A DNA stretch of 64,000 nucleotides from an uncultured Roseovarius sp. (GTDB taxonomy: Bacteria; Pseudomonadota; Alphaproteobacteria; Rhodobacterales; Rhodobacteraceae): NCBI GenBank assembly GCA_947499555.1, contig CANMOU010000005.1:62001-126000 (forward strand). Reading direction: 5' to 3'. Of the stretch, positions 1 through 64,000 are shown one piece after another. A program made the translations under genes and the position numbers. Within the stretch, counting starts at the first letter, position 1, and each line of letters opens with the position of its first letter. The notes beneath the pieces were generated by a model. The model saw only the letters and a program-made list of their open reading frames with translations. It searched no databases and was not told where the DNA came from.

Positions 1-279
1 GATTGCCATGGAGTAGGCCGGCCGTGTCCGCAGCATCCATCCGCCTGGCACCTTCGCAATCTCAAAGGACCGGCCTTCAAGATCGGCCGCAAGATCGTCG
101 ATGAGCAGATCGACCGAGGCCCCCTGCCCTACCACGCGCGCGAGATCTTCCCGCGGCACGGGCGAGGCAGAGGCGAAGAGCACGGCTTCGATCCGGCGCA
201 TCCATTCGCGCCAGCGCAGATCGGGCGGCAGGTCCTCCAGCTCCCTATCGAAGTCGGTTTCGGCGTGGTCCTTCGCCAT
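1..279 (-). CDS. ScpB-like segregation/condensation protein, N-terminal part
   Basis: This reading frame starts with ATG at 279-277 and runs off the left edge, so only about 93 N-terminal residues are visible. The visible part has the winged-helix pattern of ScpB: EAVLFASASPVPREDLARVV, then a VDLLIDDLAADL helix and FEIAKVPGGWMLRTRP. Chromosomal ScpB is the kleisin-associated subunit of the SMC condensin. Plasmid copies next to DUF1403 are common in Rhodobacterales and Rhizobiales, but their role there is not settled. The start lies 3 bases after the stop of the DUF1403 gene, so the two are almost certainly co-transcribed. The C-terminal half cannot be judged. Confidence 0.75.
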   Translation of the reverse strand, partial: MAKDHAETDFDRELEDLPPDLRWREWMRRIEAVLFASASPVPREDLARVVGQGASVDLLIDDLAADLEGRSFEIAKVPGGWMLRTRPAYSMAI

Positions 280-282
280 CGC

Positions 283-1173
283 TCAGATCCCGTAGAGCCG
301 GAAGGTGTCGCGCCCGGTCAGTTCGCGTACGGCGCCGAGCTCCACCAGGCGGTCGCAGAACCTGCGTGCTGCGCGATCGGAGCGCAGCGATGCCATCGCA
401 GCCGGGGCAACCGCGTCCCGGCTCAGGAACAGCGCAACCGCCTCATCAGCGCCCTTCGCCCGGAGCTTCGGCGCAACCTCTTTCAAGCGGGTCGTACGCC
501 GAGCAAGATCGGTGACCTCCCGCGTTGCCTCGGTTGCAGCCGCCAAAATCGCCCGATAGCACGCCAGGCGCAGGTCATCGCCGGACTTTCGCAAATCGTC
601 GCGCTTCAAACCAAGGGCCAGGAGCGGGTGGACATGGCTCCACCCGAGCGTCTGCGCCAAAGCCGCGTCCGCCAGGATCAACGCCGACGCGGGATCGCGT
701 GGTCGATCAGCGAGAACCGCCTTCAGCACGGACGCAGTGCGCGCGACCGGCGCCCCCTGCCCCGCATCCAGCCACGATGCGATCTGGTCCATGTCGATCT
801 CGGGCAATGCCCGGTGCAGCGCCGTTATCGAGGCCGGCCGCTCCACCGCGCGTTGCCAGGAGAGATAAACCTCACCCGCCGGACCTGGACTGTCGCCAGG
901 CTGCAGGAACGCCGCCGCATCGCGCAGCTCCGAAGCGCGTTCCGGGCGTCCCTGATGCGTCACACAGGTCTCCGCGGCGCGCATGGCTAAACGCGCCCGC
1001 AGCAAGGTCTGGGGGACGCCCTCGTGGCTTAACACAAGATGCAGATGGCTCAGAGCCGCCCCCGACAAAAACGCAACATCTTCAGGGACATCAGACCGCG
1101 CCGAGGTGACCCAGGACGGCATCCGGGGTAGGCTCTTATGGTTGTCGCTGAAGTCCTGGCGGGCATAGGTCAT
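283..1173 (-). CDS. DUF1403 family protein
   Basis: The 296-residue product is an alpha-helical, alanine-rich protein. It begins with a short basic leader, then the family-typical PSWVTSARSDVPEDVAFLSG and AALSHLHLVL segments and a cysteine-containing repeat region (MRAAETCVTHQGRPERASEL). I recognise it as DUF1403, a family of unknown function found mainly on alphaproteobacterial plasmids beside ScpB-like and replication genes. It is the first gene of a two-gene leftward unit with the ScpB-like gene. A role in replicon maintenance is inferred only from this company. The family call is fairly firm; the function is unknown. Confidence 0.75.
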   Translation of the reverse strand: MTYARQDFSDNHKSLPRMPSWVTSARSDVPEDVAFLSGAALSHLHLVLSHEGVPQTLLRARLAMRAAETCVTHQGRPERASELRDAAAFLQPGDSPGPAGEVYLSWQRAVERPASITALHRALPEIDMDQIASWLDAGQGAPVARTASVLKAVLADRPRDPASALILADAALAQTLGWSHVHPLLALGLKRDDLRKSGDDLRLACYRAILAAATEATREVTDLARRTTRLKEVAPKLRAKGADEAVALFLSRDAVAPAAMASLRSDRAARRFCDRLVELGAVRELTGRDTFRLYGI

Positions 1174-1249
1174 GCCACAACACTAGTCTCTCGCGGCGCT
1201 TTCGTCCACAATATGATGTGTAAACCGCCCCACTCTGCGGTTCTTTTCT

Positions 1250-1278
1250 ATGTCCAATAAGTTTGCCTTATCGGACGT
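1250..1278. repeat. XerCD/dif-like inverted repeat, candidate recombination core
   Basis: Two 11-bp arms, ATGTCCAATAA (1250-1260) and TTATCGGACGT (1268-1278), match as inverted repeats at 9 of 11 positions. They enclose a 7-bp centre, GTTTGCC. Arms ending in TAA and beginning with TTA around a 6-8 bp centre are the hallmark of XerC/XerD-type sites. The site lies 270 bp upstream of a tyrosine recombinase, so it could be that enzyme's core site, for example for multimer resolution. An operator for DUF1403 is an alternative. Confidence 0.4.
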
Positions 1279-1309
1279 AAAAATATAGGCTCAGGAAAAC
1301 ACGATTTGC

Positions 1310-1349
1310 TTCACGTTTCATCGGTGGATTCACATTTCATGGCTGGATT
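1310..1349 (+). repeat. Tandem 21-bp direct repeat upstream of the recombinase
   Basis: The unit TTCACRTTTCATSGSTGGATT occurs at 1310-1330 and again at 1329-1349, a period of 19 bp with only three differences. A second pair, TGAGACTGG, follows at 1416-1424 and 1440-1448. Arrays of this kind next to a tyrosine recombinase can be accessory (arm-type) binding sites. This is inference. Confidence 0.35.
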
Positions 1350-1547
1350 TCTTGAGTTTCAGAGACTTGCCTGGCGAGAATGGCCGGAGATCGTGAGATT
1401 CTGGAGCGGTATTTGTGAGACTGGACGAACCGGAATTCATGAGACTGGCAGTCCGGCGCACTTTCTGGTCCTACCCTGTGCTCTCTCGCCGAGCTCAGTG
1501 TACTCGTCACGGCCAACTGCCACCACCTCAACGAGAGCGATAGAGCC

Positions 1548-2570
1548 ATGAATGCCGATGATGGTCCTATAGCCCTGCCATCCCATGTTGCGGGATCCGG
1601 CACCCTTGACCGGCTGGTCGACACCGCCCGTGACTACGCCAAAGCCTCGACCGCGGACAACACCAACAAGGCCTATGCCGCCGACTGGAAGCATTTTGCG
1701 CGCTGGTGCAGGATGAAAGGCGCGGAGCCATTGCCTCCCTCGCCGGAGATGATTGGCCTTTACCTGACGGACCTGGCGACACCGACAGGCCTCTCCGTCA
1801 GCACCATAGACCGGCGTTTGTCGGGTCTTGCCTGGAATTATGCGCAGCGCGGCTTCACATTGGATCGCAAAAACCGTCACATCGCCACCGTGCTGGCCGG
1901 CATCAAACGAAAACACGCCCGTCCACCGGTGCAGAAGGAGGCGATCCTGCCAGAAAACATCCTCGCCATGGTCGCCACCCTGCCCTTCGATATACGCGGG
2001 CTGCGCGACCGGGCGATCCTATTGCTCGGATATGCCGGCGGGCTGAGACGCTCCGAAATTGTGAGCCTCGATGTCGGCAAGGATGATACGCCGGACTCGG
2101 GCGGTTGGATCGAAATCATCGAAGGTAAAGACGGCGGCGCACTGCTCACCCTCAACGCCAAGACCGGTTGGCGCGAAGTCGAAATCGGCCGGGGATCCAG
2201 CGACCAGACTTGCCCGGTGCATGCGCTGGAGCAGTGGTTGCATTTCGCCAGGATCGACTTCGGACCGGTCTTTGTGCGCACTTCCCGCGATGGCAAACGC
2301 GCGCTCGAAGACCGTCTGAATGACAAGCATGTCGTCCGTCTCATCAAATCCACCGTGCTTAAGAGTGGCATCCGTGCGGAGCTGCCAGAGAAAGACCGCC
2401 TGGCCCTCTTCTCCGGCCATTCCCTGCGCGCGGGACTTGCCAGTTCCGCCGAAGTTGACGAGCGCTATGTCCAGAAACAGCTCGGCCATGCCTCCGCCGA
2501 GATGACCCGCCGCTACCAGCGTCGCCGCGACCGGTTCCGCGTGAACCTGACCAAAGCCGCGGGGCTCTGA
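1548..2570 (+). CDS. Tyrosine-type site-specific recombinase (phage integrase family)
   Basis: The 340-residue product has a SAM-like N-terminal DNA-binding domain (about residues 25-125) and a C-terminal catalytic domain. The catalytic set is present: Arg167 (GLRRSEI), His291-x-x-Arg294 (GHSLRAG), His314 (LGHAS) and the nucleophile Tyr323 (TRRYQRR). Such enzymes cut and rejoin DNA at short paired sites. A candidate site lies upstream at 1250-1278. No excisionase or phage genes are nearby, so plasmid dimer resolution or integration of a small element both fit. It converges on parE with only 6 bases between the stop codons. Confidence 0.92.
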   Translation: MNADDGPIALPSHVAGSGTLDRLVDTARDYAKASTADNTNKAYAADWKHFARWCRMKGAEPLPPSPEMIGLYLTDLATPTGLSVSTIDRRLSGLAWNYAQRGFTLDRKNRHIATVLAGIKRKHARPPVQKEAILPENILAMVATLPFDIRGLRDRAILLLGYAGGLRRSEIVSLDVGKDDTPDSGGWIEIIEGKDGGALLTLNAKTGWREVEIGRGSSDQTCPVHALEQWLHFARIDFGPVFVRTSRDGKRALEDRLNDKHVVRLIKSTVLKSGIRAELPEKDRLALFSGHSLRAGLASSAEVDERYVQKQLGHASAEMTRRYQRRRDRFRVNLTKAAGL

Positions 2571-2576
2571 TCCCGG

Positions 2577-2912
2577 TCAGATCACCTCCCCTTTCAGCGC
2601 AGTGAGCGCCGCAATATGGCGCGGCAGGTCACTGCGGGAATGCAGAATATCAACGATAACGACCTCTTCGGGACTGTCCAGGAACACCAGAAAATGCTCC
2701 CCTGCCCTGAGATATCGCAGATCTGCGGCGTCATCGACCAGGATAGAACAACTTCTACTATGCGCCTGACCATTTACGATGGCTTCGCAACGGGACAAAA
2801 GCTCAGTTTCGTAGAGCTCCGCCTGACGTGGCCCAAATGTTGCGACGGTCCAGCGGGCGATCTCGACCAGGCTGACTTCCGCACGACGGGTCAGCCGGAA
2901 GGAACGGCTCAT
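2577..2912 (-). CDS. parE: ParE/RelE-family toxin
   Basis: The 111-residue protein has the ParE fold signature: FRLTRRAEVSLVEIARWT, then RQAELYETELLSRCEAI, a central beta hairpin (DLRYLRAGEHFLVFLD) and a C-terminal VVIVDILHSRSDLPRHI strand-helix. ParE toxins poison DNA gyrase and are held by a ParD antitoxin, so daughter cells that lose the plasmid are killed or arrested. Its ATG overlaps the antitoxin stop by four bases (ATGA), the usual antitoxin-first coupling. Location just downstream of repC makes it a post-segregational stabiliser of this replicon. Confidence 0.9.
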   Translation of the reverse strand: MSRSFRLTRRAEVSLVEIARWTVATFGPRQAELYETELLSRCEAIVNGQAHSRSCSILVDDAADLRYLRAGEHFLVFLDSPEEVVIVDILHSRSDLPRHIAALTALKGEVI

Positions 2913-3166
2913 GAGATTGTCCGTGCCCTCGCAAAGGCCCGACGTACCGCGACTTCACCGCTGCCCTCGGCCAAATCGCCCTGATCTGCTTGCTGAAGAC
3001 CTTCAAGCAAGCCTTCCCGAATGCCGGCAAGCTGAGCCTCTTCCTGTTCAAGCAACCGCAGTGCGGCGCGCATGGCTTCGCTCACGTTCTGATAGCGCCC
3101 GGAGGCAACCAGCGCTTGAACCAGCTGATCCTGGGTTTCCGTGAGAACAACGTTCCGTGTCACCAT
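2909..3166 (-). CDS. parD: ParD-family antitoxin
   Basis: I chose the ATG at 3166-3164 because AGGAG sits nine bases upstream. This gives an 85-residue protein beginning MVTRNVVLTETQDQLVQALV. The N-terminus is a ribbon-helix-helix domain (GRYQNVSEAMRAALRLLEQ), which binds the operator. The acidic C-terminal tail (LQQADQGDLAEGSGEV) would wrap ParE. A longer open frame reaches 3238 but would run through the operator-like palindrome, so it is unlikely. ParD with ParE normally represses its own promoter. The gene stands 55 bases downstream of repC in the same direction. Confidence 0.9.
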   Translation of the reverse strand: MVTRNVVLTETQDQLVQALVASGRYQNVSEAMRAALRLLEQEEAQLAGIREGLLEGLQQADQGDLAEGSGEVAVRRAFARARTIS

Positions 3167-3181
3167 GATGCAAATCTCCTC

Positions 3182-3213
3182 ATTGGCAATATATGCCAAT
3201 ACTCGTTGCCAAT
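3182..3213. promoter_or_regulatory. Candidate ParD operator
   Basis: A perfect inverted repeat, ATTGGCA-ATATA-TGCCAAT (3182-3200), is followed by a third half-site, TTGCCAAT (3206-3213). The array lies between the repC stop and the parD start, where an autoregulatory ribbon-helix-helix operator is expected. A/T-rich sequence here would also carry the parD promoter. Confidence 0.6.
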
Positions 3214-3221
3214 CAACATTC

Positions 3222-4583
3222 TCACGCCGCCCTTTCACTCAACCGGCCATAGAAGCTGCGCTCGAGATGCAGCTCCCCTGCCCCGGCCTTCTCGACCATG
3301 CCACGCAGATAGCCGCCCGGCGACGCCACCTCGCCGGCGCAATGCTTGTCGAACGTAAGAACCAGCGCCGCTGTTGCGATCTGAGGCCCAAGACGGTCCT
3401 GCGCGAGGTTCCAGGCGTGCTCTGAGACGCCGATCATCGGCCTCAGCTGTCCGGCAACCCGGTGCAAATCGCCCCAATCCTTCAAAAATCCGCCCATAGT
3501 GTGCGCCCAGGACGCGAATTCCGGACAGGCCTGCATCACCGTGGGCAAATCGAGCGCAGCTCCCCGCTTCTTGCGTGCCTCAGCCACCCAATCTTCTAAT
3601 TCCCTGTCCACCCGCTCCTCCGGTGACGCATTTGGCACCACGCCCGCCGCTTCCTCTTTTTCTGAGGAATTACGAGTTACAGGATTAAGTTGGTTTGTAA
3701 TTAGTATATGAGGGTCAGAAATGACCTCCCTGGGGTTCATTTCTTGAGTCTTTTCGGACACGTGCTCAATGGTTTCAGCGGTGTTTTCAACAACTTTGTC
3801 CGTCCGAGCTGCTTTGAGATACGCCGCCTCGACGCGCTCCTGCAGCTCTTTGAACCACCCCAGAAGCCGTTCCAGCGTCTGAGAGGCCTCATTGCGGCGT
3901 GGCAGTCTGCTCAGGAGATCCTCGAACACACCAGCGAGATGCGTCCACGGGCCTCTTAACGCGCCGCTGAGCGCCGCTTCGATCCGGGCGCGGATCATCC
4001 GGCGTGCGACCGTGATCTGACGCTTCAGGCGCTGGCAGAGCTCGCGCTCGGCCTGCAACTCGGCCTGCAACTGCTCGAATTCCTCGACACGCGCCGACAG
4101 TGGCGACAGATCGAAGCCATAGGCCTCGATGATCACGCCATCTGCGTCCCTGCGACCCCACCGCTTGCCATTGGGGCTGTCTTTGAAGGAGATCACCCCG
4201 ATCTCCGCCAGGCGGCGTGCATGGCGCTTCAGTGCGGAGAGCGAGAACCCTGTCTGCTCCATCAGATAGGCGTTGGATGCCCAGACGATCGGACGCCGCC
4301 CCTCCTCCCAGTCCTGGGCCTGTGTGAAGGCCCCGAGCGTGTCGAGGAGCAGCATATCACCGGCTTTGAGGCCGATATGCGCGCCCACACGTTTCACAGC
4401 CACGAAGGCTTGTGTCTTGGGTACAGCAACCCGTTCACCGGCTTGGGCAAGTTGCTCGGCCGTAGCGAGTCCCGCGGTTGCTTTTCGCCATCCCGATGGC
4501 TGGTTGATGTTTGGCATACCTTCCCGGTTCTGAGGCATGCCTGTCCCAGTCACTCCCTGCGGAGCATCGTTGAATTTTTTCAT
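3222..4583 (-). CDS. repC: Plasmid replication initiator RepC
   Basis: This 453-residue protein is the repABC-family initiator that binds oriV, which usually lies within repC itself. The N-terminal winged-helix part includes KAGDMLLLDTLGAF, WASNAYLMEQTGFSLSALKRH and a RLAEIGVISFKDSPNGKRWG wing. The middle is charged and helical (residues about 150-270), and the C-terminal domain includes PEFASWAHTMGGFLKDWGDL. It is third in the repA-repB-repC order, read leftward. The start is uncertain: ATG at 4583 lacks a clear ribosome site, and internal ATGs at residues 16 and 23 are possible. Expression is probably limited by the antisense RNA in the repB-repC gap. Confidence 0.93.
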   Translation of the reverse strand: MKKFNDAPQGVTGTGMPQNREGMPNINQPSGWRKATAGLATAEQLAQAGERVAVPKTQAFVAVKRVGAHIGLKAGDMLLLDTLGAFTQAQDWEEGRRPIVWASNAYLMEQTGFSLSALKRHARRLAEIGVISFKDSPNGKRWGRRDADGVIIEAYGFDLSPLSARVEEFEQLQAELQAERELCQRLKRQITVARRMIRARIEAALSGALRGPWTHLAGVFEDLLSRLPRRNEASQTLERLLGWFKELQERVEAAYLKAARTDKVVENTAETIEHVSEKTQEMNPREVISDPHILITNQLNPVTRNSSEKEEAAGVVPNASPEERVDRELEDWVAEARKKRGAALDLPTVMQACPEFASWAHTMGGFLKDWGDLHRVAGQLRPMIGVSEHAWNLAQDRLGPQIATAALVLTFDKHCAGEVASPGGYLRGMVEKAGAGELHLERSFYGRLSERAA

Positions 4584-4632
4584 TTTCTAATCAGCAGACA
4601 AAGAAATCCCGGTCGCTTAGAAGCGATTTTTC

Positions 4633-4661
4633 TTGTGTGGTGATTCGGTGGCTGCTAGAAT
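4633..4661 (+). promoter_or_regulatory. Promoter of the repB-repC antisense RNA
   Basis: A -35-like TTGTGT (4633-4638) and a -10-like TAGAAT (4656-4661) are separated by exactly 17 bp on the strand opposite to repABC. Transcription would begin near 4668 and run toward the end of repB, as in known repABC plasmids. Confidence 0.55.
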
Positions 4662-4667
4662 CTAGGT

Positions 4668-4730
4668 GTCTAATCTAAGAATTGCGCTTTGCGCAGCAGC
4701 CCTCGAAGCTTCGGTTTCGGGGGTTTCTTT
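4668..4730 (+). ncRNA. Counter-transcribed inc RNA of the repABC cassette
   Basis: In repABC plasmids a small RNA, encoded opposite to the operon in the repB-repC gap, represses repC and sets incompatibility. Here the 149-bp gap (4584-4732) contains a good plus-strand promoter (4633-4661) and a factor-independent terminator (4700-4730). They bracket a transcript of about 60 nt, close to the size of known ctRNAs. An internal GCGC-TTT-GCGC hairpin lies near 4684-4694. The ends are inferred from the signals only. Confidence 0.65.
4700..4730 (+). terminator. Terminator of the antisense RNA
   Basis: CCCTCGAA (4700-4707) pairs with TTCGGGGG (4716-4723), eight pairs with one G-U, around an 8-base loop. 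The run TTTCTTT (4724-4730) follows. The arrangement is a classical intrinsic terminator on the plus strand. Confidence 0.65.
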
Positions 4731-4732
4731 GT

Positions 4733-5725
4733 TCACTTTCCTCCTTTCTGCTCGTCCTCAGTTTCATCCTGTGGGTTTACAGTTGTAAACTCCGTGTAGG
4801 ATTTCTTTATGATCTCGGCGAGATTATCGCCGAGCCACGCTGCAAATGCTGCGTTTTTGCCTGTCTTCTTGGCCGATAGGGAAATGGCCCCTCGTCCGGA
4901 TTTGATCACTACCCCGTCGACCGGAGTGAGTTCCTCAATCCCAATTCTTTGCCTCGCCCCACGTTTGGAAGGCTCCTTTAGAAGCGCCTCCAGACGGTCA
5001 TCGGAACTCTTTTCCGCCCCCAAACTTTCAATTACCTTTTTGGCCGAAGACACCGAGAGTTTTTTAGAAGCAAAAAGTTCGGCAAGAGCTGTCCATTTTG
5101 GCCGTCCAGACTTCGGAGCTGCTCCGAGTAGATCACCGATTTCAGCAGGCACATTCTGCGTGACCTTCGTCAAGTGTGACAGACCGGATTTGGTAAGGTT
5201 CAATACTTGTCTTGTTGTCGATGTATCATGCCCGGCTTCAAGAATTGCCTCAGCGAATCGCGCCTTTTCATAGAAAGAAAGATTTCGACGAGCTGCGTTT
5301 TCCAAACCCTTGGCAAGAAGCGCGGTCGCGTCATCAACGTCCTGTACATTGGCCCGTACTTTTATTCCAAGCTTTCGACACGCATTAAGTCGTCGCCGAC
5401 CATAGATGGCTTCGTATCGCCCCTCAGACTTCGCTCGTCGGACTAGGATTGGAACCTGTTGCCCACCATCACGAATGCTGTTTTTCAATGCTTCAAAGCT
5501 ATCTGAATCTTCTTCCAAGTTTACAGCTGTAAACTCACCAAGCCGGTCCGTCGGTCCCCAATCGTCTATAAGATCCGGATCAATCTCCCGAATTGAAGCG
5601 AGAGACCCCTGGAGCGCACCAAGGGCAGGGGCGCTGGTTTTTGGCGATCTGTTCTCTGCCTTCGAGCCCGAGCGAGCAATCGTATTGGCAATCCCAGACA
5701 TCTCTTTAAGTGACTTCCTTGCCAT
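4733..5725 (-). CDS. repB: Plasmid partitioning protein RepB (ParB family)
   Basis: I start at MARKSLKEM (ATG 5725-5723), which shares one base with the repA stop (TAATG), giving 330 residues. The ParB/Sulfiredoxin-like domain is clear: DSFEALKNSIRDGGQQVPILVRR, RYEAIYGRRRLNACRKLG and the GLENAARRNLSFYEKARFAE box, followed by a helix-turn-helix (TTRQVLNLTKSGLSHLTKV). RepB binds parS and recruits RepA for segregation. Two copies of a parS-like 16-mer lie inside the coding sequence, near codons 64-69 and close to the 3' end, and encode FTAVN and FTTVN. Base composition is more A/T-rich than the catabolic island. Confidence 0.93.
   Translation of the reverse strand: MARKSLKEMSGIANTIARSGSKAENRSPKTSAPALGALQGSLASIREIDPDLIDDWGPTDRLGEFTAVNLEEDSDSFEALKNSIRDGGQQVPILVRRAKSEGRYEAIYGRRRLNACRKLGIKVRANVQDVDDATALLAKGLENAARRNLSFYEKARFAEAILEAGHDTSTTRQVLNLTKSGLSHLTKVTQNVPAEIGDLLGAAPKSGRPKWTALAELFASKKLSVSSAKKVIESLGAEKSSDDRLEALLKEPSKRGARQRIGIEELTPVDGVVIKSGRGAISLSAKKTGKNAAFAAWLGDNLAEIIKKSYTEFTTVNPQDETEDEQKGGK
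4775..4790. promoter_or_regulatory. parS-like palindrome, copy 1 (3' end of repB)
   Basis: GTTTACAGTTGTAAAC is a palindrome apart from its two central bases. It matches the copies at 5519 and 7058 in both 7-bp arms. It lies in the last codons of repB and is probably a centromere site for RepB. Confidence 0.7.
5519..5534. promoter_or_regulatory. parS-like palindrome, copy 2 (inside repB)
   Basis: GTTTACAGCTGTAAAC is a perfect 16-bp palindrome within the 5' third of repB. Its arms are identical to the copies at 4775 and 7058, so it is very likely a RepB binding site. Confidence 0.75.
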
Positions 5726-6909
5726 TATGAGCGTCCCCATGCTTGGTGGATCATACGTTCCACCTCTTGGCCTACAGCGTCCATCGAGCCCTTGGCGCGA
5801 TCGTACGTTGCTCGAGTCATCTCCGAACGAACAACTTCATAGATTGACTGCTTGAGCATTGTAGCGTCGCTAATTGCAGTGCTCTTTAGCGCCGTAGCCG
5901 ACATGATCCGGTCCTGGAACAAAGCTCGCATGAACGACGAAAGTTGCTGCGATGGAACATCTGTAGGTTCATCTCTAGTGATTAAGAACTTAAAGTGGTC
6001 GTATTGCAGCGTCGCGCCAGCGTCCTCGATTACTCCCATATAGGCACCAGCAAGCTCAAGGAATTGGGCAGTCGAAGAAACGTCCAGCATCGACGGTGCA
6101 AGCGGTACGATCAGCGAGCTTGCTGCGGCCATACCTGCGATCGTCAAAAAACCAAGCTGTGGAGGACTATCTACTAGAACCAGGTCGAAATCATTTTCGA
6201 CTTGTGCCAGCGCATTCCGGATACGAGTAAAAAACGGCTCATCAGGGTTCGAATGTACCGCGGATTCCGTTTCAAACTCCGAAAGTATCAATCTGGATGG
6301 CGCGACCGAAAGACCCGGAAAGTAAGTAGAGACCACGACATCAGCCAGATCGACGGGTGCATCGTATCGGATCGCATCGTATATTGTTAGCCCATCGAAT
6401 TCGATCTCAGGGCTAATTCCACACATCGAGGTAAGAGAACCTTGCGGATCAAGATCGACGGCAAGAACCCTGTATCCACGAAGGGCAAAGTAGTGAGCCA
6501 AGTGTATCGTTGTGGTACTCTTGCTGCTACCACCCTTGAAATTCATCAGTTGCCAGACTTGGAGCTTTTCCTCTTCTGAACGAAAAGGCACGTAGCGGCC
6601 TTTTTTTCTCGAGGATTGCTCAAGGATAGCGCGCGCGTTCCAAATTTCTTGAGCCGTGTAAAAACGACGGCCACCTCGAATATCGCTAGGCTCAGGCACC
6701 GTTCCTTCGCCGTGAACCTTTCGCATAAACTGACCAGATACACCCAAGAGTTCAGCAACTTCGGGAGCTGCAAAATTGCGTAACGTTTTGGTGTTGTCTG
6801 GTGCGAAAGCAGCGAGAAGGTGTTCTCGAATTGCGGCGTTTAGACGTTCAGAGATTTCCGTCGCAAGACTTGAAGGTCGCTCAGTTGCAAGTGGTGTCAC
6901 GGGAATCAT
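5725..6909 (-). CDS. repA: Plasmid partitioning ATPase RepA (ParA family)
   Basis: The 394-residue product has an N-terminal DNA-binding region with a MerR-like helix-turn-helix (PEVAELLGVSGQFMRKVHGE, about residues 49-69, then GGRRFYTAQEIW) and a ParA ATPase domain. The deviant Walker A, KGGSSKST, is at 125-132, the A' motif DLDPQGS at 152-158 and Walker B in LVLVDSPPQLG. RepA moves plasmid copies by ATP-driven gradients on the nucleoid and represses its own operon. It is first of repABC and overlaps repB (TAATG). A hairpin and one parS-like site lie upstream. Confidence 0.94.
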   Translation of the reverse strand: MIPVTPLATERPSSLATEISERLNAAIREHLLAAFAPDNTKTLRNFAAPEVAELLGVSGQFMRKVHGEGTVPEPSDIRGGRRFYTAQEIWNARAILEQSSRKKGRYVPFRSEEEKLQVWQLMNFKGGSSKSTTTIHLAHYFALRGYRVLAVDLDPQGSLTSMCGISPEIEFDGLTIYDAIRYDAPVDLADVVVSTYFPGLSVAPSRLILSEFETESAVHSNPDEPFFTRIRNALAQVENDFDLVLVDSPPQLGFLTIAGMAAASSLIVPLAPSMLDVSSTAQFLELAGAYMGVIEDAGATLQYDHFKFLITRDEPTDVPSQQLSSFMRALFQDRIMSATALKSTAISDATMLKQSIYEVVRSEMTRATYDRAKGSMDAVGQEVERMIHQAWGRS

Positions 6910-6916
6910 CTGGTTG

Positions 6917-6957
6917 CCTCAATTTACGAAACGTGGCCTTTTTCGCGCCACTTGAGG
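6917..6957 (-). promoter_or_regulatory. Stem-loop in the repA leader
   Basis: CCTCAA (6917-6922) can pair with TTGAGG (6952-6957), and GTGGC (6933-6937) with GCCAC (6947-6951). In the leftward transcript this is a hairpin with a side bulge, ending 7 bases before the repA start codon. It could be a RepA operator or a translational control element. Confidence 0.35.
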
Positions 6958-6988
6958 ATAGAAGCAGTGATTCACACACTTAAGTCAA
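6958..6988 (-). promoter_or_regulatory. Possible repABC promoter
   Basis: Read leftward, TTGACT (6988-6983) is a good -35 box and TTCTAT (6963-6958) a weak -10 box with a long 19-bp spacer. The position upstream of the repA leader hairpin is right. The -10 match is poor. Confidence 0.3.
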
Positions 6989-7057
6989 GCATTTTAGCCT
7001 ATTTAGTGTCTATTTGGGCCAACACTCGCTATATGCGCTTTCCAGAAAATCAAACTC

Positions 7058-7073
7058 GTTTACAATTGTAAAC
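7058..7073. promoter_or_regulatory. parS-like palindrome, copy 3 (upstream of repA)
   Basis: GTTTACAATTGTAAAC is a perfect 16-bp palindrome about 150 bp upstream of repA. Its arms are identical to the two copies inside repB. A parS site upstream of repA is usual in several repABC subfamilies. Confidence 0.75.
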
Positions 7074-7406
7074 CCTCCAGCCTGGCAATAGGTTAGGCGG
7101 TTATCAGTTTTTGCTCTGCTCAAGGAATGAGAAGTTAGCGGTCGCAGTACGACACCATATTGATATTTTGCATTAGCGGGAGCATCGCTCAATCCATAAT
7201 TCTGAACTGGCTGTGCAGCTTTGCAGATGCCGGCCATACTTTCAATTCAACTCTGAAGGGCAGGGGGCTCGAACTCAGGCCAAGTGCAGACCCACTTTTT
7301 ACGGTTTCTAATTCCATGCACTCAGTTGTTTGCACCGTGATCTAAGTCTCAAAAGGGTTGCGATGCGCATCAATGTGTCAGTGTGAGTGCCCCGCGAAGC
7401 AGAGTA

Positions 7407-7469
7407 GGGCAGGGGAGGGGAGGGTGATACTTTGCCCGCGAGAAAGGGTCCGAAAGGGCAGGGAGGGGG
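7407..7469 (+). repeat. Two G-quadruplex-type motifs with AGGGCAGGG repeats
   Basis: GGGCAGGGGAGGGGAGGG (7407-7424) has four G-runs with loops of 2, 1 and 1. A second set, with runs at 7446, 7456, 7461 and 7465, has loops of 7, 2 and 1. Both fit the G3+N1-7 rule. Each contains AGGGCAGGG, which recurs at 7257 and 7914. Function unknown; a role in replicon control is speculation from position. Confidence 0.45.
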
Positions 7470-8065
7470 TATAGTTGAATGGGATCTTTTCGGCTGGTCA
7501 GAATTCCGCCATACATCTTTCATGCATCGACCGGAAAAAGAGAATTGTCCATATGGCTGTCAGATCAGATACGGTACGCTAAATGACTCAAAAAGCAGAC
7601 GTTGCCTACGCCGGCCTTGGAGAACTGCATTGCGGGACAGAACGGATCTTCGAACCTTGGCCTTTCGCGCGAATAGCGCCGAAGGCGCCGCGCGATCGCC
7701 AGACCGCCCCATCAGGCTGGCGATGGGTCAGCGCAAACGCATCCGACAGGGGAACTGCGAGTCTGGCTGCGATAAACCGCACCGAAGCGAGGTCGGTCGC
7801 CATCCTGCGGGGCAGTGTTCAAATGCCCGCCAAGGGCTCAAAGCACGATTTAGTCATGAAAGAATCGAAAGACCGGTTCTAGGTTTCTGTACATTTAATG
7901 CACATGATCCAGAAGGGCAGGGGGGCTGTACAATACTAACGTTTACCTAGGTGTATTAAATGACCGCTTTAACAGTCCGGGCGCAACACGCTCTGCTTCG
8001 GAAGATCGAAATCTGCAAAGGTTACTTAACAGACTGGGAAGCATCTGTGGGGCTAAGACAGTCCT

Positions 8066-8956
8066 CTATTTTTTAGCGAGACAATCCGCCAATAGGTCAA
8101 ACACCAGTCGAATTCTGAGATTGGTCTTCAATTCGCGGTGTGCGACGAGCCAGGTTTCTATCTCTATCGGTTCGAACTCAGGATAGGGGTCCTCAAGTTC
8201 AGGATAGGATGTCCCAACGTCGATCGGCAAAAATCCGATCCCCAGCCCTGCGCGCATCAGTTCCAGTGCCATGGTCACACTTGCTGTGGAGTAGTTGAAG
8301 TTGGTCACGGTCAGGTTGAGACCACGCGACGCCATCATCCCCAGCATGTGCTCGGGATATTCGGCCCCCACAAAATGCAACTTTGCAAAATCGGCCGGAT
8401 CGGAAGGCCGACCGACCGCATCTAGATATTCGGACGACGCAAAAAGATGTGCGGTCGTGTCCCGCAGGCGTTTGGCAAAGAGGTTTTCGTCCTGTGGTCG
8501 GGCGTGCCGGATTGCGATATCCGCCTCTCGTCGTCGGAGGTCGCTGATCTCGTTGGACGCGATGATTTCGATCTGAAGATCCGGTGCTCGAATCCGAAGT
8601 TTCTTGAGAATCTCGGGAAGGTAAAAGGTCGCCATTCCATTCGTGCAGGCGATAACCACATGCCCTGTCACCGCTTCGGACTGGCCTGTCGCCGCGATGG
8701 CGACGCGGTTTGCAGCCTCACCCATGCTTCGGAAATGCTCGAGTAGTTGAGTCCCTGCCTGTGTTAGCAGTAGTGCGCGCGACGTCCTTTCGAACAGCGT
8801 CACGCCCAACGTGTCTTCCAGCGCCGCGACCTGTCGGCTGAGCGTGGGTTGCGTAAGCCCAAGCGCCCGCGCGGCTGCCGAGAGCGAGCCTTCTTCGGCG
8901 GTTGCAAGAAATGCCCGCGCTTGGTTCCAGTCGAAGGCTGATCTTTTCCACTCCAT
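8066..8956 (-). CDS. LysR-family transcriptional regulator
   Basis: The 296-residue product has the N-terminal LysR helix-turn-helix (NQARAFLATAEEGSLSAAAR, TQPTLSRQVAALEDTLGVTL) and a periplasmic-binding-protein-like effector domain (from about residue 95) with DLQIEIIASNEISDLRRREAD. It is divergent from the four-gene methyltransferase operon starting at 9058, so that operon is its likely target. The 101-bp gap holds a GCAA-N5-TTGC inverted repeat (8987-8999). The ligand cannot be inferred. No clear ribosome site precedes the ATG. Confidence 0.92.
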   Translation of the reverse strand: MEWKRSAFDWNQARAFLATAEEGSLSAAARALGLTQPTLSRQVAALEDTLGVTLFERTSRALLLTQAGTQLLEHFRSMGEAANRVAIAATGQSEAVTGHVVIACTNGMATFYLPEILKKLRIRAPDLQIEIIASNEISDLRRREADIAIRHARPQDENLFAKRLRDTTAHLFASSEYLDAVGRPSDPADFAKLHFVGAEYPEHMLGMMASRGLNLTVTNFNYSTASVTMALELMRAGLGIGFLPIDVGTSYPELEDPYPEFEPIEIETWLVAHRELKTNLRIRLVFDLLADCLAKK

Positions 8957-9057
8957 GATCTGCGCATACCAGAACTACAAATATATGCAATTTTGTTGCG
9001 CACCGCCGCTCAATAGAACGTGGTGAACAAGCGACATTGCCCAAGGAAGTTCGTCCC

Positions 9058-9870
9058 ATGTTTATCCGTAGACGATCAGTCGACGCGTCGATTGATCCAT
9101 CAGGCCAATACACAATTCCGATGACCGACTATCGGTTTGGCTCGTGGCAGGTTGCCATCAGTCGACGGCCTCAGGCCAAAGAGGACTTGGCCAGGCATTA
9201 TGATGTTGCATCGCGCAAGTGGCACCACATAACGCGACGGTACGAACTTGCCGCAGCCTACCGTAGGTCGCTGATCGTATCGGGCGTCGTTGCCGCGCTG
9301 GAAGAAGTTGGACCCGGGACGGAAGTGCTGGATTGCGGTATAGGGAGCGGTGCGCTTTCTATTGCGCTGAACAGCATTCTTCCCGACCCCCCCCAATTCC
9401 ACGGCATTGACCTGTCATCCAAGATGCTGGCCCGCGCGGCTGTTGAGATGCGACTAGCCGGTCTGACGCCGGATCTACGGCAGGCCGGTATTCTTTCGAT
9501 GCCGTTTGCCGACGCCTCCTTTGATGTGGTGATGGCCGCTCACGTGATTGAACACCTGCCCGACCCTCAGCTTGCACTGAAAGAGATGGTGCGTGTGCTG
9601 AAGCCGGGCGGCATGCTCTTTGTTTGCATGGTGCGGCGATCCTGCTTTGGTGCATTCATTCAGATGCGGTGGCGGACCTGGGCGATTTCGGAACGTCAAG
9701 GCATCGCGTGGCTTGACGCATGTCATCTGGAAAACATCGGGTCCCAGCCCGTTAACCTCGGGCCCTTCGCAGGCCAAGCCAGCACTGCATTCTGGGCGCA
9801 TCGCCCGGGCGGGCCGGAGCACACTCCTGAGATCGGTGCCGTAACAACAACTCGGGGGATCGACTCATGA
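9058..9870 (+). CDS. Class I SAM-dependent methyltransferase
   Basis: ATG at 9058 follows AAGGAAG by eight bases, giving 270 residues. An in-frame TTG at 9037 is less likely. The Rossmann methyltransferase motif I is VLDCGIGSGALSIAL, followed by FHGIDLSSKMLARA (acidic loop binding the SAM ribose), LSMPFADASFDVVMAAHVIEHL and the post-motif VRVLKPGGMLFVCMV. This is the Methyltransf_11/UbiE-like layout for small molecules; the substrate is unknown. It is the first gene of a tight operon and overlaps the next by ATGA. Confidence 0.85.
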   Translation: MFIRRRSVDASIDPSGQYTIPMTDYRFGSWQVAISRRPQAKEDLARHYDVASRKWHHITRRYELAAAYRRSLIVSGVVAALEEVGPGTEVLDCGIGSGALSIALNSILPDPPQFHGIDLSSKMLARAAVEMRLAGLTPDLRQAGILSMPFADASFDVVMAAHVIEHLPDPQLALKEMVRVLKPGGMLFVCMVRRSCFGAFIQMRWRTWAISERQGIAWLDACHLENIGSQPVNLGPFAGQASTAFWAHRPGGPEHTPEIGAVTTTRGIDS

Positions 9871-10556
9871 GGGGTCTTCGAAGTTCTGAATGGGCGATCC
9901 TTGTCTTCATCATTGCCTATTCATTCATACCGACTTTTGGCGGCCAGTTCCGCGTGCTCGAACTAGCGGGCGGTCCTGCCATCATGCCCGCAAACCTGCG
10001 GGCCTCTGCAATGCCTCTCCCAATCATTCTGCACATTCTCAGCAGTTTTCTATTCCTTCTTCTTGGGGCACTCCAGTTCCTGCCGAGCAACAGGCAGAGG
10101 CGTCCCGCAGCCCACCGGATCTCTGGCCGAATTGTCGCGGCAGCAGGGTGCCTTTCGGCGGGAAGTGGTTTGTGGATGACACATGTCTACAGCTTTCCGA
10201 TCAGCATTCAGGGGAGCTTGCTTTATTGGGTGCGGATTATCCTTGGCCTGCTAATGATTGGTTTCATCGTTTGGGCTGTTCTTGCCATCCGCTCGCGCAA
10301 TGTCTTTCAGCACAGCGCTTTTATGTTGCGCGCCTATGCAATCGGCCAGGGAGCATCAACGCAGGCGCTCATTGGCATTGGGTGGATGATCCTAGTCGGA
10401 ACGGAGGCGACAGGGCCACTGCGGGACGTGCTGATGGCATCTACCTGGGCAATCAATTTGCTCGTCGCCGAGGCTTTGATTTGGAAAGTTCTGGCTCCGA
10501 GGCGCCGGTCGGCGGCACGCGCCATTCAAAAGAAGCCACTCGGAGTAGGACATTAG
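9867..10556 (+). CDS. DUF2306 integral membrane protein
   Basis: The 229-residue protein has about seven hydrophobic helices, for example WAILVFIIAYSFIP, IILHILSSFLFLLLGALQFL, IILGLLMIGFIVWAVLAI and ALIGIGWMILVG. Conserved polar residues include the HR of AAHRISGR. The pattern fits DUF2306, predicted membrane proteins of unknown role found in many bacteria. Its ATG overlaps the methyltransferase stop, so the two are translationally coupled. Confidence 0.75.
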   Translation: MRGLRSSEWAILVFIIAYSFIPTFGGQFRVLELAGGPAIMPANLRASAMPLPIILHILSSFLFLLLGALQFLPSNRQRRPAAHRISGRIVAAAGCLSAGSGLWMTHVYSFPISIQGSLLYWVRIILGLLMIGFIVWAVLAIRSRNVFQHSAFMLRAYAIGQGASTQALIGIGWMILVGTEATGPLRDVLMASTWAINLLVAEALIWKVLAPRRRSAARAIQKKPLGVGH

Positions 10557-10557
10557 A

Positions 10558-10953
10558 ATGATCGGCTATGTAACGATTGGCACCAATGACCTGGACCAGG
10601 CGATCGCGTTCTATGACGCTTTGCTGGCATCGATAGGAATTCAGAGGCTTTGGCACCACGGAGACATGGCAGCATGGGGGCCGTCACGGGCTGAAACCGC
10701 CCTTTGTCTGGCGCGCCCTTTTGACGGGCTTAATGCGAGCGCCGGGAACGGTGTCTTGGTCGGTTTCAAGGTCGACAACGCCAAGCATGTCGATGTTCTT
10801 CATTCCAAAGCTGTCGCGCTTGGTGGCAAAAACGAAGGCGACCCCGGATCGCGCGGTGAACACGGCGTATATGCTGGGTACTTTCGCGACCTGGACGGGA
10901 ACAAGTTGAATGCCTACGTCCCTGCAGCGATCCGACTCCAAAGAGTGAGTTAG
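10558..10953 (+). CDS. VOC-family (glyoxalase/bleomycin resistance-like) protein
   Basis: The 131-residue product shows the beta-alpha-beta-beta-beta pattern of the vicinal oxygen chelate superfamily: MIGYVTIGTNDLDQAIAFYD at the start and GYFRDLDGNKLNAYVP at the end, where the usual metal-binding Glu position is Asn-Ala. Members isomerise, cleave or merely bind small electrophiles and drugs. It starts one base after the DUF2306 stop and sits two bases before the GNAT gene. The substrate is unknown; a detoxification role would fit its partners. Confidence 0.85.
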   Translation: MIGYVTIGTNDLDQAIAFYDALLASIGIQRLWHHGDMAAWGPSRAETALCLARPFDGLNASAGNGVLVGFKVDNAKHVDVLHSKAVALGGKNEGDPGSRGEHGVYAGYFRDLDGNKLNAYVPAAIRLQRVS

Positions 10954-10955
10954 AT

Positions 10956-11435
10956 GTGAGAGGCCTACCTTCTATCGATTTTGTTCGGTTAACCGATGTC
11001 TCGCTGGAGGACATCGTTTCGCATATGAATGATCCACGTGTTGCGGAACACATGCCGCTCCTGACGTTTAGATGGACGCAGGAAAACGCAAAAGAATTCG
11101 TATCCACAAAGGAAGGGACTTGGCAACGTGATGGGCTGGGGCATTGGGCCATCCTAAGCGATCGAGTTTATGTCGGCTGGGGAGGTTTTCAAAAAGAAGG
11201 CGAGGATTGGGATTTTGGCCTCGTTCTCAAGCCAGACAATTTTGGTCTAGGGATGCGAATATTTCGAAAAGCCTTTGAGTTCGCGAGCGCAGACCCGCAC
11301 ATCGATTTCGTCACATTTCTACTTCCGCTTTCCCGCAAGAATTTGGGCGTAATGTCTCGCGTTGGCGCCGAATTTGTCGGCAGTATTGAACAAGACGGTG
11401 AAGTTTTTAAGAGGTATGGACTTGAGACGAAGTGA
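10956..11435 (+). CDS. GNAT-family N-acetyltransferase
   Basis: The GTG at 10956 starts two bases after the VOC gene. The 159-residue product fits the RimJ/RimL-like GNAT layout: HMNDPRVAEHMPLLT near the N-terminus, GHWAILSDRVYVGWGGFQ strands, the acetyl-CoA-binding NFGLGMRIFRKAFEFA and the SRKNLGVMSRVGAEFVG end. The pyrophosphate loop is degenerate compared with Q/RxxGxG/A. It is the last gene of the four-gene operon. The acceptor is unknown. Confidence 0.75.
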   Translation: MRGLPSIDFVRLTDVSLEDIVSHMNDPRVAEHMPLLTFRWTQENAKEFVSTKEGTWQRDGLGHWAILSDRVYVGWGGFQKEGEDWDFGLVLKPDNFGLGMRIFRKAFEFASADPHIDFVTFLLPLSRKNLGVMSRVGAEFVGSIEQDGEVFKRYGLETK

Positions 11436-11877
11436 CAACCTTGTTCGGTTATGTGCGCAATGCAGCAGCCCCACGGGACTTTGGCCGCTGTGCAGAAATA
11501 CTGCAAAGAGGGCTCTTCGCGGTCGTTGTGTGCTTCGCTGTATCGGCCGAAGCTCTGGCCTGATGGGCTTTGAAGGCCGACCGGAAGCAGCCATTCATCG
11601 GTTGCACGCGCTCAGGAAACAACCAAGTTGGCCAGCTGTGAACTTGCGCCTGCGCTCTAACTCGCCAAAGTGCCAACAACTGAAATCTAAAAATCGTCAA
11701 GGATTTCGGTCCGTTTTTGCCCAAAGATCAACCGGAAAGCGTTGCGGAACTCCTAGTAGCATTCCTCTTGAGCCGCCGTTTGATGTGGGGCAGTGATCAG
11801 GTCGTATTGGGATGTCCCGGGTGCTCTGCCCGGGCAAAAGCCGTTTAGGCTGATTACATCAAATCCATGATACGGCT
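11436..11877. other. Intergenic region between convergent GNAT and acyl-CoA synthetase genes
   Basis: No recognisable gene is present. Overlapping low-quality open frames on both strands (for example 11362-11796 and 11449-11724) match nothing known. The GC-rich text around 11470-11610 resembles decayed coding sequence, but I cannot name a source. No clear hairpin with a T-run was found for either flanking gene. Confidence 0.5.
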
Positions 11878-13983
11878 TCAGCGCGCATGCTTCAATTCGA
11901 CCAATGCATCCAGGAATACCACGCCTTGACCCTCCGCCATGATGGCAACAGGATTGGCTTCGGCTTCCCGAACCCAATCGGACGCTGCAAGATGTGACAT
12001 CGCACATATCGCCTCAGCCAGTGCCAGCAGGTCCCCTTTGGGCGCATTGCGATAGCCACGCAGAAGCGCAAAGCCTTTCACCTCATCCAGCATGTCAAGC
12101 GCACCATTGACAGAAACCGGGGCAGGGCGGAGCGCGATATCCTTATAGATCTCGGTCATGACCCCGCCCAGGCCCACGGTGATCAGGGGGCCGACAACCG
12201 GATCACGGTTGAAGCCAATGATCGCCTCCTGAAGACCGGTGACCATTTGCTGCAGGAGAAAGCCGTCGATCTGCGCTTCGGGGCAGTGGATCCTGACAGT
12301 TTCAGTGATTTCGGCCATGGCGTGGCTCACGGCGTTGTGTGTTTCAAGGCCAAGGCGCACGCCACCGGCATCGGATTTATGGGCGATGTCCGAGGACAGC
12401 ACTTTCAGCACATAGGGGCCGACAAACGGCATGTCTGAGGGCAGTCCGTCTGCGGTTGGAATAACGTATGACGGCGCCCCGCGCAGACCTAACGCAGCAA
12501 ACAGGGTCGATCCGTCCTGCTCATTCAGTGTGCCTTGCGGCAACGCGTCCAACAACAAGCGCGCGGCATCAGGCAAGGCCGCGTCCGGGATCGGTGTCAC
12601 GTCTGGAGGAGTCATCAAGGCGGCCACCGCCTCGGCTGCGTTTTCCGGCGTGCGGAAGGCCGGGATGCCCCCGGCGTTAAACAGGTGCAGGCTTTCCGGT
12701 GCATGGGGAATCGGCACGGCGACCACGGGGGCGGCTTCAGGCGCGGCCTCGGCCACCGCATCGACAATAGGTTTGACCGCCAGTTCGGGATTGAATTGCG
12801 CAGATGATCCGATCGCGGCCACGATCAGGCCGCTTTCCTTGTCCTCGACAAGCTGGCTAATCACGGATTTCATTGTGTCATAGTTGGTGCCTGCCAGCGT
12901 GACATCGACCAGCGCACCGGGTTTGATATCAATCCCCGAGTGGTTCAGCGCCAATCGCGATGGCTCGCTCATCGGGGTCAGTTCAACACCGCGCAGGCTG
13001 ATCTGATCATAGACCATCCCGCCGCCTCCGCCCGTGGTTGTCACCACGGTGACGTGACGCGGCCTATCCGCGATCCGCGGCCTGAGCGACAACGCATTGG
13101 ACAGCTCTGCCAGCACTTCAAGGGTTTCGACGCGGACCACTCCCAACGCATCAAGGTACGCTTCAATCGCGCGCGCGCCGCCTGTCATCGCTCCGGTGTG
13201 GGACGCCGCCAGGTGCTGGCCAGCTTCGGACCTTCCAACAAGATAGGCGAGGATCGGCTTGCCGCGCGCATGTGCCATTTCGGCGAAGCGTCGAAACGCA
13301 TCGGGGCGGCGCAGGGTCTCCATAAACAACACAAAGCCGTCGATCGACGGGTCATCGACCAGCATTTGCCCGACTTCGCCCAAGCCCTGACAGGCCTCAT
13401 TGCCCAGCGAGACGTAAGCCTGAAACCCCAACCCCACAGCTGCCCCGCGCGACAGCATGGTGCCGATGACAGACCCTGATTGCGACAGCATGACAAAGCG
13501 CCCGCGCGGCAGCATATCAGCGGCAAAGGCAGCGTTTGTCGTGCAGGCGAACCCGCTGGTCGTATCGACCACGCCGGTGCTGTTGGGGCCGATCACCAGC
13601 ATCTCATATTGCGCGGCAATGCTGACAAGGCGTTCCTGCCGGGCCTGTCCTTCGGGGCCGGCCTCTCCAAAGCCGTCCGCCAGCATCGTCACACAGGGCA
13701 CCCCGGCGCGCCCGCACTCTTCCAGCGCGGCAAGGGCGGGGTTGGCATCCAGCATGATATAGGCGTGCTCCGGCACTTCGGGCGTGTCGTGGACGGATGC
13801 ATAGGCCTGCCTGCCACCGATCTCAGCGGTGCCCGGGTTGATCGGATAAACCGTCCCCGTAAAGCCATGCCGCGCCATGAAGGTCAGCGGCCGAGCGGTC
13901 AGCTTGCGCGGATTGCTGGACGCCCCGATCAGGGCGACACTGCGCGGGCGCAGAAGGTACGATGATGCCATGTCAGATGCCAT
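11878..13983 (-). CDS. ADP-forming acyl-CoA synthetase (acetate-CoA ligase family, fused subunits)
   Basis: At 701 residues this has the full fused architecture: CoA-binding Rossmann domain (SVALIGASSNPRKLTARPL, 15-33), succinyl-CoA-ligase-like domains (MLVIGPNSTGVVD; MLSQSGSVIGTML) and a C-terminal ATP-grasp domain (PYVLKVLSSDIAHKSDAGGV onward). The phosphohistidine candidate is His262 in AASHTGAM. Such enzymes make acyl-CoA from a carboxylate with ATP to ADP plus phosphate, reversibly. AGGATCC lies upstream of ATG 13983. The gene is divergent from the FrhB-like gene and could activate the island's carboxylate substrate or recover ATP from an acyl-CoA product. The substrate is unknown. Confidence 0.9.
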   Translation of the reverse strand: MASDMASSYLLRPRSVALIGASSNPRKLTARPLTFMARHGFTGTVYPINPGTAEIGGRQAYASVHDTPEVPEHAYIMLDANPALAALEECGRAGVPCVTMLADGFGEAGPEGQARQERLVSIAAQYEMLVIGPNSTGVVDTTSGFACTTNAAFAADMLPRGRFVMLSQSGSVIGTMLSRGAAVGLGFQAYVSLGNEACQGLGEVGQMLVDDPSIDGFVLFMETLRRPDAFRRFAEMAHARGKPILAYLVGRSEAGQHLAASHTGAMTGGARAIEAYLDALGVVRVETLEVLAELSNALSLRPRIADRPRHVTVVTTTGGGGGMVYDQISLRGVELTPMSEPSRLALNHSGIDIKPGALVDVTLAGTNYDTMKSVISQLVEDKESGLIVAAIGSSAQFNPELAVKPIVDAVAEAAPEAAPVVAVPIPHAPESLHLFNAGGIPAFRTPENAAEAVAALMTPPDVTPIPDAALPDAARLLLDALPQGTLNEQDGSTLFAALGLRGAPSYVIPTADGLPSDMPFVGPYVLKVLSSDIAHKSDAGGVRLGLETHNAVSHAMAEITETVRIHCPEAQIDGFLLQQMVTGLQEAIIGFNRDPVVGPLITVGLGGVMTEIYKDIALRPAPVSVNGALDMLDEVKGFALLRGYRNAPKGDLLALAEAICAMSHLAASDWVREAEANPVAIMAEGQGVVFLDALVELKHAR

Positions 13984-14216
13984 GCTGGATCCTAACGTCT
14001 GAATGTTGCGCCGCCCGGCAGGACGGCGCGCACCCCGTTCCTGAAAGGCACCTGATGACCAACAGAATAGATGGAAACCATACCTAAGCCCCTGCTAGAA
14101 AACTACAATTGATCAGAGGTATAGCGCACATAACCAGTTGTTTTTTGCCTCTATTGCCCGAAAATCGCTAGTCTGAGCCATCACGTCGTCAGAGCCGTCA
14201 GAGGATATCGACCACC

Positions 14217-15494
14217 ATGACCACCGACACAGTGCTTTCGCCAGAGGATCGTCTTTATCGCATCGCCGAAGAGGGGCTGTGTATTGGATGCGGCATGTGT
14301 CAGACGGCGGTGGCAGGGAACCGGATCGAAATGTGCCGCACGCCCGAAAACGAGCTGCGCCCCATCGCCAATGACGGGCTGACACACGATGATGTGGATG
14401 TGGTCTATGACATCTGCCCCAGCCTCGTGGTGCGTGGGATGGAGCCGGAGCGGATCGCCCCGGATACCAAGATGGATGATGTTTGGGGGCCATGGCGCCG
14501 CGCGGTTCGGATGCATGCGACGGTCCCGGAAATTCGCCATGAGGGGTCAACTGCCGGTGTGCTGACAGCCCTTGGGATGTATCTGCTGGAGGCGGGGCGT
14601 GTGTCCTTTCTGTTTCACGTCAAAGCGTCCGAAGAGAACCCGACATTCGGTGAGTCGCATATCAGCCGAACACCTCAGGATGTGATTGCGGGGGCTGGGT
14701 CGCGCTATGGGCCCACGGCCATGCTCTCGGAGTTCGACAAGGTTCTGGCGCAGGGAGAGCCCTTTGCCTTCATTGGCAAACCCTGCGACATCGCTGCGGC
14801 CAAGAATTACGGGCGCCGGGATAAGCGTGTGGGCGAATTGGTGAAATACTGGCTGACGCTGGTCTGCGGTGCGTTCATGCCATCCCATGGTACACAGGAT
14901 TTTCTTGAGGGCCGTGGGCAGAGCTTTGAAGACGTAAAACGTTTTCGCTATCGCGGGCGGGGCTGTCCGGGCCCGACAACGGTCGAGACCAGCAAGGGTG
15001 TGTTCGACTACACTTATCTTGATCTCTGGGGTGACGGCTCCAGCGGCTGGGTGATGCCATGGCGTTGCAAGATATGCCCGGACGGGATCGGAGAGGCGGC
15101 GGATATTGCGGCCTCGGATACGTGGCCGGGCGGCACTCCGACACCGGAAATGGCCGAGACAGACCTGGGTACAAACGCTGTCATCGCGCGGACTGAAGTA
15201 GGGCAGGAATTGATCGAAGCGGCGGAGAAGGCCGGTTATCTGACCGCACAATGGGATGTGACACCAGACGAGTTGAGCCATTACCAGATGCACCAGATGC
15301 AGAAGAAATACTACGTTTGGCCCCGTCATCAGGCGCTGAAAGATGAGGGCTATCTTGTGCCGAAAACCCATGATCTGCGGATCGAGGAATTGGCCGCGCA
15401 ACTGCCCGAGGCCACCAATGCCGCGCAACGTGACGGCACGCGCAAACGCCTGCGCGCCGGTCGCTCGCGTGAGCCAAGGCCCCGTCGCGCCTGA
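14217..15494 (+). CDS. FrhB-like iron-sulfur flavoprotein (F420 hydrogenase/dehydrogenase beta-subunit family)
   Basis: The 425-residue product begins with a ferredoxin-type cluster motif (Cys22, Cys25 and Cys28 in LCIGCGMCQ, plus Cys40). It continues with the FrhB core: EIRHEGSTAGVLTALGMYLL, PFAFIGKPCDIAAAKNYGRR, LVCGAFMPSHGTQDFL and WRCKICPDGIGEAADIAASD. Relatives move electrons between ferredoxin and F420, or reduce other substrates (for example in chlorophyll metabolism). An alphaproteobacterium is unlikely to use F420 here, so a ferredoxin-linked reductase is the better guess. The basic tail (KRLRAGRSREPRPRRA) is unusual. It is followed 48 bases later by a co-directional LysR gene. Confidence 0.82.
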   Translation: MTTDTVLSPEDRLYRIAEEGLCIGCGMCQTAVAGNRIEMCRTPENELRPIANDGLTHDDVDVVYDICPSLVVRGMEPERIAPDTKMDDVWGPWRRAVRMHATVPEIRHEGSTAGVLTALGMYLLEAGRVSFLFHVKASEENPTFGESHISRTPQDVIAGAGSRYGPTAMLSEFDKVLAQGEPFAFIGKPCDIAAAKNYGRRDKRVGELVKYWLTLVCGAFMPSHGTQDFLEGRGQSFEDVKRFRYRGRGCPGPTTVETSKGVFDYTYLDLWGDGSSGWVMPWRCKICPDGIGEAADIAASDTWPGGTPTPEMAETDLGTNAVIARTEVGQELIEAAEKAGYLTAQWDVTPDELSHYQMHQMQKKYYVWPRHQALKDEGYLVPKTHDLRIEELAAQLPEATNAAQRDGTRKRLRAGRSREPRPRRA

Positions 15495-15542
15495 TTGCCA
15501 TGCTTGCCCTTGGCCAAGGCGCGCGGTTAGGCTTTGCATGAC

Positions 15543-16463
15543 ATGGAATTCCGGCAGATCAGATATTTTCGCGTGGTCAGCGAAATGGGCAGTTTCACGC
15601 AGGCTGCGCACGAGCTTGGCCTCAGCCAACCCTCGCTCAGCAAGCAAATCAGACAGCTTGAGGCCGAGCTGGACGTGGCGCTTCTTGTCAGGGACGGTCG
15701 AGGTGTGAAGCTGACGGCAGCGGGCGCAGAACTTTACGAACGGCTGGTTGAGATTGATGAAAAACTGAATGACGCCAAAGCGGCTGTCGCAAGTTTGAGC
15801 GCACATGCGAATACAATTGCAATCGGCGCGACCGGGCTTTTGGGAACCGAGTTTCTGACAGACGTAGTCGAAGCGGTAAGCTCCCGCTATCCCGCATCGC
15901 AAATCAGGCTGGTCGAAGGATACAGTCAGCAGATTGCCGCATGGTTGCAGTCAGGCAGGCTTGATATCGCGTTGCTCTATGGCGGTGGCGACAACCCGCA
16001 GGCGGAGCAACTGATGAGCGTTGTTCAGGACCTCTATCTTGTCTCCGCACCCGCCGCTGACGATGGGCCGATTGACTTTGCTGATATCGCCGGACATCCG
16101 CTGATCGCTTTTGATCAACCCAGCCGTTTGCGCGCGCGGTTTGAACGCGCCGCCGAAGAGATGGGAGTGTCCCTGCGCTTTTGCCATGCCATTGACTCGC
16201 TTCCTGTGATCAAGGAAATGGTGCAGCGGGGCGATGGCACGATCGGCCTGCCGTTCTCTGCTGTGGCCCCCGATGTGTATGCCGGAAAGATGCTGGTCCG
16301 GCCCATCATCGGCCCGCATATGCAGCTGGACTTGCGGGTGCTGGCCAGCCGTCGCTCGGGGCTGGGACGCGAAATCTATGCGGTGTTCGACATCATACGC
16401 GACCTTCTGGAAAACCGGTGCCAGTCAGGGAAGTGGCTTGGCAGTCGCGTCGCCAAGCACTGA
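15543..16463 (+). CDS. LysR-family transcriptional regulator
   Basis: I start at the ATG at 15543 (MEFRQIRYFRVVSEM), nine bases inside a longer frame that opens with TTG. The 306-residue protein has the LysR helix-turn-helix (SFTQAAHELGLSQPSLSKQI) and a PBP-like sensor domain (IAIGATGLLGTEFLTDVV onward). It lies between the FrhB-like gene, with which it may be co-transcribed, and the convergent aminotransferase gene. Likely targets are the neighbouring catabolic genes. The inducer is unknown. Confidence 0.92.
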   Translation: MEFRQIRYFRVVSEMGSFTQAAHELGLSQPSLSKQIRQLEAELDVALLVRDGRGVKLTAAGAELYERLVEIDEKLNDAKAAVASLSAHANTIAIGATGLLGTEFLTDVVEAVSSRYPASQIRLVEGYSQQIAAWLQSGRLDIALLYGGGDNPQAEQLMSVVQDLYLVSAPAADDGPIDFADIAGHPLIAFDQPSRLRARFERAAEEMGVSLRFCHAIDSLPVIKEMVQRGDGTIGLPFSAVAPDVYAGKMLVRPIIGPHMQLDLRVLASRRSGLGREIYAVFDIIRDLLENRCQSGKWLGSRVAKH

Positions 16464-16478
16464 TCCTTACAGCAGGGC

Positions 16479-17792
16479 TCAATCGAAGTGACCGTCCTCC
16501 TTCAAGACATCGAATGCTGCGCCAAATGCTGATAAAGTCTCGTCGACATCCTGCATCGTATGCGCGGCTGACGTCACCCCACTCATCGCAGACATCAGAT
16601 CAACGCCGCGGGCATTCAGCGCCCGCCCCAAGGCGGCCGCCCGCCCCGGGTTGAACCCGCGCAGCACGGCGGCGGGCACCTCGTGGGTGCCGTCAAACTC
16701 TTCTCCGAAATAGAGGTGCCAGGTCGAGCTGTCACCATAGCAGACCCCGTCTATATCCTTGGTCTGCATCAGCGAGGTGATGCCTTCACGCAGCGCTGCG
16801 GCGATATTATCGGCATGGGCCTGCGGAGCACCATCTACCAGATGGTCCAGCATGACACATGCGGTTGCCGCGCAGATCGGCGCGCCGTTAAACGTGCCCT
16901 GATGCAGCACAGCCGGCTTCAGTCCCCGTGTTTCAACGGCCGGATCAAGCATGGCCATCACATCGCGACGTCCCCCCAGAACGCCGCCTGGCATCCCGCC
17001 TGTGGCGACCTTGGCCAGCGTGGTCATGTCAGGCGTCACCTCGACCAGCTGCTGCCGACCGCCCGGCGACCAGCGAAAGCCGGTGATCACCTCATCAAGG
17101 ATGAACAGCGCTCCTGTCCGGTCGGCGGCCTCGCGCGCGGCATGAAGCACATCTTCGGCCATGGGTACCGAACCAAAGCTGGCGCCAGAGGCTTCGACGA
17201 TGATTGCCGCGATGTCAGGGTCACCATCCACGGCGGCGTCAATCGCCGGGCGATTGGCCGCGCAGACCAGCGTGAGGTCCTCAATGGCCTGTGGAACGCC
17301 CAGTGACGCCGCCTTGTTTGACCCGGCCACAGTGCCGCGCATCGTATGGTCGTGCCAGCCGTGATAATGCGCATCGACCCGCAGGATCTTGTCGCGCCCG
17401 GTAAAGGCCCGCGCCACGCGCAGCGCCAGCATCGAGGCCTCGGTCCCGGAGGCCACAAAGCGCACATGCTCGATGGAGGGGATCATATCGCAAATCTTTT
17501 GCGCCCAATCCACTTCCAGTGAATGGCAATCGGCGGCCAGCAACAGCCGCCCGGCCTGTTCGCGCAACGCCGCCACGATATCGGGGTGACAATGACCCAG
17601 AATTTGACTGGCCGAGCCCATCTTGTAATCGATGTAACACCGTCCTTCTATGTCCCACTTATAGGCGCCCTCAGCCCGGTCCACATAGATCGGATGCGGC
17701 AGCTTCCAGCGATAGCGGTGGTTGATCCCGCCGGGCATCACGGCACGGGCGGCGTCGAAATATTCGGCATTGGTGGTGGGATGATCTTTCAT
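16479..17792 (-). CDS. Class III PLP aminotransferase, glutamate-1-semialdehyde-aminomutase-like
   Basis: ATG at 17792 is preceded by GGAG at good spacing, giving 437 residues. The family signature is clear: VRFVASGTEASMLALRVAR, the pyridine-nitrogen Asp233 in FILDEVITGFR, the Schiff-base Lys261 in LAKVATGGMPGG and HQGTFNGAPICAATA. The fold matches GSA aminomutases, but many catabolic transaminases share it. Heme synthesis is unlikely as the role on this replicon; transamination of an amine or omega-amino acid from the island's substrate is more plausible. It is divergent from the FAD/GcvT gene at 17964. Confidence 0.88.
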   Translation of the reverse strand: MKDHPTTNAEYFDAARAVMPGGINHRYRWKLPHPIYVDRAEGAYKWDIEGRCYIDYKMGSASQILGHCHPDIVAALREQAGRLLLAADCHSLEVDWAQKICDMIPSIEHVRFVASGTEASMLALRVARAFTGRDKILRVDAHYHGWHDHTMRGTVAGSNKAASLGVPQAIEDLTLVCAANRPAIDAAVDGDPDIAAIIVEASGASFGSVPMAEDVLHAAREAADRTGALFILDEVITGFRWSPGGRQQLVEVTPDMTTLAKVATGGMPGGVLGGRRDVMAMLDPAVETRGLKPAVLHQGTFNGAPICAATACVMLDHLVDGAPQAHADNIAAALREGITSLMQTKDIDGVCYGDSSTWHLYFGEEFDGTHEVPAAVLRGFNPGRAAALGRALNARGVDLMSAMSGVTSAAHTMQDVDETLSAFGAAFDVLKEDGHFD

Positions 17793-17963
17793 GGACGGCT
17801 CCGACGGCAGGCTGGTGACGTTTGTAGTCCCGGCGATCCTTGCGCAAAGCGCGTGATCTGAACAGCACCCCACCGGGCATATCAGTTATGCAAGCAACCT
17901 GCCTTTTTCGGTGACGTGCGCCTGTTACGATCACATCTCAGAAACTAAATTTAGGGGTGCGTG

Positions 17964-20390
17964 ATGGCCGAAAAATCTCTTCCAGCCGCCGCCAGCGCTG
18001 TTGTGATCGGTGGTGGTATTGTTGGGCTTTCGGTGCTGTATCACCTGACGCGCATGGGCTGGCGTGATGTGGTGCTGGTGGAAAAGAACGAGCTGTCTTC
18101 GGGCACCACATGGCACTCAGCCGCCTTGCTCAGTCAACTGCGCGGCACCCATGCGCAGACCAGCATGGCCAAATATTCCGCCGAGATTTACCGCCAGTTG
18201 CAGGTGGATACGGGTATCGACACCGGGCTGCGCCAGAACGGGCATTTCAACATCGCCTGCAACGAAGACCGTCTGAACGAGCTGCGCCATACAATCACGC
18301 TGGCTCGCGCCTTTGATGTCGAAGTGAACTGGGCCGAGCCGGGCGATCTGGAGCGCCGTTGGCCCGAGATGAAGACCGATGATGTGATCGCGGCACTCTG
18401 GACGCCCTCGGTAGGTCGGGCTGATCCCACCAATATCTGTCACGCCTTTGCAAAGGCCGCGCGTTTCGGTGGGGCGCAGGTGTTTGAACATACAGGCGTG
18501 ACGGGCATGGTGCAGACAAATGGGCGGATCAGCGCGGTGGACACCTCGCGGGGTCGGATCGAAACCAATGTAGTGGTAAACTGCGCCGGGCTCTGGAGCC
18601 GCGAGATCGCCGACATGCTGGGGCAGCGCGCACCGCTTTATGCCTGCGAACATTTTTATTTGCTGACCGAGCCGATGGATTGGGTCACGCCCGATCTGCC
18701 GCTGTTTCGGGATGGTGATGCGCATCTTTATGTGCGCGAAGAAGTGGGCGGGCTATTGATTGGCTGCTTTGAGCCAAACCCCAAGCCGCTACCGGTCGAA
18801 AACCTGCCACGAGATGCCTCATATATCCTGCTGAATGAAGACTGGGATCATTTCGGTCCGATGCTGGAAGGGGCCATTGAGCGTATTCCGGCGCTGGTAA
18901 CCGCCGGGGTCAAGATGCTGCTGAACGGGCCGGAAAGCTTTACCCATGACAACGCGCCCCTGATGGGGGAAGCACCCGATCTCAAGGGATTCTGGTTTTG
19001 CTGTGGGATGAATTCCTCGGGCATTGCCCTGGGCGGCGGCGCGGGATGGGTTACGGCAGAATGGATCACCTCGGGCAAGCCGCCGCTTGATGCGTCGAGC
19101 CTTGATGTGAAACGCTTTCCAGATGCGCTGGACACTGTGCGCGCGCTGCAAGATCGTATTCCCGAGGTGCTGTCGCATCACTTTACCGTCCGCTATCCAG
19201 GCCGCGAGATGCAAAGCGCGCGCGGGGTGCGCCGGTCAGCCGTACATGACCGGATGGCAGAACGCGGTGCCTATTTCGCTGCGCGCTCGGGTTGGGAAAA
19301 GCCGCAATGGTTCGATGCAGATCTCGTCAACAAGGATGTCGAACTGAAATTTGGCCGCCCCGTCTGGCAGGATGCGGTGGAGCGTGAATGTGCCGCGGTG
19401 CGCTGTGGTGTGGCCGTGTTCGAGCAATCCTCTTTTGGCAAAATTCGTATTGAGGGCGCCGATGCCGAAGCGATGCTGCAACACCTGTGCGCCGCTGACA
19501 TCTCAAGACCCAGGCGGGCCAATTACACGCCTGTTCTCAACGAAGACGGTGGTTTCGTCTCAGACCTGACTGTCATTCGCGACGGGGAGAACGCGTTCAT
19601 CGCCATCACCGGCACAGCACAGACCGAGCGTGATCTGGCCTATTTCAAGCACCACGCCGAAGGCCGAAACGTGGTGGTGACCGATGTCACATCCGGGCTT
19701 GGAACACTGCTTGTCACCGGACCCGATGCGCGGAGCGCCTTGGCCAATTTGACCCCCACCGATTTGTCAACCGAGGCGTTTCCCTTCGCCACAGCCCGCG
19801 AGATTGAGGTCGGCTATGCCCGCGCTTTGGCGGTTCGCATGTCCTTCGCCGGCGAGATCGGTTGGGAGTTGCATCTACCCACCGAGGTTCTGGCCAGCGT
19901 TTGGGAAAGCTTGTTCGAGGCCTGGCCCGATCTGGTCGCTGCCGGGTCCTATGCGCTCAACACTTGCCGGTTGGAGAAGGGCTTTCGCAGTTGGGGGCAT
20001 GACATCGGCCCTACCGACGATGCCCTGTCGAGCGGAATGGGTTTCAACATCGACTGGTCCAAGGATTTCATCGGCCAGGAGGCGCTTGAGGAAATCCGCG
20101 CCAAGGGGCTCACCCGGCGATTGGTCGCGCTCAGTTTCGACGGGGCAAGCTGGCCCTCAGGACATCACCCGGTCTACCGCGAAGGCGTTTTTGCCGGGGA
20201 AGTAACATCTGCGGCAAACTCGGCCTTTCTGGGGTCGTCCGTCGCTCTGGCCTGGATCGAGCAGGGGGATATGAGCACCGAGGCCCTGAGCGCCGACACC
20301 TTCGAAGTGGAGGTACAGGACAGACGCTATCCCGCAACCCTGCATGTCAAACCGCTTTACGACCCCAAGGGCGAGAAGCTGCGCATCTAG
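17964..20390 (+). CDS. Dimethylglycine/sarcosine dehydrogenase-like FAD protein with GcvT domain
   Basis: ATG 17964 follows AGGGG by six bases; 808 residues. The order is a DAO-type FAD domain (VVIGGGIVGLSVLYHL, 14-27), the TTWHSA motif with His51 (the residue that carries covalent FAD in dimethylglycine dehydrogenase), an FAO_M linker near 380-430, then GcvT and GcvT-C domains (FEQSSFGKIRIEGADAEAML; AGEIGWELHLPTEV). Such enzymes oxidise N-methyl groups and pass formaldehyde-level carbon to tetrahydrofolate. The exact methylamine is unknown. The GcvT part is shared with DMSP demethylase DmdA, but the FAD half and length rule that identity out. Confidence 0.9.
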   Translation: MAEKSLPAAASAVVIGGGIVGLSVLYHLTRMGWRDVVLVEKNELSSGTTWHSAALLSQLRGTHAQTSMAKYSAEIYRQLQVDTGIDTGLRQNGHFNIACNEDRLNELRHTITLARAFDVEVNWAEPGDLERRWPEMKTDDVIAALWTPSVGRADPTNICHAFAKAARFGGAQVFEHTGVTGMVQTNGRISAVDTSRGRIETNVVVNCAGLWSREIADMLGQRAPLYACEHFYLLTEPMDWVTPDLPLFRDGDAHLYVREEVGGLLIGCFEPNPKPLPVENLPRDASYILLNEDWDHFGPMLEGAIERIPALVTAGVKMLLNGPESFTHDNAPLMGEAPDLKGFWFCCGMNSSGIALGGGAGWVTAEWITSGKPPLDASSLDVKRFPDALDTVRALQDRIPEVLSHHFTVRYPGREMQSARGVRRSAVHDRMAERGAYFAARSGWEKPQWFDADLVNKDVELKFGRPVWQDAVERECAAVRCGVAVFEQSSFGKIRIEGADAEAMLQHLCAADISRPRRANYTPVLNEDGGFVSDLTVIRDGENAFIAITGTAQTERDLAYFKHHAEGRNVVVTDVTSGLGTLLVTGPDARSALANLTPTDLSTEAFPFATAREIEVGYARALAVRMSFAGEIGWELHLPTEVLASVWESLFEAWPDLVAAGSYALNTCRLEKGFRSWGHDIGPTDDALSSGMGFNIDWSKDFIGQEALEEIRAKGLTRRLVALSFDGASWPSGHHPVYREGVFAGEVTSAANSAFLGSSVALAWIEQGDMSTEALSADTFEVEVQDRRYPATLHVKPLYDPKGEKLRI

Positions 20391-20446
20391 GGCATTCGAT
20401 GAAATACTTGAATCAGAGCTTTTGAACGAACGCAGCGCGCGGTCGG

Positions 20447-20462
20447 GGGGTGCCTGCACCCC
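20447..20462. terminator. Possible bidirectional hairpin between convergent genes
   Basis: GGGGTGC and GCACCCC are exact inverted repeats. They leave only two bases between them, so the real loop must open a little. No T-run follows. The position between the convergent FAD/GcvT and aldehyde dehydrogenase genes is suitable. Confidence 0.3.
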
Positions 20463-20499
20463 GCGTGTCTCTGATGCCTCAGGTGAAAGACCGGACGCT

Positions 20500-21930
20500 T
20501 TAACCTGTCACGCCATGCCAGAGCACCAGACGCTGCTCGGTCATTTCTTCGATCGCGTAGCGGGGGCCTTCCTTGCCGTGGCCGCTTTCGCGCACACCAC
20601 CGAAAGGCATGGCATCCAACCGACTGCTGGACGCGGAATTGAGATGGACGGTGCCTGCGCGCAGGTTTTCCGACGCATGGAACGCCTTCTGAAGATCATT
20701 CGTGAACACGCCCACGGCCAGCCCATAAGGCAAGGCATTATAGTGGGCTACGGCGTCGCGCAGAGCCTCAACCGCAATCACGCTCACCACGGGGCCGAAC
20801 ACTTCTTCGCGGATCAAGTCGTGATCGGCGGGGACATTTGACAGGACTGTTGGCGCGACCACGGTGCCTGTCCGCGTACCACCGGCATGTAGGGTTGCCC
20901 CGGCAGACTGCGCATCCTTGATCCAGCCCTCCACGCGGATGGCCTCGGCCTCCGAGATCATCGGCCCCACCTTGGTATCAGACGCGCGGGGGTCACCCGA
21001 AGGCAGCGCCTGCGCCAGATCTGCAAGACGTGCCGTCAGATCATCAGCAATGGCGCGCTCGGCGTAGACGATCTGGGTCGAGGTACAGACCTGTCCCGCC
21101 TTGGCAAAGCCCGCCCGGGTGATATCAGCGCTGACCACGTCCAGATTGGCATCAGCGGCCACCAGCGTGGCGGCGATACTGCCCAGCTCCAGCGAAGATG
21201 GGCGCAAGCCGATGGTGCGCGCGATATGCGCGCCCACATCCGTACTGCCGGTAAAGTGATAGAAGGCCGGACGCGGATCGGTCAGCAGTTGCTCACCCAC
21301 GGTGCGGCCCGCGCCCACAACCGAACCGAGCCAACCCGGCGGCAACCCGGCCTCGGCAAAAAGATCGCAGAGGATCGTTGTGCTGGCCGGGGTCAGGCTG
21401 GGCGCTTTCAGGACAATGCTGTTGCCCGCCGCCAACGCCGGGGCGATCTTGTGGACCGGTGTATTGAGCGGTGAGTTGAAGGCGGTGATGGCCACCACAA
21501 CGCCTAAAGGCTTGCGCCGCAGATAACCCAGTTTACCAGCACCACCCGGCATGCCTTCAATTGGCACCATATCTTCGTGCAGCCGAGTCGCTTCTTCGGC
21601 TGTAATGCGCAATGTCAGGGCTGCGCGCTCCACCTCCTTGGCGGCCTCGGTCAGGGTCTGGCCGCTTTCGGCACAGATGATGTCGCGCAATTCGTCGGCG
21701 TGGGATTCAATGCCGGTGGCCACTAGGCCCAGAATGCGCACCCGCTCGGCCACGGGAATCGGAGGCCCCGCAAAGGCCGCCTCAGCACTTGCGATGACGT
21801 CACTGACGCGTTCGGGTGATGTTTCATGAAACGCAGCAATCTGCGCGCCGGTGAACTTGTCGATGACCGCCTGGGGCGGGCCTTCGGCCGGTGTCCAGCT
21901 GTTGTTGAGAAAAGATGTTACAGGTTTCAA
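20500..21930 (-). CDS. NAD(P)-dependent aldehyde dehydrogenase
   Basis: The 476-residue product is a standard ALDH: VVVAITAFNSPLNTPVHK cofactor segment, YHFTGSTDVG, general base Glu248 (SSLELGS), catalytic Cys282 (AGQVCTST) and EEVFGPVVSVI. The first codon is TTG, and the four bases TTGA overlap the stop of the MmgE/PrpD gene. No ATG lies nearby, so start by translational coupling is likely. It oxidises an aldehyde to an acid. Candidates in this setting are semialdehydes from transamination, or an amine-oxidation product. Confidence 0.93.
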   Translation of the reverse strand: MKPVTSFLNNSWTPAEGPPQAVIDKFTGAQIAAFHETSPERVSDVIASAEAAFAGPPIPVAERVRILGLVATGIESHADELRDIICAESGQTLTEAAKEVERAALTLRITAEEATRLHEDMVPIEGMPGGAGKLGYLRRKPLGVVVAITAFNSPLNTPVHKIAPALAAGNSIVLKAPSLTPASTTILCDLFAEAGLPPGWLGSVVGAGRTVGEQLLTDPRPAFYHFTGSTDVGAHIARTIGLRPSSLELGSIAATLVAADANLDVVSADITRAGFAKAGQVCTSTQIVYAERAIADDLTARLADLAQALPSGDPRASDTKVGPMISEAEAIRVEGWIKDAQSAGATLHAGGTRTGTVVAPTVLSNVPADHDLIREEVFGPVVSVIAVEALRDAVAHYNALPYGLAVGVFTNDLQKAFHASENLRAGTVHLNSASSSRLDAMPFGGVRESGHGKEGPRYAIEEMTEQRLVLWHGVTG

Positions 21931-23294
21931 CCGGGGGTCTCCTGACGGGATGTTCTGGCGAGGGGCAACGATGCGCGCCGCAAGCCTGATACCTGACCCA
22001 GTTTATCGCACCAGTCGATCCAGGCCTGTGCTGTTTCTCTGAACGGGCTATTGTGCAAGAGGGCTGTCATCTTGGCAGTCAGCTCCGCATTGCTCAGCGG
22101 GTTTTCGGGCGCGCCTTTGCGCGTTTCGGTGTGGGCGAAGTGTTCCGTGCCATCCTGCATATGCAAACGCAACGACGCCCCGCGAAGAGCAGGAAAAGCG
22201 GCATCAAAGGCAGGGCTGGCCTGCACTTCAACCTTTTGGCAAAGCGCCTGCACGGCTGCGTCTGACAGTGCCGCCTCCAGTGCAGAGACGCGCGACAGGT
22301 CGTGCCCGCAAAGGACGGCCGCCACGCAGAATGCGATGCTGAACCGGGCTTCAAATACGGTTTCTGGCGCGGGATTGCCTGCGGCATCGATTGCTGCAGT
22401 GTAGGTGTGCACCATGACTTGCTCAATCGCCTGCGGATTGGCTTTCATGTCCAATGCGGCATCAATGGCCGCAAAGGTATGCCCGCAGGCGGCAAAGCGT
22501 TTCAGGGTCGATTGGGTGATCGTATAGCTGTCAAAGAGATCATCGAGGCATCCAGACAGATCAGCGCCTTGGCCCATAGCCGCAGCAAGCCCGACGGGTC
22601 CGGACAACATGGCGTCCGACCCGGTGAATCCAGCCTGTGCCAATGACGCGGCCAGAACCCCGCTTTCGGCCGCACGTCCGGCGTGGAGCGGTTTCGTCAT
22701 GCCTTCACTTCGGAAGGCTTGCTTGAGCCCCGCTGCCATCGTGGCGGCATTGGCAATGGCCCAATCGGACTGATCACGCGGGAGGCCCAGGGCAACCGCC
22801 GCCGCCACGACACTGCCAATGGCGCCGACCGTGCCAGTCGTGTGCCAGTATTGATAGTGTGCGGGGTTGATCGCCGCACCGATCCTGTTGGAGATTTCAT
22901 AACCTGCCACCACGGCCCGCAGCAAACCCATGCCATGGGTTCCGTTTTGCTGTGCCGCGGATAGCGCCGCCGGGATCACGCAGACACCCGGATGATAAAG
23001 CGCAGGTGCGTAGATATCATCAAGCTCCAGCGCGTGGGACAGCGTGCCATTGATCAACGCGGCCTGCCGGGCGGAGGTCTCGGGCAGGCCGGGAAACAAG
23101 CATGTGCTGTGGCCCGTACTGCCTTCGGAGGCGGCAAACTGCTGTACCGCCAGTCCCACCGGGGCGGTGTTGCCCGCCAGAGCGCAGGCGAGCCAATCTA
23201 GCACGGCCCGCTTTGCCCCCCGGATGACATCCTCCGGCAGCGCCGCAGTCTGAAACCGGAGGACCGCTTGGGATATCTGATGCTCAACGCTCAT
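21927..23294 (-). CDS. MmgE/PrpD family protein
   Basis: Starting at MSVEHQISQAVLRFQ (ATG 23294) gives 455 residues, the usual family size. A longer frame reaches 23393 but overlaps the upstream gene. Family hallmarks are AVLDWLACALAGNTAP, ARQAALINGTLSHALELDD, HPGVCVIPAALSAA, GLKQAFRSEGMTKPLHAGRA and FAACGHTFAAIDA. Members include 2-methylcitrate dehydratase, cis-aconitate decarboxylase and isomerases of small di/tricarboxylates. It sits between an acyl-CoA dehydrogenase (31 bases upstream) and an aldehyde dehydrogenase, in one leftward operon. The substrate is unknown. Confidence 0.9.
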   Translation of the reverse strand: MSVEHQISQAVLRFQTAALPEDVIRGAKRAVLDWLACALAGNTAPVGLAVQQFAASEGSTGHSTCLFPGLPETSARQAALINGTLSHALELDDIYAPALYHPGVCVIPAALSAAQQNGTHGMGLLRAVVAGYEISNRIGAAINPAHYQYWHTTGTVGAIGSVVAAAVALGLPRDQSDWAIANAATMAAGLKQAFRSEGMTKPLHAGRAAESGVLAASLAQAGFTGSDAMLSGPVGLAAAMGQGADLSGCLDDLFDSYTITQSTLKRFAACGHTFAAIDAALDMKANPQAIEQVMVHTYTAAIDAAGNPAPETVFEARFSIAFCVAAVLCGHDLSRVSALEAALSDAAVQALCQKVEVQASPAFDAAFPALRGASLRLHMQDGTEHFAHTETRKGAPENPLSNAELTAKMTALLHNSPFRETAQAWIDWCDKLGQVSGLRRASLPLARTSRQETPG

Positions 23295-23325
23295 CTGCAG
23301 TCGACCCGCCAGATTGCCGACAGGT

Positions 23326-24495
23326 TCACTCCGCCGCCCGCACAGCCGGTTGAGGCTTCTGGCTGAAGCGTGTCTCGAATACACCTTCGGCAATGCGATT
23401 CAGCATCATCTCGACCGAACCGCCGGCGATCATCCAGCCCCGCGTGCGCCGCACGCAATATTGCACGATGCTGTCCTCGGAAAACCCGAGCGCGCCCATG
23501 GCCTGCATGGCGCGATCCGCCACCGCATGGCCCGTGCGGTTGCACAGGCATTTGGCCATCGCTGTCAGATGCGGATCGGGCAGACCGTCCACATCGCTAA
23601 GTGCTGCGCGGTAGAGCATCATCTGAGCCGCTTCCAACTCCATTGCGCTTTCGGCAAATTGCCATTGCAGGCCCTGAAACTCCATCAGGAACCTGCCGAA
23701 CTGCCGCCGTGTCTGCACGTGATCCTTGGCCACATTGAACGCGTGACGCCCAAGCGCGAGCGAGCGCGCCGCATTGCCCAGCCGTTCGACGTTAAAGCCC
23801 GAAATCTGCTTTTTGAACCCGCCTTCGGGCAGCAGCACGTTTTCGACAGGCACATAGACGTCGTCAAAAAAGAGCTGCCGCCAGGCTTCACCATTCATGA
23901 AGCGGGCCTCTTTGCCCAGTGTGAAGCCCTCTGCACCTTTTTCGATCAGAACCGAGCCGATCCCGTTCAGGCCGGGACCAAAGCGCACATAAACTAGGAA
24001 CACATCCGCCACCGAAGAATGGGTGGAAAACACCTTGGTGCCGCTCACCCGAAAGCCATCCCCGTCAGGTGTGGCGCGGGTTTTCAATTCGGTGACGGCC
24101 GAGCCTGCCTGTGGCTCGGACATGCCAAGCGAGATGATCTGCGAGCCATCCAGCAACCCGGGCAGGTACTTTTCTTTTTGTGCGGGGCTGGCATATTCGG
24201 AAAACGTGCGGATCGGGCCAAAATTTCCCGCCTGCACCAGATCGGCGCTTTTGGGACAGGCCAGCGCCACCTGTTCGATCGCAATGACCGCATCCATCAG
24301 CGTGCCGCCGATCCCGCCATCCTCTTCTGGAATTGTGATCCCCAGCAGGCCCTGTTCGCTCAGCTTTGCAGCCACATCCAATGCGGCTTTCTCGGATTGG
24401 GCGCGCTGAACCGCGCCACTTGCAAGCTCACGCTGGGAAAATCCGGCGACGCTGTCGCGAAACATGGTCTGTTCAGAAGTGAGTGCAAAATCCAT
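23326..24495 (-). CDS. Acyl-CoA dehydrogenase
   Basis: This 389-residue flavoprotein has the full ACAD layout: MDFALTSEQTMFRDSVAGF, the FAD-binding ISLGMSEPQAGSAV, VSGTKVFSTHSSVADVFLVY, RRQFGRFLMEFQGLQWQFAE and the C-terminal IAGGSVEMMLNRIAEGVFE. It introduces an alpha-beta double bond in an acyl-CoA and passes electrons to ETF. AAAGGGCG precedes the ATG. It is the first gene of a leftward operon with MmgE/PrpD and ALDH and is divergent from the DddP-like gene. The chain specificity cannot be read. Confidence 0.93.
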   Translation of the reverse strand: MDFALTSEQTMFRDSVAGFSQRELASGAVQRAQSEKAALDVAAKLSEQGLLGITIPEEDGGIGGTLMDAVIAIEQVALACPKSADLVQAGNFGPIRTFSEYASPAQKEKYLPGLLDGSQIISLGMSEPQAGSAVTELKTRATPDGDGFRVSGTKVFSTHSSVADVFLVYVRFGPGLNGIGSVLIEKGAEGFTLGKEARFMNGEAWRQLFFDDVYVPVENVLLPEGGFKKQISGFNVERLGNAARSLALGRHAFNVAKDHVQTRRQFGRFLMEFQGLQWQFAESAMELEAAQMMLYRAALSDVDGLPDPHLTAMAKCLCNRTGHAVADRAMQAMGALGFSEDSIVQYCVRRTRGWMIAGGSVEMMLNRIAEGVFETRFSQKPQPAVRAAE

Positions 24496-24645
24496 GGAAA
24501 ACGCCCTTTAACTGTGCTTTTACCATCTCAGGTAATGCATGTCGCGGCAAATGAACGGCGTTTAGCGCACCCATACCGAAGATTTATATCCCGGGCGCGG
24601 CGTCAAATGTAGTGTTGTTCGCACAACGCAAGATGGGGCTACAAA

Positions 24646-25878
24646 ATGAATATCTCTTCGCCAGATTTGGCCGTTCTGAACGATAACTGGAGCGATCTGC
24701 GGCAGTTCAAAGCGTTGCCCGAAATTGATCACGACAGGCTGATCGCCTACCGTCAGGGCCGCCTGCGCGAACAGATGAAACTACATGACGTGGCCGCCCT
24801 TGTGGTCGTGAACCCGGTCAGCCTGCGCTATGCCGCGAATTACGCCACCTACATGCCGTTCCAATCGCGCATCCCGTCCACCTATCTATTCATGGCGCAG
24901 GACGGACCGTCTGTCATCTATGGTGCCTATGCCGAGGGGCTTCCCGTGGAACGCTCCGAGCCGACGCTGGGTATTTCCGTCTTTGACGCGGGCGATCAGA
25001 TGTCCGAAGGTGCGCGGCGCCTGGCGGATGATCTGGTGAATTACCTGTCTGAAATCGGCAGCGACAACCGCCGCGTGGCGATCGAGGTGGTCAATCCCAG
25101 TGTCACGCAGGCCTGTCTGCAAGGCGGGCTCGAGGTGGTCGATGGCATGGCGCTGACCGAAATGGCCCGGGTGATCAAAAATGTGGATGAGCTGGCGTGT
25201 ATCCGCTGGTCCGTCGCTGTGGCCGAGCTGGGTATCGCAAAAATGAAGGAGGCACTGCGCCCCGGCGTCACTGAAACGCAGCTCTGGGGGCTGTTGAATT
25301 ATACCAACCTCGCAAATCAGGGCGAATGGCATGACGGTCGTATGCTCTGCTCGGGGCCGCGGACAAATCCCTGGCTGCAGGAGGCATCGCAGCGCATCGT
25401 TGAATCGGGTGATCTGGTCGGGTTCGACACGGATATGGTCGGGCCAATGGGCTATTTCTGCGATATCTCGCGCACCTTCCATTGTGGCCCGGCCAAGCCG
25501 ACGAAACGGCAGAAATACATTTACGGGCAGGCCCTTGCCGAGGTGCGACACAATACGCAGATCCTGCGTCCCGGCATCACCCTGCGCGAGGTTCAGGCGC
25601 AGTGCTATGAGGTGCCTGAAGAGTTTCGCGAACAGGCCTATACCTGTTCCTTTCATGGGGTTGGCATGTGTGATGAATGGCCCCGCATAAACCCACCGTA
25701 CCGCGGTCCGAACCCTTATGACGGTGTGCTTGAGCCCGGAATGATCCTAACGGTCGAAAGCTATATGGGCGCTATGGGTGAGCGCGATGGTGTGAAGCTG
25801 GAAGAGCAGGTGCTGATCACCGAAGACGGGATCGAGCAGATGTCGAGCTATCCGATGGAAGAGTGTCTGCTGGATTGA
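24646..25878 (+). CDS. DddP-like M24-family protein (possible DMSP lyase or related C-X lyase)
   Basis: The 410-residue protein has a creatinase-type N-terminal domain and a pita-bread M24 domain. All six metal ligands are present: Asp261, Asp263, Asp273, His337, Glu371 and Glu386. Long stretches resemble roseobacter DddP, a DMSP lyase: LCSGPRTNPWLQE, GFDTDMVG, CDISRT, FHGVGMCDEWP and KLEEQVLITEDG. Asp343 in CDEWP matches the residue proposed as general base in DddP (recalled). The N-terminus is shorter and different, so the substrate may differ. Known M24 relatives split creatine, peptides or DMSP. The gene stands alone, divergent from the acyl-CoA dehydrogenase. Confidence 0.75.
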   Translation: MNISSPDLAVLNDNWSDLRQFKALPEIDHDRLIAYRQGRLREQMKLHDVAALVVVNPVSLRYAANYATYMPFQSRIPSTYLFMAQDGPSVIYGAYAEGLPVERSEPTLGISVFDAGDQMSEGARRLADDLVNYLSEIGSDNRRVAIEVVNPSVTQACLQGGLEVVDGMALTEMARVIKNVDELACIRWSVAVAELGIAKMKEALRPGVTETQLWGLLNYTNLANQGEWHDGRMLCSGPRTNPWLQEASQRIVESGDLVGFDTDMVGPMGYFCDISRTFHCGPAKPTKRQKYIYGQALAEVRHNTQILRPGITLREVQAQCYEVPEEFREQAYTCSFHGVGMCDEWPRINPPYRGPNPYDGVLEPGMILTVESYMGAMGERDGVKLEEQVLITEDGIEQMSSYPMEECLLD

Positions 25879-25938
25879 AAGCTAACCGTGGTTGTTGCCA
25901 GTGTGACGTGCGGGACCGCGTAAATTGCTGGCCGACAC

Positions 25939-27900
25939 CTAAACCAAATCGCGCGCAACCTTCCAACCTTCAAGCACCGCTTCTTCGGCGGTACGCGCAG
26001 CAAGGCAATCGCCGATCTCACGGAGCGGTGTCTGGCCTGAGCCAAGCACGTCGATCAACCCGCGTCGGGGCTTGTAAGGCGCGCAGATTATCAAGGTATC
26101 AACACCCTCAACCTCAATCGGGGTCAGGGCGGTTGTGTGCTCGAAATAGACACTGTCACCTTCTGCACCGAAAAGGCGCGTGTAGGGCGTGACCTCGACC
26201 CCGGCCGCGAAAAGTCGTCCGGCGGCGGCGTCCCGCATGTAGGGCATCAGATGTGCGCCAGGTTGTGGTGCGTTCACAAAGAGCCGAACATGGCTGCCTT
26301 CGGCGGCCAGCTTTTCGGCAAGCCCCACCCCTATCCAGTCAGATCGCCCGTCAGCAATGACTACCGTTTTGCCAGGGTTTGCCGCACCGGTCAAAACATC
26401 CGCATCAGTGACAACATCACAGCCGGAGTCACCTTCGATATCCGGGAGTTCCGCCGTGGCACCTGTGGCCATGATCACGTGATCAGCCTCGGCTAACAGC
26501 GGATGATCAGGTGAAATTTCGGTGTTCAGGTGGATTTTCACCTGCGCGAGGCCAAGGGCATGTTCCAGATTAGTGATCAAACCGCCAAATTCCGCACGGT
26601 CCGGCAGAAGCTGTGCCAACAACGCCTGTCCACCCAGCCGGGGCCCGGCCTCGGCCAGAGTGACGTGATGTCCGACCTGAGCGGTTTCAACCGCCGCCTT
26701 CATCCCCGCCGGGCCACCGCCAACGACGAGAACGCGCGCCGGGCTGGAGGTACTGGGCGTGGCTCCAAGGTACTCACGGCCAGACGAAGGGTTCTGAATA
26801 CAGGAGATCGGCACGCCCAGAAAGAAATGTCCGATACAGGCCTGATTGCAGCCAATGCAGGCGCGGATATCCTCTGCGCGGCCGTCGTTCGCCTTGGCAG
26901 GCAGTTCCGGGTCACAAATCAGGGCGCGGGTCATCCCGCAGGCATCGGCCTTTCCGCTGGCAATAATCTTCTCTGCGGTTTGCGGCTGCACGATCCGTCC
27001 GGTCAGGATAACCGGCACATTCAGCTGCGCCTTGAATGGCGCACCAAATGGCGCGGAATAACCCTCGGCCTCGTTCATCGGGGCGACGATATGATAAGCG
27101 CCGCCGTGACTGGCCGAACTTCCGAGCGCAAGACTGACAAAATCGACCAGCCCGTCAGCTTCCAACGATTTACAGCAGGCCAGCGCCTCGTCCTGGGTCA
27201 GGCCAATATTGTCCAGATCACCCGCTGAGATGCGGATGCCAACGGCCGGGTCCGGACCGATCCGCTCGCGGATGGCCAGCAACACCTCGCGCAGAAACCG
27301 CATCCGGTTGTCAAAACTGCCGCCATATTCATCTGTGCGGTGGTTCGTGGTCTCACACAGAAACTGCGCGGCAAGATACTGGTAACACGCGACCACCTCG
27401 ACCCCGTCGAGACCTGCGCGCATCATACGCTCTGCCGTGTCGGCAAACCCCTGCACGATCTCGTTGATCATTGGTTTGTCGAGCGTGCGTGGCCGGTTCA
27501 GAAACCGCTCATTCGGGACATCAGAGGCGGACCATGTGACCGTCGCCGTACCGTCATCTGACCCGTGTATCTCACGGCCGGGATGCAACAGCTGGCCATA
27601 GACGATAGCGCCCTCGTCGTGCAGCGCATTAGCCAGCTTGCGTAACCCCGACACGCAAGCCTCATCATGGGCACGCAGGATTTGCGAGGTGTAACAGGCG
27701 GTTTCATGCACCGAGGCCACTTGCAGAACGATCAAGCCCGCGCCACCCGCAGCACGTGCGTGGTGATAGGCAATCATCCGGTCGCTCACCAAGCCGCCTT
27801 CCGTCATGGCCGTATCATGGCCGGTCGAGACGATCCGGTTGCGTACCTCTACTCGCCCGATCTTGAGCGGTGTAAACAGCGTCGGAAAGGCGTGGTTCAT
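25939..27900 (-). CDS. TMADH/2,4-dienoyl-CoA reductase-family iron-sulfur flavoprotein
   Basis: The 653-residue product has an FMN-binding TIM barrel (residues 1-340), a [4Fe-4S] motif at Cys348, Cys351, Cys355 and Cys367, and an FAD/NAD(P) module (VVGGGPAGMKAA, 392-403). This is the layout of trimethylamine dehydrogenase, dienoyl-CoA reductase and N-methylproline-type demethylases. Where TMADH has the active-site Tyr and His, this protein reads VVACYQYLAAQFL, so those residues are not conserved, and the FMN-linking Cys is also missing. The gene follows the MttB homologue by 16 bases, which favours an N-demethylase role. Its substrate is unproven. Confidence 0.85.
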   Translation of the reverse strand: MNHAFPTLFTPLKIGRVEVRNRIVSTGHDTAMTEGGLVSDRMIAYHHARAAGGAGLIVLQVASVHETACYTSQILRAHDEACVSGLRKLANALHDEGAIVYGQLLHPGREIHGSDDGTATVTWSASDVPNERFLNRPRTLDKPMINEIVQGFADTAERMMRAGLDGVEVVACYQYLAAQFLCETTNHRTDEYGGSFDNRMRFLREVLLAIRERIGPDPAVGIRISAGDLDNIGLTQDEALACCKSLEADGLVDFVSLALGSSASHGGAYHIVAPMNEAEGYSAPFGAPFKAQLNVPVILTGRIVQPQTAEKIIASGKADACGMTRALICDPELPAKANDGRAEDIRACIGCNQACIGHFFLGVPISCIQNPSSGREYLGATPSTSSPARVLVVGGGPAGMKAAVETAQVGHHVTLAEAGPRLGGQALLAQLLPDRAEFGGLITNLEHALGLAQVKIHLNTEISPDHPLLAEADHVIMATGATAELPDIEGDSGCDVVTDADVLTGAANPGKTVVIADGRSDWIGVGLAEKLAAEGSHVRLFVNAPQPGAHLMPYMRDAAAGRLFAAGVEVTPYTRLFGAEGDSVYFEHTTALTPIEVEGVDTLIICAPYKPRRGLIDVLGSGQTPLREIGDCLAARTAEEAVLEGWKVARDLV

Positions 27901-27916
27901 GCAGGCAAAACCCGTT

Positions 27917-29467
27917 TCAGGATCCCAGTTTCATTGTCTCGCGCGGCAGACGGATGGGCAGCATCTCGCGGATTTTGGCATCAAGTTCGTCACTTATATG
28001 CGCCGGATAATGATCGGTCAGAATTCTGTTGACCCGTTCCCGCGCCCGATCCACGATATCGGTGCTGCCGGCCTTTGACCACTCCTTCGGGCTCATCCTA
28101 TCCGCCAGATCTGGATACAGATATTCGGAATTCATCAATGCGATTGTCTGCTCGTCACCCAGATAGTGACGCGGACCATCGACACAGGTGCGGCGGATCG
28201 CCTCGATCGAGATCGTGTCCTCCGTCACCTCAATACCGCGGATGGTGCGGTTGATATTGCCCAGCATTTCGTTGTCGATCACCATGCTTTCGAAGCAACA
28301 GCCCAGAAGGCTGGCATGCATGCCGGCGGCTTCATAAATGATGTTGGCCCCCGAATGGGCTGCCAGCGACACGGTGTTCGCTTTCTCGAAGCCCGATTGT
28401 GCATCCGGCAGCTTCGAGTCGGCCATGCCCGCTGCCACACCGGTAGTCAGATCATAATAGCGGCCCATTTGTCCGAAGGCCGCACACAGCATCGCCTGCT
28501 CGCCCCCGCCAGAGCACATCGCCCCGCTGCGCAGATCCGCCAACAAAGGCCAGAAAGCAAAGATCGTCGGGTGGCCCTGTTTCAGCAGGTTGACATAGAC
28601 CAAGCCGGCCAGGTTCTCCGCCACTTCCTGAACCACTGCTCCTGCCAAGGCTGTCGGGCTTGATGCGCCTGCCATACCGGCTGCCGCTAGAATGACGGGC
28701 ATCCCCTCCTGAACAGCCACTTCCAGACATTCGCAGCTGTCTTCGCCGAACCTCAGCGGCGGGACCACGAATGTGTTCGAGATGGTCACGAACGGGCGCT
28801 CGCGCCACTTGTCCTCGCCGCCTGCAATGGCGTGCAGCATCGGCATCGCCTTGCGGATGTGATCGGGATGCATCCAGCTTGTGCCCACATGTTTCGTCGT
28901 GGAGGACACGATTGCATAGAGCGTGTTGATGTCCATCTCAAACGCGTCTTCAAGATCACGCGGCACGAGGATACGCTGGTAGAAATGGATGTGATCGAGC
29001 GTGTCCACCAGCCGGCCAATCTTGTAAAGATCATCCAGCTTCGTTTCTCGGTATTCCCGCGTGATCGGATCAACGATTTCCACCGCCGCCCCTGCCGTGC
29101 CGAAATAGACCTTGTCGCCTTTGGGATGGATATCGTGCTTCGGGTCCTGCCCGTAGAGCGTGAAATCACGATTGGCGTTGGCGATGGTGTCCTCGACCAA
29201 GGCGCGGGGGAAAAGCAGCCGCCCTTCATCAGTCAATGTGCCACCGGCGTTGACAACGAGATCAATGCAACTGGGCAACGCATCCGCCATGCCAATCGTT
29301 TCCAGCACGTCCAGGGCAGCCAGGTGAATCTTTTCCACCTCGGTATCTGTCAGTGCCTTGAAACGGCGACTTTCCATGCCGGGCTCTACAATCTTAACAA
29401 CTGGACGCGCGGTGGATTGACGGGCGCGTCGCCCTCCAGCTCTCGGTTTTCTCGCGATGTCGTTCAC
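27917..29467 (-). CDS. MttB-superfamily methyltransferase, non-pyrrolysine type
   Basis: I start at GTG 29467 (VNDIARK) because AAGGA lies seven bases upstream; 516 residues. A longer frame to 29683 lacks support. Family features include FKALTDTEVEKIHLAALDVLE, VYFGTAGAAVEIVD, GTSWMHPDHIRKAMPML, TFVVPPLRFGEDSCECL and AHSGANIIYEAAGMHASLLG. No in-frame amber codon interrupts the gene, so it is not a pyrrolysine enzyme. Characterised relatives demethylate glycine betaine, proline betaine or carnitine to a corrinoid protein. No corrinoid protein or reactivase gene is in view. It forms a two-gene operon with the TMADH-like gene. Confidence 0.88.
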   Translation of the reverse strand: MNDIARKPRAGGRRARQSTARPVVKIVEPGMESRRFKALTDTEVEKIHLAALDVLETIGMADALPSCIDLVVNAGGTLTDEGRLLFPRALVEDTIANANRDFTLYGQDPKHDIHPKGDKVYFGTAGAAVEIVDPITREYRETKLDDLYKIGRLVDTLDHIHFYQRILVPRDLEDAFEMDINTLYAIVSSTTKHVGTSWMHPDHIRKAMPMLHAIAGGEDKWRERPFVTISNTFVVPPLRFGEDSCECLEVAVQEGMPVILAAAGMAGASSPTALAGAVVQEVAENLAGLVYVNLLKQGHPTIFAFWPLLADLRSGAMCSGGGEQAMLCAAFGQMGRYYDLTTGVAAGMADSKLPDAQSGFEKANTVSLAAHSGANIIYEAAGMHASLLGCCFESMVIDNEMLGNINRTIRGIEVTEDTISIEAIRRTCVDGPRHYLGDEQTIALMNSEYLYPDLADRMSPKEWSKAGSTDIVDRARERVNRILTDHYPAHISDELDAKIREMLPIRLPRETMKLGS

Positions 29468-29724
29468 TGCGGTATCCTTTGATGGCGGCGATAATGCTTG
29501 TTGGGATCGCTTTGTGCTCAACCGCTCCCCAATCGAGCCCGGCAGGGGTGGCGCACGACGCCGTTTGTCGAAAACGGAGGTTGGCCACCTGCCGCCGGGT
29601 CCGACAGGAAGAAGTATAGGGTACATGATACGATCAGACTTCGCATAACAGGTAGTGATCGTTTTTGTGGGTTCCCTGACCAAATGTTTCCGGTGCGATA
29701 TGTGCTACATCGAACCACGTCAGA

Positions 29725-30627
29725 CTATCTTTTCCGTCGAAATTCCGGGCTTTGTCCGGCATCTGCCAGCAGCCAGTCGATCAGGGTCTTGGTGACAGCA
29801 GACACCGAGGCGATGCTGGGCCACGTCACCCAGAATGAGCTGCCGGTTGCAAACGGTTTCTCAAAGGGTCTGACCAGCGCACCAGATGCCAGTTCTTCCT
29901 GCAGCAGTGGCAATTGCCCAATCGCTACGCCCATGCCGGACTTTGCCCCCTGATAGGCGAGGATTGAGGACTGAAATTCATACGAGCGCATATTTTCGAT
30001 TTCGATGCCGGTCGCATCGGCCCAGTCCTTCCATCCGCTGCGTCTATACTTGGCGTGCAGGAGAATTGCATCGCTAGGCAGTGCGCCGTCAGCATCCGAG
30101 AGGTATTTGTCGCGATAGGCAGGAGAGCAGACAGCGTCGATCTGTTCGGGAAACAGCTCGCGCGCTCGGGCATGAGGCCATCTTCCTGTGCCCAGCTGAA
30201 TGGCCAGATCAAGATAGCCGCGCCGAAAATCAAGTGGTTCAACCTTGGTATCGAGGCGCAAATCGAAATCTGGCACGGCACCCATCAGGCGTGGCAGCCG
30301 AGGGACAAGCCAATGGTGGCTAAAGGTCGGATAGGCGCGCAGATTCACAGTCTGGCGCCGTTCCTTTTCCAGAAAATCACTGGAGACTCGTTCTATCTCT
30401 TGGAAAAGGGGCATAATCTGGCGGGACAAGGCCAGCCCGGCATCGGTCAGTTTCGTAGCGTTGACATCGCGTTCAAACAATTGCGTGTCGAGAAAGTCCT
30501 CAAGCACCGCAACCTGTCGGCTGACGGCCACCTGCGTTACACCCAACTCGCGGGCGGCCTCGGTAAAGGTGGCGTGGCGGGCCGCGACAGAGAAGGTGCG
30601 CATTGGATTGAGAGGTATGTTCGTCAC
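29725..30627 (-). CDS. LysR-family regulator, GcvA-like
   Basis: The product resembles GcvA-type LysR proteins: IPLNPMRTFSVAARHATFTE, the helix-turn-helix ELGVTQVAVSRQVAVLEDFL and a sensor domain with LRAYPTFSHHWLVPRLPRL. I prefer the GTG at 30627 (VTNIPLN), which gives 300 residues, the usual size. A GTG at 30693 would add 22 residues. It is upstream of mttB in the same direction and divergent from the PaaG-like operon at 30867, so it could control either. Confidence 0.9.
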   Translation of the reverse strand: MTNIPLNPMRTFSVAARHATFTEAARELGVTQVAVSRQVAVLEDFLDTQLFERDVNATKLTDAGLALSRQIMPLFQEIERVSSDFLEKERRQTVNLRAYPTFSHHWLVPRLPRLMGAVPDFDLRLDTKVEPLDFRRGYLDLAIQLGTGRWPHARARELFPEQIDAVCSPAYRDKYLSDADGALPSDAILLHAKYRRSGWKDWADATGIEIENMRSYEFQSSILAYQGAKSGMGVAIGQLPLLQEELASGALVRPFEKPFATGSSFWVTWPSIASVSAVTKTLIDWLLADAGQSPEFRRKR

Positions 30628-30866
30628 GTCCGGTGTTCGTTTCTTGGCGGGTAGGTGTCTCACCGATGCATAACAAATAGTTGTAGTCTTCACAAATCAA
30701 TTCCAGCCCTAGATAACTGACGACAATCGAATGGTACCATATGGGTTTCACAGCTCTATGCAGAGTACCATGACAACTGGTTATGATCGAAAAAGCGAAA
30801 GTTGCTTTCGTCGTTGTGGCCAGAATGGCAATGATGGACTGACCTTTCAGGTGGGTGATGGTGTAA

Positions 30867-31694
30867 ATGAACAGCCAGAAAAATCAGAGCACCGAAGCCG
30901 ATCTTGTGCAATCTGTGATCGAAGACAGCGTTGCGATAGTCACGCTCAATCAGCCCGATAAACGCAACGCGTTCTCGCCCGAGATGTTCGCTGATGTGAT
31001 GCAAGCGCTCGACGAGGCGGAGAATGATCCCGACTGTCGTGCATTGCTGCTCACAGGAACCGGCCCAGCGTTTTGTGCCGGACAGGACCTGACCCAGCGG
31101 GATCCCCGCAAAATTCCCTTCCCCCCCGATCTGTCGCGCACAGTTGATCAATACTACAACCCCCTCGTACGCCGCTTACGGGGTTTGAAGCGCCCCACAG
31201 TCTGTGCCGTCAACGGCGTTGCTGCGGGCGCGGGGATCGGTATTGCCCTTGCTTGCGATATCACGATCGCGGCGGACGAGGCTGATTTCGTGCTGGCCTT
31301 CTCGAAGATCGGTCTCATCCCCGATGCAGGAACCACATGGGCGTTGACCCGCCGTCTGGGCGAGGCCCGGGCGATGGCCCTGGCGATGACCGGGGCACGA
31401 ATAAGCGGGGCAAAGGCGGCTGAACTAGGTCTCATTTGGAATGCGGTTCCGAGCGATGCCCTGAGGGATGAGGCACTGAAACTGGTAACGAGTCTGGCGC
31501 GCGGGCCACAAGAGGCCTTGCTGTTAACGCGAGCAGCCATCCGAGCCGCTGGCGAGGGCACGCTAGACGCGCAGCTCGATTTTGAACGCGACCTTCAGGG
31601 TCAGGCGGGCCGCAATCCCGACTATGCCGAGGGCGTTCTGGCTTTTCTTGAAAAACGACGCCCAAAATTCGGCGCGGATCCAACAGAGGATTAA
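30867..31694 (+). CDS. Enoyl-CoA hydratase/isomerase, PaaG-like
   Basis: The 275-residue crotonase has oxyanion-hole segments FCAGQDLTQRD and AVNGVAAGAGIGIALACDI and the IGLIPDAGTTWALTRRLG stretch that is characteristic of PaaG-type enzymes. PaaG acts on ring-epoxide CoA esters and on 2,3-dehydroadipyl-CoA hydration or isomerisation. It opens a five-gene operon with a 3-oxoadipyl-CoA-thiolase-like gene four bases downstream, which suggests a dicarboxyl-CoA substrate. No other phenylacetate genes are present, so ring degradation is unlikely. Confidence 0.88.
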   Translation: MNSQKNQSTEADLVQSVIEDSVAIVTLNQPDKRNAFSPEMFADVMQALDEAENDPDCRALLLTGTGPAFCAGQDLTQRDPRKIPFPPDLSRTVDQYYNPLVRRLRGLKRPTVCAVNGVAAGAGIGIALACDITIAADEADFVLAFSKIGLIPDAGTTWALTRRLGEARAMALAMTGARISGAKAAELGLIWNAVPSDALRDEALKLVTSLARGPQEALLLTRAAIRAAGEGTLDAQLDFERDLQGQAGRNPDYAEGVLAFLEKRRPKFGADPTED

Positions 31695-31698
31695 TTTC

Positions 31699-32901
31699 AT
31701 GGCAGACGCCTTCATCTGCGACGGGTTGCGCACCGCCATTGGCCGCTATGGCGGGGGGCTCAGTTCAATGCGTCCGGATGATATGCTCGCCACTGTGATC
31801 CGGGCGGTGACCCAGCGAAACAAAGGTCTTGATCCCAGTGACATTGACGAGGTCATCGCGGGCTGTGCGAACCAGGCGGGCGAGGACAACCGCAATGTGG
31901 CACGCATGTCGTCGCTGTTGGCTGGTCTGCCTGACAAGGTCCCCGGTACGACGGTCAATCGGCTTTGTGGATCGGGGCTGGATGCCGTGGCCATCGCCGC
32001 GCGGGCCATCAAGTCCGGTGAGGCCGATATGATCATTGCCGGTGGGGTTGAAAGCATGAGCCGCGCGCCACTGGTGATGCCCAAGGCGGACACGGCATTT
32101 TCACGCAGGGCCGAGGTCTTTGATACGACGATTGGCTGGCGGTTCATCAACCCGCAGATGCACGCTGAGCATGGCACGGATTCCATGCCTGAAACGGCCG
32201 AGAACGTGGCCGAGGAATTTGGCATTTCACGGGTGGATCAGGACGCATTTGCGCACCGTTCTCAAACGCGGGCGGCCAATGCCATTGCGTCGGGGCGCAT
32301 GGCACAGGAAATCACGCCAATCCATATTCCGCAGCGAAAGGGTGATCCCGTCTTGGTTGATCAGGATGAGCATCCACGCCTGTCCACGCCAGAGAAGCTG
32401 GCCGCCTTGCCCGCACCTTTCCGCGCTGGCGGTTCTGTCACTGCGGGCAACGCCTCGGGCGTGAATGATGGTGCGGCGGCGCTTCTCGTCGCCTCCGCGG
32501 ATGCCATTGAGCGTTTCAACCTGACGCCCCGCGCGCGCATCATTGGGGCCGCCACCGCGGGCGTTGCTCCGCGCATCATGGGGTTTGGCCCGGCACCAGC
32601 CACTGAAAAGTTACTGGTGCGCAGCGGGTTCACCATGGGTGATCTAGACCATATCGAACTCAATGAGGCCTTTGCAGCCCAGGCGCTGGCCGTGACGCGA
32701 GCCTGGGGCTTGGCCGACGATGCGGATCATGTGAATCCGAACGGAGGTGCCATCGCTCTTGGCCATCCGCTGGGCATGTCTGGCACAAGACTGGCGCTAA
32801 CGGCCTCGATAGAACTCGGCGATTTTGGCCGCAAGAGGGCGCTCTGCACCATGTGCATTGGCGTGGGTCAGGGGATCGCGCTGATGATGGAGGCGGTCTG
32901 A
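31699..32901 (+). CDS. Acetyl-CoA acyltransferase, 3-oxoadipyl-CoA-thiolase-like
   Basis: ATG 31699 follows AGAGGA by eight bases; 400 residues. Catalytic residues are Cys90 (NRLCGSG), His356 (LGHPLGMSG) and Cys386 (CIGVGQG). The CANQAGEDNRNVARM segment, VPGTTVNRLCGSGLDAVA and TTIGWRFINPQM are typical of the PcaF/PaaJ group that cleaves 3-oxoadipyl-CoA to succinyl-CoA and acetyl-CoA. It starts four bases after the PaaG-like gene and ends one base before the next. The group assignment is fairly good; the true acyl chain is unknown. Confidence 0.92.
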   Translation: MADAFICDGLRTAIGRYGGGLSSMRPDDMLATVIRAVTQRNKGLDPSDIDEVIAGCANQAGEDNRNVARMSSLLAGLPDKVPGTTVNRLCGSGLDAVAIAARAIKSGEADMIIAGGVESMSRAPLVMPKADTAFSRRAEVFDTTIGWRFINPQMHAEHGTDSMPETAENVAEEFGISRVDQDAFAHRSQTRAANAIASGRMAQEITPIHIPQRKGDPVLVDQDEHPRLSTPEKLAALPAPFRAGGSVTAGNASGVNDGAAALLVASADAIERFNLTPRARIIGAATAGVAPRIMGFGPAPATEKLLVRSGFTMGDLDHIELNEAFAAQALAVTRAWGLADDADHVNPNGGAIALGHPLGMSGTRLALTASIELGDFGRKRALCTMCIGVGQGIALMMEAV

Positions 32902-32902
32902 G

Positions 32903-34870
32903 ATGCCACAAGACGCCGTCGTTACGCTTGAGGTCAGGGATGGTATCGGCTGGATTACCATCACCAATCCGCCAATCAATGCCCTATCCCGCGCAGTGCG
33001 GGCCGGTCTGGCGCAATGTGCGGCGGAGGTCGAGGCGCGGACAGATATCAAAGGTATCGTCCTGCGCGGGGCCGGGCGCTGTTTCGTTGCGGGCGCTGAC
33101 ATCACCGAACTGGGCAAGCCGCTGACCAAACCGTATTTACCCGACGTTCTCGCCTTGATTGCAGACAGTCGCGTGCCTTGGGTTGCAGCGCTTCATGGGT
33201 TCGTCTTGGGCGGCGGCTTGGAACTGGCGCTGGCTTGCCATGGCCGGGTCGCCGCTTATGGCACGACGCTGGGATGCCCCGAGGTGAATTTAGGCATCAT
33301 TCCCGGTGCCGGTGGCACAGTGCGTTTGCCCCGTTTGATACCGGTGGCTAAGGCGGTGCACATGATAGCTTCGGGCAAACCAATCGATGCGGATTCTGCT
33401 CTGTCGCTTGGGTTGATCGACAAGCTGGATCAAGACCCGGACACGGCCGCCGCCCATTTGCTCCAGAAATATCTGCACGGCGGGGCCCCGAACGATTTGT
33501 CCCTGCGTGATCCTGTTGATGTCCCGGTTGACGCATTCTGGGCGGAGCAGGACCAGGCATTGAAAAAACGCGCGCGTGGTCAGAATGCGCCGATTGAGGC
33601 GCTCCAGGCGGTTCGTGACGCCACTGCGATGCCGGGCCGTGATGCCTTGCAGGTCGAACGCAAGCGGTTTCTGCGACTTGTTGCGAGTGACGAGGCCGCT
33701 GCCCTGCGGCATGTTTTCTTCGCCGAGCGCCACGCGGGGGCAAGCCTTAAAACCGCTAAAGCGGACCCTGCCGATTTGACGAAAGTGGGCGTGATTGGCG
33801 GCGGCACGATGGGCGTGGGCATTGCGGCGGCGCTTCTGTTGGCGGGCAGTCGGGTGATCCTGATCGAGCAATCGCAGGATCAGGCCGATGTCGCGCGAAG
33901 CCGTATCGAAGAGGTCCTGAACAACAGCGCGAAGCGCGGCAAACTGGATGCGGCGGCGTTGGCAGCCGTGCAATCTGCCCTGACCGCAACGGATGACATG
34001 GATCGCCTGTCGGACACAAAACTGGTCATTGAGGCCGTGTTTGAGGATGCGCAGGTCAAAGCGGATGTGTTTGCCCGTTTGGATGCTGTTCTGCCAAGCG
34101 ATGCAATCCTCGCCAGCAATACCTCTTATCTCGATGTCGATGCGCTGGCCGCCACCACGCGCGATCCTAGCCGTGTCCTGGGTCTGCATTTCTTCTCGCC
34201 CGCCTATGTCATGAAATTGCTTGAAGTGGTGCAAGGTCAGCATTGCTCGGACCGCGCCCTTGCCACCGCGCGGGCTCTGACGCGGCATCTGGGTAAGACG
34301 GCCATTGTTTCGGGCGTCTGCGACGGGTTCATCGCCAATCGCATCATGGCGCAGTATCGCGCCGAGTGTGAACGGATGCTGGAGGACGGGGCCATGCCGT
34401 GGGAGGTGGACCGGGCCATGCGCAATTACGGCTATGCAATGGGCGTATTCGAGGTGCAGGATCTGGCCGGGCTGGACATCGCCTGGGCCATGCGCAAACG
34501 CCGGGCAGCAGACGCTGGTGGGCAGCCTGCGACAAAATCCATCGCTGACCGGCTCTGCGAGGCCGGGCGTTTTGGCCGCAAGACGGGGGCTGGATGGTAT
34601 GCCTACGGGGATGGCAACCAGCAGATCGACCCCTGGGTGGAGAAGGCCATCAAGGACCATCGCAAGGATAAGGGCCAGAAAGCGCACAGCTTTACCGAGG
34701 CGGAGATCATGCAGCGCATCTTATCCGCCATGCAGGATGAAGGCGCTAAGGTTCTCGAGGAAGGCATCGCCCAATCCGAAAGCGATATCGACGTGGCGAT
34801 GATCCTTGGCCATGGGTTTCCGCGCCACAGGGGTGGCCCGATGTTTGCTCGCCAAAAGGTGATCTCGTGA
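32903..34870 (+). CDS. Bifunctional enoyl-CoA hydratase/3-hydroxyacyl-CoA dehydrogenase (FadB/FadJ-like)
   Basis: The 655-residue protein joins an N-terminal crotonase domain (VLRGAGRCFVAGADITELGK; LGGGLELALACHGRVA, residues 1-190) to an NAD-binding hydroxyacyl-CoA dehydrogenase (KVGVIGGGTMGVGIAAALLL from about 294) and two C-terminal HADH domains. It hydrates an enoyl-CoA and oxidises the 3-hydroxy product, feeding the thiolase encoded just upstream. Its stop overlaps the AcnX start (GTGA), which ties the hydro-lyase to this beta-oxidation set. Confidence 0.93.
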   Translation: MPQDAVVTLEVRDGIGWITITNPPINALSRAVRAGLAQCAAEVEARTDIKGIVLRGAGRCFVAGADITELGKPLTKPYLPDVLALIADSRVPWVAALHGFVLGGGLELALACHGRVAAYGTTLGCPEVNLGIIPGAGGTVRLPRLIPVAKAVHMIASGKPIDADSALSLGLIDKLDQDPDTAAAHLLQKYLHGGAPNDLSLRDPVDVPVDAFWAEQDQALKKRARGQNAPIEALQAVRDATAMPGRDALQVERKRFLRLVASDEAAALRHVFFAERHAGASLKTAKADPADLTKVGVIGGGTMGVGIAAALLLAGSRVILIEQSQDQADVARSRIEEVLNNSAKRGKLDAAALAAVQSALTATDDMDRLSDTKLVIEAVFEDAQVKADVFARLDAVLPSDAILASNTSYLDVDALAATTRDPSRVLGLHFFSPAYVMKLLEVVQGQHCSDRALATARALTRHLGKTAIVSGVCDGFIANRIMAQYRAECERMLEDGAMPWEVDRAMRNYGYAMGVFEVQDLAGLDIAWAMRKRRAADAGGQPATKSIADRLCEAGRFGRKTGAGWYAYGDGNQQIDPWVEKAIKDHRKDKGQKAHSFTEAEIMQRILSAMQDEGAKVLEEGIAQSESDIDVAMILGHGFPRHRGGPMFARQKVIS

Positions 34871-36138
34871 GCCTTCAGTTGACCCCGGATCAACAGGCCA
34901 TGTGTGATGGCAAGCGCGGGCCAGTTCTGGAGTTTGCCATGGGGTTGCTGGTGGCCGCTGGTGAACTGCAAGGCGCGCAACGTCTGCAAAAGATCGACGC
35001 AGCCTATGTGAATACCACCTTTTCCAGCGCACCCAGCCATCTGGATTTCATGGAGTGGCTTGCAGGCGAAGGCGTGCAGGTGGCTGTTCCAACGCATACT
35101 AATATCGGCGGATGGGACGCCCGAAACCCTGACCTTCGGGTGGGCCCGAATATCGCACAGGCCAACACCGAGGCCCGCCGCCTGATCGAGTTGCACCGCG
35201 ACGTCGGCTGCCACCTGTCGATGACCTGCGCGACATATCAGCTTCCCTCCACGCCTAAGTTCGGCAGCCACGTCGCGTGTTCAGAGTCAAACGCGGTCTC
35301 TTACTTCAATTCCGTGGCCGGTGTCCGAACAGCCAAATACGGGGATTACCTCGATATGGCGGCGGGGCTGACGGGCCTTGTACCTGCGAAAGGGCGGCAT
35401 CTGGACGCACCCCGTGCCGAAACACTTATCTTTGACATTCCGCACCTGCCCAAGCCGATCCGCCGGGATGATCTGACCTATCAGCTGATCGGCTATGTGA
35501 TCGGGCGCAGGGCCGGAAAGGACGTGCCGGTGATCACCGGTTTGAACCCTGATGCAACGCCGCGCAACCTTCGCTCGATCTGCGCCGCCGCCAATGCCAG
35601 CGGTGTGGTTGCGCTGTATCATGCGGTCGGGCTGACCCCGGAGGCTCCGGATATCCAGACGGCCACCCGTGGCAAAGACTGCCCGCGCGAGGTGATCACC
35701 GCGCAAGATCTGGCCAAGGCGCGCGAAGACCTGTCCGAGTTTGCAGGCGGCAAGATTGATGCGATCGCAATCGGGACACCGCACGCCTCGCTGGATGAAA
35801 TGGAAGAGACGGTCAACTGGCTCCAGGACCGGTGCATTGCACCCGATGTCACTTTCTACATCCAGGCGAACCGCTTCGTCTTTGAGGTGGCACGGGAAAA
35901 GGGCTGGATCGCCACTCTTGAGCACGCAGGCATCACGATTGTCACCGATACCTGCCTCTACTGGCGACCGGCCACGCGGGGGCTGAAAGGGCGGATCCTG
36001 ACAACATCCGGCAAGTTTGCCTATTACGCACCGGCCGAGCTTGATGCGTCCTGCCGCATCGCCACGTTGCGGGAATGTGTCGAAAGCGCTGTGCGTGGCG
36101 AGGTTTGGCGCGATCCCGACCTGGAGGGCCTTGGATGA
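34867..36138 (+). CDS. Aconitase X catalytic (large) subunit
   Basis: The 423-residue product, starting with a coupled GTG, is a full-length AcnX catalytic domain (DUF521): GPVLEFAMGLLVAAGE, FSSAPSHLDFMEW, VAVPTHTNIGGWDARN, CHLSMTCATYQLPSTPKFGSH, ESNAVSYFNSVAGVRTAKYG and a closing TTSGKFAYYAP. Known bacterial AcnX enzymes dehydrate cis-3-hydroxy-L-proline, and an archaeal form dehydrates phosphomevalonate. The swivelling small domain is a separate gene here. Placement in a beta-oxidation operon suggests a hydroxy-acid or hydroxy-amino-acid dehydration not yet assigned. Confidence 0.88.
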   Translation: MSLQLTPDQQAMCDGKRGPVLEFAMGLLVAAGELQGAQRLQKIDAAYVNTTFSSAPSHLDFMEWLAGEGVQVAVPTHTNIGGWDARNPDLRVGPNIAQANTEARRLIELHRDVGCHLSMTCATYQLPSTPKFGSHVACSESNAVSYFNSVAGVRTAKYGDYLDMAAGLTGLVPAKGRHLDAPRAETLIFDIPHLPKPIRRDDLTYQLIGYVIGRRAGKDVPVITGLNPDATPRNLRSICAAANASGVVALYHAVGLTPEAPDIQTATRGKDCPREVITAQDLAKAREDLSEFAGGKIDAIAIGTPHASLDEMEETVNWLQDRCIAPDVTFYIQANRFVFEVAREKGWIATLEHAGITIVTDTCLYWRPATRGLKGRILTTSGKFAYYAPAELDASCRIATLRECVESAVRGEVWRDPDLEGLG

Positions 36139-36560
36139 CGCATTTGCAGCCCATCCTGCCTGGCGAAATTGCCGCGCCTGTCCTTCAGCTTACCGAGCCG
36201 CTGAGTTTCTGGGGTGGGGTCGATTATCTGACTGGCACCATCATCGACAAGGCCCATCCGCAGCACGGTGCCTGCATTGCCGGAACACTGTTGCTTGTGC
36301 CGATGGTGCGTGGCTCAGGCGGGACGCCCGGCACGATTGCATCACTGATGAAGATCGGGCTTGGCCCCGTCGCGTTTGTGCTGGGCCAACCAGAGATCAA
36401 TATACTTGCCGGCGTCATGCTGGGTCAAAGGCTTTACGATGTTGTTTGCCCTGTCTTTCTGGCCGATGGAGCGGAGTTCTCTGCGCATCCTACGGGCCAG
36501 GGCGGGATAATCCAGAGCGATGCGGACTGGACCCTGATATCCACCGCACCAAGCATATGA
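36135..36560 (+). CDS. Aconitase X swivel (small) subunit
   Basis: ATG at 36135 overlaps the large-subunit stop (ATGA) and gives 141 residues. The DUF126 swivel domain is recognisable: VLQLTEPLSFWGGVDYLTGT, HPQHGACIAGTLLLVPMVRG and SGGTPGTIASLMK, whose serine-glycine loop contributes to the active site. It must pair with the large subunit to form the hydro-lyase. A longer frame from 36075 overlaps the upstream gene too far to be real. Confidence 0.88.
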   Translation: MTHLQPILPGEIAAPVLQLTEPLSFWGGVDYLTGTIIDKAHPQHGACIAGTLLLVPMVRGSGGTPGTIASLMKIGLGPVAFVLGQPEINILAGVMLGQRLYDVVCPVFLADGAEFSAHPTGQGGIIQSDADWTLISTAPSI

Positions 36561-36575
36561 AGGAGCGGGCTCCTT
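36560..36575. terminator. Hairpin between convergent acnX and binding-protein genes
   Basis: AAGGAGC-GG-GCTCCTT is an exact inverted repeat that starts at the last base of the small AcnX gene. With a six-base loop it forms a five-pair stem. There is no clean T-run, so it is only a candidate bidirectional terminator. Confidence 0.35.
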
Positions 36576-36600
36576 ACAGCGCCCGCCCATGATACCTTGA

Positions 36601-38163
36601 TCAGGCGAACGACCAACGCTCCATCCAGCGTTCGCCGTCCATGTCCCAATGCGACGAAAACTGCTCGCTCACGACAACATCGGGCGCAGTGGCAAAGACA
36701 TAGTTCGCAAACATCGGCACGATAACACCGCCATCCTGATTGAGAAGCGTCTGGCATTCCCAATACATCTCGCGGCGCTTGTTCTCGTCCAGCTCGGCAC
36801 GGGCAGAGACCAGCAATTCGTTGAAACGGGCATTTTCCCAGAATGTGTCGTTCCAGTCCGCACCAGCAGAATAGGCCAAAGTCAGGGCCGCATCCTCGAC
36901 AGGCCGTCCGCCCCAATAGACCGCGCAGAACGGATGCTTCAGCCAAACGTCGGACCAATAGCCATCATTGGGCGCACGCTTGACTGTCAGATCGATCCCG
37001 GCTGCCTTGGCCGAGTTCTGAAACAGCGTCGCCGCATCCACGGCACCGGCAAACGCGGCATCCGCTGCCGCCAGTTCCACACTCAGCGTATCGACACCTG
37101 CTTGCTTCATGTGGAACTTGGCCTTGTCCGGATCATAGGGCGTCTGCGCCAGCTCCGAATTGTAAAAACGCTGGCCTTCGCCGATGGGATGGTCGTTTCC
37201 GACCGACCCATAGCCGAAGAGAATCTTTTCGACCATTTCCTCACGGTTGATCGCGTGTTTGAGGGCAAGGCGGATATTGACGTCGGTGAAAGGGTCCTTG
37301 TTCGTATGCATCGCGAAGGTGTAGTGCTGTGTTCCCGCAACCGAATGGATGCCCAGATTTGGATCACGCGCCATCAGGCCGACCGTTTTCAGATCGAGAC
37401 GGTCAATCGCGTGTACATCGCCAGAAATCAACGCGGTGGTCCGCGCGTTCAGATCGACGACAGACAGCATTTCGATCCGGTCGAAATAGCCCCTATCGCT
37501 GTTCCAGTCATTTTCAAACCGTTCCAGAGTGGCCGAGACCCCGGGATTGAATTCAACGATCTTGTAGGGTCCACAGCTGACACCCGATTGCCAGTCGACG
37601 GTGTCGCCGTCAGCAGGAAGGATGGCCAGGTGATAGTCCGTAAAGGTGAATGGAAAATCTGCGCTGCCAGAGTTGAGGGTAAACACGACTGTGTTGCCAT
37701 CCGCGGTGATGTCAGTGATTGAATCCACCAGCGGTTTTGCGGCAGACGTAGAATCGTCTCCCATATGGAACCGGATCGACGCGATCACGTCTTCTGGGGT
37801 GACCGTTTTGCCGTTGTGGAATGTGACACCGTCGCGGATTTTGAACCGCCACACTTTTGCGTCTGCGCTGGCCTCCCAGCTTTCGGCAACTTCCGGCTGC
37901 AGGTTGCCATCGGTGCCGACACCTGACAGGAGTCCGCTAAACCCATAGGACATCGAGATCGTGAAACCGTTGTCGTAGGTGCCGGGGTTCAGCGTGTCAG
38001 TCGTGTTGCCATGGGCCTTGGCCACCCGGAAGGTACCGCCTTTTTTCAGCTCTGCACGTGCCGCAACCGGGCTGAACCCGGCCGCAAGTGCCGCACTTCC
38101 CGCGATGCCGCCCAGAACCGTCCGCCGGTTCCAATGCGTTCTGCTATTAGTCGATCTATCCAT
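36601..38163 (-). CDS. ABC transporter substrate-binding protein, family 5 (peptide/opine type), copy 1
   Basis: ATG 38163 follows GGGAGAG; 520 residues. A twin-arginine-type signal (HWNRRTVLGGIAGSAALAAG, about 10-30) precedes an SBP_bac_5 domain: LLSGVGTDGNLQPEVAESWE, VWRFKIRDGVTFHNGKTVTP and PNDGYWSDVWLKHPF. It would catch a solute in the periplasm. No permease or ATPase genes are near. It is a clear paralogue of the protein at 38719-40308, with aligned motifs along the whole length. The ligand could be a peptide, opine or methylated compound. Confidence 0.9.
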   Translation of the reverse strand: MDRSTNSRTHWNRRTVLGGIAGSAALAAGFSPVAARAELKKGGTFRVAKAHGNTTDTLNPGTYDNGFTISMSYGFSGLLSGVGTDGNLQPEVAESWEASADAKVWRFKIRDGVTFHNGKTVTPEDVIASIRFHMGDDSTSAAKPLVDSITDITADGNTVVFTLNSGSADFPFTFTDYHLAILPADGDTVDWQSGVSCGPYKIVEFNPGVSATLERFENDWNSDRGYFDRIEMLSVVDLNARTTALISGDVHAIDRLDLKTVGLMARDPNLGIHSVAGTQHYTFAMHTNKDPFTDVNIRLALKHAINREEMVEKILFGYGSVGNDHPIGEGQRFYNSELAQTPYDPDKAKFHMKQAGVDTLSVELAAADAAFAGAVDAATLFQNSAKAAGIDLTVKRAPNDGYWSDVWLKHPFCAVYWGGRPVEDAALTLAYSAGADWNDTFWENARFNELLVSARAELDENKRREMYWECQTLLNQDGGVIVPMFANYVFATAPDVVVSEQFSSHWDMDGERWMERWSFA

Positions 38164-38718
38164 TGATTTCTCTCCCTTTGAAACTTGGTGTTCAACAGGC
38201 GCAGGATCATACGTCGTGTTGGAACGCGTCCGCGTTTGACGGCGAACATGGTCGGGCAAAGAATAGACTTTTGCCTATCCCAAGTATCCTGAGGAATGGT
38301 TTTGCGGGTCTGATTGAGGCTCAGTTTGATGAAATGTTCGGCTATGACGTTCTTTTGATCAAATTGCAAAGTGTTGCGCCCAGACGACCACGCAAGCCTG
38401 AAACGCCGCCTGAGTGACTTTGAGAAGCCGTTCAGGTTTGATGCCTTGTTGATTTGGTTCTTAGCAATGCACGAGTGTGGCTTCAATTTCACGGTATTTG
38501 GGGGCCGCTTGCAAATGTTCTCCTTTATTCCCGTTGGCTCAGCGGTGATTGCTGGTCTTCACAAGAGTTAGAAAACCAGCGTCTTATCAATACAGAAAGA
38601 GGAGGTTTATAGAGCCTTTGCCCGCAATTCACGCCGACCTTCCATCATACAAGGCTGCAAAAAGGGACTTCCCGCACCGGTCAAGGCGTGGAAAGCAAGG
38701 TCATGACCCGGGAAATGG
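38164..38718. other. Intergenic region between the two binding-protein genes
   Basis: About 555 bases hold no recognisable gene. The part next to 38163 must contain the promoter and ribosome site of copy 1. Frames on both strands here are short, A/T-richer than their neighbours and unlike known proteins. No permease remnants were seen. Confidence 0.5.
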
Positions 38719-40308
38719 TCAGACCATCCACCAACGTTCCAGGATACGTCGGCCATCAAACCCGCGGACCCAGCTGAGATCGCCATGCGCGATGTTCTCG
38801 TTGCGGGCGTGGACCTCGTTGGCGAACATCGGGACGATATTGCCGCCCTCGTCGCGCAGGATGATTTGGATGTCGCGGTACATTTCCGCGCGCAACACTT
38901 CGTCCAGTTCAGCCCGCGCGGTTTCCAGCAGCTCGTTGAAGCGTGGATGATCCCACTGGGTGTCGTTCCACGCAGCACCCGCGGCAAAAGCCGTTGACAG
39001 CATCGTATCCTCGATTGGATAGCCACCCCAATAGCTGGCTGACCACGGTTTCTTCATCCAGACGTCGGACCAATAGCCATCGTTGGGTTCACGCACGACG
39101 TTGATGTTAATACCCGCCGCCTTGGCCGAGGCCTGAAAGAGGACAGCGGCATCCAGCGCGCCACTATAGGCCGCATCCGAGGCACTGAGATCGATGCTGA
39201 TGTCGCCCAGGCCGGATTTCTCCATATGATGTTTGGCCTTGTCGGGATCATAGGCCAGTTGTTCGATATCCGCGTGATAGCGATAGGACGGCCCGATCGG
39301 ATGGTCATTGCCCACCACACCGTGACCAAACAGGATCTTGTCCACGATCTCCTGCCGGTTGATACCGTATTTCAGCGCCTTACGCAGGTGCAGATTGTCG
39401 AAGGGCGCCGTTTTGGTGGCCATCGGGAACGTATAGTGCAGCGGCCCCGCCCCTTCTTCGATCACGATGCCGGGGGTGCGCTCCATCAGCGCCAGCGTTT
39501 TCAGCTCGACCCGGTCGATGCAATCCACCTCGCCGGTGATCAGCGCGTTCTGGCGCGCGGCCGGATCGGTGATCGAGTGAACCTCGATACTGTCGGCATG
39601 GGCCGCGCCCTCTTTCCAGTAATTCGGATTGCGCTCGAATTCATAGCGCCGTCCGGGCTGTTCGCTTTTGAGGATATAGCCGCCGGACCCGCCCGCTTTC
39701 CAGTCGATGCTGCCATCCTTGGCGGGATAGACGGTGAAGAACGCTTCGTTGAAATTATAGGGGAAATCCGCGTTTCCTGCCGCGAGGGTAAAGACAACCG
39801 TGTTGCCGTCCGCCGTGATGTCCGTCACCGCCTCCATGACGGGCTTGCCGGCCGAGGTCGAATCTTCACCCCGGTGAAAGTTGATCGAGGCGATCACATC
39901 CTCGGCACTCATGGTCTTGCCATTGTGGAACTCCACCCCGTCGCGCAGTTTGAAGGTCCAGACCTTGGCATCGGGCGAGGAGCCCCATTCCGTCGCCAGC
40001 GACCCCACCAGGTTGCCCTGCGCATCAAGCTCGGTCAGCGTGTTGGCCACGCCGTAGGCCACCACATATTGCAGGCCGTTGGTCAGCGTCGCCGGGTTGA
40101 GCGTGTCGGATGTGGCTCCGTGACCCATGGCCAGCCGCATATGCCCACCCTTGCTGGGCGTCGCGGCGTGGGCCTTGCCGAACAAACCGGTCCCAACACT
40201 CAGCGCCATGCCCAGAGCAGTCGTGCGCCCCAGAAACTCGCGCCGCGACATGCGGCCTTTTTCAACCTGGCCGATCAGCCATTTTGCATGTTTTTCTTCA
40301 GAATGCAT
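38719..40308 (-). CDS. ABC transporter substrate-binding protein, family 5, copy 2
   Basis: The ATG at 40308 follows GGGAGGG; 529 residues. The N-terminus carries a twin-arginine signal (MSRREFLGRTTALGMALSVG, about 20-39), then the SBP_bac_5 domain (VWTFKLRDGVEFHNGKTMSA; FGHGVVGNDHPIGPSYRYH; PNDGYWSDVWMKKPW). It shares many identical short motifs with copy 1, so the pair arose by duplication. It lies 139 bases downstream of the sulfatase fusion in the same direction, suggesting that it may capture the sulfatase's substrate or product. Partner permeases must be elsewhere. Confidence 0.9.
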   Translation of the reverse strand: MHSEEKHAKWLIGQVEKGRMSRREFLGRTTALGMALSVGTGLFGKAHAATPSKGGHMRLAMGHGATSDTLNPATLTNGLQYVVAYGVANTLTELDAQGNLVGSLATEWGSSPDAKVWTFKLRDGVEFHNGKTMSAEDVIASINFHRGEDSTSAGKPVMEAVTDITADGNTVVFTLAAGNADFPYNFNEAFFTVYPAKDGSIDWKAGGSGGYILKSEQPGRRYEFERNPNYWKEGAAHADSIEVHSITDPAARQNALITGEVDCIDRVELKTLALMERTPGIVIEEGAGPLHYTFPMATKTAPFDNLHLRKALKYGINRQEIVDKILFGHGVVGNDHPIGPSYRYHADIEQLAYDPDKAKHHMEKSGLGDISIDLSASDAAYSGALDAAVLFQASAKAAGININVVREPNDGYWSDVWMKKPWSASYWGGYPIEDTMLSTAFAAGAAWNDTQWDHPRFNELLETARAELDEVLRAEMYRDIQIILRDEGGNIVPMFANEVHARNENIAHGDLSWVRGFDGRRILERWWMV

Positions 40309-40447
40309 TTTTCATCCCTCCCGATGATTTTGGTGTTGCTTTGATCATGAGGTCGCGCCGTGACATTCCTCGGCCAGCGCCGCGTTTCGATCGTTTCTTG
40401 AGTTCAACGTTCATTAGATTCTCCCTCTTATTTCTTTTCATTTCCCG

Positions 40448-43318
40448 TTACTTGAACGCGCTGACCTTGTGGCTTGGACGATCCTTAAGGTGCGGCGATG
40501 GGGCCGGGTTCCGCACCTCTTGCGACAGTCTTTCAATCGTGCCTTCCAACGCATTCAGAAAATCAGTGACTTCGGACCGGGTGTTGTAATGCGCCAGCCC
40601 AACCCGCACGACACCCTGCTCCGGGTCGAGGCCCAGATGACGGGTCAGTTCATAGGCATAGTTATGCCCCCAATGGCAAAACACCCCCTGGTTAGAAAGG
40701 GCTTTTGCGATCTCACGCGCGCCAAGGATTTTATGGGTAAACGAGAAGGTTGGAACGCGCGGGGCGCCGGGTGTGTTTGGCCCTGGCCCGACAAGTGCAA
40801 CGCCGGGCAGGGCTGTCAGTCCTGTCATGAGCGTTTCAGCCAGGGCGTCTTCGTAAAGCCCGGCTTGTTCGAACCCGGCCGCAAGTTTGGCGCGCGTGCT
40901 GCCCTGTGTGCCACAGAGCGTGCCAACGGACACAAGATAGTCAATTGTCGCAGAGAGACCCGCCATCAGCTCCAACTGCTGCGTGCCCATGAGGAACCTG
41001 GTCGGCAGGTCGTCCGCGGCGCAGCGCACCTTGTAGGCCTTTGCGCTTTGCAGCACCTCGCGCTTGCCCCAAAGAAGACCAAGATGCGGGCCAAAGAATT
41101 TATAGGGCGAACAGGCCAGAAAATCGCAACCCAGATCCTGCACATCAATAAGCCCATGTGGCGCGAACTGAACCGCATCGACGTAAACGAGGACATCAGC
41201 CTCATGCGCGACGGCGGTCAGCGCCTTGATGTCATTGATGGCCCCGCTCAGGTTGCTGGCATGGTTCAGCGCCACAAGACGGGTCCTGTCGCTGAGGATG
41301 GCCCGCAGATTGTCCGAGGTCAGACGATAGGTTTCGGGGTCGGGATCGAGCCAGACGACCCTGGCCCCAGTGTCCTGCGCCATGGCAAGCCATGGCGCGA
41401 CATTTGCCTCGTGATCCACGCGGGACACAATGATTTCATCCCCCTCACTGATGCGGGGTTTGAGGGCATGCATCATCTGGAAGGTCAGCGATGTCATGTT
41501 CGGCCCGATCAGAATCTCGTTCGGATCATCGGTGCCAAGGAACATCGCGAGCTTTTCGTAGAGCGTGTCTGTCATGGCATCGACAGCTATGGATGTGCTG
41601 TTGAACACGCCTGAATTGCTGTTGGTTCTCAGGTAATAGTTTGTGACAGCGTCCATTACGTCGGCGGGCACCTGTGTTCCGGCAGGATTGTCGAGATACA
41701 CCCTGCCACGACCGCCATCGGTGGTTTTCAGCGATGGAAACTGGTCGCGTATCTGGTGGACCGGGAACCCGATGTCCTCGGCCTGCGAGGCTGTGTTTTT
41801 GAGGAATTTTCCCGGACTGGCCGCAAGCAGGGCCGACGGCGTTCTAAGCTGTTCGCAGTTTTCATAAAGCGCGTCGAGTTCGATGAAAATCTCAGCATCG
41901 TCCCGCTGGTTGATCTTGCCCTGCCCGCCCATGGCCTCGACGATTGCGCCTTGTTTGCGCAGGGCTCTGTCATTGACCGCGTCGGGGTCGATCAGGGCGC
42001 GCATCGCCGCGTCGGCGCGCTTGCGTTTATCGGCAAACTTCGGATCGCTGGCCAGATCATTGTCTTCATCGGGATCGTTCAACAGATCGAACAACTGCGG
42101 TTCATACCCGGGATAGACAATGTATTTCCACCGTTTGGACACCAGCATGAACATGCCAGTAGACACGCCGCCATCGTGGTATTCGCTGAGGATGGACCGG
42201 TCCTGGCTGTCCTCTTGGACCATCTTCAGGAGGTCCTGACCGGGCAAGGCGCTCTCGGCCTCCGACAGCTCGCCACCGCAGCCGTTCACGACCGTTGGAT
42301 ACATGTCGACCAGGGATACCGGTGTCTCGATCACCTTGCCCTTGGGAATATCAGCGCCTTTCAGGATCAAAGGAATGGCGACCGCGTCTTCGTACATCAG
42401 CATCTTGGTCCAGACGCCGTGATTGCCCAGCATTTCGCCATGGTCACTTGTGTAGGCCACGCGCGTATTTTCCGACAAGCCGGTTTCTTCGAGCGTTGTC
42501 AGCAGGTTGCCCACCAGATAATCGGTAAAGGACACCAACCCGTAATAGGCCCGGCGCGCCATGGTCGTCAGGTCATCGGTGAAGTAGTCGTTGTAATTGT
42601 AGAAGGTCCGGTATTCCTGCAACAAGGGATGGGTTGGCTCTTCGTCCGGGCGGTGGGCACCGGGGATATCGACACCATCGTAGAGGTCATAGAATTCGCG
42701 CGGGCAGATCAACGGATAGTGCGGGCTGATCAGCGACACGAACATCACCCAGGGCTTGTCCGGCGTGCCGGTCTGCTTGCGCATCCAGGCGCAGGCCGTA
42801 TCCGTGACCACGCGGTCATATTTGGTATAGTCGGTTTCGCCAATGCCGACATGCTCGACAAAGCCCAGGGTCTCGGTGTTCTTTTCCGGAATGCTCAGCG
42901 GATTGCGCAGCAGGCCACGGACCCAGCCCATGCCGTTCTGATTGTGAATGGGCAGGAATTCGCGGCTGAACCCGTTATCCTGTTCTGCCGTCTTGAAGCC
43001 CAGTTTCCCGAACGACACAACGTCATGCCCGGCCTCGCGCAGGTTATGCGCCCAGGTCCGCCGGGTTCCGTCATAGGCTTCGACGCTGCTGAAACATTCG
43101 TTCTGGTGCACATAGCTGCCCGTGGCCAGACAGGCGCGCGCCGAGACACAGGTCGGCGACGGGGAATAGGCGCGCGAAAACCGGGTGCCTTGCGCCGCTA
43201 GGCTATCGATGAACGGTGTCTTGATGACCGGATCGCCGGCACACCCGCTGTAGCGGGCGCTGTGTTCGTCTGAGATAATGAACAGAAGGTTTTGCGGTTT
43301 CACGGGCTTACCTGACAT
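40448..43318 (-). CDS. Fusion of a sulfatase and a cysteine-desulfurase-like PLP enzyme
   Basis: One uninterrupted 956-residue frame (from ATG 43318) joins two enzymes. Residues about 8-490 are an S1-type sulfatase: NLLFIISDEHS, the formylglycine site CVSAR (Cys57; Ser where Pro or Ala is usual), Asp292-His293 in TSDHGEMLGNHG and the WTKMLMYEDAVAIPLI segment of choline-sulfatase relatives. Residues about 525-930 are a class V aminotransferase of the cysteine-desulfurase-like group: YLDNPAGTQVP, SRVDHEAN, VDAVQFAPH and PLP Lys740 in CSPYKFFGPHLG. A TTG 36 bases upstream is an alternative start. There is no signal peptide, so it should be cytoplasmic. Substrate unknown. Confidence 0.87.
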   Translation of the reverse strand: MSGKPVKPQNLLFIISDEHSARYSGCAGDPVIKTPFIDSLAAQGTRFSRAYSPSPTCVSARACLATGSYVHQNECFSSVEAYDGTRRTWAHNLREAGHDVVSFGKLGFKTAEQDNGFSREFLPIHNQNGMGWVRGLLRNPLSIPEKNTETLGFVEHVGIGETDYTKYDRVVTDTACAWMRKQTGTPDKPWVMFVSLISPHYPLICPREFYDLYDGVDIPGAHRPDEEPTHPLLQEYRTFYNYNDYFTDDLTTMARRAYYGLVSFTDYLVGNLLTTLEETGLSENTRVAYTSDHGEMLGNHGVWTKMLMYEDAVAIPLILKGADIPKGKVIETPVSLVDMYPTVVNGCGGELSEAESALPGQDLLKMVQEDSQDRSILSEYHDGGVSTGMFMLVSKRWKYIVYPGYEPQLFDLLNDPDEDNDLASDPKFADKRKRADAAMRALIDPDAVNDRALRKQGAIVEAMGGQGKINQRDDAEIFIELDALYENCEQLRTPSALLAASPGKFLKNTASQAEDIGFPVHQIRDQFPSLKTTDGGRGRVYLDNPAGTQVPADVMDAVTNYYLRTNSNSGVFNSTSIAVDAMTDTLYEKLAMFLGTDDPNEILIGPNMTSLTFQMMHALKPRISEGDEIIVSRVDHEANVAPWLAMAQDTGARVVWLDPDPETYRLTSDNLRAILSDRTRLVALNHASNLSGAINDIKALTAVAHEADVLVYVDAVQFAPHGLIDVQDLGCDFLACSPYKFFGPHLGLLWGKREVLQSAKAYKVRCAADDLPTRFLMGTQQLELMAGLSATIDYLVSVGTLCGTQGSTRAKLAAGFEQAGLYEDALAETLMTGLTALPGVALVGPGPNTPGAPRVPTFSFTHKILGAREIAKALSNQGVFCHWGHNYAYELTRHLGLDPEQGVVRVGLAHYNTRSEVTDFLNALEGTIERLSQEVRNPAPSPHLKDRPSHKVSAFK

Positions 43319-43446
43319 CTGGGGCACGGTTTGAGGTTGAAGAAACGTCGTCAACCGGATGGAGGTCTACGCCGGGGCCGCTTGGATAGCCGGGCGGCGG
43401 TTCTAGGGGAAAGGATGCGCCCTGGGGCCGGTTACATCAACTTGAC

Positions 43447-44418
43447 ATGTCGTTTTGGCAGGCATTACGATTTGTAATGGAAAACCGTGACGTCATAAGG
43501 GCTATTTTCGGGGCATTGCCGCTGTTCGAGGCGGCGGCACGCCTGCGAAGTTTCACAGGCGCCAGCCGTGAGTTTGGCCTGACACAGCCTGCTGTCAGTC
43601 GGCGCATCATTGAAATGGAGCGGATCCTCGGGGCCAGGCTTTTCCTGCGGCAAAACAACACTCTGACGCTGACCGCCAAGGGCAAGACCCTGTTTCAGGC
43701 CATGACGTCAGGCTATGATCCCATGGTCAGCGCGATCCAGGATATCTCGGCAACCCGGCAAAAGAAGACGCTGAGGATCGCATGCGGGTTCAGCTTTGCC
43801 AGCATGTGGCTACAGCCCCGGTTCGAGCTTTTGAGGGAGTGTCTGAAGAGCCAGGAAATCCAGTTGGTTGCAACCGAAACCCTGGACGAGCTTGATCCGA
43901 ACGACATCGACATGCGCATCCTGTGGCGCCCGGATGCCTGGCCGGGGCGGACATTGGTGCCGATCCTGCCCGAAGATATCTGCCTGGTCTGTAGCCCGGG
44001 TTTTGCCATCGCAAATGGCATCGACACAGGCCATGACCTGTCATTTGAGCAGCTTCAGACCTTGCCGCTGATTTCGTATGATCATGGCGCAGAGGAGTAT
44101 TGTGACTGGCCGTCATGGTTTTCCCGGCTGTCGGATCAGGCCCCGCTCACATCGCCGGGCTATACCTACAGCAGCTTCATGTACGCCATTCAGGCCGCGC
44201 TGATGGGCAAGGGGATCGCCATCGGGTTCATGCCGATGATTGCAGAGTATATCGAAAACGGCGACCTCCAGTGCATCGGTGACGTTCTGCATTATAGGGA
44301 TGAAGCACTTTTTTTTGAGTATGTCCCCGACGCGCTATCTCCTGCGATAACTACGAAGCTGCTGAACTGGTTCAATGACCAGCGGACGGATACAGAGAAG
44401 ACATACACCCGCCCTTAG
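43447..44418 (+). CDS. LysR-family regulator, GcvA-like
   Basis: The 323-residue protein has a LysR helix-turn-helix (LPLFEAAARLRSFTGASREF; LTQPAVSRRIIEMERILGAR) and an effector domain (LRIACGFSFASMWLQPRFEL). A second ATG at 43477 would trim ten residues. It is divergent from the sulfatase fusion with about 130 bases between the starts, the classic LysR arrangement, so it probably controls the fusion and the binding protein behind it. Confidence 0.92.
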   Translation: MSFWQALRFVMENRDVIRAIFGALPLFEAAARLRSFTGASREFGLTQPAVSRRIIEMERILGARLFLRQNNTLTLTAKGKTLFQAMTSGYDPMVSAIQDISATRQKKTLRIACGFSFASMWLQPRFELLRECLKSQEIQLVATETLDELDPNDIDMRILWRPDAWPGRTLVPILPEDICLVCSPGFAIANGIDTGHDLSFEQLQTLPLISYDHGAEEYCDWPSWFSRLSDQAPLTSPGYTYSSFMYAIQAALMGKGIAIGFMPMIAEYIENGDLQCIGDVLHYRDEALFFEYVPDALSPAITTKLLNWFNDQRTDTEKTYTRP

Positions 44419-44588
44419 ATTCGGTAGGTCGCGCCAACGTTGTCGACGCGTCCAAATGAAGACAGAAACTGGCGCAGGAGATTGGGTTAGGAACATAATA
44501 CATAATCGTAACTACGGGCTTCAAGACTATGTGTAAATTGATGCTTGTAGTCGAAACTTTCGAGGAAATTCCGGGAATTACTTGCAGA

Positions 44589-45344
44589 TCAATAATCCAC
44601 TTGGTCAAAACCATAGTTGCCCTCGAAGTCCCGCCAATCAACGAATACGGATCGATTTGAAATCACCGGGCAGTCCTCTCCCCAACCCTCGAGCCCTATG
44701 TGAGACACAGGGACAGCGTGTGGTGATGAAAGATGCCACGCGAACTCACCCTGGATGCCATATGTGCCCAGGTAAACAAGCGCAAATCGACGACATTCGT
44801 CATTCTCTCCAGCCAATCTTTGTGATGCAATGCGTATATCAAAGACGCGGATCGAACGCACAAAATCGAACTCAGGACCGCTAATGTTGATGTCTGCACG
44901 GTCCTGAACAAGCCGAAGCACAAGTCCTTTTGGCAGCCGACCAAGTCCTGATTGTCCCAGGCGTTGAACTCCATAAGAAGGCTGGCGGCTGGATTGAATT
45001 ATGGCATCTGAAAGTAAGTGGGGCAGGGGGGTGTGCGCTCTCTCGAACGTTACATCTTGGACCCAGTTTTTGAACTCTCCATTTCCACCTCGATCATATG
45101 AAGCTCCCATTGGACAACGCCAGATTTGAAGCGGTGGTTCGACCGGCCATGGCGTAATCCGGCGGATAAACTCAGCACGGGCGCGCGTGCAAGGTTCGGA
45201 TGTCGGCCAACCTCCCGAGAGACAGAGGAGGATTGCACAATCTATCGGGTAGGACTGCGCCTCAGCAGGTCGGGGAGTGGTACCAAAGACGACAGCCACA
45301 AACGCGAACAAGAGATAGGTTCTTTTTCCAATAGTCTTCAGCAT
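44589..45344 (-). CDS. Secreted hypothetical protein associated with conjugation regions
   Basis: AAGGAGG directly precedes the ATG at 45344, giving 251 residues. A signal peptide (RTYLLFAFVAVVFGTTPRPA, cleavage near AEA-QS) leads to a cysteine-containing domain (YPIDCAILLCLSGGWP; EPCTRARAEFIRRITPWP; IWRCPMGASYD). I have an impression that this pattern recurs near T4SS genes in Rhodobacteraceae plasmids, but I know no function. It follows the hypothetical gene at 45460-45918 in the same direction. Confidence 0.65.
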   Translation of the reverse strand: MLKTIGKRTYLLFAFVAVVFGTTPRPAEAQSYPIDCAILLCLSGGWPTSEPCTRARAEFIRRITPWPVEPPLQIWRCPMGASYDRGGNGEFKNWVQDVTFERAHTPLPHLLSDAIIQSSRQPSYGVQRLGQSGLGRLPKGLVLRLVQDRADINISGPEFDFVRSIRVFDIRIASQRLAGENDECRRFALVYLGTYGIQGEFAWHLSSPHAVPVSHIGLEGWGEDCPVISNRSVFVDWRDFEGNYGFDQVDY

Positions 45345-45459
45345 TCTGCCTCCTTCGTCGTATGAGCGTTGAGATCCCGTGTGATTGAGAGGATTCGGAA
45401 CTCTGGCGATCCATCTTCGATGCTCTTCACGGCGCCTGATTGATCGACGACAGCGTTGA

Positions 45460-45918
45460 TCACTCCCGAAGATTCCGGGCGATATTCCGTTTGGACGAGC
45501 TACCGGGCACAGATTTGGAGGGTGGGCTTGCCTCGGCAAATTGCAGGTCACTGGCTGCCAACTCGCAAGGAACTTCCACGAAATTAGACGTCGGAACTTC
45601 ATCTATGAACCGCGGCGTTATTCTCCCAGACTCCCAAAGATAAAGCCATCCGACAATCTGCCTCGTGGTCGGGTCGACAAGGCGACAGATGGCTTTTCCT
45701 TCTCCTCGTTCTTCCGAAATCGGCTTGGTATTTGCGTCCATCCCACGCCCCACGTTTTCTTTTTCTTCTCCAGTCATGGAGATTTCGCGTTGCATCACTT
45801 TGATATCGGCGGTCGCCTCAACATTCTGACGCCACAAACCTGCGTCGTTGATTTTGGGTGGGACATCGAATGACCGATACACACTAAAAGAACTTCCGCC
45901 GAAATTGTTGTTGGCCAT
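45460..45918 (-). CDS. Hypothetical protein
   Basis: ATG 45918 follows AAGGTGA; 152 residues. There is no signal peptide or membrane span. The recognisable part is a small beta-rich segment (GKAICRLVDPTTRQIVGWLY, then LWESGRITPRFIDEVP) that suggests a small beta-barrel or tag-like fold. I do not recognise the family. It heads a leftward pair with the secreted gene at 44589-45344 and is divergent from the HTH/membrane gene. Confidence 0.5.
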   Translation of the reverse strand: MANNNFGGSSFSVYRSFDVPPKINDAGLWRQNVEATADIKVMQREISMTGEEKENVGRGMDANTKPISEERGEGKAICRLVDPTTRQIVGWLYLWESGRITPRFIDEVPTSNFVEVPCELAASDLQFAEASPPSKSVPGSSSKRNIARNLRE

Positions 45919-46107
45919 CCACTCACCTTGTCGCAACACGAGATTCTCGCTATGAGTGTATCTAAACGCGTCCCTTCTGCTTTGGCACGAAGGAGACGAT
46001 CAGGGCGAAAACAGATTTGATAAGCCCCTGAAAAGTATAAAAACAATTCTGCGCAGTCTTATATCACTCGAAAGGTGTTTCGCGAAAAACAAAACGAAGG
46101 TCCGAAG

Positions 46108-47742
46108 ATGGTGCACATCGACGAGAATTTCGTGGCCAGACCGCTCCGCGGCGACCTTGATTTCAAGGAGCTCTTCCAGGAAGCAATTGCCGCTCGTGCA
46201 GGCCTTTCTGGAGTGAGCTCAGATGAAACAAGCTCGGGATGGACACCAAGCACGTTAGCAGATGCGATGTTAGAGGCAGACCCACAAGGCCGCGGAGTGG
46301 ATGTGCGAACCGTGCAGAATTGGTTTCAAGATAATGACAGGGGGATCAGTTCCGAGAATATTGTTTGCCTCGCGCGTGTATTTGGTATGGGCGATCCTGA
46401 TGCGATTGCAGCATGGAGAACGGAACTGAGAGCGGCGAACAAACGCCTTGCATCGAAACGCAGAGTGCGCCGCAAAAGCAACCTAAAATCGGCTGTGACA
46501 GAGAACACGGCTGGTTCAGATTTATCATGCGAAGACGCAGAGTCGCAAAGTAAACGAAGCGGCTTGCCAGAGCTGTCCGAAAGAATGTTCACAAGCACAG
46601 AAGGTTTCGGCATAGCCGTTGTCGTTTGGGCAGGCTTTTTTCTTCTTTGCTTGATGTCTTTTGTCTTTGAAAACCACGATGTGACATATGCAGCGCGACC
46701 AGATTTGAACAAACAGGTTGGTTTTTTCTGGTCCCTCAGCTGGCCGGTCGAGTGCCTTTTGTTGTATCCCACATTGTTTTTGCTTGTTGCGCACCTCGTC
46801 TCTTTCTGGAAGCGGGAGTGCAGCGCCACGACACAATCTGAGGACCAATGCCGCGCTTGGCGCGGACTTATCTACAGCTTGCGCTTACCACTCTGGATCG
46901 TGGCGTTTGTGGCATTCGGCTTGGTGTTTGCAGTCCAGTGGAGCGGCGTTTACCTTCTCGGTCTTACGCAAAGAGATGCGCCAGATCTTATCGATTGGAT
47001 ACTGGTCGCCCAGCTTCGGCCTGACATTGTCTCGTTTTGGGAAGCTCTTTTGGTTTCCTTAGTTGCATTCCTTTATTCTGGTCTGATTTATTGGTTCTAT
47101 TTTGTAGGGCTGCTTTTGTTGTTTGCCGTCTGCGAGGACTACCATAGGAAAGCTACATCATCTGAACCGTTTCACGATGTCAGTTTCTTTGAGTTCGCTG
47201 GTGAGAAGCTTCAGAGGGGCATCTTCCGCTGTACCGTGATTGGAATCTTTGCGGCCACTGCAATCCAGCTGAATGCAATCTATCTGAAGTCAGACGGCGC
47301 AACGAGTTTGGGCTGGCTGGTTGGCGATTTAGCCGCCGGGCTGGGCTGGCATTCCACTGAGTGGGCATTTCTCGGCCAATCTTCGGTATCATCTCTCACG
47401 AGTTCGATTTTGCTGTTATTACACTTGGCGTTGTTCGGTGTGTGCACAACCAAAGTTCGTTCCGCCATGAGAGCGTCCCACTCACAAACCTTTGGGTCCG
47501 AAAGCTCGCTGGGGGAGGAGGGGGGCGAACGGAGGCGTTTCGTTCACGATCCGTTGCCTAGGCAACTTTGTGTGTTGGTCCTCCTTTGTCTGAATTTTGT
47601 CCTGCTCGGGCAGTTTGTAGGCTTCACAGTCTTACTATCCGCATCACTCCTTGTCGCCATTGCAGCGATCTGCTGGAATGAAAAAGGCTCTGAGTTGCGC
47701 GGTAATATGGAGGCGCAAGTGTTTATACGGCGCGATCCATGA
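46108..47742 (+). CDS. Membrane protein with N-terminal helix-turn-helix-like domain
   Basis: ATG 46108 follows GAAGG; 544 residues. The first ~110 residues look like a DNA-binding domain (STLADAMLEADPQGRGVDVR, TVQNWFQDNDRGISSENIVC, LARVFGMGDPDAIAAWR). A basic linker (SKRRVRRKSNLK) follows, then about eight membrane spans, for example GIAVVVWAGFFLLCLMSF, LPLWIVAFVAFGLVFAV and VLVLLCLNFVLLGQFVGFTV. A one-component membrane-bound regulator or sensor is a fair guess. Its stop overlaps the DMT transporter start (ATGA). Codon use is more A/T-rich than in the catabolic island. Confidence 0.65.
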   Translation: MVHIDENFVARPLRGDLDFKELFQEAIAARAGLSGVSSDETSSGWTPSTLADAMLEADPQGRGVDVRTVQNWFQDNDRGISSENIVCLARVFGMGDPDAIAAWRTELRAANKRLASKRRVRRKSNLKSAVTENTAGSDLSCEDAESQSKRSGLPELSERMFTSTEGFGIAVVVWAGFFLLCLMSFVFENHDVTYAARPDLNKQVGFFWSLSWPVECLLLYPTLFLLVAHLVSFWKRECSATTQSEDQCRAWRGLIYSLRLPLWIVAFVAFGLVFAVQWSGVYLLGLTQRDAPDLIDWILVAQLRPDIVSFWEALLVSLVAFLYSGLIYWFYFVGLLLLFAVCEDYHRKATSSEPFHDVSFFEFAGEKLQRGIFRCTVIGIFAATAIQLNAIYLKSDGATSLGWLVGDLAAGLGWHSTEWAFLGQSSVSSLTSSILLLLHLALFGVCTTKVRSAMRASHSQTFGSESSLGEEGGERRRFVHDPLPRQLCVLVLLCLNFVLLGQFVGFTVLLSASLLVAIAAICWNEKGSELRGNMEAQVFIRRDP

Positions 47743-48614
47743 GCAACCAGAAAGGTATCGCATTCACCATACTCTCCATGGCTGCGTTCACGCTCGAAGA
47801 CATGTTCATAAAGATTCTGTCGGTGCAGTTGCCCATTGGTCAAATGCTCTGCATGTTTGGGCTCGGAACGGCTTCACTATTCGCGATCATAATGTGGGTC
47901 AGCAGAACTCGATTTGATAATCCGGGTGCTTGGGGCAAAGTCCCTCTTTTGCGGACACTTTTCGAGGCTGGCGCAGCATTAACATTTTATCTGGCTCTTT
48001 CGAAAAACGATCTGACTCTTGTTGCGGCCATCTATCAGGCGGTGCCACTGGTGATCGTCCTCGGGGCATTTGTCTTTCTGCGAGAGCGCGTCGGATGGCG
48101 CAGATGGCTTGCCGTTCTGGTGGGATTGGTTGGGGTCATGTTGATCACGCGCCCTGGCTTTGCTGAATTCGATCCGAATTCACTTTGGGCGGTTTTATCG
48201 GCGCTTTTTGTCGCCGGCAGGGATTTGGTTACGCGTAGAATTGAGGCAACCTTGTCGTCGACTTTGATATCTTTTCAGAGCTTTGTAATCTTGATTCCAA
48301 TTGGTTTACTTTGGCATTTCGTGACGGGTGAGGTGTTAGAGCCGGTCTCCGGTTTCCAATTGGCTTTGACGCTCGGTGGAATAATCTTTGGAGCTATCGG
48401 CTACTACTGCATCGTTCTCGGCATGCGCTTGGGAGAAGCTTCCGTGGTCGCCCCGTTCCGATACAGCCGTATCCTCTTCGCAATTCTGGTAGGCGCCATC
48501 GTCTTTGGTGAACGCGTGGATGCAATTACACTACTTGGTATCGGTCTAATCGTTTCGGCGGGACTATATGCGTTCGAACGGAAAGCACGGAAAGGATTCA
48601 GGGCGCAGATTTGA
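47739..48614 (+). CDS. DMT-superfamily (EamA) transporter
   Basis: The 291-residue protein has ten predicted membrane helices in two EamA repeats: AFTILSMAAFTLEDMFIKIL at the start, ALTFYLALSKNDLTLVAAIY, VPLVIVLGAFVFLRERVGWR and, in repeat two, VAPFRYSRILFAILVGAIVF with the GERVD end. Such proteins export amino acids, nucleobases or metabolites. Translation is coupled to the upstream HTH-like membrane protein. The substrate is unknown. Confidence 0.88.
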   Translation: MSNQKGIAFTILSMAAFTLEDMFIKILSVQLPIGQMLCMFGLGTASLFAIIMWVSRTRFDNPGAWGKVPLLRTLFEAGAALTFYLALSKNDLTLVAAIYQAVPLVIVLGAFVFLRERVGWRRWLAVLVGLVGVMLITRPGFAEFDPNSLWAVLSALFVAGRDLVTRRIEATLSSTLISFQSFVILIPIGLLWHFVTGEVLEPVSGFQLALTLGGIIFGAIGYYCIVLGMRLGEASVVAPFRYSRILFAILVGAIVFGERVDAITLLGIGLIVSAGLYAFERKARKGFRAQI

Positions 48615-48709
48615 TTAGCCAAGATTTACGGAACAGAGTTCGAATATCGAATGCAATCTAATGCAGGCAAAGCCGTTTCTGGGGATACGACCCACATTAA
48701 TAACATAAT

Positions 48710-48730
48710 AGTTCTTATGGGATAAGAACT
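48710..48730. repeat. Perfect 9-bp inverted repeat in a convergent intergenic region
   Basis: AGTTCTTAT (48710-48718) and ATAAGAACT (48722-48730) are exact inverted repeats around GGG. No T-run follows on either side. It could be a protein-binding site or a weak terminator between the transporter and the secreted hypothetical gene. Confidence 0.4.
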
Positions 48731-48827
48731 TACCATGAACATTATCACCGTCTGAGTGTCAATCCACTAAACTCAAACTGCCCTTCTTTCTTAAGAATAC
48801 CTGCAAGCTCGAACTGCGCGGCCAGCT

Positions 48828-49115
48828 TCACTCGCCAACAATCTGCAGAAACCGTCCGTAGTCTTCGCTCACCTCCCGCGCCTCTTCAAAGGCCCGCACT
48901 CGTTCCCCATCTAGACAGCGGAAGTATGCCTGGATGTCTTGAATATAGAGATCAAAGTCAGACCGAATCAGGTCCGCATACGCGCGAATGTCATTGGCAT
49001 CGGTCGGCACGAATGGCCGTTCCGGCGCGTAGCAAGTCTGTGCCATCGCATCCTTCGGAAGCCAGAGAGACAATAATACAGCGATGTAGCAGATACAGGT
49101 GATCTGTTTGCGCAT
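48828..49115 (-). CDS. Small secreted protein near the T4SS cluster
   Basis: Starting at MRKQITCICYIAVLLSL (ATG 49115) gives 95 residues with a signal peptide cleaved near AMA-QT. The mature part starts CYAPERPFVPTDANDIRAYA and continues with an acidic helical region (FDLYIQDIQAYFRCLDGERV) and two cysteines. I have seen this type beside virB clusters of Rhodobacteraceae but know no function. It is divergent from the T4SS operon. Confidence 0.65.
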   Translation of the reverse strand: MRKQITCICYIAVLLSLWLPKDAMAQTCYAPERPFVPTDANDIRAYADLIRSDFDLYIQDIQAYFRCLDGERVRAFEEAREVSEDYGRFLQIVGE

Positions 49116-49286
49116 GGGATTAGGCCCTCGATGCTTGAGGAAAGCGGCTCGCCATGCGTAATACTGACGTCGAGCGAAAGCTTGCGCAAGACAAAACCGC
49201 ATCTTGCACACAAAACAGTATGATTGTAATGATGGTGCATCGAAACCAATGGCTCCGGTGTGCCCAAAACCAAGAGAGGGCGCGCC

Positions 49287-49649
49287 GTGGCGATAGATCT
49301 ACAAAAAGAAGCGCCGAATGTGGTTACAGAAGCAGGATTCAAGAAGCTCGTTGAATCCGGATACAGCGTCGAAGTCGTGTGCAAGCAGGATGCCTATCGG
49401 AAGAACTCCGTGTGGCATGGCATCTGGCTGCTGCGTGCCGTCAACGAAGAAGGTGCCGAGAAAGAACTCGTCACGGCCCGAGCGCGTCCCGATGGAGACT
49501 TCATCCAGCTCAGGGTCTTCAAAACCGTCACAGGCCTCACCTCCTTCCTCATTGATCTCGGTTTCTCGGTGGTGGCCTTCCCGGTCTACGAAGGACAGCG
49601 CTGGACATATACTTTGGCAGATACGCCCGACGACGACAGCGACGGCTAG
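49287..49649 (+). CDS. Hypothetical protein at the head of the virB operon
   Basis: I start at the GTG at 49287 ([13 protein letters not shown]), which has GAGAGGG a few bases upstream; a GTG at 49260 would add nine residues. The 120-residue product is a small alpha/beta protein ([58 protein letters not shown]) ending in an acidic DDDSDG tail. I do not recognise it. It overlaps the signal-peptide region of the VirB1-like gene by about 29 bases. Confidence 0.6.
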
Positions 49650-50322
49650 CGCCGCGTTTCTCCTCCTCGCGGCTCACGCCGCGACAGCCCAGATGATCTT
49701 CACGATGGGAGGCGACGGCTCGCTTTCCCCTTCCCGCTCCCAAGACACCTTCGCACGCAATTACAATGAAGGGATCGGTCAGGGCGATCCCGATGCCCCT
49801 CTGTACATCTTTGGCAACGATGGCGCGGCTGAGGCGGATTCTGATGATGGTACATTCCGCGTCGCGGCCATTGTTCCTGGTGTTGCGGTGCCGCGCCCGG
49901 ACATCCTCGCGGCAATAGACGAAACCGCTCTCCGATATGCAAGCCACCCCGGCCTGCGCGCATCGGACCTGACCATCACCGAATGGCGGCTTCTGTTCCG
50001 CGCAAACATTGAAATCGAAAGCGCTTACAACCCCAATGCCCGGTCGCGGGTCGGCGCTATCGGCCTGGGCCAGCTCATGCCGGGCACCGCCCAGATACTA
50101 GGCGTCAATCCCTTCGACTGGCGCGCCAATCTCGACGGTTCCGCACGCTATCTGGCGACACAGCTTGAGACCTTCCGGGACGCCCGTTTGGCACTAGCTG
50201 CTTACAACGCCGGGCCCGAGGCTGTCCGCGCGCATGATGGCATTCCCCCCTATCGAGAAACGCAAAACCACGTTCAGCGGGTGCTGGCCGTGTTCAACAG
50301 GCTGGAAGGAGAAACCCCATGA
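49621..50322 (+). CDS. virB1: VirB1-like lytic transglycosylase
   Basis: The catalytic SLT domain is clear: [17 protein letters not shown] with the catalytic Glu, [33 protein letters not shown] and [18 protein letters not shown]. It would open the peptidoglycan for T4SS assembly. A signal peptide ([19 protein letters not shown]) precedes it, but no ATG, GTG or TTG lies in frame just before that signal. The nearest candidates are ATA at 49621 or 49609. I place the start at 49621 with low certainty; in-frame ATG 49693 would lose the signal. The end overlaps virB2 (ATGA). Confidence 0.85.
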
Positions 50323-50603
50323 GGCCGTTACCCCTAATTCTGATCATGCTGACGGTCTTCGTCTTTGTGGCTGAACCCGCGATGGCGCAATCCATTGACC
50401 TCTCGCCGATCCAGGATCTCCTGCAAGGCATCGTCGATGCCCTCACCGGCCCCCTCGGCGTCGTCATAGCCACGCTCGCCGTGATCGGTGTCTTCCTCAG
50501 CTGGTTCTTCAACATCATCGACCTGCGCCAGGCCCTTTGGGTTCTGGTCGGCATCGCCGGTGTCGCCGCAGCGCCCACGATCGTGGCCGCGGTCTTCAGC
50601 TGA
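50319..50603 (+). CDS. virB2: VirB2/TrbC-family pilin
   Basis: The 94-residue product has a signal peptide ([22 protein letters not shown]) and two hydrophobic helices ([40 protein letters not shown]), the standard VirB2 pilin layout. It would form the T4SS pilus. Its start overlaps the virB1 stop. Confidence 0.88.
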
Positions 50604-50613
50604 GGAGGTTGGC

Positions 50614-50892
50614 GTGGCGGAACGGTCCCCCCTTTTTCTCGGCCTTGTGCGCCCGCCGAAACTCTTCGGCCTGCCGATCATGTATGCCGTGGTCTGGCTC
50701 TTCGGCTCCGTTCTTCTCTTCGTCTGGATCCAGAGCTTCGTCGTTCTTGGCATCGCCGCCGTTCTCTATCCGCTCCTCTGGAAGGCCGCGGACTGGGACC
50801 CGCGCTTCATCGACGTTGCGATGACCACCCTTCAGGAAACCCCGCCCACTCGGAATCGGAAACACCACGGAGGTGACAGCTATGCCCCGTGA
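50614..50892 (+). CDS. virB3: VirB3 inner-membrane protein
   Basis: The GTG at 50614 follows AGGAGG, giving 92 residues (VAERSPLFLGLVRPPKLFG). A long hydrophobic stretch (IMYAVVWLFGSVLLFVW; SFVVLGIAAVLYPLLW) is followed by a short cytoplasmic tail with WDPRFIDV. This matches VirB3, which works with VirB4 at the inner membrane. It overlaps virB4 by 11 bases. Confidence 0.86.
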   Translation: MAERSPLFLGLVRPPKLFGLPIMYAVVWLFGSVLLFVWIQSFVVLGIAAVLYPLLWKAADWDPRFIDVAMTTLQETPPTRNRKHHGGDSYAP

Positions 50893-53263
50893 CGATGTTG
50901 AAAAACGCGATGAGCGCGACGAGCGCACGCTGATGCCGACCTGGTTTCAGCACGAAAAACAGCTCGCGCATATGCTGCCTTATGTGAGCCTCGTGGATGA
51001 TCGGACGGTCCGCACCCGGGTGAACGAGCTCTTCCAATGCGTCCGGATCACGGGGGTCAACAGTTATACGAAAGATGACGACTATCTCGACAAGGTCCGC
51101 GCACTCTTCGCCCGGATTGTCGCCCAGCTCGGCGAAGAGTTCTCCTACTACGTCCACAAGGTCTCGAAGGGCATCCAGGTCGATCTTGAGCCGATTGAGG
51201 GCGACACATTCGCCGCGATGGTCGACGCACAATGGCTTGGCAAGATGGAAACCAGCGGGCTACGGGACAAGACCCTAACGCTGACCGTCATTCACCGTCC
51301 GCAATCCAAAAGCTTCCTGAGCTTCATGCGCAGCCCCTCTCCAGAGCGGTTGAAGGAGGAAACATCCAAAAGACTACGGCGATTGAATGAAGCCGTGGGC
51401 ATCTTCACCTCTGGTCTCACCGAGCTGAGACCCTCCGTGCTGTCAGCGGAAACCGGCGACTTGGTAGGCTTTCTTGGCGCGCTCAATACCGGCCAGGAAC
51501 GCCCACTCTACCACAGCTCCCAGTTCGGTTTTCTAGCCTCCTCGGCTGCGAACACACGCGTGACGTTCTTCGGCGATCATTTCGAGTTGAGCGAGGGCGT
51601 GGCGGGCCGTCGGTATGGCAAGAGCTACTCGATCAAGGATTACTCCGAGCAGACCCGCTGCACGATGTTCGACACGCTCAACCTGCCCGTCGACATGATC
51701 GTCACACACTCCTTCACACCTGTGAACACGAACATGACGATCTCGCGGATCAAGCGGCAGATGAAACAGATGCAAGCCGCCGACGATGCCGCGGTCTCGC
51801 TCCGGAAAAACCTCTCCTTCCTTGCCGATGATCTCGAGGCCAAACGCGCCAGCATGGGCGATCACCATATGGTGGTCACGGTCTTTGCCGAAACCCTCGA
51901 CGCCCTGGAGACCCTTGGCGCCGAGATCGTCAACGCCGCCGCCTCTGAAGGCGTGACCATGGTGAGCGACCGCTTTGGGGCGAACACACACTACTTCAGC
52001 CAGCATCCCGGCAATCAGCCGAAGCGGCTCCGCTCCAGCACGATCACCAACCGCAACTTTGCGGATTTCGCAGCCTTCCACCGGACACAGCTTGGCAAGC
52101 AAGGGGAAGAGGTGCCTTGGGGCAAGGTGATCTCGCTCTTCCCCACCCCGGAAAAGAGCGCCTATCGCTTTTCGTTCCACGAGGCCGGGACTCCTGAGAA
52201 AGAACCTACGAGCGGGCACACGCTGATCATGGGCCGGCCAGGCTCCGGCAAGTCAGTCCTGGCCGCTTTTCTGATGACGCAAGCCAAGCGCACCGGGGCC
52301 CGGGTCTTCGTTTTTGACTATCGCCAAGGCATGGAAATGGCCGTCCGCGCAAATGGCGGGCGCTATACGACCATCCAGGGTGGAATGCCGACAGGTCTCA
52401 ACCCGCTCTGGACCGAGACCGACAGCCGCGGCATCGCCTGGCTGGCCGACTGGTTCGGGACTCTGCTCTTCCGCGAAGACAAGCCACTGACGCCGGCCCA
52501 AACAAACCGGATCATGGAATGCGTGCGCCAGAACGCACAGGCTACGGATCCGGGTCTTCGCGATTGGCAGAACTTCGCCTCGCTCTTTATGTCAATGGAT
52601 GATGAGGGGGATCTGAACCAGCGCGTCCTCGAATGGGCGGAGAAGGGCCGGTTCGGCTGGATTTTCGGACATAGCCTCGAGGACACGTTCTCGCTCGATG
52701 GCGATATGGTCGGCTTCGATCTCACGGGCATTCTCGACAGCGAAAGCGACAAGGAACGCATGGCGGTCCTCAGCTACCTCTTTCGCCGGATCGAGAGGAA
52801 GATCGAAGACCGCCGCCCGACGCTCATCATCATCGACGAGGCCTGGAAGGCGCTCGACAACGCGTATTTTGCCGAGCGTCTGTCGCAATGGCTCGTCACG
52901 GCCCGGAAACAAAACACCGTTGCCGTGATGATGACCCAATATGCCAGCCAGCTGGAACGCACGCGCACGGGCAAGACCATTGTCGAGGCCGTGCCAACCC
53001 AAGTGCTGCTGCCGAACATTCGGGCCAATGCGTCGGACTATCAGATGCTCAATCTCTACCAGAAAGAGCTCGATACGTTGCTGAACACCGGCACGAATTC
53101 GCGGCTCGCGCTTATCCGCGATGATCAGGGCTCGGTGGTCGTCGACGCTGACCTGAGCGCCCTTGGGCCCAACCTCACGATCCTTGGCGGCATGGAGGCC
53201 GGCGAAAAACTTGTCGGACCCGATTACCGCGACCGCCCCGATTTCTGGAGGCTCCAGCCATGA
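50882..53263 (+). CDS. virB4: VirB4 ATPase
   Basis: ATG 50882 follows GGAGG; 793 residues, the usual size. The N-terminal half includes MLPYVSLVDDRTVRTRVNEL and FLGALNTGQERPLY. The ATPase half has Walker A MGRPGSGKSVL (about 450-460), Walker B LIIIDEAWKAL (about 649-659) and the conserved MMTQYASQLERTRTG. It energises pilus biogenesis and substrate transfer at the inner-membrane complex. Its stop overlaps the small lipoprotein start (ATGA). Confidence 0.95.
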   Translation: MPRDDVEKRDERDERTLMPTWFQHEKQLAHMLPYVSLVDDRTVRTRVNELFQCVRITGVNSYTKDDDYLDKVRALFARIVAQLGEEFSYYVHKVSKGIQVDLEPIEGDTFAAMVDAQWLGKMETSGLRDKTLTLTVIHRPQSKSFLSFMRSPSPERLKEETSKRLRRLNEAVGIFTSGLTELRPSVLSAETGDLVGFLGALNTGQERPLYHSSQFGFLASSAANTRVTFFGDHFELSEGVAGRRYGKSYSIKDYSEQTRCTMFDTLNLPVDMIVTHSFTPVNTNMTISRIKRQMKQMQAADDAAVSLRKNLSFLADDLEAKRASMGDHHMVVTVFAETLDALETLGAEIVNAAASEGVTMVSDRFGANTHYFSQHPGNQPKRLRSSTITNRNFADFAAFHRTQLGKQGEEVPWGKVISLFPTPEKSAYRFSFHEAGTPEKEPTSGHTLIMGRPGSGKSVLAAFLMTQAKRTGARVFVFDYRQGMEMAVRANGGRYTTIQGGMPTGLNPLWTETDSRGIAWLADWFGTLLFREDKPLTPAQTNRIMECVRQNAQATDPGLRDWQNFASLFMSMDDEGDLNQRVLEWAEKGRFGWIFGHSLEDTFSLDGDMVGFDLTGILDSESDKERMAVLSYLFRRIERKIEDRRPTLIIIDEAWKALDNAYFAERLSQWLVTARKQNTVAVMMTQYASQLERTRTGKTIVEAVPTQVLLPNIRANASDYQMLNLYQKELDTLLNTGTNSRLALIRDDQGSVVVDADLSALGPNLTILGGMEAGEKLVGPDYRDRPDFWRLQP

Positions 53264-53427
53264 AGACATTCTCCCTTGTCCTGCTCATTTGCACGCTGGC
53301 CGCTTGTTCCAACTACCGCGAACCGAAAGCAAACTGCTTTGCTTTCGTCTCTCAGGGCCCTGCCCCGCTCGACTGTGACTTCGAGGCGCTCCCCGGTGCC
53401 GGCCTCGAGGACGTTGCCAATGAGTAG
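53260..53427 (+). CDS. Small lipoprotein, VirB7-like
   Basis: This 55-residue frame starts in an ATGA overlap with virB4 and ends inside the start of the next gene. Its signal (MKTFSLVLLICTLAAC) has a LAAC lipobox with the acylated Cys16. Two further cysteines (Cys26, Cys39) could make a disulfide. Size, position and lipidation fit VirB7, which anchors VirB9 in the outer-membrane core. Sequence alone is too short to be sure. Confidence 0.7.
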   Translation: MKTFSLVLLICTLAACSNYREPKANCFAFVSQGPAPLDCDFEALPGAGLEDVANE

Positions 53428-54574
53428 ACCCCTCGTCATCACGCTGCTCCTGCTCTGCGCGACGTCTGTCGCACTTGCTCAGGGCGTACCGGTGAATGAC
53501 AGCGGGCTGACCGCGCGCGATCTGATCGAAACGGGTGATCGTGAAGCCGACCTCGCCGTCCAGCGCGAGACTCTGACAGTCCAGGAACAGATTTCCGAGA
53601 TCGAACGCGAACAGCTTGCGGTCCTCGATGCCATACTCGACGCTCAGACCAGTTTCGATAGCGCCTCGATCACGGGAATGGTCACGGATCTTGAGGGCGG
53701 AAATGGGGATGCCAACCGCTCGGTGGCCGCTGTGTATGGCATCACCGAGATCGACCCAAACCCCGCTGGCGAACAGATGTTCGGCGATGCGGCGGAGAAT
53801 ATCGAGCAGCTGATCATCCGGGTTGCCCAGGAAACCCACGGGCGGCCCGGGGTCTCTGCCGCCGGTCTCTCGGTCGTGCAATGGCGCGCGCTTCTACAGG
53901 CGCTGATCTGGCAGGAGAGCCGCTTCGTGATCCGCGCTGAAAGCCCCGTGGGCGCCTACGGGCTCACACAAATCATGCCCGGGACCGCCAGCGATCTCGG
54001 GATCAACCCGGAATACCGCACCAGCCCGTACCTTCAGGTCGAAGGCGGTGCCCGGTATCTCTCAGACCAGCTCGCGCGCTTCGATGGTAACATCATCTTC
54101 GGGCTTGCGGCCTACAATGCAGGCCCGGGTCGCGTGATCGAATATGGCGGCGTGCCACCGTTCCGGGAAACCCAGCATTACGTCACCGTCATTCCGCAGC
54201 AGTACAATGCCTATCTTGCGCGGATTGGCGGGATTGAGGCCCTCGGCACAATTGATCCGGCTCTGCTGGCCAACTCAAACCTTTCGCTGACCGGCGCAGG
54301 TGCCGCCTTTTATGGCAGCAATTCCCCAACTGCGATCCGGCAAGCGGGCCTTCGCATCCGGGATATCGTGACCCGCATCAGCACCACAGCTGATGTGCAG
54401 GAGTCCATGGCGCTCAACACCTACGCACGGGCCGAACTGGTCCGGCTCATCGCTGCCATGACGCGTCTCCAGGCCGCGCGCACGCAGCCGCTCAGCGCGG
54501 AACAGATGCGCCTCGCTGCCGCCCGGATGCAGGAACAAGACTTCATGACCTTCACCCTAGAGGAGCTGGACTGA
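53420..54574 (+). CDS. VirB5-like protein with an embedded lytic transglycosylase domain
   Basis: ATG 53420 overlaps the lipoprotein gene by eight bases; 384 residues. A signal peptide ends at ALA-QG. The next part (QGVPVNDSGL, then coiled-coil DLAVQRETLTVQEQISEIER) resembles the VirB5-like protein encoded next. An SLT domain lies at about 160-270 ([52 protein letters not shown]). The C-terminus, EQDFMTFTLEELD, mirrors EQNFMEFTIPDLGD of the neighbour. So this looks like a VirB5-type scaffold carrying a muramidase, a second one in the same operon. Confidence 0.8.
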   Translation: MSRPLVITLLLLCATSVALAQGVPVNDSGLTARDLIETGDREADLAVQRETLTVQEQISEIEREQLAVLDAILDAQTSFDSASITGMVTDLEGGNGDANRSVAAVYGITEIDPNPAGEQMFGDAAENIEQLIIRVAQETHGRPGVSAAGLSVVQWRALLQALIWQESRFVIRAESPVGAYGLTQIMPGTASDLGINPEYRTSPYLQVEGGARYLSDQLARFDGNIIFGLAAYNAGPGRVIEYGGVPPFRETQHYVTVIPQQYNAYLARIGGIEALGTIDPALLANSNLSLTGAGAAFYGSNSPTAIRQAGLRIRDIVTRISTTADVQESMALNTYARAELVRLIAAMTRLQAARTQPLSAEQMRLAAARMQEQDFMTFTLEELD

Positions 54575-55407
54575 TGCCCGCCCAACCGCGTCTCAAGACC
54601 CTACGTGTACTCACTTTGACAGCTTTGCTGCCACTAGGTGGGATCGTCACGCCACTTACTCTGATACCCTCAACCGCTACCGCCCAAGGCGTACCCGTCG
54701 TTGACACCCAAAACATCGCGCAAAACATCCAGCAACTGCGCCAGATGATCGAAGACGAGCTCCTGCAGAACGAACAACTCCTGCAGCTACGGGAACAGCT
54801 CACCACACTCACGGACCAACTCGCCGAATTGCAGAGGACCTATGAGGCTTTGACCCGCCTCGCTGAACTTCCTGAGGTCATCGCCACCGAAATGGAAGCT
54901 GAGCTCAACGGCATCCTCGATCAGGAATTCGGGGACATCCAAGCGACGATCCAGGCCATTCGCACAGGCGACTTCTCGGGGCTCAGTGGCTCAGGCGCGG
55001 CCGAGATCGAAACCCAGATGGACCGCGTGCTCGCAGAACTGGGTTTCGACGACGATACGCTCCGGGAGATGGCCACCAGCGGCAACGCAGGCGCAGAGCG
55101 CATCGCGACCCAAGCGACCACAGGCGCGCTTGTCTCGGCTGCCGCGCAAAACAGCTATGACGACGCAGGCCAATCGCTCGAACGCGTAGATCGGCTCGTC
55201 GGCCTGATCGATGACATGGACGAGCTCAAGGAAAGCGTCGATCTCAACACCCGGGTGACCGCCGAACTCGCGATCGCGCTCGTCGCCATGTGGCAACTTG
55301 AGGCCGTGCAGACCGTGGGCGATGGCACCGGTGGCGTGATCGATGCCGCCACCATCGCCGAGGAACAGAACTTCATGGAATTCACCATTCCGGATTTGGG
55401 CGACTGA
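54574..55407 (+). CDS. virB5: VirB5-like minor pilus protein
   Basis: The ATG shares a base with the previous stop (TGATG); 277 residues. A signal peptide is followed by QGVPVVDTQNIAQNIQQLRQ, a long coiled coil (RQMIEDELLQNEQLLQLREQ, LTTLTDQLAELQRTYEALTR) and a helical C-terminal part (LKESVDLNTRVTAELAIALV). This is the VirB5/TrbJ pattern for the pilus tip or periplasmic assembly. It pairs in sequence with the SLT-bearing protein just upstream. Confidence 0.82.
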   Translation: MPAQPRLKTLRVLTLTALLPLGGIVTPLTLIPSTATAQGVPVVDTQNIAQNIQQLRQMIEDELLQNEQLLQLREQLTTLTDQLAELQRTYEALTRLAELPEVIATEMEAELNGILDQEFGDIQATIQAIRTGDFSGLSGSGAAEIETQMDRVLAELGFDDDTLREMATSGNAGAERIATQATTGALVSAAAQNSYDDAGQSLERVDRLVGLIDDMDELKESVDLNTRVTAELAIALVAMWQLEAVQTVGDGTGGVIDAATIAEEQNFMEFTIPDLGD

Positions 55408-55425
55408 CCATCGAGGCATGAGACT

Positions 55426-56079
55426 TTGAACAGCGAACGCGAAATCATCGAGGAGGAACTGGTCTACGGCGCGCTGCGTCGCGAACGGCTCTGGCAGCGC
55501 TTGGGCCTGCTCGGGGTCATATTCGGGCTGGTCGGTTGCCTCGGCGCAGTGATGGTCGCCATTCTCGACGTCGATCCGCCTCCTGTTGTTGTGCCCTACG
55601 ATCCCGACACCGGATTTGCCCTGCCCGAAGCCTCTGTGGGGGCCACGCAAGTGACCGCGAACCAGGCCGTCATCGAGGCGGAGATTTTCCGCTATGTGAC
55701 CGACCGCGAAGTCTACAACCAGCTCGACAATGACGTGCGGATCCGAAGCATTCTACAGCGCTCCGATGGCCGGGCGGAAGCCTCCGTCACGGCGCAATGG
55801 AACAGCGCGAACCCGCAATATCCACCCAAGGTTTACGGCGAGGATTCCACGCTTGATGTCGAGGTTCTCAGCATCAACCTGATCGGGGAGAACCGCGCCA
55901 CGGTACGTCTCCGCAAGCGCCTCACCTCGATCCAAGGCATCCAGGCAGGCCTCTTCACCGCAACACTACTTTTTGAGTTCCGACCCGAGACCGCACGCAC
56001 GATCGATCAGGTCTGGACCAACCCCTTTGGCTTCACCGTGCTCGAATATTCGATCCGGTCCGACAGATTGGAGAACTGA
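55426..56079 (+). CDS. virB8: VirB8 inner-membrane scaffold protein
   Basis: The start is TTG at 55426 with GAGG about ten bases upstream; 217 residues. One membrane span (LGLLGVIFGLVGCLGAVMVA) precedes the periplasmic VirB8 domain: EAEIFRYVTDREVYNQLDND, VTAQWNSANPQYPPKVYG and a final QVWTNPFGFTVLEYSI, a typical VirB8 end. It nucleates the T4SS at the inner membrane. Confidence 0.9.
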   Translation: MNSEREIIEEELVYGALRRERLWQRLGLLGVIFGLVGCLGAVMVAILDVDPPPVVVPYDPDTGFALPEASVGATQVTANQAVIEAEIFRYVTDREVYNQLDNDVRIRSILQRSDGRAEASVTAQWNSANPQYPPKVYGEDSTLDVEVLSINLIGENRATVRLRKRLTSIQGIQAGLFTATLLFEFRPETARTIDQVWTNPFGFTVLEYSIRSDRLEN

Positions 56080-56080
56080 T

Positions 56081-56773
56081 ATGCGGCGCTTTGGGCCTTT
56101 CCTTCTCATCCTCGTATTCACGGCCTCGAGCGCGTTTGCCGAGGCCACGCCCCGTCGTGGCGCACACGATCCGCGCGTCCGGATCGCCACCTATCAGGAA
56201 GGCCAGGTCTTCCGCCTGAACATCTCGCTCACCCATGTGACCACCATCGAGTTCGGCGAGGGGGAAACCATCCGCTCGATCCTTGCGGGCGACACCGAAG
56301 GTTTCGAGCTCGACGGCGTGCCCGGCGGTCAGGCCTTCGCGATCAAGCCGCTCGCGCGCGGTGTCCATACCAACGTCACCGTCTATACCAACCGGCGCAG
56401 CTACTATTTCAACGTCCAGGAGGTCTCGACACCCACATTCTACGTGGTGCAGTTCCACTATCCGGATGAAGAGCGTCGCCCCCAGAATGCCGTCGCGGCT
56501 CAGGCCCCGAACTACAATTACGGCGCCAGTGATCGAACGGAAATCACGCCCGCGCGCGTTTGGGATGACGGCACATTCACCTTCTTCCAGTTTGCCCGCA
56601 ACGCGCCTGTCCCGGCGATCTTCCGGTATTCAAACGGGCGCGAGCGCACCGTCAATACGCAAGCCACCGAACCGGGCGTGATGCGGGTCTCGGGCGTGAA
56701 TGCCCAGTGGGTGCTACGCCTCGGCGATACCGTCGTCTGCATTCAAGCCAATTCGCTGATGGGAGGCACGTGA
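56081..56773 (+). CDS. virB9: VirB9 outer-membrane core protein
   Basis: ATG 56081 lies one base after the virB8 stop; 230 residues. A signal peptide ends at AFA-EA. The mature protein has the VirB9 N-terminal domain (DPRVRIATYQEGQVFRLNIS, IKPLARGVHTNVTVYTNRRS) and C-terminal domain (PARVWDDGTFTFFQFARNAP; VNAQWVLRLGDTVVCIQ). With VirB7 and VirB10 it forms the core ring. Its stop overlaps the virB10 start (TGATG). Confidence 0.92.
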   Translation: MRRFGPFLLILVFTASSAFAEATPRRGAHDPRVRIATYQEGQVFRLNISLTHVTTIEFGEGETIRSILAGDTEGFELDGVPGGQAFAIKPLARGVHTNVTVYTNRRSYYFNVQEVSTPTFYVVQFHYPDEERRPQNAVAAQAPNYNYGASDRTEITPARVWDDGTFTFFQFARNAPVPAIFRYSNGRERTVNTQATEPGVMRVSGVNAQWVLRLGDTVVCIQANSLMGGT

Positions 56774-58167
56774 TGAGCGACAAGCCGAACCAACCTGACA
56801 TGTCCGAACGCCTCGCCCGGCTTGAGGCAAGCGCCTCGGGCAGCCCGGTCACCGCAACCCACCGTTCGCCTCTGACGGCCCTGCTCATTGTCGTCCTGAT
56901 CGTTCTCGGCGGTACAATCCTTTACCTGTTGAACCAGCCCGAAGAGGAAGTTGCCCTGCCCACGGCCACACCAGACGAGTTCCAACCCGAAGGCGACGGG
57001 TTCGGCACTATCGAGCCCTTCGTGCCCCCTGCCCCGCCGGAACCGGAAGTCGTGGAAGTCCCTGCCCCGGCACCGGAACCGAATGCCGAACTGCTCGCCC
57101 AGATCGCGGCTCTGCAGGCACAGATCGAAGCCATCCAGAACACGCCAGACCCAGTTCTTGAAGAAGACACGGCAGCAGCGGAGGCCATCAACGCGCTGAC
57201 CGCCCAACTGGCAGAACTGCAGACGGCCTCGGAGGCCGCGCAACAGCAATTCGCGGATGAGCTGGAAGCCCGGGACCGCGCGTTGCAACAGCTGCGCATG
57301 GATCTCGACCTTGCTCGTCTTGAGTCCCAACAACCGACCCCGGCGCCGGCGGGTCCGACCGATGAAGAGCTGCGGCGCATGGAAGAAGAACGGCGGCGAC
57401 AAGAAGAAGAGGCACGCCGTCTTGCCGAGCTCCAACGCCGGGCCAAGGAAGAGCGTGCGTTCCAGGAGCGCCGAATCCTATCGCCCGTCATCGCCTTCGG
57501 TGGCGCGACTGGCGGCACAAATGGTACCGAACTGGCAGAACATACCTTCGGCGAAGTCACCGACTTCGTCCTGAACGGGGCCTTCCCGAGCCCTGTCACC
57601 CAATCCGAAATTATCGCGAACCCGGCGAACACCGTGATCCAGGGCACGGTGATCCAGGCCGCTCTGGAAACAGCAATTACGAGCGAGTTGGCGGGCCAGG
57701 TCCGCGCCATCACCTCCGAGCATGTCTACAGCTATGACGGAACCCGCCTACTGATCCCCGCCGGATCCCGGCTGATCGGGCGGTATCGATCCGGCGCGGA
57801 TATCGCCCAAAGGCGGCTCACAATCGCCTGGGACCGGATCATCCTGCCCAACGATCAGACCATCCAGATCAGCGCCTTCGGGGCCGATGAACTTGGTCGC
57901 TCCGGCACCACGGGCTTTGTCGACACGCGCTTTGCCGAACGCTTCGGCTCGGCAGCGCTGATTTCGCTGATATCTGCCGCGCCCACCGTGGCGGCAAACG
58001 AAACGGAAGATGAACTCGCCGAAGACGTGCTCGAAGACATTGGCGACGATCTCGCCGACGCCACCGACAGCGTGATCGGTGAATACCTCTCGATCGGCCC
58101 TGTCATGTATGTCGATCAGGGCGCGCGGATCACCGTCATGGTGGACCGGGACCTGGAGATCTTCTGA
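56773..58167 (+). CDS. virB10: VirB10 core-complex protein
   Basis: ATG 56773 follows GGGAGGC; 464 residues. A cytoplasmic N-terminus leads to one membrane helix (LTALLIVVLIVLGGTILYLL, about 35-55), a proline-rich stalk (FVPPAPPEPEVVEVPAPAPE), a long charged coiled coil (ELRRMEEERRRQEEEARRLA) and the C-terminal TrbI/VirB10 domain (GAFPSPVTQSEIIANPANTV, LLIPAGSRLIGRYRSGADIA, GPVMYVDQGARITVMVDRDL). It spans both membranes and senses energy for channel opening. Confidence 0.94.
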   Translation: MSDKPNQPDMSERLARLEASASGSPVTATHRSPLTALLIVVLIVLGGTILYLLNQPEEEVALPTATPDEFQPEGDGFGTIEPFVPPAPPEPEVVEVPAPAPEPNAELLAQIAALQAQIEAIQNTPDPVLEEDTAAAEAINALTAQLAELQTASEAAQQQFADELEARDRALQQLRMDLDLARLESQQPTPAPAGPTDEELRRMEEERRRQEEEARRLAELQRRAKEERAFQERRILSPVIAFGGATGGTNGTELAEHTFGEVTDFVLNGAFPSPVTQSEIIANPANTVIQGTVIQAALETAITSELAGQVRAITSEHVYSYDGTRLLIPAGSRLIGRYRSGADIAQRRLTIAWDRIILPNDQTIQISAFGADELGRSGTTGFVDTRFAERFGSAALISLISAAPTVAANETEDELAEDVLEDIGDDLADATDSVIGEYLSIGPVMYVDQGARITVMVDRDLEIF

Positions 58168-58169
58168 CG

Positions 58170-59156
58170 ATGTCACTCAGCTATCTCCAGGCCTCCATCG
58201 ACAAGCTGGAAGATGCCAAGCGCGAAGATGTCATCGAGATCTGCATCAATCCGGACGGGTCCTGCTGGGGCGAATTCCAGGGGGACCATTTCATGCGCCG
58301 CCTGGATCAGACGCTGACCGAGGATCAGATCAAGGACCTAGGGAACCAGATCGCCTCTGACGCCGCCACGCCCCTCTCCAAGGACCGGCCCATTGTGTCC
58401 GTCTCTATCACCTATCGCGACCGTCCGATCCGCGCCCAGGTGATCACGCCCCCAGCGGTCAGCCGGGGTATGTCGATCAGTCTGCGCTTCTTCTCAAGCC
58501 TGCCACTCGAGTCCATCGAACTGGGTTTCCTCTACGGCAAGGAGCGGAAGTTGGAGGAATTGCGTCAGGAAAAGAACCGCCAGCTTCGGGAAGTGGTGAT
58601 CAACGGTGACATAGAGTCTGCGATCCGGCACTGCGTCATGAACAAGCTCAACATGATCGTCTCTGGCGGCACCTCCACCGGGAAGACGGTCGCCGCTAGA
58701 AAAATCCTTTCCTTTGTCAGCGACGAAGAGCGGATCGTGACGATCGAAGAAGCCGCCGAGCTTCTGCCGAAACAGCCCAATGCCGTCACATTGATCTCCA
58801 ATCGGGATGCCGTGAACCAGACCGCTGATGTTCTACTGACGGCGACCCTCCGTATGCGGCCTGACCGTATCATCTTGGGCGAGGTCCGCGGGAAAGAGGC
58901 CATGACCTTCCTCGAAGCCATCAACACAGGTCATGGCGGCTCAATGACCACGCTACACGCCGAAACCCCCCAATTGGCGGTTCAGCGCCTAGCCATCGCA
59001 GCCCTCAAGACCGAGGTCCCGATCCCTTATCGCGACATGATAGACTACATCGAAAGCTCCATCGACGTGATCATTCAAGCGGGCCGCGAAGACGGAAAAC
59101 GGGGGATCACGGAGTTTTACCTTCCAGGCACATCTTTTGAGGAGAGTCCAAAATGA
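58170..59156 (+). CDS. virB11: VirB11 traffic ATPase
   Basis: The 328-residue hexameric ATPase has an N-terminal domain with GSCWGEFQGDHFMRR, Walker A GGTSTGKT (165-172), the Asp box (ERIVTIEEAAELL), Walker B IILGEVRGKEAMTFLEAINT and the His box GHGGSMTTLHAETPQ. It drives pilus assembly and DNA transfer with VirB4. Its stop overlaps the next small gene. Confidence 0.95.
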   Translation: MSLSYLQASIDKLEDAKREDVIEICINPDGSCWGEFQGDHFMRRLDQTLTEDQIKDLGNQIASDAATPLSKDRPIVSVSITYRDRPIRAQVITPPAVSRGMSISLRFFSSLPLESIELGFLYGKERKLEELRQEKNRQLREVVINGDIESAIRHCVMNKLNMIVSGGTSTGKTVAARKILSFVSDEERIVTIEEAAELLPKQPNAVTLISNRDAVNQTADVLLTATLRMRPDRIILGEVRGKEAMTFLEAINTGHGGSMTTLHAETPQLAVQRLAIAALKTEVPIPYRDMIDYIESSIDVIIQAGREDGKRGITEFYLPGTSFEESPK

Positions 59157-59365
59157 AGCGTTATGAGCCGAAAATCCTGACTTTCTCCCCGTCTGAAAAG
59201 GGTTCGATGGAAAAAGCAGAAGACATCCTTTTCACCTATACGATTGAAGGCTGGGAGATCATCTCCGCTACGCAGATGCAGGGATTGCAACCAATCCTGA
59301 CAGTCGTTTTGCAACGGGAAATCTCAGAAGACGAGTACAAGCAGATTATAGAGAAACGAGCATGA
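59153..59365 (+). CDS. Small conserved protein in the virB operon
   Basis: The 70-residue frame starts in an ATGA overlap with virB11 and ends in an overlap with the next gene, which supports real translation. It is a small soluble alpha/beta protein (AEDILFTYTIEGWEIISATQ, LQPILTVVLQREISEDEYKQ) resembling DUF4177-type folds. I know no function. Confidence 0.65.
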   Translation: MKRYEPKILTFSPSEKGSMEKAEDILFTYTIEGWEIISATQMQGLQPILTVVLQREISEDEYKQIIEKRA

Positions 59366-59763
59366 GCTGCTTCAATGCAATTCTGATGCTTGCGCTGGTT
59401 TCCGGCCCCTCCATGGCTTTCGCGCAGGGCTTGGCTCCGACAATGGATCATCAGTTCGAATTCTGCCACGAGCGCCCGCTGGAGCCTGAATGGATGGGCA
59501 GCTTGCCAACGCGGGAAAGCTATAAGCGCTTGGTGATTCAAACAATCTATCGAGCACATGGCCTCGAGCGAGTGATCGAAGCTGGCGAGTGCTCCTGTGC
59601 GACGCGCTTCCCATCCTGGGACGTCGCAGTTCAGCACTTCAACGACCGGTACCTAGGCGCTGATCGGGACGTGATGCGAGACGCGGAAGATCGCTATTTG
59701 ACTCGGTTTAACGAGTTGCGATCAGCGGCAAGGCAGATCTGCGAAGCTGTGGGAAATTGGTGA
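59362..59763 (+). CDS. Secreted hypothetical protein in the virB operon
   Basis: The 133-residue product has a signal peptide (FNAILMLALVSGPSMAFA-QG) and several cysteines (EFCHERPLEP; GECSCATRFPSWDVAV; RQICEAVGNW), so it is probably a disulfide-bonded periplasmic protein. It overlaps the gene before it and ends 15 bases before virB6. A role in T4SS assembly is inferred only from place. Confidence 0.65.
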   Translation: MSCFNAILMLALVSGPSMAFAQGLAPTMDHQFEFCHERPLEPEWMGSLPTRESYKRLVIQTIYRAHGLERVIEAGECSCATRFPSWDVAVQHFNDRYLGADRDVMRDAEDRYLTRFNELRSAARQICEAVGNW

Positions 59764-59778
59764 GATAGGGGGAGAGAC

Positions 59779-60873
59779 ATGAGCGTTGTGTCCTACATCG
59801 TCGACGAAGCTCAGGGGTTTCTTGATGATGCGGCAGAAACCCAATTTGGCGCCGTCGCGGCCACAGTCGGCACGATCACCACCGTGGGTGCAACGCTAGT
59901 TCTCATCCTGGTCTGCATTAATATGGTCTTCCAGTATCGCGCCATGGATGGCCGAACAGCTTTCTGGCTCGCAGTAAAAATCGTCCTGATTGGCATTTTC
60001 GCGCAGAATTGGACACAATTTAATGCGCTTTCAGCAGCGATCCTGAACGGGATCGACAGTATTGCTGGGTCTCTGATTGCCGCAGTAGGCGGCGGCGCAC
60101 CGGGCCCATCTGGAACATACGCCGAAGAGTTCGATCGCATGATCGCTCGTTTCGGAGACTATTTGAATGCAGCCGGAGAAGAACTCAATTGGATGGCCGG
60201 TGCAATTCTATCTAACCTTGGCGTCTTCCTCCTCTCGCTCCTCGGAGCACTTGCCGCCTTCCTAATGGTCGCGTCGCGCCTAATGATCGCGCTCTTGCTC
60301 GGTCTCGCACCGATCATGATCTTCCTGACACTCTTTGAAGTTACAAAGGACTACTTCGCCCGATGGCTGTCCGCGGTCGTTTCCTTTGCAATGTATCCGA
60401 TCATAATCGCTGGCGTGTTTTCAACCTTCACTGGCGTTTCAACAGCTCTCCTAGGTGAGCTTGGCGATCCAACCGCGGCTCCCAACATCGGTGCACTCGT
60501 TCCCTTCTTCATGATGGTCCTCATGGCGAAAGGCTTCATCATCGCGACACCGTTCATTGTGCGCGCCGTATCCGGCAATATCATGATGCCAGCGATCTCC
60601 GGCGGTCTCGGTGGGGCATATGCATTTGGTCGCGCGGCCTTTGGCTCGCAGCAAGCACAGAACAGATACCTCATGGGTGGCGCAACAGGATCTGAGTATG
60701 CCGCCCTACGTGCCCGCGCCATAACTGGCATCGCCCCCATGCCGGAACGCAGGTACTTCGGGGCTGCACCAAACCAACCGATTGCCAACACTCCTCAAAA
60801 CCCGGCGGACACCGGTGCCGCGGCGCGGTATCAAGCTCAGCTGGAGAGGAACAAGCGCCTTGATCGCAATTGA
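59779..60873 (+). CDS. virB6: VirB6/TrbL polytopic channel protein
   Basis: A GGGGGAG ribosome site precedes ATG 59779; 364 residues. Several membrane helices are visible (TVGTITTVGATLVLILVCIN, LGVFLLSLLGALAAFLMVAS, LMIALLLGLAPIMIFLTLF, WLSAVVSFAMYPIIIAGVFS) with a central periplasmic loop and a glycine-rich cytoplasmic tail. LLGLAPIMIFLTLFEVTKDY is typical of VirB6. It ends the visible T4SS cluster. Confidence 0.9.
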   Translation: MSVVSYIVDEAQGFLDDAAETQFGAVAATVGTITTVGATLVLILVCINMVFQYRAMDGRTAFWLAVKIVLIGIFAQNWTQFNALSAAILNGIDSIAGSLIAAVGGGAPGPSGTYAEEFDRMIARFGDYLNAAGEELNWMAGAILSNLGVFLLSLLGALAAFLMVASRLMIALLLGLAPIMIFLTLFEVTKDYFARWLSAVVSFAMYPIIIAGVFSTFTGVSTALLGELGDPTAAPNIGALVPFFMMVLMAKGFIIATPFIVRAVSGNIMMPAISGGLGGAYAFGRAAFGSQQAQNRYLMGGATGSEYAALRARAITGIAPMPERRYFGAAPNQPIANTPQNPADTGAAARYQAQLERNKRLDRN

Positions 60874-60997
60874 TGTCGCAAAGCTTGGCGAATTAGTGGT
60901 CATGATAGGTTGCTAGAAGTGACCCAAATCGACCGATGCTGCAGAGCGTACCAATTTCAGCTATGCGGACAAAGCCGCCCTTTGCTCACGCGGCTAG

Positions 60998-61026
60998 TGC
61001 TGGCGCAGCATTCTTGTGCACCAGCA
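60998..61026 (+). terminator. Hairpin after virB6
   Basis: TGCTGGCGCA (60998-61007) and TGCACCAGCA (61017-61026) pair at nine of ten positions around a nine-base loop. It lies about 125 bp past the virB6 stop. The lack of a T-run makes an intrinsic terminator uncertain. Confidence 0.35.
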
Positions 61027-61176
61027 GCGGCTCCGACGCCGCATCGCAGCTAAGTTCGCCAGAGCAGTCATTCAAGGGCGTTAAAATTCTTGGATTGAGA
61101 ACCGCTATTTCGCTGAATACTGACTGAACCAGAAGATACCCCGCTCAAGTCAATCCTGAGAGGCACGGTTGATTGT

Positions 61177-61188
61177 GATCAATTGATC
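61177..61188. promoter_or_regulatory. 12-bp palindrome upstream of the GAF/PucR gene
   Basis: GATCAATTGATC is a perfect palindrome about 100 bp before the regulator start, inside A/T-richer sequence. It may be an operator. Nothing else supports this. Confidence 0.25.
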
Positions 61189-61287
61189 TGATTGCCTTCG
61201 ACAAGTTTAATGAAGGTCACGCCAATTGGCCTGGCTCGATGGAATTGCCATCTGTGTCGCGCACTTGTGGCGAATTGAAACGCGGTT

Positions 61288-63075
61288 ATGTTTGACAGGG
61301 ACCAACAACAAGGCTGGACAGTGAAAACCCGAGACACCCCTGCGATAGCTGCACATTTTCGGAATATCTCGGAACTTGCCAGACTGATCGATGGCAGTCA
61401 GGACGCGGACGAAAGCTATCGATTGTTGACACAGGGTGTCTGTGATCACTCCCGTTGGGATATCAGCAGTATTCAGGTTCTCGATCTTGAAGCTGGGTTG
61501 GCTATTCCGATTGTGCGCCACGATCCGTTCAATGGGCATTCGCTCAAAAACATCGTCGGATGGGATGCCAGCCGGAGCCCGGTCGTTCAGGTCCTGAAGG
61601 ATGGCGCGCCGCTTCTCATCCCGGATGCCGCGGCACAAGACCTCTATCCGGGGTTTCGTGATGACGCACGCAAGCGCAATTATCACACAACGGCGATGAT
61701 CCCCTTGGGGGTGCATGACTCGGAAGGACGGCCAATGGTCTACTCCGTGGCTTCGCGCGAAGTTCTGGAACTGGATGAAGTCGAGATTGAGTTTCTGAAT
61801 TGCGTGGCCGACCTCGCGACCATAGCCGTGCGAAAGTTACGCCGTTTAGAGGAAGAACGCGCGCGCGCCGGGAGGATGCGAGCGATCCTTGAGAATATGA
61901 CCGCGTCCCTAAGCCATGCTCTGGACACAGATGCCGAGTCGTCGCTGGCCAGCGGGTTCAGCAGCCTTTTTCCCGCCGGTTGGCTGGCGGTGGATTTGAC
62001 GACGGGACGGGCTCTATTTGATACCAACGCCCCGCCCCCTATCGCGGTTGAAATCTCGCAACGCTTGCCGGATGGGGTGGTTTCCGCTGCACTCAATGCC
62101 CGCAGGGAGGGCGGGGAAGCGCAGGTGGACCTGACGGTCGACGGCCACACATCGCACGCGCAGGTCAGTCCGCTTAAGATTGACAACACCCATGTCGGCG
62201 CGCTCTTCTTCTTTGATGCTGGGACGCTGGGAGGCGACGAACAGATAGCCGCTCAGGCCGGGCGGCTGGCGTTATCGGCGTTCATCTTGCGCAGCTTTTC
62301 GGAGTTCCGCTCCCGCCGCGTCACGGCCCGCAAGCTGATCATGCGCTTGCTGGATGGTGACATGCGCGACGCGGATGAAATCCTCGATGAGGCCCACCAA
62401 CTGGATTTTGACCTAGGCCGGGCTTGTCGCCTGCTGGTCATTCAACCGGGTGAGCCCGTCGACGATGGCACTCATAGCTTCCTGCAACGCAGTGTGCAGT
62501 CGGTGTTTGGGCAGACGATCTCGTGCCAGATAGGCGGTCGGCTGGTTTTTGTGCTGGTGCAGGACGGTGCGGATTTCAAACCACGCCAAACACAGTTCCT
62601 GACACGTGCCCGTTTGTTGCTGCCGCCCTCAACGATCCTCGTGCTGTCCGAACCCCAGGAGCGATTCGAGACATTGGCGAAAGCCTACCAGACCTGCCTG
62701 AACACACTGAATGTCGGGCAGGCCATGGGCGCAACGGGCTGGATCACACCCGTCAATATCGGGGAAGTCACCAGCCTGATGGCTGCGGTCGATCTGGGTC
62801 AGCTTTCGTCCTTTGTGGAAAATGCTTTGCCTGAACCGCTCCAAACCAACAGCCGCAAGGCCGCAACGGCGCTCGAAACAATCGAGGCATTCCTGCGCAC
62901 TGGCCGGCGATATGGCGAAGCCTCTGAACAGCTGGGTATCCACGTCTCGACACTGCGATACCGGTTGGAACAACTCAGCGAGCTTTACGGTCTGAATTTC
63001 TCCGATCCGGAGATATGTTTCGAGTTTGAGTTGGCAATTCGACTCATCAAACTCAGAAATTCCTACAAAACGTAG
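61288..63075 (+). CDS. GAF-domain transcriptional regulator with PucR-type helix-turn-helix
   Basis: The 595-residue protein has an N-terminal GAF domain (about 25-185: FRNISELARLIDGSQDADES; YHTTAMIPLGVHDSEGRP), a middle sensor-like region and a C-terminal HTH_30 domain (ETIEAFLRTGRRYGEASEQL, GIHVSTLRYRLEQLSELYGL, about 535-575). This is the layout of PucR/CdaR-like regulators of catabolic operons. A GTG at 61321 is an alternative start. It probably controls the flavin-reductase gene 86 bases downstream and whatever follows beyond the window. Confidence 0.88.
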   Translation: MFDRDQQQGWTVKTRDTPAIAAHFRNISELARLIDGSQDADESYRLLTQGVCDHSRWDISSIQVLDLEAGLAIPIVRHDPFNGHSLKNIVGWDASRSPVVQVLKDGAPLLIPDAAAQDLYPGFRDDARKRNYHTTAMIPLGVHDSEGRPMVYSVASREVLELDEVEIEFLNCVADLATIAVRKLRRLEEERARAGRMRAILENMTASLSHALDTDAESSLASGFSSLFPAGWLAVDLTTGRALFDTNAPPPIAVEISQRLPDGVVSAALNARREGGEAQVDLTVDGHTSHAQVSPLKIDNTHVGALFFFDAGTLGGDEQIAAQAGRLALSAFILRSFSEFRSRRVTARKLIMRLLDGDMRDADEILDEAHQLDFDLGRACRLLVIQPGEPVDDGTHSFLQRSVQSVFGQTISCQIGGRLVFVLVQDGADFKPRQTQFLTRARLLLPPSTILVLSEPQERFETLAKAYQTCLNTLNVGQAMGATGWITPVNIGEVTSLMAAVDLGQLSSFVENALPEPLQTNSRKAATALETIEAFLRTGRRYGEASEQLGIHVSTLRYRLEQLSELYGLNFSDPEICFEFELAIRLIKLRNSYKT

Positions 63076-63160
63076 GAATCATATTTCCAAGACTCATCAT
63101 TTGGCGGGAAGATTGAGCCAGCTTCTGCTGTTAACCTTTCCTAACAAATGACTGGATGGG

Positions 63161-64000
63161 ATGGTGCTTTTGTCTGCGAACGGGATAGAGTCTGAGGGCA
63201 TGGCTGTGCAATTGCGGCAGGCTTTTGGCAGTTTTGCTACGGGCGTGACGGTGGTGACAGCGCAGGATCAGGATGGAAACCCCATTGGCTTTACGGCCAA
63301 TTCCTTTACCTCCGTGTCCCTCGATCCACCGCTTCTTTTGGTGTGCATCGCCAAATCCTCAAGCAACTTGCAGAGCTTCTCGGACGCTGGGCATTTCGCC
63401 GTCAACATCCTGAGTGAGGCGCAAAAGGACGTGTCTGCCCGCTTCGCCTCGCGGGTTAAGGACAGGTTTGCCGAAACCCATTGGCGCGCGGGCACCGCTG
63501 GCTGTCCCCTGATCGAGGATGCTGTCGCGTGGTTCGAATGTGCCACTGATAATCTTGTGGATGCGGGCGACCATCTGATCCTGATTGGTCGGGTCGTCGA
63601 GTTTGGCAATTCCGACCGGCGTCCCCTGGTGTATTTTCGCGGTCACTATCTGGATTTGAGTATAGCTGAAGTTGCAGCCGAGCAGGTGTCACACCATGGC
63701 GGTGTTCGCGTTGGCTGTCTGCTGGATTGCCTGGGCGATGTGCTGTTGCACCGCACCGCACAGGGCTGGTCACTGCCCTTTGGCAAGACCTGCATGGGCT
63801 TTCGCGAAGCACGGGCCGAGATGGAAAAGACCCTTGCCGCAGCGCAGATATCGGCGGACATCGGCGCGCTTTACTCCGTGTTCGAGGCCCCCAGCGGCAA
63901 TGAAACGTGGATGATCTTTCATGGTGAATTGCACGGCGTTTCCGCGTCCGAAGACCACGCGCTGTTCTCATTGGATAGCCTGCCCTTGGGTGAAATCGAA
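63161..64000 (+). CDS. Flavin reductase with an extra C-terminal domain (cut by window edge)
   Basis: The frame is open to the right edge. Starts are possible at ATG 63161 or ATG 63200 (MAVQLRQAFGSFATGVTVVT), the latter with GAGG just upstream. The first 160 residues are a flavin-reductase-like FMN-binding domain: FGSFATGVTVVTAQ, NPIGFTANSFTSVSLDPPLL, FAVNILSEAQKDVSARFAS. A second part (VGCLLDCLGDVLLHRT; WSLPFGKTCMGFREARAEME) looks like a degenerate Nudix-type fold. Such reductases supply reduced flavin to two-component monooxygenases; the partner is probably encoded to the right. Confidence 0.85.
   Translation, partial: MVLLSANGIESEGMAVQLRQAFGSFATGVTVVTAQDQDGNPIGFTANSFTSVSLDPPLLLVCIAKSSSNLQSFSDAGHFAVNILSEAQKDVSARFASRVKDRFAETHWRAGTAGCPLIEDAVAWFECATDNLVDAGDHLILIGRVVEFGNSDRRPLVYFRGHYLDLSIAEVAAEQVSHHGGVRVGCLLDCLGDVLLHRTAQGWSLPFGKTCMGFREARAEMEKTLAAAQISADIGALYSVFEAPSGNETWMIFHGELHGVSASEDHALFSLDSLPLGEIE

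Follow-up and report, generated by a model that had tools for sequence, protein, structure and literature searches.

The window (the whole stretch of 64,000 nucleotides that was analysed) codes, on its reverse strand, for a type I sulfatase and a class V PLP enzyme joined in one polypeptide. This is a real, intact and one-off fusion of two known families, and its architecture is new within what was searched. We infer that the protein is bifunctional. The explanation that we favour, tentatively and with somewhat less than even confidence, is that of a two-domain catabolic enzyme, which would desulfate an imported small amino compound and then cleave it beyond C-beta, both steps being carried by the same polypeptide. 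At the level of sequence this reading is built on the single frame, the presence of both folds, most of the active-site residues, a divergent LysR gene, genes of binding proteins downstream, and unfused relatives of the two halves elsewhere.

One open frame and two known families

The coding sequence begins at an ATG (position 43318) and continues through 956 codons in one uninterrupted frame, while the remaining two frames of the same strand contain 34 and 37 stops across the gene. An upstream TTG would make a protein of 968 residues, and the ATG is preferred because relatives align there. A preliminary description of this DNA had reported a single-frame fusion of 956 residues, made of a type I sulfatase with a CVSAR motif and a class V domain with its PLP lysine in CSPYKFFGPH. 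It was right as to coordinates, strand, length and motifs, and both C57 and K740 are present (Table 1). Pfam recognises the domains Sulfatase (residues 9-344; 6.9e-44, 150.8 bits), SGSH_C (298-437) and Aminotran_5 (540-919; 1.2e-64), matches that are, by E-value, far beyond chance. The PLP half belongs to the VC1184 family, annotated as 'cysteine desulfurase-like' (TIGR01976, residues 518-924), with 474.1 bits for a cut-off of 352.35. The other half is a type I sulfatase by its Pfam Sulfatase domain together with C57 and R61 of the catalytic motif; none of the 25 best NCBIfam matches listed for it reaches its own cut-off, and no signal peptide is seen in this N-terminal domain.

Alignment with stand-alone relatives places the end of sulfatase homology at about residue 474 and the beginning of PLP homology at about residue 515, and it shows that the fusion lacks the tail typical of stand-alone sulfatases as well as the Met with which stand-alone PLP genes start. 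From residue 464 to residue 539 a codon scan finds no ATG, GTG or TTG, which leaves the PLP half without a usual start codon to itself. Frames adjacent to that of the linker contain neither a sulfatase tail nor a PLP start, a remnant of the tail being absent from all three frames of the strand, and tblastn of residues 441-530 against the fetched loci matched only the gene's own loci. The preliminary description had named a frameshift in the linker, separating two genes, as what would overturn its proposal; stops, frames and start codons give no sign of one and, as far as the sequence can tell, a frameshift or an assembly join of two genes is rejected. That the fusion is seen in one genome only would fit an assembly or sequencing artefact, an explanation made extremely improbable by a linker that is in frame, devoid of a usual PLP start codon and accompanied by no remnant of the sulfatase tail. 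A structure model of the full-length protein (mean pLDDT 59.3) gives no confident inter-domain geometry, its sulfatase half being unfolded and modelled without its close relatives.

Table 1. Features of the fusion gene and of its neighbours, in positions of the window.
Feature	Position	Strand	Basis or remark
Fusion gene, sulfatase and class V PLP enzyme, 956 aa	40448..43318	-	Single open frame and domain searches
Type I sulfatase region, aa 9-437, choline-sulfatase-like fold	42008..43294	-	
Linker, aa 475-514, without ATG, GTG or TTG	41777..41896	-	Alignment with unfused relatives and codon scan
Class V PLP domain, VC1184 family, aa 515-932	40523..41776	-	
Cys57 of CVSAR, presumed formylglycine precursor	43148..43150	-	Cys in 40/40 relatives
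Gly107, where GKLH has its catalytic His	42998..43000	-	His in 40/40 relatives
Lys740, presumed PLP Schiff-base lysine	41099..41101	-	Lys in 76/77 relatives, the other being X
Tyr887, aligned with the catalytic Cys of SufS	40658..40660	-	Alignment; Tyr in 77/77 relatives
Divergent LysR-type regulator	43447..44418	+	Best NCBIfam match is choline-sulfate regulator, 192 for a cut-off of 325 (below)
Family-5 solute-binding protein, next gene downstream	38719..40308	-	Tat-like signal (by eye)
Second family-5 solute-binding protein	36601..38166	-	61% identical to the one beside an unfused sulfatase relative (locus L098 of G453)

A fusion found once

Within what was searched the architecture is a singleton. 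Both halves are covered only by the gene's own genome in sets of 60 relatives (own genome included), 394 genomes of the family, 385 of the class and 398 of the phylum. The relative, family, genus, class and phylum sets overlap, those of family, class and phylum are samples, and the lists of genome matches hold the best ones, among which any fusion would rank first. Of 72,556 plasmid records, 1045 matched in part and none covered 80% of the query. The PLP half has at least 587 relatives in named genomes; among the best 80, which were examined, none matches before residue 486, and tblastn of the sulfatase half against those same 80 found only two distant sulfatases (24-25%), encoded by separate genes (L160, L165). 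The open-access papers that were searched yielded no report of a fusion of a sulfatase with a 'cysteine desulfurase-like' protein, nor of an operon combining a sulfatase with a class V aminotransferase. To the author of the preliminary description such a fusion was not known; the searches of genomes, plasmids and PLP relatives disclosed no second case. The same description had taken absence from all close relatives as speaking against its proposal, and absence is what we found (0 of the 84 other genomes of the genus, 85 being searched), so that a conserved role is not supported.

Some candidates for further fusions were rejected. In G659 (L072/L085) and in L054 the additional length lies upstream of the sulfatase. 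In G092 (L057) a frame of 884 residues had looked like a fusion, while the stop-to-stop frame has 481 codons and the class V gene is in a separate frame.

A sulfatase that lost a histidine

Active-site roles were assigned by homology in both halves. On the sulfatase side, D17, C57, R61, K105, H200, D292, H293 and K305 are kept, with the same residue in 40/40 aligned relatives, as is E18 (Glu in 37/40). Two motifs depart from what is expected. At +2 of the formylglycine motif stands Ser59, where the relatives have Pro (36), Ser (3) or Ala (1; n = 40); the updated sulfatase pattern has Pro or Ala there, Ser being rare in sulfatases at large, according to the portion of PMC5066984 used here. The GK-x-H motif of type I sulfatases ends, for its part, in Gly107. 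Among 46 rows, distant ones included, we count GKLH 40 times and GKMH five times, and GKLG in the fusion only. A census of motifs covered 46 distinct rows out of 64, the 64 including the window and the two loci of its paralogues. The missing His is at the place of the base that frees sulfate (PMC5066984 and PMC4014121, in the portions used). Further changes, W76F, V126N and R393V, affect positions at which 39-40 of the 40 relatives agree. The preliminary description had seen in the Ser a reason to question maturation: the residue is indeed unusual, but three relatives have it, and the graver change is that of His107 to Gly, to which the following observation must be added.

The genome, which is 99.91% complete and has three sulfatases, gave no match at E 0.001 to FGE (PF03781) or to anSME (TIGR03942). 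In the same genus a sulfatase (E 1e-30) is present in 81/85 genomes and a PF03781 match in 44/85, anSME having been searched in the gene's own genome only. A PF03781 match is also absent from five of the six other same-genus genomes that match the sulfatase half at E<=1e-100 (G003, G008, G032, G453 and G467, with G027 as the exception), and because of this the absence of FGE is not special to the genome of the fusion.

All this makes a serious rival of the proposal that the sulfatase half has been altered, or is even dead. It would no longer hydrolyse sulfate esters as its relatives do, and would be a binding or dimerising module, or else a hydrolase of the phosphonate-monoester type that manages without this His, leaving the metabolic work to the PLP half. 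We consider it somewhat unlikely. Gly107 and the three other replacements speak for it, as do the missing FGE and anSME matches, and so does BcPMH, a hydrolase with a sulfatase-like fold that, in a table of PMC4014121, has Thr at the position equivalent to 107 and, like the sulfatase half, is without the second His. Phosphonate monoester hydrolase PMH (2w8s) belongs to the same superfamily and has the Asp-His metal pair in common with it. The precedent works both ways: since BcPMH is a hydrolase with Thr there, loss of His107 need not mean a dead enzyme. Moreover, a dead scaffold would hardly be expected to keep Cys57, Arg61, Lys105, His200 and Lys305 along with the metal residues D17, D292 and H293, and the lack of a PF03781 match extends to the five congeners just named.

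The closest solved sequence and fold are those of choline-sulfatase (BetC, TIGR03417; 6fny, 7pth), and the LysR neighbour of the fusion resembles a choline-sulfate regulator. The sulfatase half differs from choline-sulfatase in having GKLG instead of GKMH and in being fused to a PLP domain; it scores 247.4 bits for a TIGR03417 cut-off of 433.45, and Choline_sulf_C has no match in the fusion protein at E 0.001. Choline-sulfatase as a family label was rejected on that missed cut-off.

A PLP domain that is not a desulfurase

In the PLP half, H636, D714, H721 and R905 are kept, and are the same in 77/77 aligned relatives. Like other members of VC1184 (TIGR01976), it is over the family cut-off with its PLP residues in place; it is unlike them in being fused, in its long branch, and in having H882 in an active-site loop where Trp stands in 77/77 relatives. 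The latter replacement, as read from the alignment, suggests a changed specificity and was counted against the bifunctional reading. SufS and kynureninase cleave the bond beyond C-beta, releasing alanine. The label 'cysteine-desulfurase-like' chosen in the preliminary description holds as a family name only. As a function, cysteine desulfurase was rejected: because Tyr887 replaces the catalytic Cys of the GHHCA loop of SufS, this domain is no cysteine desulfurase, and its scores are far from the cut-offs of TIGR01979 (220 for 475 bits) and TIGR03392 (159 for 494). Compared with SufS and CsdA, there is no evidence of sulfur transfer in the fusion.

Among solved proteins, FGM3 (9x4u), the PLP C-C lyase of fusaoctaxin synthesis, matches the sequence of the PLP half best (203 bits, at the head of 45 distinct sequences), and it is likewise the best solved match (228 bits) of L126, the one unfused PLP relative tested. 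In the alignment both proteins are without Cys at the SufS position and both have Trp-Gly-His in the loop. FGM3 differs from the fusion in being fungal, biosynthetic and stand-alone, and it is not among the best 50 fold matches listed. Its reaction splits 4-hydroxyarginine between C-beta and C-gamma and yields alanine, with Y225 as the proposed base, according to the portions used of PMC10967133 (for the reaction) and PMC10367076 (for both).

Fast change in both halves

In the tree of the PLP half the end branch of the window measures 1.45 changes per column, where the median is 0.17; in that of the sulfatase half it measures 1.16 (median 0.25). The PLP tree was made from 87 distinct rows of 99 matches, two of the 99 being the window itself. 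Neither tree has a well supported set holding the window; in the sulfatase tree it joins a clade of G200, G092 and G149 at 94/80, just under the support mark. Since each half has an end branch of more than one change per column and yet the frame is open, selection can be argued, and we read this fast change as that of a new specificity under selection. Its rival is decay, in which both halves would be losing their function, as the long branches and the conserved residues lost from each of them might indicate. We find decay quite improbable in a gene that keeps its 956 codons open after so much change, that has retained its PLP residues, and where GC3 is 0.76 over the sulfatase and 0.68 over the PLP portion (the linker has 0.63).

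The two halves apart

The preliminary description held it plausible that both halves work on one substrate. This idea has some independent support from two loci. In L087 (G810, same class) a PLP decarboxylase, a VC1184 gene (354.6 bits for a cut-off of 352.35), an ABC ATPase, SBP_bac_3, two permeases and a sulfatase 45% identical to that of the fusion are on one strand. In L057 (G092, same family) one strand likewise carries an amidinotransferase-like gene, a sulfatase with 43% identity and, about 66 bases on, a class V gene; the latter is about 24% identical to the PLP half and below the VC1184 cut-off (118 for 352), which counts against the joint reading. So does the overall frequency, a class V gene being present in only 2/58 sulfatase loci (tblastn, four queries; the sulfatase itself was found in 58/58). 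A first survey based on ORFs had missed the main sulfatase in 7/58 loci, and its repeat by tblastn gave the same two class V loci; the neighbour surveys rest on our own ORF calls, where shadow frames are likely. A rough estimate of the chance expectation at that distance is about one locus in 58 with a class V gene, and given this L087 and L057 are notable only by their same-strand tandem order. Among 80 genomes with the sulfatase subfamily, eight have a VC1184 gene over the cut-off, and one of these eight has it beside the sulfatase. On such sequence comparisons the link between the two halves elsewhere is suggestive.

A chance fusion of neighbour genes under a common promoter, with both halves at work on unrelated substrates, must be weighed here. 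The singleton status of the fusion and the 56/58 sulfatase loci without a class V gene fit it well. So does L098 (G453, same genus), a locus of this type that has no PLP half: it consists of a LysR gene, a sulfatase with 44% identity, another sulfatase, and a binding protein that shares 61% of its residues with the second of the two in the window. We regard this explanation as unlikely, in view of the tandem co-localisation in L087 and L057 and of a divergent arrangement of choline-sulfatase-type and class V genes in G003 and G009 (same genus; L221/L222). There a choline-sulfatase-type gene and a Rieske oxygenase gene are clustered with a class V PLP gene that points the other way, and the sulfatase and this distant class V gene (25-26%) are about 2.5 kb apart; domains were checked in L221 only, and Choline_sulf_C is present in G003.

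Next to genes of the sulfatase subfamily we find, among others, SBP_bac_5 (5 of 120 proteins scanned, out of 209) and LysR (5/120, one of them added by hand); next to unfused PLP relatives there are SBP_bac_3 (8 of 91 scanned, out of 211) and Inositol_P (4/91, some added by hand). The additions by hand were genes of L055 and L057, and genes of L056, L058 and L062, including two known or likely Inositol_P genes; the PLP-side scan omitted most Mesorhizobium loci. Unfused VC1184 relatives (L056, L058, L059, L062, L063, L140, L146) recur beside at least one of the following, some recognised by eye: polar amino-acid ABC importers, LuxR-type regulators and inositol-monophosphatase-type genes. This recurrence hints at a phosphorylated amino compound as the substrate at those unfused loci.

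Genomic surroundings

Of the neighbours listed in the preliminary description, the divergent LysR gene is confirmed, but the single periplasmic binding protein placed downstream turns out to be two, both of family 5. A third is encoded elsewhere on the same 145-kb contig (L223, 5435-6994) and is 73% identical to the second. No ABC permease gene lies directly beside the two binding proteins of the window. The contig is probably a mobile replicon because it carries type IV secretion genes at 50873-54571: a gene for a VirB4-like ATPase occupies 50873-53260, and the region also has a lytic transglycosylase. Genes of betaine or amino-acid breakdown are found on the same contig, at 17961-36560 of the window: a DAO/GCV_T oxidoreductase, which is presumably dimethylglycine-dehydrogenase-like, an MttB-type methyltransferase, an FMN oxidoreductase, a DddP-related M24 peptidase, a cis-3-hydroxyproline-dehydratase-like protein and a 3-oxoadipyl-CoA thiolase. 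All except the thiolase are below NCBIfam cut-offs, as are the methyltransferase and the dehydratase-like protein, or are named from Pfam only.

A possible sequence of reactions

The preferred, bifunctional reading would run as follows. A family-5 binding protein, with an ABC permease, would import a small sulfated amino compound; Cys57 of the N-terminal domain would mature to formylglycine, and sulfate would be removed in the cytoplasm. The hydroxy amino acid thus exposed would be taken by the PLP domain, which may cleave the bond beyond C-beta and release alanine, by analogy with FGM3; if the reaction were an FGM3-like retro-aldol, an aldehyde would be formed besides. By being fused, the two steps would be coupled or held in a fixed ratio. 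We counted for this reading the absence of a usual internal start near the PLP half, the kept catalytic residues, the frame that is open despite long branches, the linkage in L087 and L057, the FGM3 match and the neighbour genes. Against it we counted the change of His107 to Gly, the lack of an FGE or anSME match, the lack of a second fusion among the genomes searched, the small number of linked loci and the lack of an adjoining permease.

A more specific version, in which a desulfating C-C lyase would convert an O-sulfated gamma-hydroxy amino acid into an aldehyde and alanine, its formylglycine being formed without FGE or anSME and its sulfate release dispensing with the usual His, seems to us decidedly unlikely. 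Its substrate might be a guanidino compound, since an amidinotransferase-like gene (L057) and an agmatinase gene (L053) lie in the vicinity of relatives.

What the fusion may tell

The fusion marks a sulfatase lineage that is often without detectable FGE, as in five of the six other holders of the same genus. The VC1184 family, the name of which suggests a desulfurase, gains a testable alternative function, that of an alanine-releasing lyase. Finally, the fusion and the tandem genes of another genome point to a pathway where sulfate removal and PLP chemistry would occur in succession, and thereby imply that there may be an undescribed class of sulfated amino compounds eaten by bacteria.
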